This document shows positions 1 to 35,353 of a DNA stretch of 35,353 nucleotides, one piece after another. Position numbers and translations under genes: made by a program. The notes under the pieces were generated by a model that saw only the letters and a list, made by a program, of their open reading frames with translations, made no database searches and was not told the DNA's origin. The stretch comes from Clostridiales bacterium (lineage in GTDB: Bacteria > Bacillota > Clostridia > Christensenellales > DTU072), in the NCBI GenBank assembly GCA_012799455.1, contig JAAZLE010000098.1:1-35353 (forward strand). The letters run 5' to 3'. Positions within the stretch are counted from its first letter, which is position 1, and every line of letters starts with the position of its first letter.

Positions 1-1
1 A

Positions 2-178
2 GTTAACAGCTTAATAAAGGTAATTTGTATGCACCAAAATATGCTGCTGATATAGTAAAGAGAGACTTGATTAACAGCCTAATAAAGGTAGTTTGTACGC
101 AACAAAATATGATGATGATATATAAAGGGAGAGTGTGTTGGCTAACAGCCTAATAAAGGCAAATTATATGCGAACAAA
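2..178. repeat. three tandem imperfect copies of the macro-gene 3' end
   Basis: Three head-to-tail units begin at about 2, 70 and 141, a period of 68 to 71 bp. Each opens with a version of (g/a)(t/c)TAACAGC(C/T)TAATAAAGG. Units 1 and 2 match over almost their whole length. Unit 3 (141-178) is the real 3' end of the macro-domain gene and contains its stop codon, and it matches the others for roughly 37 bp. Read on the minus strand, unit 2 is one base shorter than the coding copy, so the extra units look like decayed duplicates of the C-terminal codons. They are not CRISPR-like, because the part between the conserved blocks is also conserved. The array may continue past the left edge of the window. 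Confidence 0.8.
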
Positions 179-1290
179 ACCTCATTAATTTCGAAAATGT
201 CATAATTAGCCTTCTCTATAAAAAACCGTATTATTATATCAAATTTTAAAACACTTGAAAGAGTGTATCCAGCTCTACCAATAAAATCTATTGTTTCGTC
301 AAGATTGAGAGATAGCGCTATAGCAAGAGCAATTGCTGTCTTTTTTGATGGTGTATAATAATTATCTGTGCGAATTTTTGAAAACAGTCTTCTATCTATA
401 TTTGCACGTTTATAAACTTCAACCTCTGTCATTCCTTTTTGATCTATTAGTTTTAAAAGCATTTCCGAAAAAGTTTCCCTTCTAGCATCTATAATATCAC
501 CTAGCGTCTTAGACTCTTTGCGCCTAAAAGCCGACCGAGGCCTCATCATGTTTTCACATATGGGTATGGGCTGTCTTTCCATATTGCAACTTTCCTTTCG
601 CGAGGCTTTTTCGGCTTTTCGCACATAAAGATGACTTTCATCGTCTTCTATACTTTCGTCTTCCGGGAAAAATATTTTTATATCCTCTTCGCTTGCGAGA
701 GGGGTACAAGCACAAATATCGGGCCGCAGATCGTCTTCATAATTTTTCGAATATCTTTTAGGTTTTTCAACATATTTTTGGGCTATAAATTTATCAATTT
801 CAGAAGATAAACTCTCCGGTAACTCGACAGCCACTTTACCATAAAGAACAAGAAAAATATCGATGTCATTCCATAAATACGCTTTGAATACATTCATTGC
901 AACTCTTAGGACTTTATCCTTTGGATAACCGTTTACACCACTTGATATAAGAGGGAAAGCGATGGTTTTTATCCCTTTTTTTATGGCAAGATCTAATGAA
1001 TTAGTGTAACAATTGGTCAGTAATTGCTCCTCTCCTTTACTTCCGCCCTGCCAAACGGGTCCAACAGTATGAATAACAAACTTCGCAGGTAATTCATAAG
1101 CATTTGTGATTTTCGCCTCTCCTACTTTACACCCACCAAGCATTTTACATTCTTCTAATAACTGAGATCCTGCAGCACGATGTATTGCACCATTTACACC
1201 CCTGCCGCCAAGCAAACTCTCATTAGCAGCATTTACTATTGCATCAACTTTAATCTTTGTAATGTCACTTCTGATAATTTTTATTGCCAT
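142..1290 (-). CDS. macro-domain protein with C-terminal helical/HTH-like domain
   Basis: Residues 1-173 form a macro domain of the YmdB/MacroD type, which binds ADP-ribose and usually removes ADP-ribose or acetyl groups from it. The adenine-binding D9, the VNAAN motif (19-23), HTVGPVW (74-80) and the ISSG loop (115-118) are visible. Two loop residues differ from active relatives: N33 replaces the usual catalytic Asp (GVNG where YmdB has GVDG), and N120 replaces the usual Tyr/Phe in ISSGVNGYP. Residues 174-269 are a charged, probably disordered linker. Residues 270-382 are helical and look like an XRE/HTH-type domain (LFSKIR, then [11 protein letters not shown]). The start follows GAGGAAG at good spacing. 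The gene lies 77 bp downstream of rmuC with no terminator between, so it is probably co-transcribed. ADP-ribose sensing linked to regulation is possible but inferred. Confidence 0.85.
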
Positions 1291-1367
1291 TTCTTCCTCA
1301 TGTTATTTTATTGGTTTACTTAATTAAGCATTCTACTTCAAGTAAATATTTGATATAGTCTGAAAAA

Positions 1368-2618
1368 TTAGTTATCATCGTCATCATTGTCCGCGGTTAT
1401 ATCCTCAGCTTCACCCGTAAGCGAACTTAAATTGCTAAGTTGGCGTTTAATTCTTTGAGTGCGCTTAAACGTAGAATCAATTGTGCCAGAAAGTGTATTG
1501 AGCTGTTTTTTGCTCTTTTCCGCATCTTTGGCAAACAATTTAAATGCGGTACGAAAAGCCTGCAGGGCATCTAAAATCCTAACACTATACTTTTGTACTT
1601 GAATTGTATTAAATCCCATCTTAAAGCTATGAAGCATTACAGATATACTTGATGGTCCCGCAACAACTACAGAGTAGTCCCTTTGAATGTCTTGTACTAG
1701 GTTTGGAATACTGATAACCTCACCATATAAACCCTCACTAGGTAAAAACATAATTGCAAAAGTTGTGGTGTTTGGTGGGCTTATGTATTTCTTCTGTATG
1801 TCTTTAGCCATATTCTTTACATCTTTAGCCAAAGCATCCTTATGTTTTTCAATCTCTTCCTTTTCATATGATGCCTGTGCCTCAATTAAGTTCCCATACG
1901 ATACAGTAGGGAATTTAGCATCTATAGGTAAATAGACCTCTTCTCCATCGTTTTTGCCAGGAAAACGTATCGCAAAATCCACTGCCCCTGACTTTAAGAC
2001 ATCGCCACATTTACTTTGTCTTTCATATTGATCCGGACTTAAAATATCCTCAAGGATTAAATCTAAAGACTCTTCGCCCCAATTACCTTTAGTCTTTGTT
2101 CCGACAAGAAGTTTATTCAAGTCCGTTATTCCTTCCGTCAATTGGTTCATTTCTCCTATTGAAACAAGAAGATTCCTAATATGTTTCTCTACAGTCGCAA
2201 AGGATTCATCAAATTTCTTATTGACCGTTTCTGTGAGCTTAGTGTCAATAATCTCTCGCATATTGTCTAATTGTTTTTGATTCCCGTCCCTTATTTCTTT
2301 TAGTTTTTCATCTAACTCCACCTGTATAACCTTTATGTTTTTAGTGTTACTGTCATGTAAAGCTGCTAGTGACATTGATAGGTCCTTGTTGGTTTTTTCT
2401 AACCACGTAGCTAGGGTCTCTGTAGAAGATTTAGAACCTGCGCTATAAGTATCTTTGATTGAACGGCTTTCAGATTCTAATGCCCTTTTAATATCCTCAA
2501 CCCACGCAGAGTCACTACTAGACGGCTGTCCTTTCTTAAGCATAAAAACTACATAAATAATTGTACCTAGAGCAAGAATTGATATAATTAACGAAATAAT
2601 TGCTATTGTTGGATCCAT
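1368..2618 (-). CDS. rmuC: RmuC family DNA recombination protein
   Basis: The N-terminus has one membrane-spanning helix (about residues 3-27), followed by a long coiled coil (about 40-165). The RmuC nuclease-like domain comes next: GNWGEE at 178-183, GAVDFAI at 211-217 and PIDAKFP at 231-237. The last two carry the D214, D233 and K235 of a PD-(D/E)xK-like site. At 416 residues it is close to the usual family length. The C-terminus ends in a short acidic run. RmuC proteins limit recombination at inverted repeats and are thought to act at DNA ends; biochemical activity is poorly defined in general. An ideal AGGAGG sits just upstream of the ATG at 2618, and a sigma-A-like promoter lies at 2649-2677. 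It heads a likely two-gene unit with the macro-domain gene. Confidence 0.93.
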   Translation of the reverse strand: MDPTIAIISLIISILALGTIIYVVFMLKKGQPSSSDSAWVEDIKRALESESRSIKDTYSAGSKSSTETLATWLEKTNKDLSMSLAALHDSNTKNIKVIQVELDEKLKEIRDGNQKQLDNMREIIDTKLTETVNKKFDESFATVEKHIRNLLVSIGEMNQLTEGITDLNKLLVGTKTKGNWGEESLDLILEDILSPDQYERQSKCGDVLKSGAVDFAIRFPGKNDGEEVYLPIDAKFPTVSYGNLIEAQASYEKEEIEKHKDALAKDVKNMAKDIQKKYISPPNTTTFAIMFLPSEGLYGEVISIPNLVQDIQRDYSVVVAGPSSISVMLHSFKMGFNTIQVQKYSVRILDALQAFRTAFKLFAKDAEKSKKQLNTLSGTIDSTFKRTQRIKRQLSNLSSLTGEAEDITADNDDDDN

Positions 2619-2648
2619 ATGTCCTCCTTCTTTTTTTAACTATAATCT

Positions 2649-2677
2649 ATAATAACTTAAAAGCACATAGTTTTCAA
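2649..2677 (-). promoter_or_regulatory. sigma-A-like promoter of rmuC
   Basis: Reading the minus strand, -35 TTGAAA (2672-2677) and -10 TATTAT (2649-2654) are separated by exactly 17 bp. Transcription would start about 25 nt before the rmuC start codon, leaving room for the AGGAGG site and little else. Confidence 0.65.
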
Positions 2678-2900
2678 TACTGCAAAACCGCACTGCGACA
2701 GTTTTGGGACATGCCTGCGATAATCGAGGGTTTATCTACCACTATGACAACTGACACCGATTGGGAGACATATTGACGCTTTTTATAAACTAATTAATAA
2801 TACATAAAAACGACCTATCCATTAGCATCGCTTTTTAAGCCTTTTTACAATTTATAGGTTTTTCAAGTTTGTTGTCATTCGGTTTTAATGAATGCTTGCG
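2678..2900. other. non-coding stretch between the rmuC promoter and the aminotransferase terminator
   Basis: With the promoter and terminator on either side, this makes up the 337-bp gap between 2619 and 2955. I see no credible ORF or RNA gene. The only structure is a pair of loosely similar segments, 2697-2719 and 2753-2778, each of the form GACA...TTGGG..ACAT...GACG/TGCG. They might be the end of a decayed mobile element, but nothing else supports that. Confidence 0.4.
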
Positions 2901-2931
2901 TAAAAAAGAACCTAGGTATTAACCTAGGTCC
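2901..2931 (-). terminator. intrinsic terminator after the aminotransferase gene
   Basis: On the minus strand, stem GGACCTAGGT (2922-2931) pairs with ACCTAGGTTC (2908-2917) around a 4-nt loop, 10 bp with one G-U pair. A run of six T follows (2902-2907). It begins 25 bp past the stop codon of the aminotransferase gene. Confidence 0.85.
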
Positions 2932-2955
2932 TTAAAAGTTTTTTACTTATAAAGC

Positions 2956-4212
2956 TTATTTAAACTTGTCTGGATTGTTCCTTACTAATACATCCATAGC
3001 CTCAGTACAAATTCCAATTGTTTCGTCAATTAACTCAGGCGTCATTGCGTAACAAATAAAGTGGTTGTGGTGGTTAGTTAAGAACACGCCTCTCTTTACG
3101 CATTCAGCTATCCACTCTTGATGTAGACGGAAATTTTTAAGCTCATCATCAATTCTTAAATAGAACATTGATGGATGTCCCGAAGCAATTAGTGGAATAT
3201 TTCTTGCTTTTGCGGCTTTCTCTAAGCCAGTTATCAGTCTTATTCCCATTTTTTCGAAATGGTCTGTAGCGTTTACTTTTTCTAGTTTCTTTAAGGTTGC
3301 AAGACCTGCCGCAAATGGTACTGCACTTAGCCAATACGATCCAGTGTATGGGACTGTACTAGCTGCACCTTTTAAGAAGTTCTTTCCACAAAGTGCTGAA
3401 ACATTATATCCGTTAGCTAATGCTTTACAGAATGTAATTAGATCTGCCTCAATTCCGAAGTATGTATCCGAACCATGTAAACTAAGTCTAAATCCACAAC
3501 GAATATCATCAAAAATTAGGATAATGCCATTTTCTGTACAGATTTTTCTGACTTCTTGCCAATATCCTTCTTTAGGTAGTTCGTTATCTATAAAGTTTCC
3601 GTGCATATATGGCGTGGCAATCAAGCAAGCTATCTTATCTTTATTCTTTGCAATAACTTCTTTTAGTGCTTCAATATCGTTAAATGGAATATATAGTCCG
3701 TTTTTACAATCTTCTTCTATGGTTCCGGGAGTGTCTGGATGTTGTGTCCACGGTGCTACACCATGATAGTATCCATGTAAAAAGATTATCTTTTTTCTAC
3801 CCGTATAGTAACGAGAAATCATTATTGCAAATGAAGTAACGTCACCACCATTTTTACAGAAAAACGCCCAATCTTTTTTTACTAACTGGGTTAGATATTC
3901 TGCAAACTCTACAGTTACTGGCGCTGGAAGCGTCATGCAGTTTCCAAGTTTCGCTTGCGCTTGTGCTGCAGCATCTACATCTGGATCATTATATCCTAGC
4001 ACGTTTGGACCATATGCACACATATAGTCTATAAAACGATTTCCGTCAACATCCCAAAACTCTGCTCCCTTTCCTTTTGAAGCAAAGAAGGGGAAAGCAG
4101 ATGAAGGTATCATACATCCTTCTGCAGGTCCTAAGTGGCCATATACACCGCTTGGAATGACCTTACCCGCTCTTATCATTGTCTCTACATTTTTATTATA
4201 AACATATGTCAT
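2956..4212 (-). CDS. class III PLP aminotransferase, glutamate-1-semialdehyde aminomutase-like
   Basis: This is a fold-type I, class III aminotransferase close to glutamate-1-semialdehyde 2,1-aminomutase in layout. The N-terminal FWDVDGNRFIDYM (52-64) is typical. A phosphate-binding NGGDVTSFA (121-129) stands where relatives have N(S/G)GTEA. HGYYHG (146-151) follows. D235 in IFDDIRCGFR should contact the pyridine nitrogen, and K263 in CKALANGYN should form the Schiff base. At 418 residues the protein is full length. The start follows GAGGAGG. It lies 23 bp downstream of the SCP2-like gene and shares its promoter and a terminator at 2901-2931. No haem-pathway genes are nearby, and the GTEA motif is altered, so I do not call it hemL. 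The amino donor and acceptor are unknown; a lipid-like or hydrophobic substrate linked to the SCP2 partner is only a guess. Confidence 0.9.
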   Translation of the reverse strand: MTYVYNKNVETMIRAGKVIPSGVYGHLGPAEGCMIPSSAFPFFASKGKGAEFWDVDGNRFIDYMCAYGPNVLGYNDPDVDAAAQAQAKLGNCMTLPAPVTVEFAEYLTQLVKKDWAFFCKNGGDVTSFAIMISRYYTGRKKIIFLHGYYHGVAPWTQHPDTPGTIEEDCKNGLYIPFNDIEALKEVIAKNKDKIACLIATPYMHGNFIDNELPKEGYWQEVRKICTENGIILIFDDIRCGFRLSLHGSDTYFGIEADLITFCKALANGYNVSALCGKNFLKGAASTVPYTGSYWLSAVPFAAGLATLKKLEKVNATDHFEKMGIRLITGLEKAAKARNIPLIASGHPSMFYLRIDDELKNFRLHQEWIAECVKRGVFLTNHHNHFICYAMTPELIDETIGICTEAMDVLVRNNPDKFK

Positions 4213-4235
4213 TTCAATTTTCCTCCTCTTTCTTC

Positions 4236-5003
4236 TTATTGTAAGTACTTAGGAACGATATTAAGTATCTTGTTAACATTGTCTAGTAGAAGCATCTGTC
4301 CCGATGTTTCTAAAGTGCCTGCACTTATACATGACATAGCATCTACTTGGCCACTTATTAGTCCCCATGCAGTATCAATATCTCCAAATGTCATGAATGC
4401 TCTAGGCTTTGTTGATTTTTCAAGAGTCGCAGTAAGACGTCCATCTTTTTTCGTTAAGGTGGCATATGCTTCATCTCTAATTGCTACAGAAATTTCCCCG
4501 TCCTCTAATCTTTTCATTGCAAACCTTGCAATTCTATCATTATTCCCAACCTGCGCTATACCATTAACCATGGCATAAAACGATAAAACTGTTGTAACTC
4601 TTTTTTCCTTGTCATTTGCAAATTCTGTTCTTCTTAAAACATCGGTCATGCCCGCTGTTAAGACGTTGAATGGACTTGTTGGCTTACCCATAAACTTCAG
4701 TGCCTTAAATATGCCAGGTAGCGTTGGAATTGGCATTGCTTTACCATCTACAACATCATTAAAAAATTCTGGACTCTTGCAAGGTAGCACTATATCTGCG
4801 CGCTCATTGTTCTCGCGTGGAAATACCCTTACCTTACCATCTTTAAATTCAATGAGTCCATCAGGTCCATCATTGACCTTAAACCTAACTACAACATTTT
4901 GCTGCTTGGCAACTTCTTTAGCCTCAGGAACCAATTCTACATATTTTTCCAAAGTTCCGATAGCAGCATACAAGTTTACAAAAGCTTTTGTTCTTGCTGA
5001 CAT
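4236..5003 (-). CDS. tandem SCP2-like (sterol carrier/lipid-binding) protein
   Basis: The 255-residue protein looks like two SCP2-fold modules in a row. Module one covers about residues 36-125: FKDGKVRVFP, then ADIVLPC, then FFNDVVDGKAM. Module two covers about 160-255: TKKDGRLTATLEK, then FMTFGDIDTAWGLISGQVDA, then GTLETSGQM. Each has the family's alternation of charged strand, helix and a G-K/Q-h loop. SCP2 domains bind hydrophobic ligands in a tunnel; no signal peptide or membrane helix is seen, so it is probably cytoplasmic. It is the first gene of an operon with the class III aminotransferase. It has a strong AAGGAGG site and a promoter at 5086-5114. The ligand is unknown. The second module is the more convincing of the two. 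Confidence 0.75.
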   Translation of the reverse strand: MSARTKAFVNLYAAIGTLEKYVELVPEAKEVAKQQNVVVRFKVNDGPDGLIEFKDGKVRVFPRENNERADIVLPCKSPEFFNDVVDGKAMPIPTLPGIFKALKFMGKPTSPFNVLTAGMTDVLRRTEFANDKEKRVTTVLSFYAMVNGIAQVGNNDRIARFAMKRLEDGEISVAIRDEAYATLTKKDGRLTATLEKSTKPRAFMTFGDIDTAWGLISGQVDAMSCISAGTLETSGQMLLLDNVNKILNIVPKYLQ

Positions 5004-5085
5004 TTCTTAACCTCCTTATTTTGGGTATATTTTCTTCCCTCTTTCATAAAAGACAATTATTAAAAAGCATAGTCTTCTAATATTA

Positions 5086-5114
5086 ATGATACTACTTTAA
5101 AGGTGTGATTTCAA
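5086..5114 (-). promoter_or_regulatory. sigma-A-like promoter of the SCP2-aminotransferase operon
   Basis: On the minus strand, -35 TTGAAA (5109-5114) is followed after 17 bp by -10 TATCAT (5086-5091). The predicted leader is about 75 nt. This promoter, the leader and the 5271-5300 terminator are all I recognise in the 318-bp gap 5004-5321. Confidence 0.6.
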
Positions 5115-5270
5115 CATGCAATTATTTTACACGTTTAAACACATCTTTATACCAAAATCCATAGCCAGCTTAAACTTTTGCAGTTAACATAAAAACTAAC
5201 AAGTGTATGCTTGTATATCCTATTTCATGATTATCTATGGTTTTATGTCTAATTTTATAAAAAGTTAGTT

Positions 5271-5300
5271 AAAAAACAAGAGAGGCACTCGACCTCTCTT
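5271..5300 (-). terminator. intrinsic terminator after the 2099-residue surface-protein gene
   Basis: On the minus strand, stem AAGAGAGG (5293-5300) pairs perfectly with CCTCTCTT (5278-5285) around a 7-nt loop. TG and six T (5271-5276) follow. It ends the long transcript of the 5322-11621 gene. Confidence 0.88.
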
Positions 5301-5321
5301 CTGATTCCAGTAAGTTTTTGA

Positions 5322-8300
5322 TTATTTCCCATACCTTTGTATAGTGCGCGGTGGGGCCACTCTTTCCTCAGGTCTTGCTGGGTTAGAAGGTGGTGGGGCA
5401 TTGCCAGCAGGTATTCCATGAATGCCCTTCTTGACAATGTTATGTTTATGGCTTCTATTGTATATCCTCAAGAACCTTCTCTTACGAATAATCATAACCA
5501 GTATTACTACAAACATCACCCCAAGTAATGCTGCTCCACCATAAGCTAAGTAAGTTAACATATTATAATCGAGTTCAATGCCAGCAATGGACCCATATAC
5601 TTTTTCGTCTTCGGGTCTTGCCACAATATTAGCAGTTGTTGCAAGGGCATAAGTATCTAGTCTATTAGCAGCAAAAGAAACAGATGTGCCGGTCTTATCA
5701 ATCATTACACCTTCTACTGGAGATATTGTCCCGTCTGGATGCACCCTGTACACTGCAAATACTTTGTATTCCCTATAATCTTCTGGGATAGGAAGTGTCA
5801 CGGTAATGTTTCCAGTATCATATTGTGAACTGACACCTTCTAGTCCGACTTGATATAGGCTCATGAGCGCACGAGATTCATTCACAGGAAGTACATCCAT
5901 TAAAGTTTTCTGCACAATTTGATACCTTTCTGTACTTTCCTCAAACGCAAATACTGCTACCTCAACGTCTCCTTCTGCAACAAGTTTGTCACCATATATC
6001 TTTACGCCTGTCTTTTCGTCTTGTAATTTTAAAACCTCACAGATTCTTTTTAATTCTGTTAATTTGTTTACTAAGTTTGGAGTGAATACTCCCTTTTGAT
6101 CTACAGATAACCCTAGATATGCTGCATATACCCCACGTACTGCTTCATAATCTGATCTTGTTACGATGTTGGTTGCAGGTAATGATATGGTCTGTTTTTC
6201 CACATTACGTACCTGTTGCATCAATGAATTTAATCTTTGATATTCACTTAGCAGTTTTTCATAATATGTGTTATGTGTGCCTTCTCTTATCTTTAGCTGT
6301 TGCCACTCTGGATAAACAACCAGCGGATCAGGAGAAGTAAAGTAATCAATATACTTTTTCATTTCAGGATAGTCGGAAGCAAGCTCAAAACTTGTCCTCG
6401 CGTTTATACCCTCTAAGTAATTTCTATAATCTTCAACTTGCTTTTCGAGAGTATATACTCTGTCTTTAAGTCTCGAAATAGTTACCCTAAAGTACTCACT
6501 TCGGGACTCGATTAGAGCATTTAATAGCACTGCGCTATTATATTGTTGCTCAAAAATATTTAACATCTCAAGATGCTCGTCTTTTAGCTCAATGCTCGTA
6601 TGTTCACCACTCACTGTCAGAGGGAATACGGTCATATAGAATTTCAATTCAGCTTTATTCCCAGCCTTATCAGCTACTACAATATGCACAAGACCATTAT
6701 TGCTATTATCAACGGTATTAGTAGCGATTATCATTCCATTTGATAGTGGGAAGTTATTATATCTTGCATAATCTAGATTGTCTTCGGTATATGTAATTGC
6801 TTGGTCAATGTAATAGACGTTTGGTTCAGGGCCAGCAGAGTTTACAATAATTCCAGAATGTATAACTGGTGGCACCGAGTCGATGTTTACTAAAAACTCT
6901 TTGGTGACCTTAAGCCCAGCTTGGTTAATGGCTTCAACTACAACCCTAGATATTAGATTGAAACTGAGGGTAGATCCTGCTTCCCAAGGTGATTTGTTTT
7001 CAGGAGTTTCATAATCATGATACGTGTATGTTACAATCGACGCTGCTTCATTGATTACTTCCCTGCTTATTACTACCTCGGGGGCTTTTGTCCATTGTCC
7101 AGACTCTAACCTCTTCCCTTGTATCCCTTCAGTCATTTCCTGACCTACAAGCTTAAATTCGGGCATTATCTTGTCTACATTAAACGTGAGCTCGATCATA
7201 GAAAATGACTCGTTTGCATAGGACTTTGCCCTTAATTCTATAGTTATTGTTCCGTTACCTTCTTTGAATTCATTTGTTTGAACTGGTGGGATAATGTCGT
7301 CCGTAGTAATTCTGTTAGACTTCATATGTTGATAATCTTCTGTATTCTTAATTCTGTATTGGTAAATCACGCCACTTGGGATATCATCATTGCCTACCAC
7401 CTCAACTAATATCGCACTAGAATACCATCTGGTTTTAGCATCTTCAATACTTATGTTAGATACCTCTGTCGTACTAAGCCTTATGTTTTCTATTTCCAGC
7501 CTAGGCCTATTAATGTCTATCTTTAAAAACGCAGCCCTATCTAATATCTTTTCTGCACCAGATTGATTAGTGATCTTAAATTGAACAGTTCCTTTAAAGT
7601 TTATAATAACCGCATCAGGATAGCTTGGATCTGCCGCTCCACAAAAATGAAGTAGGCCTATACTTGTGCTTGGTTTTGGTACAGAATTATATTTTACCCA
7701 TTCACCATTATTTATTTTATACCAGTAGTAGACAGCCGTTTCAGAGGTAGGTTTAATACTGACAGTAGCTCTATCTGTCCAATTAAACCCATAGTTATCA
7801 CCCGTCAATATTCCCATCGTTCCACCAGATACAGAGCCTATTGTAGCTTTTAATTCGGTTGTTTCTACGTATACGCGCACTCTATATGCTATGGGAGTAT
7901 CTAAGCTTAATCCATTTGTTGCATACATCCAATAATATTGACCCGTTAGATTGTATGTTTGTGTAAGCAATGTCCATCCCGGTCCTGTTACAGAAGGCGC
8001 TACCGTTTCAGATTGAGAAGATAATCTATAATAAAATCTAATTGGTGCCTTTTGCTTAAAAATACTTGAAGGATTATTCATCGCATCAATTTCTGTACTA
8101 ATGAGAGAAGGAACTCTAGCCTGATCGCCAGTAGGATTGTAGTTATAGACGCGATATTCGTTGCCGGCCTCCTTTACAATCTCTCCTCCTTTTGCAGATA
8201 TTGCATATATTACATTAGGAGTTGAGGTGTCCATCTTAACCGTTGTTTCCACAGTAGCACTAGGATGTCCTGCAGCATTAATAGCGCGGAAAATAATTGT

Positions 8301-11300
8301 ACCGTTATAACTTCTATATTTCCTCACAGAACTTGGATCTAACTCGTTTTCAGACTCATCATCTACACTTTCTGCAGTATTAAAATACCACTTTATTCCA
8401 TTAAATAAAAATGTTGAGTCACCTTCAGAATCTACTAATTCATCTACATCCATCCACTGACCTGCATTTAGTCCTACAGTCAGTTGATATTGATATTTTG
8501 TTATCACTATTGGATCGGTTTCATAATCTGATTTAGATTCATTTGTTAAGCTAAATGCAACAGCCTCATCTGTCCACTCCGAACCAGGCCCGCTTATGCT
8601 TATGTTGTAATTTCTCACATCATATTTTAGATGTACGTAATGAGTACCGGTTCTTTGGATTTCTCCAGTTTGACTCTCAGTTCTCGATTCAAGATAGAAA
8701 ATATATTTAAACTCGCCTTTGCCGCCTTCTAATGGCATCGCTATCGACATAGTTTCGCCTACACCCTGCGTATATGCTTCGGGTGGCGCATACGGATTTT
8801 CTACCGATGTGTATGGCGCAACAAAATACCTAAAGTGACCAGCATGGTTGGTATTAAATCTAACCTTAATATTTTGTGCATAAGATCTACTTCCATCTAT
8901 CGGAATGTTTTGCTCTATAACTTCTCCGTTTAGACCAATTAGATCTGCCTCTATACCTGTAAAGTTGATTGCACTAGTGTCTATATTTACAGGAACTTCG
9001 ATTATTTTATATAGCCCCGCACCACTTTTTAGTTTATATTTGTATACTCTCGCTCCTTCTGCAGAAATCAATATTTCAAACTTACCGCCCGATATCATTG
9101 TTTCGGGAGTAGTGCTTTCCTGCTCATCCGTTACCATACGATACAATACTGTACCAGATATGTTTTCTTCTGGAGTAATAATTATTGTAACCTCACCAGC
9201 TGCCCAGTCATTTGGCCCCAGTTCAAAACTTGGCCTGCCCGTCAAAACCGATGATACTTGTGCGTCCGGAGTTTTAGGATCTAGATTCAAAAGAGTTGTT
9301 GTAAGACTTGTGTTAGCAATATCTTTTTCTACTCTATTCCTAGCCTTATCAAATATGTAGAAAGAATATGACTGACCATCCAACTCTTTACTAATTTCAA
9401 CCGTAAATACAGCCTTACCCTCTGCGTTTATAGCCGATCTTGTATACGGCAGTTTAACTGCATCGCCAATATTGCCAGTAATGTATCCGTATATTTCATA
9501 CTCCTCGTCAATGTTAAGGTGTACCGGCAAAGTAAAATCAACAGAGACATTTTGATTTGCCCAGCTTCTTATGTCCCCTGGCACTATACTAGCTGTTGGA
9601 TGATAATCTCTCACTTGCATATTCACTTGGAACTTTTCTCTTAGAACACTAACTGTAAATACTTTTTGATCTGTCGTGCCAGCACTTGTTCTCACCCTTA
9701 TTTCATAAGTACGTCTAACTATCGGCGATGTAAGAGTAGCTATCTCTTCAAGTATAAAATTACCACTTGTCGCTGGGATATTAACCCACTGTCCAGTTGG
9801 GCTAGTCCTATATTCAAAGAAGACATTGTTTCTAACGTCACCTTGAATAGCATCGTTTTTCAATGTAAATCTTATACTGTTTTGAGCATACCCCGAACGT
9901 GCGCCCGGCCCTGGAGCTATGCCCATTGATACTATGGTAGTTCCATTGCCGTCTTTCGCGGTCATATTAAGTATAGGTTTAACTTTATCTATCAAGGCTA
10001 CAAAATCACCGCCAAAATACTCTATCCCTGAACCACTAACAGAACGGAATGAAAGAGACATACTTTCATTTGCACGGAATGAAAAACCTGCTCCATCTAC
10101 ATTCATATCTGCCCAACCAGTTTCACTGAGATATTGATATCTTGCGCCTGAAGGAATTTCTACTGTTGTTGAAGGAGTGACAATATATTTAACATCTACA
10201 GAAGACCATGTTCCCGCTATATAATCAGGGCTACCGGTTGTGTCTTTTATCGCGCTGACGCTGAATACAGGCTCTACTTTGTCAATGAAGACCTTAAGGT
10301 CTCCTTGGTAGTTCCTATGTAAATTATCTGATCCCGACCTTGATCTTAGACCAATCTTACCGCCATAACTATTAACAGGACTTTCATCGCTAAGGATAGT
10401 AGCTACATAACTTTGCGTTTCTGCATTATAATCAAACGGCATCTCACTGCCTTCTTGCATCGCACCTTCAACTTCACTATAAAGCATATAATACACCCTA
10501 GTTGCAGGATTTTGCGATCTGGTTTTAACTTCCAAAGTGACACCTGAAGAAACCCACTTTTGGCCAACCTGGTTCGCTATAGGATAATCTTTATCAACTA
10601 CTACACCATCATTATATGTTGCTTTAACAGATACTATGTCATAGCCAACCGCAGAGGTTGTTTTGTCGATAATAATTTCTATCCACGTGTTAGGTATGTA
10701 TATTTCAGTCTGTTCAAGACCTTCACTTTCAACTTTAAAGTACATAAATTTATGCATGAAGTCCTCCGGCGTAGAAGAAATTGCAGAGAGTAGAGAAATA
10801 TTCCACTCACCTATATCTTGGCCAGAATACTTAGTAATACCCGTTTCCGTCCAGTCAAAGGATGCAGTCAAAGGATCTGTTACGAAGGTATCGCTTAGTG
10901 CATATTTTAGGTTGGCATAGTGAATAATTGTAGGATCATTAAGCGTCGCAGTAAATTCCGGAAAATCTGTAGCACCGTAAAAAGTTACACCTGACATATA
11001 TTCGCCCGTATCCAAAGTAAATGAATATTTTTGCTTGATTGTGTCTGGAGTAAAATCGATAACTACTTGCTTATGTAAAGGATTTTCGGGCTGCACGTCT
11101 ACAGTAGAAATATATGTTTCGTTGTCACGAGAATTTTCTACCTTGAAATATACAAACTTATTAAATAAAAAACCATCTAAATGCCCACTGAAAACTTGAT
11201 CTAAAGAAAAGTCTAAAGTTGCAATACCAGTAGTTTCATCATATTGTGAAATTCCACCACCTTCCCCTAAGTCACCTTCGGACTGCAACTTTGTCCAAAC

Positions 11301-11621
11301 CAGCGACGCAGTCAAAGGATCAACTACCGTGCTTGAAAAAGCATAATAAAATCTAATATCTTTATTTTCTCCGCTATACGCACCCATCGCTTGTCTATTT
11401 AGTTTTATGGTGAACACGGGGATATTGTCAATATCTGTCATAACACCATAGTTTAAATATGTGCCCTTATCAACAGTAAAGTCGTATTTGGTTTTTAGCT
11501 CTTCTTGAGTTAAAGCTTCAGCAGATGTTTTTGGCATAGCAAAACTAATAACACAAAAAATCAGCAGCACCAACATAGCAGCTGCTAATAATAAAAATTT
11601 ACCAGTCCTTGCTTTTATCAT
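5322..11621 (-). CDS. giant secreted protein with Ig-like repeats and a C-terminal membrane anchor
   Basis: A signal peptide covers residues 1 to about 34, with a likely cut near TSA|EA. Two related N-terminal modules follow, 42-193 and 195-323, sharing K-Y-x-F-T-x-D-x-G-x-Y, the phrase DPLTAS and HKF(V/M)YFKVES-like strands. From about 324 to 1670 there are some eleven to twelve bacterial Ig-like repeats of 90-130 residues. They recur as a W-x(3)-V-x-I opening strand, a Y-x-Y strand and a closing V-x-I-D-x(3)-P-x-h strand. Residues 1672-1865 are helical, partly coiled coil. A beta domain follows (about 1866-2000), ending LDTYALATT as in many Clostridial surface proteins. A transmembrane helix (about 2021-2045) precedes a basic, proline-rich 54-residue tail. 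No LPxTG motif is present, so anchoring should be by the helix. It is transcribed alone, from the promoter at 11728-11756 to the terminator at 5271-5300. Adhesion or a surface-layer role is inferred. Confidence 0.85.
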   Translation of the reverse strand: MIKARTGKFLLLAAAMLVLLIFCVISFAMPKTSAEALTQEELKTKYDFTVDKGTYLNYGVMTDIDNIPVFTIKLNRQAMGAYSGENKDIRFYYAFSSTVVDPLTASLVWTKLQSEGDLGEGGGISQYDETTGIATLDFSLDQVFSGHLDGFLFNKFVYFKVENSRDNETYISTVDVQPENPLHKQVVIDFTPDTIKQKYSFTLDTGEYMSGVTFYGATDFPEFTATLNDPTIIHYANLKYALSDTFVTDPLTASFDWTETGITKYSGQDIGEWNISLLSAISSTPEDFMHKFMYFKVESEGLEQTEIYIPNTWIEIIIDKTTSAVGYDIVSVKATYNDGVVVDKDYPIANQVGQKWVSSGVTLEVKTRSQNPATRVYYMLYSEVEGAMQEGSEMPFDYNAETQSYVATILSDESPVNSYGGKIGLRSRSGSDNLHRNYQGDLKVFIDKVEPVFSVSAIKDTTGSPDYIAGTWSSVDVKYIVTPSTTVEIPSGARYQYLSETGWADMNVDGAGFSFRANESMSLSFRSVSGSGIEYFGGDFVALIDKVKPILNMTAKDGNGTTIVSMGIAPGPGARSGYAQNSIRFTLKNDAIQGDVRNNVFFEYRTSPTGQWVNIPATSGNFILEEIATLTSPIVRRTYEIRVRTSAGTTDQKVFTVSVLREKFQVNMQVRDYHPTASIVPGDIRSWANQNVSVDFTLPVHLNIDEEYEIYGYITGNIGDAVKLPYTRSAINAEGKAVFTVEISKELDGQSYSFYIFDKARNRVEKDIANTSLTTTLLNLDPKTPDAQVSSVLTGRPSFELGPNDWAAGEVTIIITPEENISGTVLYRMVTDEQESTTPETMISGGKFEILISAEGARVYKYKLKSGAGLYKIIEVPVNIDTSAINFTGIEADLIGLNGEVIEQNIPIDGSRSYAQNIKVRFNTNHAGHFRYFVAPYTSVENPYAPPEAYTQGVGETMSIAMPLEGGKGEFKYIFYLESRTESQTGEIQRTGTHYVHLKYDVRNYNISISGPGSEWTDEAVAFSLTNESKSDYETDPIVITKYQYQLTVGLNAGQWMDVDELVDSEGDSTFLFNGIKWYFNTAESVDDESENELDPSSVRKYRSYNGTIIFRAINAAGHPSATVETTVKMDTSTPNVIYAISAKGGEIVKEAGNEYRVYNYNPTGDQARVPSLISTEIDAMNNPSSIFKQKAPIRFYYRLSSQSETVAPSVTGPGWTLLTQTYNLTGQYYWMYATNGLSLDTPIAYRVRVYVETTELKATIGSVSGGTMGILTGDNYGFNWTDRATVSIKPTSETAVYYWYKINNGEWVKYNSVPKPSTSIGLLHFCGAADPSYPDAVIINFKGTVQFKITNQSGAEKILDRAAFLKIDINRPRLEIENIRLSTTEVSNISIEDAKTRWYSSAILVEVVGNDDIPSGVIYQYRIKNTEDYQHMKSNRITTDDIIPPVQTNEFKEGNGTITIELRAKSYANESFSMIELTFNVDKIMPEFKLVGQEMTEGIQGKRLESGQWTKAPEVVISREVINEAASIVTYTYHDYETPENKSPWEAGSTLSFNLISRVVVEAINQAGLKVTKEFLVNIDSVPPVIHSGIIVNSAGPEPNVYYIDQAITYTEDNLDYARYNNFPLSNGMIIATNTVDNSNNGLVHIVVADKAGNKAELKFYMTVFPLTVSGEHTSIELKDEHLEMLNIFEQQYNSAVLLNALIESRSEYFRVTISRLKDRVYTLEKQVEDYRNYLEGINARTSFELASDYPEMKKYIDYFTSPDPLVVYPEWQQLKIREGTHNTYYEKLLSEYQRLNSLMQQVRNVEKQTISLPATNIVTRSDYEAVRGVYAAYLGLSVDQKGVFTPNLVNKLTELKRICEVLKLQDEKTGVKIYGDKLVAEGDVEVAVFAFEESTERYQIVQKTLMDVLPVNESRALMSLYQVGLEGVSSQYDTGNITVTLPIPEDYREYKVFAVYRVHPDGTISPVEGVMIDKTGTSVSFAANRLDTYALATTANIVARPEDEKVYGSIAGIELDYNMLTYLAYGGAALLGVMFVVILVMIIRKRRFLRIYNRSHKHNIVKKGIHGIPAGNAPPPSNPARPEERVAPPRTIQRYGK

Positions 11622-11727
11622 CTATGCTTAACCTTCAAGTTTAGTGCTATCGTTTCGTAGTACCATTGGCCGTCTTACTTTAGTATATACTTTAAAACTT
11701 TACGCACGTAATTAATGATGTAATACA

Positions 11728-11756
11728 ATAATAACACTTAAATAAACTGCTTGCAA
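11728..11756 (-). promoter_or_regulatory. sigma-A-like promoter of the 2099-residue surface-protein gene
   Basis: On the minus strand, -35 TTGCAA (11751-11756) and -10 TATTAT (11728-11733) are 17 bp apart. A perfect 10-bp palindrome, GCTTGCAAGC (11749-11758), covers the -35 box and could be an operator. The leader is about 100 nt. Together with the terminator at 11921-11950 this is all I recognise in the 359-bp gap 11622-11980. Confidence 0.6.
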
Positions 11757-11920
11757 GCGCGCACATGCATACGTTCACTTTAAATACCTAGAATTTTAAT
11801 TTTTATGCTTAGCCCTCCGCTATTTTTAAGCCATATACACCAAAATTTCACTAAACTTTTATTGAGTGAAAACTTTGTTATACAACAATTAATATCCCCC
11901 CTTAAAACCTTTTAGTTTAC

Positions 11921-11950
11921 AAAAAACCAACCCCTCGAGGTTGGTTTTTA
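11921..11950 (-). terminator. intrinsic terminator after the acidic zinc-ribbon gene
   Basis: The stem AACCAACC (11925-11932) pairs with GGTTGGTT (11939-11946) around a 6-nt loop. It has A/T runs on both sides, so it could work in both directions. It lies about 30 bp past the stop codon at 11981. Confidence 0.85.
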
Positions 11951-11980
11951 CTAATTATTTAAGATTGCACCAATTATTTA

Positions 11981-12601
11981 TTAATAATCATCATGGTCGT
12001 CTTCTTCATCTTCATCATCTAAATCTTCATCGTCGTCTAGTATGAAATCATCATCTTCCTCTTCTTCATCATTAGACTCGTCCGAGAATTCATCCTCCTC
12101 TTCTTCGTCAAAAAAGAAATCTTCTTCTGCATCAAACAACGCTTCTTCTTCACTAAAGTCTTCGTCTTCATCATCAAACGGTACATCATCTAAATCATCT
12201 AGATCTCTATAATCGTCAATATCTTCATCTAAATCATCGTCGAGACCTTCCAAAGAATCAGTATCGTCCATATCCTCATCATCTTCTAAATCCTCATCAT
12301 CTTCTAAATCCTCATCGTCTTCTAAATCCTCATCGTCTTCTAACATAAAATCATCTTCTTCGTCATCTTCATATGAGGACTTTTTCGCTTTCTTTTTGCT
12401 TTTTGCCGCAAGTTCAAAAAGACAGAACTCACAATACTTCTCTCCAGGTACTACATAGTTTTTCTCGCATCGAGGACATAATTCTTCTTCTAGGTCTTTA
12501 TCTATTATTCCTTCTAATTCGGCTATGCAAACAGAGCACATTTCCTCTTCTTCTAAAATATAATTGACTTCACATCTTGGACATTTTCTATACTTAGCCA
12601 T
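11981..12601 (-). CDS. double zinc-ribbon protein with a long acidic tail
   Basis: Two matching zinc ribbons are visible. C7, C10, C22 and C25 form one, and C42, C45, C57 and C60 the other. Both follow CPRCExNY...CxxC with the same CX2C-X11-CX2C spacing, so one probably arose by duplication of the other. A lysine cluster (about 68-74, KKKAKK) follows. Residues 75-206 are almost entirely Asp and Glu with scattered hydrophobics, with one Arg and no Lys. There is no signal peptide, so the protein should be cytoplasmic. It has its own promoter (12688-12716), a good AAAGGAG site and its own terminator (11921-11950), so it is a single-gene unit. I do not recognise a named family. Binding of nucleic acid or basic proteins is possible. 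The tail contains an 18-bp repeat array at 12272-12343. Confidence 0.8.
   Translation of the reverse strand: MAKYRKCPRCEVNYILEEEEMCSVCIAELEGIIDKDLEEELCPRCEKNYVVPGEKYCEFCLFELAAKSKKKAKKSSYEDDEEDDFMLEDDEDLEDDEDLEDDEDLEDDEDMDDTDSLEGLDDDLDEDIDDYRDLDDLDDVPFDDEDEDFSEEEALFDAEEDFFFDEEEEDEFSDESNDEEEEDDDFILDDDEDLDDEDEEDDHDDY
12272..12343 (-). repeat. 18-bp in-frame repeat, four copies
   Basis: Four consecutive 18-bp units in the acidic tail each encode LEDDED. They differ only by GAC/GAT at one codon. Such arrays can gain or lose units by slippage without shifting frame, so tail length may vary between strains. Confidence 0.85.
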
Positions 12602-12687
12602 ATCAATCTCCTTTAAAACATCTGTTGATTTGTGTTATCCCATACCTTTACTCGCAAAATAACTTCAGGCATGGCTATGTTGCGTAT

Positions 12688-12716
12688 ATTATAATGAGGA
12701 GTATTGCTGTTGTAAA
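12688..12716 (-). promoter_or_regulatory. sigma-A-like promoter of the acidic zinc-ribbon gene
   Basis: On the minus strand, -35 TTTACA (12711-12716), a 17-bp spacer and a consensus -10 TATAAT (12688-12693). This is among the best promoter matches in the window. The leader is about 80 nt. Confidence 0.75.
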
Positions 12717-12830
12717 TAGTTTTTTTGCAAAACTTTTAGTTTTTTAAAGTTTCTTTGTCCAAAAAATAAATAATGTATTAATAGGCGAATATTATTGTAA
12801 AGGTAGAAACCTATTCTTTACATAAACATA

Positions 12831-12860
12831 AAAAAAGACCGCAGGTCCAAAGCGATCTTT
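12831..12860 (-). terminator. intrinsic terminator after the propeller-like lipoprotein gene
   Basis: On the minus strand, AAAGATCGC (12852-12860) pairs with GCGGTCTTT (12834-12842) with one G-U pair and a 9-nt loop. The T-run continues through 12830. It begins 30 bp past the stop at 12890. Confidence 0.85.
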
Positions 12861-12889
12861 TTCTATATCTGATTAATTAAAGAATTACA

Positions 12890-14338
12890 CTATTTTTTAT
12901 CTGTCGTTTCAGTTGGAGGCTCTTCTAACATGTCTATCTCATCTGCGTGCGAAAACGCGCCGAGTCTTGTACCAGCCATAGTTTTGCTCTCCCCACTGAC
13001 AACAGCAGATAGGTCTAGGTAATATGTATAATTCTTAACATCCGAATTAAAGAAATAAACTGTATTAAACACCTTATCGTATGTTAACCATGTGCTAAAA
13101 TATGGTCCTGAATACAGCGTTTCCACTCCAACAACAACCTTATTATATGTATCCGCTACCTTTTCTAAGACTTTAATTTTGTGTAATTTATTAGACGTCA
13201 CATAGGTCACGATTATATCACCTTCTACTTCTTCATAAGCAAGAATTTGAATAGATGCAACTTCTATAACAGGAGTAAAGCTCCAAGTCTTTGACTCTTG
13301 GTTATAAACCCCATGATGATACCCTTTATCGTCAAGTACCATAAAGTTAGTGTCATTTAGTCTATCGAATCTTGTATAAGTATTTCCTGTGGTGTATCTT
13401 ACCTCTTTTTTATAATCGAAACTAAAATCTCTTCCAAAATCGTAGGAATAATTTCCTTTAGATATACTGTTTGGAGTGCTATCTGTCTTTGTATAATATA
13501 CTCTTAAATTTTCACCTACTAAGTCTAAAGCAGTGACTGTTACTCTGTATCCCTTCTCATGCTCTAGTACCTTACCTTTGTAAGAATCCAATCCGTCTAT
13601 TATAACTTTCGGCCCTTCCGACCCTGCCATGTATGCATAGACCAAGTTTTTATACACACCTGCTCCTTCATCATTTTTTTCGTATAATACGGTGTTAGAA
13701 AAAATATCGGATCTCAAATCATAACTAAGAAACTTAGCTTGGCTTATCTCGTCTGCAATCTCCTTAGTTTTAAAGCTTTTTGAAGCTAGGTCTAACTCAA
13801 ATAATTTATTTTCTCTTGTATACAAAATATGCCTATCCATAACTTGATACACTGTATTAAAATCATCAAACGAAACCAGGACTTGGGTTCCCGTTCCGTC
13901 TAGTTTGGTACGCATTAAGTCCATTTTATCAGTCATTGGCTTCCCTTTCCCGTCCTTTTTCACAGATGGTGTGGAGTAGTAAATATACTCACCTTTGACT
14001 ACTATACCTAACTTAGCATTGGAGTTGTATACGTTTTTAGGAACTACGGTTTCGAGAGTATCTTTAACGGGAAGGTTGTTTTCTAACTTGACCCTCATTA
14101 TTGCGCCTTTGACGGTTTCGCCGAAAGCATTGTCACCAGTTTTATCAGCATATCCATTTATGAAATATAAATAAGTTCCTACACGAACTGCTAGTCCATT
14201 ATTGGAACTAACCGCTATGTTATTCCAATCCATAGCTAAAGCCTTTTGTTTATAATTTTCCTTACAACCTACAAGTGTCAGCGCAACGAGCACACAAAGT
14301 ACAACACTGATAATAGTTACTACTAATCTTTTTTTCAT
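12890..14338 (-). CDS. lipoprotein with predicted beta-propeller (DUF5050-like)
   Basis: The N-terminus is a lipoprotein signal: KKR, a hydrophobic core (5-21), then lipobox L22-V23-G24-C25. C25 should be lipidated, placing the protein on the outer face of the membrane. The mature part has repeated strand patterns typical of beta-propellers of the DUF5050 kind. One is VGTYLYFINGY...GAIMRVKLE (53-86). Another is VKGEYIYYST...DLMRTKLDGTGTQVLV (114-155). A third is HILYTRENKLFELDLASK, and similar stretches follow to about residue 460. No catalytic motif is visible, so binding is more likely than catalysis. It has its own promoter (14370-14399), an AGGAG site and a terminator (12831-12860). The family assignment rests on the blade pattern only. 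Confidence 0.75.
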   Translation of the reverse strand: MKKRLVVTIISVVLCVLVALTLVGCKENYKQKALAMDWNNIAVSSNNGLAVRVGTYLYFINGYADKTGDNAFGETVKGAIMRVKLENNLPVKDTLETVVPKNVYNSNAKLGIVVKGEYIYYSTPSVKKDGKGKPMTDKMDLMRTKLDGTGTQVLVSFDDFNTVYQVMDRHILYTRENKLFELDLASKSFKTKEIADEISQAKFLSYDLRSDIFSNTVLYEKNDEGAGVYKNLVYAYMAGSEGPKVIIDGLDSYKGKVLEHEKGYRVTVTALDLVGENLRVYYTKTDSTPNSISKGNYSYDFGRDFSFDYKKEVRYTTGNTYTRFDRLNDTNFMVLDDKGYHHGVYNQESKTWSFTPVIEVASIQILAYEEVEGDIIVTYVTSNKLHKIKVLEKVADTYNKVVVGVETLYSGPYFSTWLTYDKVFNTVYFFNSDVKNYTYYLDLSAVVSGESKTMAGTRLGAFSHADEIDMLEEPPTETTDKK

Positions 14339-14369
14339 ACCTACTCCTGATTATTTATAGACAACTCAT

Positions 14370-14399
14370 ATTATATACGCGCGAGCGTTTTTATTGCAA
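14370..14399 (-). promoter_or_regulatory. sigma-A-like promoter of the propeller-like lipoprotein gene
   Basis: On the minus strand, -35 TTGCAA (14394-14399), an 18-bp GC-containing spacer and -10 TATAAT (14370-14375). The leader is about 25 nt. Confidence 0.65.
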
Positions 14400-14467
14400 C
14401 GATTTTGTCTTTTATCTTTAGAATCGCCAATAGTTATATATGTATTTCCTTAATCAGCGATACTGTC

Positions 14468-15250
14468 TTATTCTTCTTCGATTAAATGTGCTATTGATGG
14501 TAATACCATAGTTGGGTGAATGCCTGAATCAAGTAACATTTCATGTGTAGTTTCACCTGATAATACTAGTATGGTCTGGAAACCATGATTTATACCAAAT
14601 AATATGTCCGTATAGAGCCTGTCCCCTATCATAACTGTTTTTTCTTTTGGTATGTCAAAGAGACTTTCTACAATTTCCGCCATTGGCTCGTGAGGCTTGC
14701 CACAAATAACACTAGCAGTCCTTCCGCTGGCACTTTCAAACATCGCCATCATAGCACCTACGTCTGGCATGTCGCCCCTTTCAGACGGACATACAAAGTC
14801 AGGGTGAGTAGCAAAAAACTCCCTACCTTTTTCTAGTAATATATTTCCATTCCAAATTTTTTCGTACGTTAAAGTTGTATCAAACCCAAGTAAGAAAATA
14901 TCCGCATCTTCTTTCGCTAGTGGTATAGAAGCTTTTTTAAGTTCTTCTATGAACGCAGGCGTACCTACTGGATAAACAGACTTACCCGGTCTTCTTGTAT
15001 GTAAATACCTAATCGTGGCCATTGTAGATGTAATAATCTGCCAAAGATCCACAGGATACCCCATATCTGTAATTTTTTTGACATACTCCCTTTTGTCCTT
15101 ACTGCTATTATTTGTTAAAAAACAAACCTTTTTTCCCATTGCAGTCAGCTTTTTCAAGGTCTCTATTGCTCCCTCGATTACAGTATCTCCTAAGTACACA
15201 GTTCCATCTAAGTCAAATAAAAATAAATCTGCATCAATTTTAAGCTTCAT
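14468..15250 (-). CDS. HAD superfamily IIA phosphatase, NagD/AraL-like
   Basis: All HAD motifs are present. Motif I is DLDGT with nucleophile D13 and acid D15. Motif II is LTNNSS with T46. The motif III lysine is K185 in GKPHEP. Motif IV is MIGDRLYTDI with D210 and D215. The cap between about residues 80 and 180 is the type IIA alpha/beta cap, as in NagD, AraL and p-nitrophenyl phosphatases. At 260 residues it has the usual length. These enzymes hydrolyse sugar phosphates, nucleotides or phosphoglycolate, often in metabolite clean-up; the substrate cannot be read here. The start follows GAGGAG, and a moderate promoter lies at 15307-15335. No terminator is seen before the next gene, so some read-through is possible. 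Confidence 0.92.
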   Translation of the reverse strand: MKLKIDADLFLFDLDGTVYLGDTVIEGAIETLKKLTAMGKKVCFLTNNSSKDKREYVKKITDMGYPVDLWQIITSTMATIRYLHTRRPGKSVYPVGTPAFIEELKKASIPLAKEDADIFLLGFDTTLTYEKIWNGNILLEKGREFFATHPDFVCPSERGDMPDVGAMMAMFESASGRTASVICGKPHEPMAEIVESLFDIPKEKTVMIGDRLYTDILFGINHGFQTILVLSGETTHEMLLDSGIHPTMVLPSIAHLIEEE

Positions 15251-15306
15251 TGGTTTCTCCTCATTAATTTATATTACTCTAACACGCTTTTTATATTTTT
15301 GAATAT

Positions 15307-15335
15307 ACCATATCATTTTACACTTTTATTGTAAA
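15307..15335 (-). promoter_or_regulatory. possible promoter of the HAD phosphatase gene
   Basis: On the minus strand, -35 TTTACA (15330-15335), 17 bp, and -10 TATGGT (15307-15312). The -10 box is weak, and the flanking AT-rich sequence makes chance matches common. Confidence 0.4.
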
Positions 15336-15390
15336 TTAATAAGTATAACCTACTAGTTTTTCACGATATAACTACCGTTTCTTTTTAACG

Positions 15391-16161
15391 CTAATCCTTG
15401 TCATGCTCTTTTGCCAGACGTGCAAGTCTTAATATCCTTCCCGGACGGTTATAATTATCGCCTATATACTCAGCTAACTCCTTTAACTCCTTTCTGCCAC
15501 CTTCTGCGTTTTTGATAAGAGTTTCTATATGCAGAAGCTCTCGTAGCCTTGTAGGCATAGACTCCCTTGTAATTTTTGCATTATGCGGGCACACTGCCTG
15601 GCACACATCACATCCAAGTACGCTTTTACCCATAAGTGTTAAATCTATTTCGGTCTCATCAGGATGGTCACACGCATATCTTAAGCATTGTTCTTCGCTT
15701 ATGTAAAACCCATGAATAGCACCTGTTGGACAAGCTTTTTCGCACGCGTCACATTTATCACACAGGCTTCTACTTTCACCTTCCGCTGGCAGTATTTCGG
15801 GCGTATTCATAAGGTCGCATTCTATCGCGCTTAACGCTATTCTAGTGCCATAAGGCTCGATTAAAACAAGTGAATTCTTAAGATAGACCGCACATTCGGC
15901 ATCCACAAATAGTTTTTTTAGATTCCCTTTATATATATTTGCGTTATATTCCGCTAGTTGTTCTTTTATACGTTTAGCTATAAAAAACAATTTGTTTGAT
16001 GTAGGATAAAACGCATTTATATATGCATATCCCTTCCCAGGATTTACATATGGACTATAAGGTAAATATAGTAAGATGTATGTTTTTCCCTCTATGTGTT
16101 TTACAAAATATGTCTTTATATTTTCCCCTTCCACAATAGGTGAAACTAAATTCTTCCCCAT
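15391..16161 (-). CDS. short QueG-like double [4Fe-4S] protein
   Basis: The C-terminal half carries two iron-sulfur cluster motifs in the arrangement of epoxyqueuosine reductase QueG. The first is CDKCDACEKACP, with C134, C137, C140 and C144. The second uses C159 and GCDVCQAVCP, with C184, C187 and C191. A further Cys, C164, is nearby. The N-terminal half keeps only part of the QueG core: KTYILLYLPYSPY resembles its LPY strand. The roughly 50 N-terminal residues and the GLGWIGKN-type loop that helps hold cobalamin are missing. At 256 residues it is about 100 shorter than QueG. An in-frame stop directly precedes the ATG, so the short start is real. The ribosome site (GGAAGGG) is fair. It is probably a cytoplasmic redox protein; queuosine synthesis is doubtful, so no symbol is given. 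Confidence 0.8.
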   Translation of the reverse strand: MGKNLVSPIVEGENIKTYFVKHIEGKTYILLYLPYSPYVNPGKGYAYINAFYPTSNKLFFIAKRIKEQLAEYNANIYKGNLKKLFVDAECAVYLKNSLVLIEPYGTRIALSAIECDLMNTPEILPAEGESRSLCDKCDACEKACPTGAIHGFYISEEQCLRYACDHPDETEIDLTLMGKSVLGCDVCQAVCPHNAKITRESMPTRLRELLHIETLIKNAEGGRKELKELAEYIGDNYNRPGRILRLARLAKEHDKD

Positions 16162-16377
16162 TCACACCCTTCCATTTATACCTTCGCTCGATTTATAAAC
16201 CGTAATTCTTTTTAGCTTGCATCTCCCAGGCCTAACCTTTTTACAGCCTCCCATTTGTGTTTACGATTATTTATACATCGTACTTATATTTGAACTTACA
16301 ACTTCCTACTCAACTTATTTGCAGCCTTATATTTACATCTTTGATTACTTTATAGCTCTACGGGACAACAAACTTTA
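16162..16377. other. 216-bp gap with imperfect 78-bp-spaced repeats
   Basis: No gene and no clear terminator lie between the giant lipoprotein gene and the QueG-like gene. Two similar segments, 16234 to about 16277 and 16312 to about 16356, start AAC(C/T)T(T/A)TTT(A/G)CAGCCT (13 of 16 identical) and stay alike for some 25 more bases. A small inverted repeat, TACGAT...ATCGTA, lies between them. Whether this is a decayed duplication or a leader structure cannot be told. Confidence 0.3.
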
Positions 16378-19300
16378 TTATTGTAAATATTCAATATTTT
16401 TCGCATTTTCGCCAAACGTGTTTTGTATAGTAATGTCATTACGAAGTGAAATAACTGTCTGGATTGCGGTATAGTTTGCCCAGAATATATTATCAAATAT
16501 GCTAGCCGTTCCTTTTTTGTTAGATAATTTCAATGCTATGCTCTTACAGTGTCTAAACTCGGTATTACTAACCATAACATTTCCGGCCATTACGCTTATG
16601 CCTATGATTGAACGATGTATTTTACTATTCATTATATCAACAGACCCACCAGTTAATTGTAGTCCTACGCTGAAGCCAAGTATGCTAGTTTCATCAACAT
16701 AAACTATACCCTTAAATCCTGGTGCAGTCCTTACTACGCTAGAGTTTTGAGTTGTCGTACTTCCCTCTTGTTGCATCAAGGCACTATCTACAAACTCACT
16801 TCTTCTGATAGTTATACTAGAAACATTCTCTTTCACGTTTATCAGCCCTACGCTCGCTATAGCACTCATCTTTACTATATCAACAAGCAGTGCGCCACGC
16901 TCTACCGTAATCTTATCAAAGGTAACTACTATCTCATCTTCTTCTTCACTTACATTGTATGAACCAACTATAGACACTGCTGCATTCTTTGTAAGAGTTA
17001 TTTCACCGTAGTGCCCTGCCCTTAAATAGAACCTAACCGTATCTCCATCCCTAACAAGTGAAAGCGCATCATCTAATTCTGCTTTATCTTCTATTACCCT
17101 TGTGTTAGGCAGTGTAGCAGTTATTCTATATATGCCTTCAATTTCTCCAACAATTATATAGTTCCCATGAGATATCGAAGCTAAGTTTTCTATTCGTAAT
17201 GGATAGGTATCAACCATATGTTTTCTAGTAAGTGTCCCACCGGTCCACGATACTATAATATTTCCAAACAACCCGATATCATCTGTCCCCTGCAGACCAG
17301 GAAGAGAGTTATTATTTGCATCTACAACCGTTAATGCCGACCTTAAGTCTTTTAACTCTTCTAGGTAGTCGCTGGATAGTTCTCCTATACGGAACATAAT
17401 CTCTTTCCTAAATATAGTTATAGTACGATCTATTAAGTAGTTATTTGTTACACTATCTTCTGAGTCTATATTGACACTTGGATAGTTTATACCACCATCA
17501 ATATATACTGAAACCCTATACTGACCCGCATTACGTAATTTTGCTCCAGCAGGCAGATAAGTCTCGGTAGCTTCGTCATAATATCTGTATGTAACTATAA
17601 TATCACCCGGAAGTGTACCTGTTGAAGAATATGGCAGTCCTATTATCGGCACATCAAACCCTTGACCTGTGTACTGGAATTCCGTATCAATCGCATACGA
17701 AACATTTTTGCGCGTTATCTTGATAATAACCGAATATGTAGTACCTTCTTCTATGTCGTAATTTCTTTGGTCATTGTTAAACCTTATAGTCATAATATAT
17801 TCACCAGCGTCTATAGGCCTTATGTTTGTGTTATAGTCTGGGGCCGTATTAGGAATATATCTTGCAAACGATAACTGATATATCACTCCGTCTGGGATGC
17901 CGTGTACAAGAGGAATTTGCTCGTTACCATTATATTCAAACTCTGCAAACCCATCTGCTGGAATAGGCTCATTATTGCCCTTGTGGAAATAAATCTCATC
18001 TCTTCTGACTTGAGCCTTTGTTATGTTCATCCTAAATACCACTTCGCCATAAATGTTGTAATCATCATTGTTAGCAACTAAAACTTTAAACCTATAGCCA
18101 AGATTTCCTTCAGGCACATTAATTGGTTGTGTGCGCATCCAGGTTGCGCCATCGTCTATGCTGTACTGTAATGTATAACCTTCTAGCGCACCGTATGTTC
18201 CATCTTCTCTTAAAAAGCTAGCAAATGTAACATACTCAGTAAAGTCCAGAACCTTACCCGTATAAACTCTATCTAAAAATTGTCTATTTATGCTTATATC
18301 AGCAGCAACTATCTGCTTTTTCTGTACAATAATTGGTAAACTCCCTTCTATAATTGCGCCATAAGCATTTTTGAAGTAGCATTTAGCAAAATATGTCCCT
18401 GCTTTATTTGTATTGACCTCGTCTAGTACCCATAATGGAGTCACGCCATTTCTAAGCTTTGGAAGTTCGCTTGCTCTTATTACTTTCCCAAGTGGCACCG
18501 TGTATGATGGAACATTAAATTCAGCAGCACTAACTTCTATCGATGTATATACGTATTTTGATAAGTCTACTTCAAACACTATTGTTAGTTTCTTAGAATC
18601 CTCTTCTACCGCTGTATCACTACCAAATAATCTTGGGTTATCGGTAAACGATAGGAACGAGTAGGAGCACTCGACGAAAGCCTTCATCGCCAGAATGTCG
18701 TATCTGACTTTTTCCACATCAATATAATCGCCATCTTCTGTAATAATTACGCGCTTTGGAATCAATGTGGCTTCAGGACCTAGAGCATAAACATTTGATC
18801 TACTTACGCTAACAGCTATTTTATCTAGTATAAAGTTACCACGCTTGTATGTTGTAACCGTAGTAGGCCCAGATGGAGTTTCAATTGTAGAGTTAGCAAG
18901 AATTATGGAGTAAAGCTTCGGATCGATGACAACTATGTTAAATAGTATGTTTTCGTCATCAATAGTACCTAGTGTTCCTGGTACATTCGTGTACATTCCT
19001 CCAATTTCCGGATCTGAAATTGCTATGTTCGTGCTTATACCAGCAAGAGCATTTGTGGAGAACGTAAGCGGAGCTGATGCAATCTCGCTATTCCCCATAT
19101 ATTCAAATCTATAATACAGTTTCTTAGGTAATTGATCCCTTAGTTCTTTACCTTTTAGCACATATATAGTACCGCCATTTAAAGGCTGTGTAGTTTGCTG
19201 ACCGTTAGGAAGAGTAATGCTGGTTTCAATGTCTCTTGCCCTGATACTAAACTGGATGGAAACTTTTGCACCATATGCTCTAAACGATGCTGTTAACACC

Positions 19301-22300
19301 ATAAAATTAGGTCCTATACGCCCAGAAATTACATCTGATCTATTTAAATAATTAGTATCATATTCCCAATTGATAGGAGATTCCTCGCTGCCATATCTTT
19401 CAGTTTGGGCCTGCCCTTTGAAAGTAACATCTACAACCAGCGGGAATTTAATATTATATGGGTCAATATACCACTCTTCGTGAGCTTTTTGGTATAGTAC
19501 CGTAACACCATCTTTTTGCCCCTCTACTTCCGTAGATACTGAGGTGCTTGTCACTCGCCTATCTGTTGTTTCTACGCTCAAGTCTAAATAGTCACCTATC
19601 CATAGTTCGTTAAGCACGTATGGATGTGCACCATCTGCATTTTTACGTACCACTCTCAGGAATTCGGAAGACATAATACCACCTTCGGTATGAACTTCAG
19701 CTACATATCCCCTGATATTGCTTATTATTGGATTTGTTTGAGTAGCAGGCTCTAGCGCCACGTCTCTACTGAATAACCAAGAAACGTTTTTCATCTTTAC
19801 AGATAAACCAAGTTTTGCTATAGCTTCATTGTATATAGCATCTGTCATGCTGGTGTTAACCGCACGCCCATAAAACTCTAATTCTATAGTACTAGGCATT
19901 TTGTACAAGCTTTGTGCGGTTGTTGTGGTTGTATCTCTATACCTTAAGTTAGTAACAATACTAGAATCCGCCACAAATAGGTTAGGGTTAGTCGGATCTA
20001 ACAATGTATGATATGTTCTTGTAGAAGGAATAGAACTGCCTACCGCAGCCGCTCTTTCCATTAGGAGATATCTACCACCATATGCGGCTAGCTTTGAATA
20101 CCCGGGGGTGGTCGTGTAGATGTTTTTCACTATCCTATTTAAATAATAAACTTTAGCTACAAAAGGCGTGCTCTGGCCAGTAGTATCTGAAATTAGTAAA
20201 TCTACCTGATTTATAACACCGCCGCCCATTTTAACATTATATATACTACCCGCGCTCTTGGTATCTTTATCTACCCAATTGATGTCTACTTGACCTATAT
20301 TGATAATCTCAGTGGGGTTATGCGGGTTTTTACCTCGCGCTAATGCCTTCGTTGGGAAGACTGGATTAATTGGGTCTATTATCAAATACACATTACCTGT
20401 AGAATTGTAACCATCATTATCACCAAAACCAAAGCTGATTTCCTCTACAGCTATTTGTAGATAATCTAGGTTATATATTGCTTCTGTTGTTATTCTGTTA
20501 TTCGCTGCAGACTTAAATGTGTTTCTCAAAACAACAGACGTAACAGTACTAGAGTCAGGATTAGCTCCAGCCCAATCAATGACCCTTCTGAGCTTATCTT
20601 GGTTATGCCCTATTCTTGAATCTAAAGGATAAAATACTACAGGGGCTTGTTCAACTTGCGATCCACTTTGCCCTGCTACAAATTTCACATCAAACTGGTC
20701 TTCTATTGATAGACCTGAGTATCTATTAAACTCAATTACATAGTTGGTTATGCCTAAAATACTTACAAAATCCCAAAGATCTGCTTTTATTTGTAAACTT
20801 ACTTGCTCACCAGTAGTTCTTGATTCATCTTCTCCGTAACCAATATGCCCCACTAAATCATAAGCAAAACCACCTGTTACTAGGATGTCATCATTTACTA
20901 AAAGCACACCATCTTTATACCACTTTATATCAGGGATAACTGGGCCACGATTACCGCCACTAGCATACTCTTTACATAGAATATCGGATGCGTTAGCGTT
21001 AAAATCAAAGTGAGAAATCTTCGCACCAGTACTTCCTGGCAGACTAGAAATAGTAGTTTTAAGCGACTCTAATCCCGATACCACACTTCCGTTTGTTAGG
21101 TTTTGGTTACAGAATATGCTATTTACCAACGAGGAAGGAACATCAGATACTAGTCCTTCAAACGGATTAGGATAACCATCATGCCCAGAGAATGTAAAGA
21201 CACCATTATTGTCAGTTATTGCGCTAGGTAAGACAGTTATACTCCTATCGAGTACTATTACCGCCAAAATATAATATTGCGCAGCATCTCCTTCCCCTAT
21301 TCCCTTTAGCTGTCCATAGAATAAAAATGTTCCGCCAGCATGTATTTCTTCATTTATATCAAGTTTCCACTCTCCCTCCACATTAACGAATGGATACGCA
21401 CTGTCTGCTGGGGTAAGCGCAATATTTAAATTTACTTTTTCCTCATATATCTTGAATTTGAAAGCTGCTACTTTAGGTAGTTTAAATGTTGATGCATCAT
21501 ATGGATCTATGTAATACTTGCCCATTACATCAAAGGATTCGTAACTTCCTGAAACAGTATTAATCGCTCTGCTCGTATAATAAACGCTTTCTAACTCTCT
21601 GTTTAAAAACTCTATCTTGAACGTTAAGGAATCATTACCATCGGGTAATATTACCTTAATTTCTAATTGAGCATTACGCCCGCCATAATCTGCACCAAGA
21701 GTATGACCAAACTTATCATATGTAATTTGAGTTATAGGCTCAAAGGTTCCCGTTACTACATTTTTGATATTGAACACAGTATTGCTATCTGCAGCAAAAG
21801 TGTATATGGCCTGATCGGGTGAAAACGCACCAAACCTTACTGTCATATCTTTGGGTAAGATAAGTATGCCATTTTCGTCTTCTGGTCTTTCATACGGGTC
21901 TATAACTGCATTTGTGCCAGTTAAGTTAATCTTAGTATTGTATACAGTTCCGCCACTGTCTAGAGGATTTACCTTAACCCTCAACTCTATTGTCTGCTTC
22001 TCGCCGTTATACCCAGTAACTGTACTAGTAGCAAACAACACGCCGTTTAAGCCCATATAAGTAATGTTTTCAACTAGTTTTTGAGGATCAAACTGATTAG
22101 GATTATCTGCCTTTGCAAAGCCTTCTGCAGGAATCCAGCCAATACCGTCTAAAGTAAACTCTTGTCTTCCTTCCGCCAGGAATGCAGTGGTAATATTGGG
22201 TATTATCACTGTACTTAACCTTGTTTCTAGTCCTTGTACGGGATAAAACTCATAAACGTTTTTAATATGCAACCAACCATCTTTAATGTTGTATATGCCC

Positions 22301-25300
22301 GTACCTTCAGTTTTATAATGTGTTTTGTTAATATCTTTTTTGCGGAAGTTAATTCTTCTATTAATTTCTTCGCCATCTTGTAATGTGGTTTTTAATGAAA
22401 TGTAACTACCATCTACAAAACGGAAGAATTCATACGGGACATTCGAAACTCTATCGCCTATTTCTATAACTCTTTGGTTATTGTGTGAAAAAGATGCTTC
22501 CATTGCGTACCAAGCAAGACCTTGATATTCGACAGTGCCACTCTTTTCATATTCTACTGTAAAAGTTTCTGAAATTACATATCCATCAATACCGCCATAT
22601 AAAGGGACACCGTTTTCATCAAATGTTTCCACATTTTCTGTATAAGTAGTAGCTAAAATAGCATCTCTCACAGCAGTTACGCTAACAGTAAAACTTTGTT
22701 CACAACTACCTACTCCCAGTTTTGTAACAGTGAAAATTACTGTTGCTAAATTGTCGGAGATTCCGACAGACGGGTCTTCATAAAATTCACTTGCATCTTT
22801 TTTGAAAAACAGTATGTCATCAAAGTCTTCTCTTAACTCAAACTGCATGGGGTAAACTCCTGGAATATCTCCTTCAAATCCTACAGCTATTCTGCTAAAT
22901 AAGTATTTGATGTATTGCGATGGAGTAACAATGCCAGTTTTGACCTCGTTATTTTCGTTTGTGTACACACCTCTTAAGGCATAGGGCTTATTGAGGACAA
23001 TATCAATTTTGTTTTGACCTTCATAGGTAATTACATTGGTTTCAGGATCAGTAACTAAACTCTTTACTTCGCTTGTTATATCTACTGGTACCACTCCGTA
23101 CATATCTGAGAGAGCAAACTCTCTGTCTAAGTTTGGATAATCTATATCTCTTATAATCCTATCTGTCACCCTAAACGCCATAGAAACAGATTGTTCTTGT
23201 ACAGTCCCCGGGGATATTCTGCCTCTTAACTGAATAAAGTTTCCTAAATAACTAGCCTCGTTATATTCATCAATGCTACCAAGAGGATTTTTAAGCACAG
23301 AAATAAGCTCATTTAGGTTTTCCCATTCGATACTAATTCCTTCTTCCATGTAAGTGCCATCTTCACCCTCTTGAGAAGGCACAAACGCTACACCTACAGT
23401 TAAGTCCGCAGCTGTTAAAACATCGATTAGTTCACTACTTAAAACCGAGTAAGTATCAACCGCAACAAAAGGCATGGCTACTGTGGCTCCTTCTGGAGTT
23501 TCAAAGTCTTCTAATATAACTTGCTCTGGGGTCATACCACCAGATACGCCATATATGATATTAGGTACTACTACTTTTCTATCAAAGTATAGGTTTAATG
23601 GGATAATCTGATCCAGCATGCCGCTAGAGGTGTCTGCTGAAAGCTTGGTGTATACCGTATGTTTTCCACCTTCATAAGGATAAATATAGGTTAATGCATC
23701 AGAACCGTCTTCTGTCTTCCAGAATGCTGTATATTTAGCATCTTCAATATCACTATCTTCGCCAAACTCTAATATAAATGAAGTTGGTAAAATCAGAGGT
23801 GCATATGGATTAAGGTTCCTAATATTATAATGTATTGATCCATCCTCTCTTACTTCCTCTTCTACAGTGGTAAACGGATTATCATTTTCATCCAACATAT
23901 GAACTCTCTTATATTCACCACTCTTATTGTGAATTATCATTGTCACAATTTGGAAGTTTTCATCATTGCCTACTCGCCCATATACAGCAAAGAATTCTTC
24001 TTGAGCATAAACATTCAATATGTTTCCTTCAGCATCAATTATATTGTCTGGCGTCCCATCTAGTGATGTAAGCCATGTTACTTCATAACCCAGTCTTTGC
24101 ATCCTGTTTCTATATACAGCGTCAATCCAGATTTTAGATGGGAGTCTCTTGTTCGTAATCGCTTCACTATATGGGTCAAACTCAAAGTATGAGCCTATCG
24201 GTTTATCTTGGAAAAACGCGGCATTAGATACTTTTACTGCTTCTCGCCTAGTTACATCATGAATTATTTCACCATGTGTGTCGTATGAGATTTCTGTTAT
24301 AGCAAGCAAGCTGTCAGCCTGAGTTCCAATAATTCTCTTTGGGCATACAACTGTAATCTCAATATCTTGATATCCTACGTGGGTATCTCCAAATTTTGCA
24401 CGAGCTTTATTATCCCTGCCATCATTCAATGGATTTATCGCCTTATCCACAGCAACATTGTTTGCAACCTTATGATTCCAATCCAATATCCCAGGGAAAG
24501 TGCCATCAAATTTCGTAAGTTCATTTTCATTTACTGTGAAATCTTCGGGGAGGTTTCCTATAACTCTAAAATGACCACCTTCAAAATATACTCTCACTTC
24601 GTTAGCTGGTCTTGTTCTCGTAGCTTCGCGCGGTAAAACTGTTGTTATAGGTAACGTATACGTAACTTCATCTAATGCATCAATAGTATAATGCCCGTTT
24701 TCTTCATCGTTAATTTGAATATGAGAGACAATTTTTGTAAGCACAGTTACTTCAAGCCCTATCTCTAAACCTCCATACATGGCAGTAACAATGTATAAAC
24801 CGCCTCTGAAGTTTATCAAGCTTAAATCAAACCCCCAATCAAAATGTTCTAAGTATTCTTTTCTATATATATCGGGAGTAAGCCTGTTGTTAGAATAGAA
24901 TGTTAACTCCAATGTGTCCGCAGCAAGACCGTTTACACCATCTTCTCTGTATACAATGGGATTATATGTCCTTCCGCTAGCCGCAAGCTTAGCGCGCTTA
25001 ACTGCATAATCATACGGGTCTATCACTACCTTTGCAACAATAGGAATAGTATTGTTATAATAATCGCCTTCGGGAACCACAGGAACACAGTTTTGGACCT
25101 CAATCAATGCATCAAACCTAGTTTCACCAATACTCCCTTCTCCTATAATTATCGAATATGTTTGAGGTGGAAGTCCGCTATATACCTGTTTTATGTTTGC
25201 ATTATTATACGGGAATCCCTCTATTCTATATGGAAGTGATCCAATTCTTCCATTGTCATATATAACTTCAATAGTATCTGGCATCGGTACTACTGCGCCA

Positions 25301-27945
25301 GGATCAATAATCATGAAGGCATCTTTTAGATTAAGTACTTTATTAGTGCCATTTTCTCTATCTGTAAAGTACATAGCATATGCTACCTGCAACCCAAATA
25401 GTGATGTTGTTGGATTGTATGACGTTTTACCCGTTACCATCTTCACGGTCTCGCCAGTAAACGTTAAGAAGTACTGCTGCACTTTATCTCCCATTATGAC
25501 AGTTGCCTTCTCTACTAGCTTCGCTTCATACATTCCACTCCACATCTCTTCGCTTGGAATGTTTATAACTGGGCTATGATAACCATCTGGTGATTCAGTT
25601 ATTTCTGGCAAAGCAAAAGTGACTTTTAGATTCGCTGAACTCATCAGTCCCGAGACTCCAGTAATTCTCTTTAATGGGTCTATAGTAACTCTGTTTTCTA
25701 CGCGCGGGAACATCTCAATACAAATGCTTTCTCCATCTAAGCGCACCACAGATTCTTCTAATATTCGAGGGATATTGTTTACTAGATTGGTAAAGTCTAA
25801 AACATTTCCTGCTGTAGAAAGTTTATTTAAACCTTCCATAATCACAGATACTCGCATACGATATTTAGCATCTATCATCCTATTATCTACAAGGACATCT
25901 TTAGGAGATGACATATCAGTATTAATACGAACCAATACTTCTGTTCCCTTTGTTATAGCAAGGGTTACATATGTGTCATCAAGATAGGTAGCAATATGAC
26001 CCTTGATTCTTAATCCATTTCCAGTTCCAGGTGCTATTGTAAATGGAGTATTTTTGCCTGACACATCACCCATAAATATACCCATAAATGAGGATAGGTC
26101 TGCATTTTCAGATGCACTAGCGTTTTCTGTGGATATCAACGCATCTATTTCAACATTAATTATCTCTGGGGAGGCACTCTCTTCAAACTCTTGGAAGTAT
26201 GTAGGATTAATTTCATCTGGGAATGTTATGTCGAGACCCGCTTCAGGTACTTCCTGCGAAACTAAAGACAGAGTAAACAACACTTTGTTTCCGCTAACTG
26301 CCTGTAACATAAACTCGCCAGGCATCTCGGATAGAGCATGCTTATGTGTATTATATGAAACCTCCAGGTAGAGATTATCAAAAATCCCTAGTGCTAATAA
26401 AACTTCAGCTTGATCTGCAGTTATGCCAAAAACTTCAGTCATTTGTGATACTAGGGTTGCACTGCTATTTGAAGATAAGTTGGTCACCAACTCATCATCA
26501 ATCCTAAGTATTACCCTGTCCCCTTCGCTACGAATCTTACTTAATAAAACACTACTTGCCGACAGGCCTGTACCTTGAGTTCCAAACATATTTTGTAACG
26601 AAAACCCTTGGGTAAACATTGTCACGCCCTGGTTTATAATACCTTGCAGTATATTTGATATGTCTAGTGAGGTAACTTTTATTTTATCCAAACTTAAGGC
26701 CTCATAATCTACAGCACGCTTGACATACCGATTTAAAAACCCTGCACTGTCTAAGTATAGATATGCATTCTTGTAGTAAGCTGCTATCATTTGCTCATTG
26801 ACAGAATGGGCTTCACCGAGGTTTTCACTTTTATCTCTTATATCCAAAAGCAATTGATTGTTCGTATTGTTTGCCATATCAAGAACTAACTGCAAATCTG
26901 CTGGGAACTTTTCATTCAGGTCTGGAATTTCTAGATAGCCTTTAAAGTGCAAATGTCCTTGTTTACTTTCTAAATATGAATTTAAGCTAGTTTTTTCCTC
27001 ATTAGTTAATAGTTGCTGCCTTTCGTTATCAATTAAATACTTAATCTCTACACGATAATCATTGTTAACAGTGCCCCAAGGCTCCATACCCTCTTCATCA
27101 TCGTCAAATACTATCTCCATAGCATGAATAAAGTTTGTATCATCAGATAATGTTTCTATCGTGGCATTAAATCTTCTTAAGGTAAATCTTTCTACCTTAA
27201 ACGCACTTAATGTAGATAATTTAACACCTAACAGCAAATCTGTTATGGGGTCAAATTTTGCGCCAAATGGCACTAATGAGTTTTGAATACCATCGTTTAC
27301 TACATCTTTAGATCTGTCGAGATCCACATTTATTATATTGAAACTTTCTATATTGTCTTCCACATTGGCTTTACTAATGTTTTCGCTTTCTGCGTACAAC
27401 TTTACCATATTTAAAGTTTCTAAAACTTCTTCCGAAGTTAATGTTTCACCCAAATCGAAGTTCTTCATTATATCAAAGAAAACTCTAAATAAACTTGTTC
27501 CACCAAATCCCTCAATCTTATTCAACTTTTCGCCGATTCTATAATAAAGGTCAGAATTGCCATAGTATACAGCTACTTTATCCTGATGGTTAAAATGATC
27601 GAATACTTTTAAATAAATCTCCGAGTCTTGCCTTCTCTCATTATCGTAGTTTGCCTGATAAACAACATCTAGATTAATATCTCTAACCTCTACATTAAAT
27701 TGTGAGAACACATATGTTACTTGTTCTGCCCGCCTGTCTGAACTTAAATGTTGATTCAAAGCAGCACTGCCTCCAGCAATTTTACTAAACACCTCGTTTT
27801 TATCCAGAGTTATGCGTTTAATAGTATCGCCGCCTCCAGCGTTGTTATCCTCCCTATTTTTGGGTGCGCAAGAACTGATAACAAGCGCCAGTGCAGTTAT
27901 CATAAGAATAACAAGTAAAATTGTAGTCAGTTTTTTAAATTTCAT
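16378..27945 (-). CDS. giant (3855-residue) surface lipoprotein: DPY modules, MBG-like domains, beta-helix
   Basis: A lipoprotein signal ends I23-S24-S25-C26, so the N-terminus should be lipid-anchored on the outer membrane face. Residues 27 to about 870 are a non-repetitive region with YYKNAYLYLDSAG-like strands. From about 880 to 2900 come diverged modules marked by [IV]-[DN]-P-[YFL], a nearby LP and a V-x-F strand. Clear cases lie near residues 882, 979, 1259, 1380, 2018, 2147, 2524, 2651 and 2829. Four MBG-like domains follow, near 3208, 3308, 3415 and 3513, with DAGEY and NAGQYRVSV strands. Residues 3615-3855 form a right-handed beta-helix (SVDIMNSKIH, NVMVSNTEF). Cysteines are few. The ribosome site is weak (GAAAGAG). 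It lies 77 bp after the upstream giant gene with no terminator between. A scaffold or adhesin role is inferred. Confidence 0.85.
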   Translation of the reverse strand: MKFKKLTTILLVILMITALALVISSCAPKNREDNNAGGGDTIKRITLDKNEVFSKIAGGSAALNQHLSSDRRAEQVTYVFSQFNVEVRDINLDVVYQANYDNERRQDSEIYLKVFDHFNHQDKVAVYYGNSDLYYRIGEKLNKIEGFGGTSLFRVFFDIMKNFDLGETLTSEEVLETLNMVKLYAESENISKANVEDNIESFNIINVDLDRSKDVVNDGIQNSLVPFGAKFDPITDLLLGVKLSTLSAFKVERFTLRRFNATIETLSDDTNFIHAMEIVFDDDEEGMEPWGTVNNDYRVEIKYLIDNERQQLLTNEEKTSLNSYLESKQGHLHFKGYLEIPDLNEKFPADLQLVLDMANNTNNQLLLDIRDKSENLGEAHSVNEQMIAAYYKNAYLYLDSAGFLNRYVKRAVDYEALSLDKIKVTSLDISNILQGIINQGVTMFTQGFSLQNMFGTQGTGLSASSVLLSKIRSEGDRVILRIDDELVTNLSSNSSATLVSQMTEVFGITADQAEVLLALGIFDNLYLEVSYNTHKHALSEMPGEFMLQAVSGNKVLFTLSLVSQEVPEAGLDITFPDEINPTYFQEFEESASPEIINVEIDALISTENASASENADLSSFMGIFMGDVSGKNTPFTIAPGTGNGLRIKGHIATYLDDTYVTLAITKGTEVLVRINTDMSSPKDVLVDNRMIDAKYRMRVSVIMEGLNKLSTAGNVLDFTNLVNNIPRILEESVVRLDGESICIEMFPRVENRVTIDPLKRITGVSGLMSSANLKVTFALPEITESPDGYHSPVINIPSEEMWSGMYEAKLVEKATVIMGDKVQQYFLTFTGETVKMVTGKTSYNPTTSLFGLQVAYAMYFTDRENGTNKVLNLKDAFMIIDPGAVVPMPDTIEVIYDNGRIGSLPYRIEGFPYNNANIKQVYSGLPPQTYSIIIGEGSIGETRFDALIEVQNCVPVVPEGDYYNNTIPIVAKVVIDPYDYAVKRAKLAASGRTYNPIVYREDGVNGLAADTLELTFYSNNRLTPDIYRKEYLEHFDWGFDLSLINFRGGLYIVTAMYGGLEIGLEVTVLTKIVSHIQINDEENGHYTIDALDEVTYTLPITTVLPREATRTRPANEVRVYFEGGHFRVIGNLPEDFTVNENELTKFDGTFPGILDWNHKVANNVAVDKAINPLNDGRDNKARAKFGDTHVGYQDIEITVVCPKRIIGTQADSLLAITEISYDTHGEIIHDVTRREAVKVSNAAFFQDKPIGSYFEFDPYSEAITNKRLPSKIWIDAVYRNRMQRLGYEVTWLTSLDGTPDNIIDAEGNILNVYAQEEFFAVYGRVGNDENFQIVTMIIHNKSGEYKRVHMLDENDNPFTTVEEEVREDGSIHYNIRNLNPYAPLILPTSFILEFGEDSDIEDAKYTAFWKTEDGSDALTYIYPYEGGKHTVYTKLSADTSSGMLDQIIPLNLYFDRKVVVPNIIYGVSGGMTPEQVILEDFETPEGATVAMPFVAVDTYSVLSSELIDVLTAADLTVGVAFVPSQEGEDGTYMEEGISIEWENLNELISVLKNPLGSIDEYNEASYLGNFIQLRGRISPGTVQEQSVSMAFRVTDRIIRDIDYPNLDREFALSDMYGVVPVDITSEVKSLVTDPETNVITYEGQNKIDIVLNKPYALRGVYTNENNEVKTGIVTPSQYIKYLFSRIAVGFEGDIPGVYPMQFELREDFDDILFFKKDASEFYEDPSVGISDNLATVIFTVTKLGVGSCEQSFTVSVTAVRDAILATTYTENVETFDENGVPLYGGIDGYVISETFTVEYEKSGTVEYQGLAWYAMEASFSHNNQRVIEIGDRVSNVPYEFFRFVDGSYISLKTTLQDGEEINRRINFRKKDINKTHYKTEGTGIYNIKDGWLHIKNVYEFYPVQGLETRLSTVIIPNITTAFLAEGRQEFTLDGIGWIPAEGFAKADNPNQFDPQKLVENITYMGLNGVLFATSTVTGYNGEKQTIELRVKVNPLDSGGTVYNTKINLTGTNAVIDPYERPEDENGILILPKDMTVRFGAFSPDQAIYTFAADSNTVFNIKNVVTGTFEPITQITYDKFGHTLGADYGGRNAQLEIKVILPDGNDSLTFKIEFLNRELESVYYTSRAINTVSGSYESFDVMGKYYIDPYDASTFKLPKVAAFKFKIYEEKVNLNIALTPADSAYPFVNVEGEWKLDINEEIHAGGTFLFYGQLKGIGEGDAAQYYILAVIVLDRSITVLPSAITDNNGVFTFSGHDGYPNPFEGLVSDVPSSLVNSIFCNQNLTNGSVVSGLESLKTTISSLPGSTGAKISHFDFNANASDILCKEYASGGNRGPVIPDIKWYKDGVLLVNDDILVTGGFAYDLVGHIGYGEDESRTTGEQVSLQIKADLWDFVSILGITNYVIEFNRYSGLSIEDQFDVKFVAGQSGSQVEQAPVVFYPLDSRIGHNQDKLRRVIDWAGANPDSSTVTSVVLRNTFKSAANNRITTEAIYNLDYLQIAVEEISFGFGDNDGYNSTGNVYLIIDPINPVFPTKALARGKNPHNPTEIINIGQVDINWVDKDTKSAGSIYNVKMGGGVINQVDLLISDTTGQSTPFVAKVYYLNRIVKNIYTTTPGYSKLAAYGGRYLLMERAAAVGSSIPSTRTYHTLLDPTNPNLFVADSSIVTNLRYRDTTTTTAQSLYKMPSTIELEFYGRAVNTSMTDAIYNEAIAKLGLSVKMKNVSWLFSRDVALEPATQTNPIISNIRGYVAEVHTEGGIMSSEFLRVVRKNADGAHPYVLNELWIGDYLDLSVETTDRRVTSTSVSTEVEGQKDGVTVLYQKAHEEWYIDPYNIKFPLVVDVTFKGQAQTERYGSEESPINWEYDTNYLNRSDVISGRIGPNFMVLTASFRAYGAKVSIQFSIRARDIETSITLPNGQQTTQPLNGGTIYVLKGKELRDQLPKKLYYRFEYMGNSEIASAPLTFSTNALAGISTNIAISDPEIGGMYTNVPGTLGTIDDENILFNIVVIDPKLYSIILANSTIETPSGPTTVTTYKRGNFILDKIAVSVSRSNVYALGPEATLIPKRVIITEDGDYIDVEKVRYDILAMKAFVECSYSFLSFTDNPRLFGSDTAVEEDSKKLTIVFEVDLSKYVYTSIEVSAAEFNVPSYTVPLGKVIRASELPKLRNGVTPLWVLDEVNTNKAGTYFAKCYFKNAYGAIIEGSLPIIVQKKQIVAADISINRQFLDRVYTGKVLDFTEYVTFASFLREDGTYGALEGYTLQYSIDDGATWMRTQPINVPEGNLGYRFKVLVANNDDYNIYGEVVFRMNITKAQVRRDEIYFHKGNNEPIPADGFAEFEYNGNEQIPLVHGIPDGVIYQLSFARYIPNTAPDYNTNIRPIDAGEYIMTIRFNNDQRNYDIEEGTTYSVIIKITRKNVSYAIDTEFQYTGQGFDVPIIGLPYSSTGTLPGDIIVTYRYYDEATETYLPAGAKLRNAGQYRVSVYIDGGINYPSVNIDSEDSVTNNYLIDRTITIFRKEIMFRIGELSSDYLEELKDLRSALTVVDANNNSLPGLQGTDDIGLFGNIIVSWTGGTLTRKHMVDTYPLRIENLASISHGNYIIVGEIEGIYRITATLPNTRVIEDKAELDDALSLVRDGDTVRFYLRAGHYGEITLTKNAAVSIVGSYNVSEEEDEIVVTFDKITVERGALLVDIVKMSAIASVGLINVKENVSSITIRRSEFVDSALMQQEGSTTTQNSSVVRTAPGFKGIVYVDETSILGFSVGLQLTGGSVDIMNSKIHRSIIGISVMAGNVMVSNTEFRHCKSIALKLSNKKGTASIFDNIFWANYTAIQTVISLRNDITIQNTFGENAKNIEYLQ

Positions 27946-28022
27946 CTCATTTCTCTTTCTTTCATCTATTAATGTTATTTCATTACGTTAGACATTTTTA
28001 TGTTATATCCTTTAAGCACTTC

Positions 28023-31000
28023 TTATGCCGAATGCTCTCTTGTTACGAATGGTGTAGTAGAATATATAGTACTTGGATGTGTTGGCTGTACGCTGGTCTT
28101 GTATATCCTTATTTCTTTAGCTGTTTGCCTACTTATTCCACCCTCAACAACCGCTTCGTTCCACGCGGTAACTTCGTATAAGTAGTTTTGGCCTTCATGT
28201 ACAACACTTGCAAGGTTTGTAAGTTCGGTCCTTAGTTCACTAGTATAGTATGTGCCATATGGATTCAATCCTTCTGCATAATCGTTTGCGCCGTATACTT
28301 TCTTCGGTGAACCCATCAATGTATTGCTACCTGCAGCCGTTATCTTCATTTCTGAGCCAGTCCTTGCGTCTAAGAAGAACAGTATTATGTTATACACTTC
28401 TGTGTACTCTACATTACCATCCTTAATTACTTTTACCGTTACTTTGAAGTGATCTAAGTAACCACCTATAGCTATATCTTCTGCAAACTTTAACTGCCCT
28501 TGAACTGCCGTATTCCACCATGTAACATGATATGTGTACACTCCAGCTGCAAATGGTTCGCCTTCATAGTTCCCTTGAATATTTGCCTCGGGCAGGATGA
28601 AGGTATACGGCTCGCCAGCAATGGCAGTCCCGCTCCTTGCAAAATTAATATCCAATGGATTAACTATGAACATTGTTTTTTGTTTGCCTTCAATGGCTAG
28701 CGGATCGGAAGATAACATGTCATACCTTGCGCTATCTATTCCCATTCCATATCCTAGATTCAAGCCAGTTATTTCATACTTTGAATTATATTGCCTTCTT
28801 ACAACACTTGTAGAGTATGATCTTCCTCTTATAGTCACTTTCCTACTGTACTGAATATGCATGTTGTTGTTAATAAGTACATTAGGATCCCATTCAGTAA
28901 CTGTATAATCTATAGTCTTGCCTTCAAGTTTGTAGTCTTTTATGGCGGTGTTTAAGATGTTATCAGTAACTGATACTCCATCCCTTTCTCTTGTTACTGT
29001 TTTAACCATGAGCGTTGTGTTATACGAATCTTCGTATGGATTAATTGTCCCTGTGTATGTAGTATTATTGTACTTAGTCTTAATAGCACCCCTATTTAAC
29101 ACGTTCATACTGGAATTATTGATGTAAGTTATCGGGGACATATCTAAAAAGACCATCATTATTCTAAATGCCCCTTGATAGACAAATCCAGTCTGTTGAT
29201 TTTCTACGCGTATAGTCACTGCCCAGCCTTTATACACCCCACCGCCTACATATTTATCTGGTATGGATATAGCTGGTGTTCCAGGCTGCCACCAAACTGC
29301 CGAGACTACCATGCCTTTGGAATTTAGGTCTACATTAGATTCTAGGTTATAATTACCTTTTGCCCGAATTGGTAAAACATAGCCCGTTCCAAAATATGGG
29401 TTCAAGGGATCTACTACATATATTGCCTCGTTGGTGCCACCATATCCGTACCCTAAATCCACTTGTGTTATGTTAAGTGTTTCAAATTGATAGTAAACAT
29501 CATAGGCTGGTGTCGTACGTATTACTGCTGCATTCCTGTTTGCAAGTGAGAATCTACCAACTGCATCTCCGCCTGTACTCATAGCGTTTCTTGCTCTTAT
29601 TAGAGTTCCCTCATCCCATTTAATCCTATATGGGTGATCGGCTGGATAGTAGTTTTCTGTGCCAGCTATCTTCACTGTAGTTGGATCTATGTCTTCAGGT
29701 ATAAATATTACATTTTTCGATACCGGATCTGACCCATCACGAACATTTTTAACCTTAAATACCACCTGATATGTCTGGTATGAAGATTTATTCGATATTT
29801 GAGAGAAGTAAAATCTTATATCTTGCATCATGCTTTGATAAGCTCCGCCTTGTAACCTTCTAATGGTATCAAACTCCCATGTGTCGATGTATAGTTTTAT
29901 GGTGACAGGTTGTCCTCTATCCCTATCATATATCCATCCTCTCACTAGAATATGGCCAGTGGGCGTTCCTGCTGCGATAATGTCTGAATCTGCAAAGTCC
30001 CAAATTACTGGAAGCCTTCTATCTTCAATTCCCGGATAATATCTATTATCTTCTACACTTGATGGTAAGTCGGTAGCCCTTCCTGCATATGGATCTTTCA
30101 TATGATATATTGCATTTGGGTTTTCATAGTGAGTATCTCCGGTTACGTTATAAAAGTCTTGAACACCTAGTTGTAAACTCCAATTTTCTAATATATATGG
30201 GAGTACGTTTACATATAACACTAAATCTTGATGGGGATAACCTGCAAACTCTTCTGCATTTGAAATAATGGCAGATGTAAGCCTGAAGTGTTTTTGCCCC
30301 TCAGGTTTTGCTGCTAGTACAGTTTCGTTAGTATCATACCTTACTTCATAATCCGCTGGTGTAGTCCATGTGGCTGGGTAATTTACAAGATCCGGTCCTT
30401 CTGCAAACTTAATTGTAACTCTAGACGGAATATCAACATGTTCAGAATATGGGTTTAAGGTAATGTTTTTATTATTATCGCTATCGCCAATATTTTCAAA
30501 ACTATACTTTGTAACAGTCTTATCATTAAAGTGTAAAATCAAATTAACAACCTGACCATCTAGCAGTGTTATCTTGAATCTTATATTTCTTCTGTCAGCA
30601 TCTAAACCATTTATTGACAAGGTATGCCCATCTAAATCATATGGAGCGGTAGTCTGCCTGACAGTTGCAACATGACCAGTTGTCGGATTGACTGGGAAAT
30701 ATTCAATATTTTGATACACAAACACTCTATCCCCACCATAATGCAAGTTAAGCACTCTAGATAGAGCTACGCTGCCAGCGTAGGATGCATTTTTATATGC
30801 GTCGAAGTTGATAATTATATCTCCAGCTGCATTTACCGGTTCGCTTATCAAAGACCTGCTATTGTTTTCGTCTTCATATATATACGATACACCCTGTACT
30901 AAACAAGGCAATACTCTCAACTTGAGCTGTACGATTTCTCTCATAACTCTGGCTTCAGCGATAACTATATCACTAGCTGTACCTAAATAGTTAATTGCGT

Positions 31001-34000
31001 CTAGTTCTGCAGGAGTTACTCGCATTGTCCATGTAACACCGCTAATTAATAAGTTCCCTGCTAACACTAGTCTTGAAGGAAGTCTCGATGGAATTATGTT
31101 CGTTCCAAGTGTATAGTGATCATATATGTTACTAATAGTAATAACGCCATTTTCAATATAATATCTTCCACTTCCTGCTTCCGAACTATAATCTGAACCA
31201 ATAGCTATGCCTACAGAGCTAAACCTCGCATACACCCTAGAACCGTCTGGTAGTAGTGTTGATAACCAAATTGCTCCACCGCCATATATACTAATTTCAG
31301 ATAGCCTGTCAATTTTATCAAATTCCTTAAGCTCTAACATCCAGTTTTCTTCGGGGTCAATACCAGGAACTGGAGACTTAACAACAGACCACCACCTTGG
31401 AACAGGTGCATCTGCTGTTGCAGAGTTTGCATAATACACCTCATGTCCATCAGCATATTTAACTTTAAATCCAAATTTTTCAGAAATTACATATCCATTG
31501 GGATACTTGGGACTATTGTCAGGATTATATGCCTGCAAGGTTGTGCCTAACTCCGAGCCATCCACTTTTATTATGTAACTATCTCTGTCTTCATCAATTA
31601 CCAACTGGTTTGCTGGTGTAAACTCCGTTACTATCATAGTGACTTTAAAGTCATCTGCGCCCTTGCCTTGACCTACATAAATATCCACACCTTGTCCAAG
31701 TGCTGTAATCATTTTTTGTAAATCAATGGTTCCATATAAAGGAAGGATGGCAGAAGTTGCCGCATCCCGTATTGTTATGATTTCGGGGTTATATGCGCTA
31801 TCTTGGAAACTTCCCTCGATCTCACTGAATAAATACATGAAATAGTCATAAACATTAACTTTAACGCTATCTACTAAAACATATGTGTTATCTGCATCTA
31901 TAACAAAACCTTCGCTATCAACTTTTAAATTGTTAACTAGTATGGTTCTATTTTCCTCATCAATAACCATATCAGAGACATTAGAGTCATATTTTACCAC
32001 GTCCAAACTAACTAAATCGTTTCTAGCTATGTCATATGTTAAATATATCTTTTGTTCAAATGATGGATCTAGGCCTAATGTTGCATATACATTTTCATGT
32101 AAGGTGTTTTGTTTCCAAGGAGCATTTTCTGACCATTTAACGGCATATTCTCTGATGGTGTCATCTTTAAATGTTACTTTTAGAAGTTTTGGAATATCAA
32201 ATCTCTTATACGTATCCACATTATATGTAAAGATTCTTTCTTGTAGGCTATCTCCTAAATGAGTATCATTAACCCCAGAAATCCTTTCTTCTGAAGTTAT
32301 AGTAAGCTCTTCACCTGCTGCATTTTTGAGAGTACTTCCGTCTGCATTATAAAACTCCACATCAGAAGCTACCGCTGATAAATTTCTGACTAGTAATTTT
32401 AATACTATATGATTATCGGTAGTTGCATCACCAATTGTAGTCTCTAAATAATACGCGCCAGGATTTTCACTTACACCCACTAAGTTATATCTACCATCGC
32501 CATCTATTGTGAAGTGAACATCAGTATCGCCATCGACATTTCTCCACTCTACACCATGTGCCGTTACTCTGCCTTCTTCATCATAACTGTTTGTATAATC
32601 ATATCTCTGATATATACCAGCCCCTTCATCTATGCTGAAAAATACTGCTATTTCCGTCGGAAGCACCCAAGTCGATGTATCAAATGGGTCTACATTGAAT
32701 ATACCAAGCAGCTCATCATCTATTGCGTATATTTCACCAGGTCTAATATAGTCTCTAATCTTTATATTCCTAACTTCGTAATTGTTTGCAAGATGGTTTT
32801 CTGTCTTTAGTTCTTTTACAAAGGTCTTTATCACCTTATCCGGAACATCCACATTCATTACAAGGTAAGGCACCTTAAACCAATCTTCATAAAACCATAC
32901 TTTATCAGCATCAAAATGACCACTAAAGTCTAAAAATGATGTTGTTTTATTATCTACAGCAGTTGTGAATGGCTTAGGATTCCCATTTGCATCGCGCTCA
33001 TTTACTAGTTTTACGTTATCAACTTTTTCATGTGCCCAAACTACTAAATTTTTTGCGTTAGGCCCTTTTAGCAAACTGCCAATATTGGGCATCCTGCTAG
33101 GTCTATCTTCAAGCCTTGGCTTGTTTGACAATATCGTGCTACCAAGTAAATCGCTAAAGTTTAAGGTGTACTCCTCTCCATTTAATCCTTCAAAATAGTA
33201 TGTTAAATTTGTTGGAATAAAATAAGTATTTGGGTACAAAACATCTACAGTATGAGTGTTATTTTTAATTTCTCCTGGCACTTTAAAATACTTAAACTCT
33301 CTCGGTAACACCCTTAGTCTTAGCGCAATTATCTGCCCATGGAAGTTGGTATATACATATGTGTAGTCATTGTCTGTAACAGCACCATAGTTATTAATCT
33401 GTTTTTCGCTGTATATGGTGTTTGCATCTTCAAAATCAAAAGACCATGCAAATGCTCTTAATTCATCTGGAGTTTCTTCTTCTGGGTTATTGGGATAAAT
33501 TTTTGTAAACTGAATACGTACATCATACTTGTCAAAGTACCACCTTACGAACCCAGCCGGGTCGTTTCTTAATCCGTTTATGTAATAGGCCTTGTATAAC
33601 AAATATGCAATAGGATCTACGTCTGCAGTCATCGCAATAGGTGCTTTGACCTGACCATTAGGCGTGTTTATGTTTATGTATGGCAAATCTGTTAACACTG
33701 TTCTGTTCAACACTTTAACCATGACGTTTTCTATATAAGTAGCCATCATCCCTTCTCCGATAACTACTTTAACTACGAACTTACCACCCTCTAGTGTTAA
33801 ATCTTCCCAAGTCATAGTATTGTACTGTATGCCTTCATAAATACTGCCATCCCAGTCAACTTCATTTAGTAATCCACCAGTTCTATCTATTCTATTGTAT
33901 GGATGCTTTGTGAAATCTAAACTTGTATTAACTACAATTCTTGCCGAACCAATTGCTGCTGCTATTGCAGGTATTTTGTCTTCTAACGATGCTGGTATTA

Positions 34001-35353
34001 TATACTCACTAGAGGAAGGGTTGTAATGCACTTCGTATACGGTGCCATCTGCTCCCGTACCACTTGCCATATACCAGCCCGTCACCAAGTCATATGTCAT
34101 GTTTTTGTTTGCATATCTTGCATCATATAGCCTGATAAGGGCAGTGTTTCCAAGCAGCCCTTCTACTACCCTTCTTTCAACCATTACATCATCTATCTCA
34201 ACTGTTTCCATAAGAGCATAGTCTGCACTGCTAACAATGTAATGCATTGCGCGGTAGTTATATAAGATATCAATGCCCTTATCATTTTCAACAATATAGT
34301 ATCCAGGTAATCTAAGCCCTAAATCATACAAGTGCCTTAGAGATTTTGGTCCAAAGGTAAATTCTTTGGGATAGACTACAGCATCTGGACCTAACTCTTC
34401 ATATGCTTTATCGAGTTTATACTCAGTGCCCAGCCCTACTATATACACTTTATTGTCTGAATCGTATAAAATTTCATATCCACGTTCTGAAACAACGGTA
34501 TAGTACTCGTTGTTTTTATCAAATATGGCATGCAGGTTGTAGTCAGCAGCATATGTATTTACCATGTTCATTTCGCCATAATATGCTCTTACAGAAGTTG
34601 GAATTGCCCCAAGCGGCTCCCAAGTATAGTAATCATCTACGAGCGTAGCTATTTTCTGTCTTCCTGTAGAATTACTTATGTACACCAGATAATCTCTAGT
34701 TACACCCATGAATTGCTTGTCAATTCTAGGTCTGTAGTATGCATTTCCTGCAATAACATCGATACTCTCTTGGTTATATAAGAATTTTAAATTTCTTGTT
34801 TCGATTCTTGTGCCAAAATCAAAGTATACTGGAATTGTTTCATGTAACTTAGTAGAGTATGGGCTTTCTCCAGTTATATTTGTCAGCTCGCCTACTGAAT
34901 ACATAGCAAAGTCTTTTTCTAACTGGTCAATGTTTTTAACCCTTTGTTTAAATCCGATTTGTATGGCCAAAGAGCCAATCATCTCATCAACACCAAAGAA
35001 CTGTTTTATCGTGTCATTAGACGTAGTTACCCTTATTACATCTGGCTCAAAAGTAGCCCAGCTATCTTCCATTAGTGCCTTGACAATGTCTGTCAACCCA
35101 AGCACTATGTCTCCCGACTCGTTTTCAAAGTCATAACCCATGTACTCGTAAAGTGAGGTGACAAATAAGTCCTCCCTGATTTTAAACTTAGGCAAGTGAT
35201 CAAAAATCTTGTAATCTAACCAAACATACCCTAGCTCCTCTAGAGGATGAGCAGTATTGAAACTAACATCGTTTGCGTAAAGTTCTAAAACCTCGGTTCT
35301 TACAGACCCCTCCATCATATATGCGCGACTACGGAAGGCACTTCTGCCCTTTC
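28023..35353 (-). CDS. giant DPY-module surface protein (5' end outside window)
   Basis: The frame is open to the right edge: eleven codons precede the first ATG (35318) with no stop and no ribosome site. The true start and any signal peptide therefore lie outside the window. Numbering from that ATG, 2431 residues are seen. The first 850 or so are beta-rich with short repeats such as EILYDSDNKVYIV and DILYNYRAMHYIV. From about 750 on, [IV]-[DN]-P-[YFL] modules recur, near residues 878, 1036 (diverged), 1508 (diverged), 1625, 1743, 1969, 2094, 2222 and 2353. Several close with LRVLP-type strands. Only one cysteine is seen. The protein stops within its last module and has no C-terminal anchor or LPxTG. 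It aligns colinearly with the middle of the next gene, a 3855-residue lipoprotein. Extracellular location is inferred. Confidence 0.8.
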   Translation of the reverse strand, partial: KGRSAFRSRAYMMEGSVRTEVLELYANDVSFNTAHPLEELGYVWLDYKIFDHLPKFKIREDLFVTSLYEYMGYDFENESGDIVLGLTDIVKALMEDSWATFEPDVIRVTTSNDTIKQFFGVDEMIGSLAIQIGFKQRVKNIDQLEKDFAMYSVGELTNITGESPYSTKLHETIPVYFDFGTRIETRNLKFLYNQESIDVIAGNAYYRPRIDKQFMGVTRDYLVYISNSTGRQKIATLVDDYYTWEPLGAIPTSVRAYYGEMNMVNTYAADYNLHAIFDKNNEYYTVVSERGYEILYDSDNKVYIVGLGTEYKLDKAYEELGPDAVVYPKEFTFGPKSLRHLYDLGLRLPGYYIVENDKGIDILYNYRAMHYIVSSADYALMETVEIDDVMVERRVVEGLLGNTALIRLYDARYANKNMTYDLVTGWYMASGTGADGTVYEVHYNPSSSEYIIPASLEDKIPAIAAAIGSARIVVNTSLDFTKHPYNRIDRTGGLLNEVDWDGSIYEGIQYNTMTWEDLTLEGGKFVVKVVIGEGMMATYIENVMVKVLNRTVLTDLPYININTPNGQVKAPIAMTADVDPIAYLLYKAYYINGLRNDPAGFVRWYFDKYDVRIQFTKIYPNNPEEETPDELRAFAWSFDFEDANTIYSEKQINNYGAVTDNDYTYVYTNFHGQIIALRLRVLPREFKYFKVPGEIKNNTHTVDVLYPNTYFIPTNLTYYFEGLNGEEYTLNFSDLLGSTILSNKPRLEDRPSRMPNIGSLLKGPNAKNLVVWAHEKVDNVKLVNERDANGNPKPFTTAVDNKTTSFLDFSGHFDADKVWFYEDWFKVPYLVMNVDVPDKVIKTFVKELKTENHLANNYEVRNIKIRDYIRPGEIYAIDDELLGIFNVDPFDTSTWVLPTEIAVFFSIDEGAGIYQRYDYTNSYDEEGRVTAHGVEWRNVDGDTDVHFTIDGDGRYNLVGVSENPGAYYLETTIGDATTDNHIVLKLLVRNLSAVASDVEFYNADGSTLKNAAGEELTITSEERISGVNDTHLGDSLQERIFTYNVDTYKRFDIPKLLKVTFKDDTIREYAVKWSENAPWKQNTLHENVYATLGLDPSFEQKIYLTYDIARNDLVSLDVVKYDSNVSDMVIDEENRTILVNNLKVDSEGFVIDADNTYVLVDSVKVNVYDYFMYLFSEIEGSFQDSAYNPEIITIRDAATSAILPLYGTIDLQKMITALGQGVDIYVGQGKGADDFKVTMIVTEFTPANQLVIDEDRDSYIIKVDGSELGTTLQAYNPDNSPKYPNGYVISEKFGFKVKYADGHEVYYANSATADAPVPRWWSVVKSPVPGIDPEENWMLELKEFDKIDRLSEISIYGGGAIWLSTLLPDGSRVYARFSSVGIAIGSDYSSEAGSGRYYIENGVITISNIYDHYTLGTNIIPSRLPSRLVLAGNLLISGVTWTMRVTPAELDAINYLGTASDIVIAEARVMREIVQLKLRVLPCLVQGVSYIYEDENNSRSLISEPVNAAGDIIINFDAYKNASYAGSVALSRVLNLHYGGDRVFVYQNIEYFPVNPTTGHVATVRQTTAPYDLDGHTLSINGLDADRRNIRFKITLLDGQVVNLILHFNDKTVTKYSFENIGDSDNNKNITLNPYSEHVDIPSRVTIKFAEGPDLVNYPATWTTPADYEVRYDTNETVLAAKPEGQKHFRLTSAIISNAEEFAGYPHQDLVLYVNVLPYILENWSLQLGVQDFYNVTGDTHYENPNAIYHMKDPYAGRATDLPSSVEDNRYYPGIEDRRLPVIWDFADSDIIAAGTPTGHILVRGWIYDRDRGQPVTIKLYIDTWEFDTIRRLQGGAYQSMMQDIRFYFSQISNKSSYQTYQVVFKVKNVRDGSDPVSKNVIFIPEDIDPTTVKIAGTENYYPADHPYRIKWDEGTLIRARNAMSTGGDAVGRFSLANRNAAVIRTTPAYDVYYQFETLNITQVDLGYGYGGTNEAIYVVDPLNPYFGTGYVLPIRAKGNYNLESNVDLNSKGMVVSAVWWQPGTPAISIPDKYVGGGVYKGWAVTIRVENQQTGFVYQGAFRIMMVFLDMSPITYINNSSMNVLNRGAIKTKYNNTTYTGTINPYEDSYNTTLMVKTVTRERDGVSVTDNILNTAIKDYKLEGKTIDYTVTEWDPNVLINNNMHIQYSRKVTIRGRSYSTSVVRRQYNSKYEITGLNLGYGMGIDSARYDMLSSDPLAIEGKQKTMFIVNPLDINFARSGTAIAGEPYTFILPEANIQGNYEGEPFAAGVYTYHVTWWNTAVQGQLKFAEDIAIGGYLDHFKVTVKVIKDGNVEYTEVYNIILFFLDARTGSEMKITAAGSNTLMGSPKKVYGANDYAEGLNPYGTYYTSELRTELTNLASVVHEGQNYLYEVTAWNEAVVEGGISRQTAKEIRIYKTSVQPTHPSTIYSTTPFVTREHSA

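Follow-up and report, generated by a model that had tools for sequence, protein, structure and literature searches.

Apart from the Big_4 domain treated below, two described systems lie closest to the locus analysed here. In Apilactobacillus kunkeei, a bacterium of a Gram-positive lineage with a 1.5 Mb genome, the consecutive genes Giant1-5 encode extracellular proteins of 3,000-8,000 residues (PMC12863079). The second is SiiE, a giant adhesin made of repetitive bacterial Ig domains that a Gram-negative bacterium exports by type 1 secretion (PMC5466336). Compared with Giant1-5 by description only, our locus likewise has neighbouring giant genes, probably elongated proteins and beta-solenoid domains, but the beta-solenoid of those proteins is N-terminal, whereas here a beta-helix is C-terminal, a lipid anchor is N-terminal and the array between them resembles Big_4 (PMC12863079). 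With SiiE it shares a long bacterial Ig-like array in a putative giant surface protein, a working likeness that claims no membership, but the proteins described here are Sec-type lipoproteins of a Clostridia lineage and not Gram-negative type 1 substrates (PMC5466336). Our literature search found no paper joining Christensenellales with giant proteins, and Clostridia and lipoproteins go unmentioned in the main text of a survey of proteins longer than 5,000 residues.

The stretch of DNA analysed (the window) is one whole contig of 35,353 b from a 1.62 Mb genome that is 94% complete. Positions 16378-35353, the range given in the preliminary description, are filled by two giant open reading frames, A then B, both on the minus strand (Table 1). 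Counted from its first ATG (28023-35318), A has 2431 residues, and its open frame extends to 35351. Its relatives carry about 740-760 additional N-terminal residues, the lipobox among them, which here would lie beyond the contig end; because the window is a whole contig and A is longer N-terminally in relatives, A is truncated. Residues 7-2069 of A align with residues 668-2613 of B over 1556 columns (E=2.4e-75), and this paralogy over most of their length makes the tandem pair an old gene duplication. The similarity is two-layered, with internal repeats in addition to whole-protein paralogy, and is not a matter of module repetition alone. Pfam and NCBIfam searches with both whole proteins gave no match above a cut-off: the best was Big_4 (PF07532) in A (P0002) at 16.3 bits, below the curated cut-off of 22.1 bits, and B (P0001) had no Big_4 match. 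A search for fn3 domains in the same genome found none.

Table 1. Features of the two giant genes of the window and of a third giant gene in the same genome
Feature	Position	Strand	Remarks
Giant lipoprotein A, partial	28023..35353	-	2442 aa open frame; open at contig end
Most conserved stretch of A	34539..35318	-	52-75% identity across genera; likeness to second-type repeat by eye only
A module a1 (TVDVLYPNTYFIP)	32943..33335	-	weak relation to Big_4
A module a2 (NVDPFDTSTWVLP)	32373..32810	-	unit profiles
A module a3 (VDTYKRFDIP)	31971..32318	-	unit closest to Big_4; 16.3-16.7 bits
A module a5 (ends LKLRVLPC)	30870..31181	-	unit profiles
A module a7 (TLNPYSEHVDIP)	30168..30530	-	E=4.2e-18 to module profile (self-inclusive)
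A module a8 (DPYAGRATDLP)	29832..30164	-	superposes on 7nit and on Big_4-bearing part of 8q2h
A internal duplication, first copy (VVDPLNPYF)	28833..29483	-	aa 1946-2162; E=7e-23 to next copy
A internal duplication, second copy (IVNPLDINF)	28107..28784	-	aa 2179-2404
Giant lipoprotein B	16378..27945	-	3855 aa; lies downstream of A, its paralogue, after a gap of 77 bp
B signal peptide with lipobox VISSC (C26)	27868..27945	-	Cys invariant in 12 aligned B relatives
B second-type repeat (YYxDGxLYIDL), copy 1	27535..27702	-	aa 82-137; third-giant-seeded HMM
B second-type repeat, copy 2	26629..27003	-	aa 315-439; third-giant-seeded HMM
B module b1 (IIDPGAVVPMP)	25063..25380	-	unit profiles
B module b4 (FDPYSEAITNKRLP)	23890..24327	-	unit profiles
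B module b5 (LNPYAPLILP)	23539..23916	-	unit profiles
B module b8 (IDPYERPEDENGILILP)	21598..21975	-	unit profiles
B module b9 (YIDPYDASTFKLP)	21220..21597	-	unit profiles
B unit b10 (IIDPINPVFP)	20044..20496	-	counterpart of A a9, E=2e-16 with a9
B module b12 (YIDPYNIKFP)	19177..19629	-	unit profiles
B tandem MBG-like domains	17146..18408 (approximate limits)	-	MBG_3 in relatives; internal repeat
B C-terminal right-handed beta-helix tip	16423..16701 (approximate limits)	-	Beta_helix in relatives
Third giant, one end	G000:C105, 1-20181	-	6727 aa ORF; lipobox MLFACS
Third giant, other end	G000:C106, 20825-29044	-	2739 aa ORF; found by unit profile

Both proteins repeat a module marked by the signature [IV][DN]P[YFL], which occurs seven times in B and four times in A, 11 in total, while composition shuffles give an expectation of 0.96; none of 1000 shuffles reached 11 and the maximum was 6, which rules out a chance origin of the motif. 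A longer form, [DN]P[YF]..LP, is found 10 times where 0.38 are expected, and in most units conservation at the D, P and LP positions exceeds that of the average column. The five examples quoted in the preliminary description are all where it placed them, and are among the DPY-bearing units a2, a7, b1, b5, b9 and b12. To compare units with each other, we built position-specific profiles for 17 of them, each from 13-30 species. At E<1e-3, 63 of 136 unit-unit pairs matched, mostly in register, against one of 102 unit-control pairs, so that the repeated unit claimed for both giants is indeed one homologous module. Neighbours b1 and b2, b3 and b2, b4 and b5, b8 and b9, and a7 and a8 share overlapping windows; discounting these five strong pairs leaves the conclusion unaffected, and non-overlapping pairs include a7 with b9 (1.6e-11), a2 with b9 (5.7e-11), b5 with b9 (1.5e-8) and a2 with b12 (6.5e-8). 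Units are 100-150 residues long in all. The closing strand, previously described as like LKLRVLPR, does not have that literal form but reads LRLRVLPR and LKLRVLPC. In the structural models described below, the DPY signature appears to lie inside the domain and not at its N-terminal border.

The preliminary description could not match the module to a named Big, MBG or cadherin family. When 123 units were scanned singly, however, Big_4 was the sole widely recurring Pfam family (13 units, best 2.1e-5); all other families shown matched one unit each, among them a single weak Cadherin-like match (E 0.059), although cadherin chains do occur among the fold matches. The profile of the 123 units matched only three PDB entries, 8q2h (1.1e-5), 7nit (0.0014) and 9fli (0.015), all of them enzymes, and the matched stretches are Big_4 domains (55.6, 54.2 and 49 bits). 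A class-wide scan with the unit profile matched a few distant genomes, and in the six examined all nine matched places are strong Big_4 domains. A profile of the DPY units only aligned with a profile of 23 Big_4 sequences over 59 columns (probability 93, E=3.4e-7) with a score of 39.7, against at most 12.4 for 40 column-shuffled Big_4 profiles, none of which matched. The two share the order and spacing of the core, namely LP, alternating V, F/Y, DG, W, G and a final strand. They differ in that the window units have 100-150 residues where Big_4 has 59 positions, score below the curated cut-off, enter with DPY, NPY or DTY, and carry long insertions between W and G; the units thus lack the compact form of about 59 positions that characterizes Big_4.

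A match to a Pfam Ig-like family, which the preliminary description had named as evidence against itself, is seen with pooled profiles, which match Big_4, but each unit of the window taken singly falls below the Pfam and NCBIfam cut-offs. For that reason we regard the DPY units as a diverged, insertion-bearing branch of Big_4, a Big_4-type module by sequence comparison that we do not file as a Pfam member, and the claim of an unnamed family is only partly supported. The relation is distant, as the DPY-only profile finds nothing significant in the PDB (best E 0.11). These last observations, with most single units under the Big_4 cut-offs, are what one would expect if the DPY module were an Ig-like family in its own right that had come to resemble Big_4 by convergence on the Ig fold. 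We consider this improbable and disfavour it on sequence grounds: the profile-profile match keeps the order LP, V, G, W, G, V at a significance that no shuffled control approached, Big_4 alone of the Ig-like families recurs among the 123 units, and an intermediate exists, since in one relative (G011) the place equivalent to a3 scores 24.4 bits, above the Big_4 cut-off.

An Ig-like fold, considered plausible from the start, agrees with structure prediction. AlphaFold models of A 840-1830 and A 1-720 (m71733183b5fc and m165c5e1c8c44, built with 18 and 28 relatives) have pLDDT values of 82 and 80 and predict tandem Ig-like sandwiches; the domain at A 222-540 appears in the model to be split by a long insertion. 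With a pTM of 0.47, the multi-module model does not determine how the domains are arranged relative to each other. For A 840-1830, Foldseek gave 106 matches in the PDB at E<1e-3, and those listed are mostly tandem Ig, cadherin and S-layer chains or other beta-sandwich proteins. Across the structure comparisons, Ig-like domains of the S-layer proteins EA1, Sap, SbsB and SbsC are among the matches. In VIA-align, a8 superposes on 7nit over 75 residues at 3.1 A with 24% identity and Z 4.9; Z values of only 4-5 are weak and denote a possible common arrangement on the tool's own scale.

The C-terminal region of B is of another kind. MBG_3 (PF18887) is recognized there in five of eight relatives (best 4.9e-5) and has no match among the DPY units, Beta_helix is recognized at the C-terminus in seven of eight (best 5.8e-8), and Pect-lyase_RHGA_epim matches once at the same end of B relatives.

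The genome (G000) also encodes a third giant lipoprotein, ~9,466 residues long, whose gene lies in two pieces on separate contigs (L137, L138, L095). Its two open reading frames align to residues 1-6756 and 6858-9610 of an intact relative of 9,630 residues in G005, and by this alignment they look like the two ends of one gene. The third giant and relatives elsewhere in the order share with A and B a plan of lipobox, N-terminal repeat and C-terminal Big_4-like array. The N-terminal, second-type repeat has the signature YYxDGxLYIDL and a length of 280-430 residues, and is present in at least 12 copies in G005 (L098/L099) and at least 15 in G103, a member of another family (L105-L107), followed by Big_4-like units. 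A hidden Markov model seeded on the third giant alone found the repeat in B and in some A sequences at the first pass and in nearly all A after iteration. Searches of Pfam, NCBIfam and the PDB with this repeat found no relative; for the N-terminus of B the best PDB match, 9xf5 (E 0.0099), covers the signal-peptide end only and was rejected. Within the order the repeat occurs in 50 of 200 genomes from six families, mostly in open frames that range from several thousand residues to 12,500. Among 291 genomes sampled class-wide it was found in our own genome only; the sample is nearly without other members of the six families and so speaks to absence elsewhere, not to frequency. An open frame of 24,525 residues at G015:C11 is an artefact, 24,000 of its residues being N stretches. 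In the G005 copy of the third giant (L098), two CarboxypepD_reg domains (68.9 bits) lie at about residues 5590-5750.

A signal peptide followed by a lipobox Cys, the mark of a bacterial lipoprotein, is seen directly in B and, for A, in relatives, the window's own copy being truncated. All 24 B sequences have the lipobox, as do 29 of 32 A sequences, and truncated sequences are among those without it. In relatives the gene order on one strand is a smaller lipoprotein of about 800-1070 aa, then A, then B, with A and B often directly adjacent, and the two are probably co-transcribed. The smaller lipoprotein, directly upstream of A in relatives (L022, L027, L029, L031, L047, L049, L050), belongs to no family in a Pfam search, and for some copies there is a weak match to the second-type repeat (best E 2e-4). 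At the whole-protein level A was found in 39 of 40 genomes of its own family and was missing from all 58 genomes of the order's other families. The same family includes G007, a genome 97% complete in which neither A nor the units nor the second-type repeat occur. Searches with the most conserved stretch of A retrieved uncultured Clostridia of sheep, goat and roe deer gut, and further relatives come from poultry (Candidatus Stercoripulliclostridium) and from records labelled Christensenellaceae, some of which are probably from termite guts; judging by their titles, other metagenome relatives look like sludge or digester organisms. Long antisense open reading frames in GC-rich relatives were set aside and taken as by-products of codon usage.

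We consider that A and B are probably tandem paralogous giant envelope lipoproteins, lipid-anchored stalks at the cell surface with a Big_4-type rod, B being tipped for binding. Both would be exported via the general secretory route and lipidated at the Cys following the signal peptide. One or two copies of the uncharacterised second-type repeat would sit next to the membrane, and from there Ig-like domains of Big_4 type, strongly diverged, would extend outward as a long rod, each module having an LP-V-V-F-G-W-G-V sandwich as its core, with the DPY entry and long insertions. The rod of B would end in the MBG-like domains and the right-handed beta-helix, a position suited to binding something outside the cell, most likely polysaccharide or the envelopes of adjacent cells. 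Surface location, rod shape and binding role are what we infer from this architecture, and the proteins may instead be embedded in the wall. Since the operon is kept family-wide across termite, ruminant and poultry guts and digesters, it most likely supplies a permanent component of the cell surface, serving as stalk or scaffold in adhesion or glycan capture, and not a host-specific virulence adhesin.

Other functions can be imagined for the same architecture. Big_4 normally accompanies glycoside hydrolases, and the solved Big_4 relatives are beta-galactosidases (8q2h and 7nit) and a galactanase; together with the Beta_helix and Pect-lyase_RHGA_epim matches at the end of B, this could mean that the giants are glycan-capture scaffolds with a carbohydrate-active or carbohydrate-binding tip that feeds sugar uptake. 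We think this unlikely, however, as Pfam and NCBIfam find no catalytic domain in A or B, the diverged DPY units show no known sugar site, and inspection of the window found no uptake genes directly adjoining A and B. The fold matches to EA1, Sap, SbsB and SbsC and the near-universal presence of A within its family would suit a structural lattice or wall-spanning, S-layer-like part of the envelope in place of an adhesin, but the matched fold is a very common one, and A and B have a lipid anchor instead of any SLH or other wall-anchoring domain recognizable by Pfam or NCBIfam, and we consider such a lattice quite unlikely.

It is similarly doubtful that the second-type repeats do the work, for example as a lipid- or glycolipid-binding groove at the membrane, while the Ig-like array serves as a spacer. 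The repeats adjoin the lipid anchor in all three giants, reach at least 12-15 copies in the third, and resemble the best conserved part of A, but neither Pfam nor NCBIfam nor the PDB yields a match to them, and the groove is guesswork. A broader proposal, which we advance with considerable reserve, is that the novelty lies in the protein class and not in the DPY module: lipid-anchored giants of 3,000 to more than 10,000 residues, found so far in just a few families of one order, in which a membrane-proximal array of the undescribed repeat (280-430 residues each, in as many as 15 copies or more) has a new fold or function, such as a lipid or glycolipid conduit, and carries a distal Big_4-like rod. 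Lipid-anchored surface stalks remain our preferred reading of A and B.

The DPY module is, then, hardly new, while the giant lipoprotein class and its second repeat appear undescribed; these look like the more interesting part of the finding, and the N-terminal repeat is an obvious candidate for structural study. A module that no library names could be traced to Big_4 once its relatives were pooled, and many giant surface proteins of gut Clostridia now called unknown may be readable likewise. A, B and the third giant together have about 16,500 residues, ~3% of a 1.6 Mb genome, and the class is conserved in lineages known here from metagenomes alone.

Two other genes of the window, both on the minus strand, deserve mention. 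The product of the first (5322-11621, P0003) is a secreted-type protein of 2099 residues, in which W/Y-rich units recur and a membrane segment lies at the C-terminus, and for which Pfam and NCBIfam gave no match at E<1. The second (11981-12601) encodes a 206-residue protein in which two CxxC zinc-ribbon-like pairs are followed by an extremely acidic Asp/Glu-rich tail.
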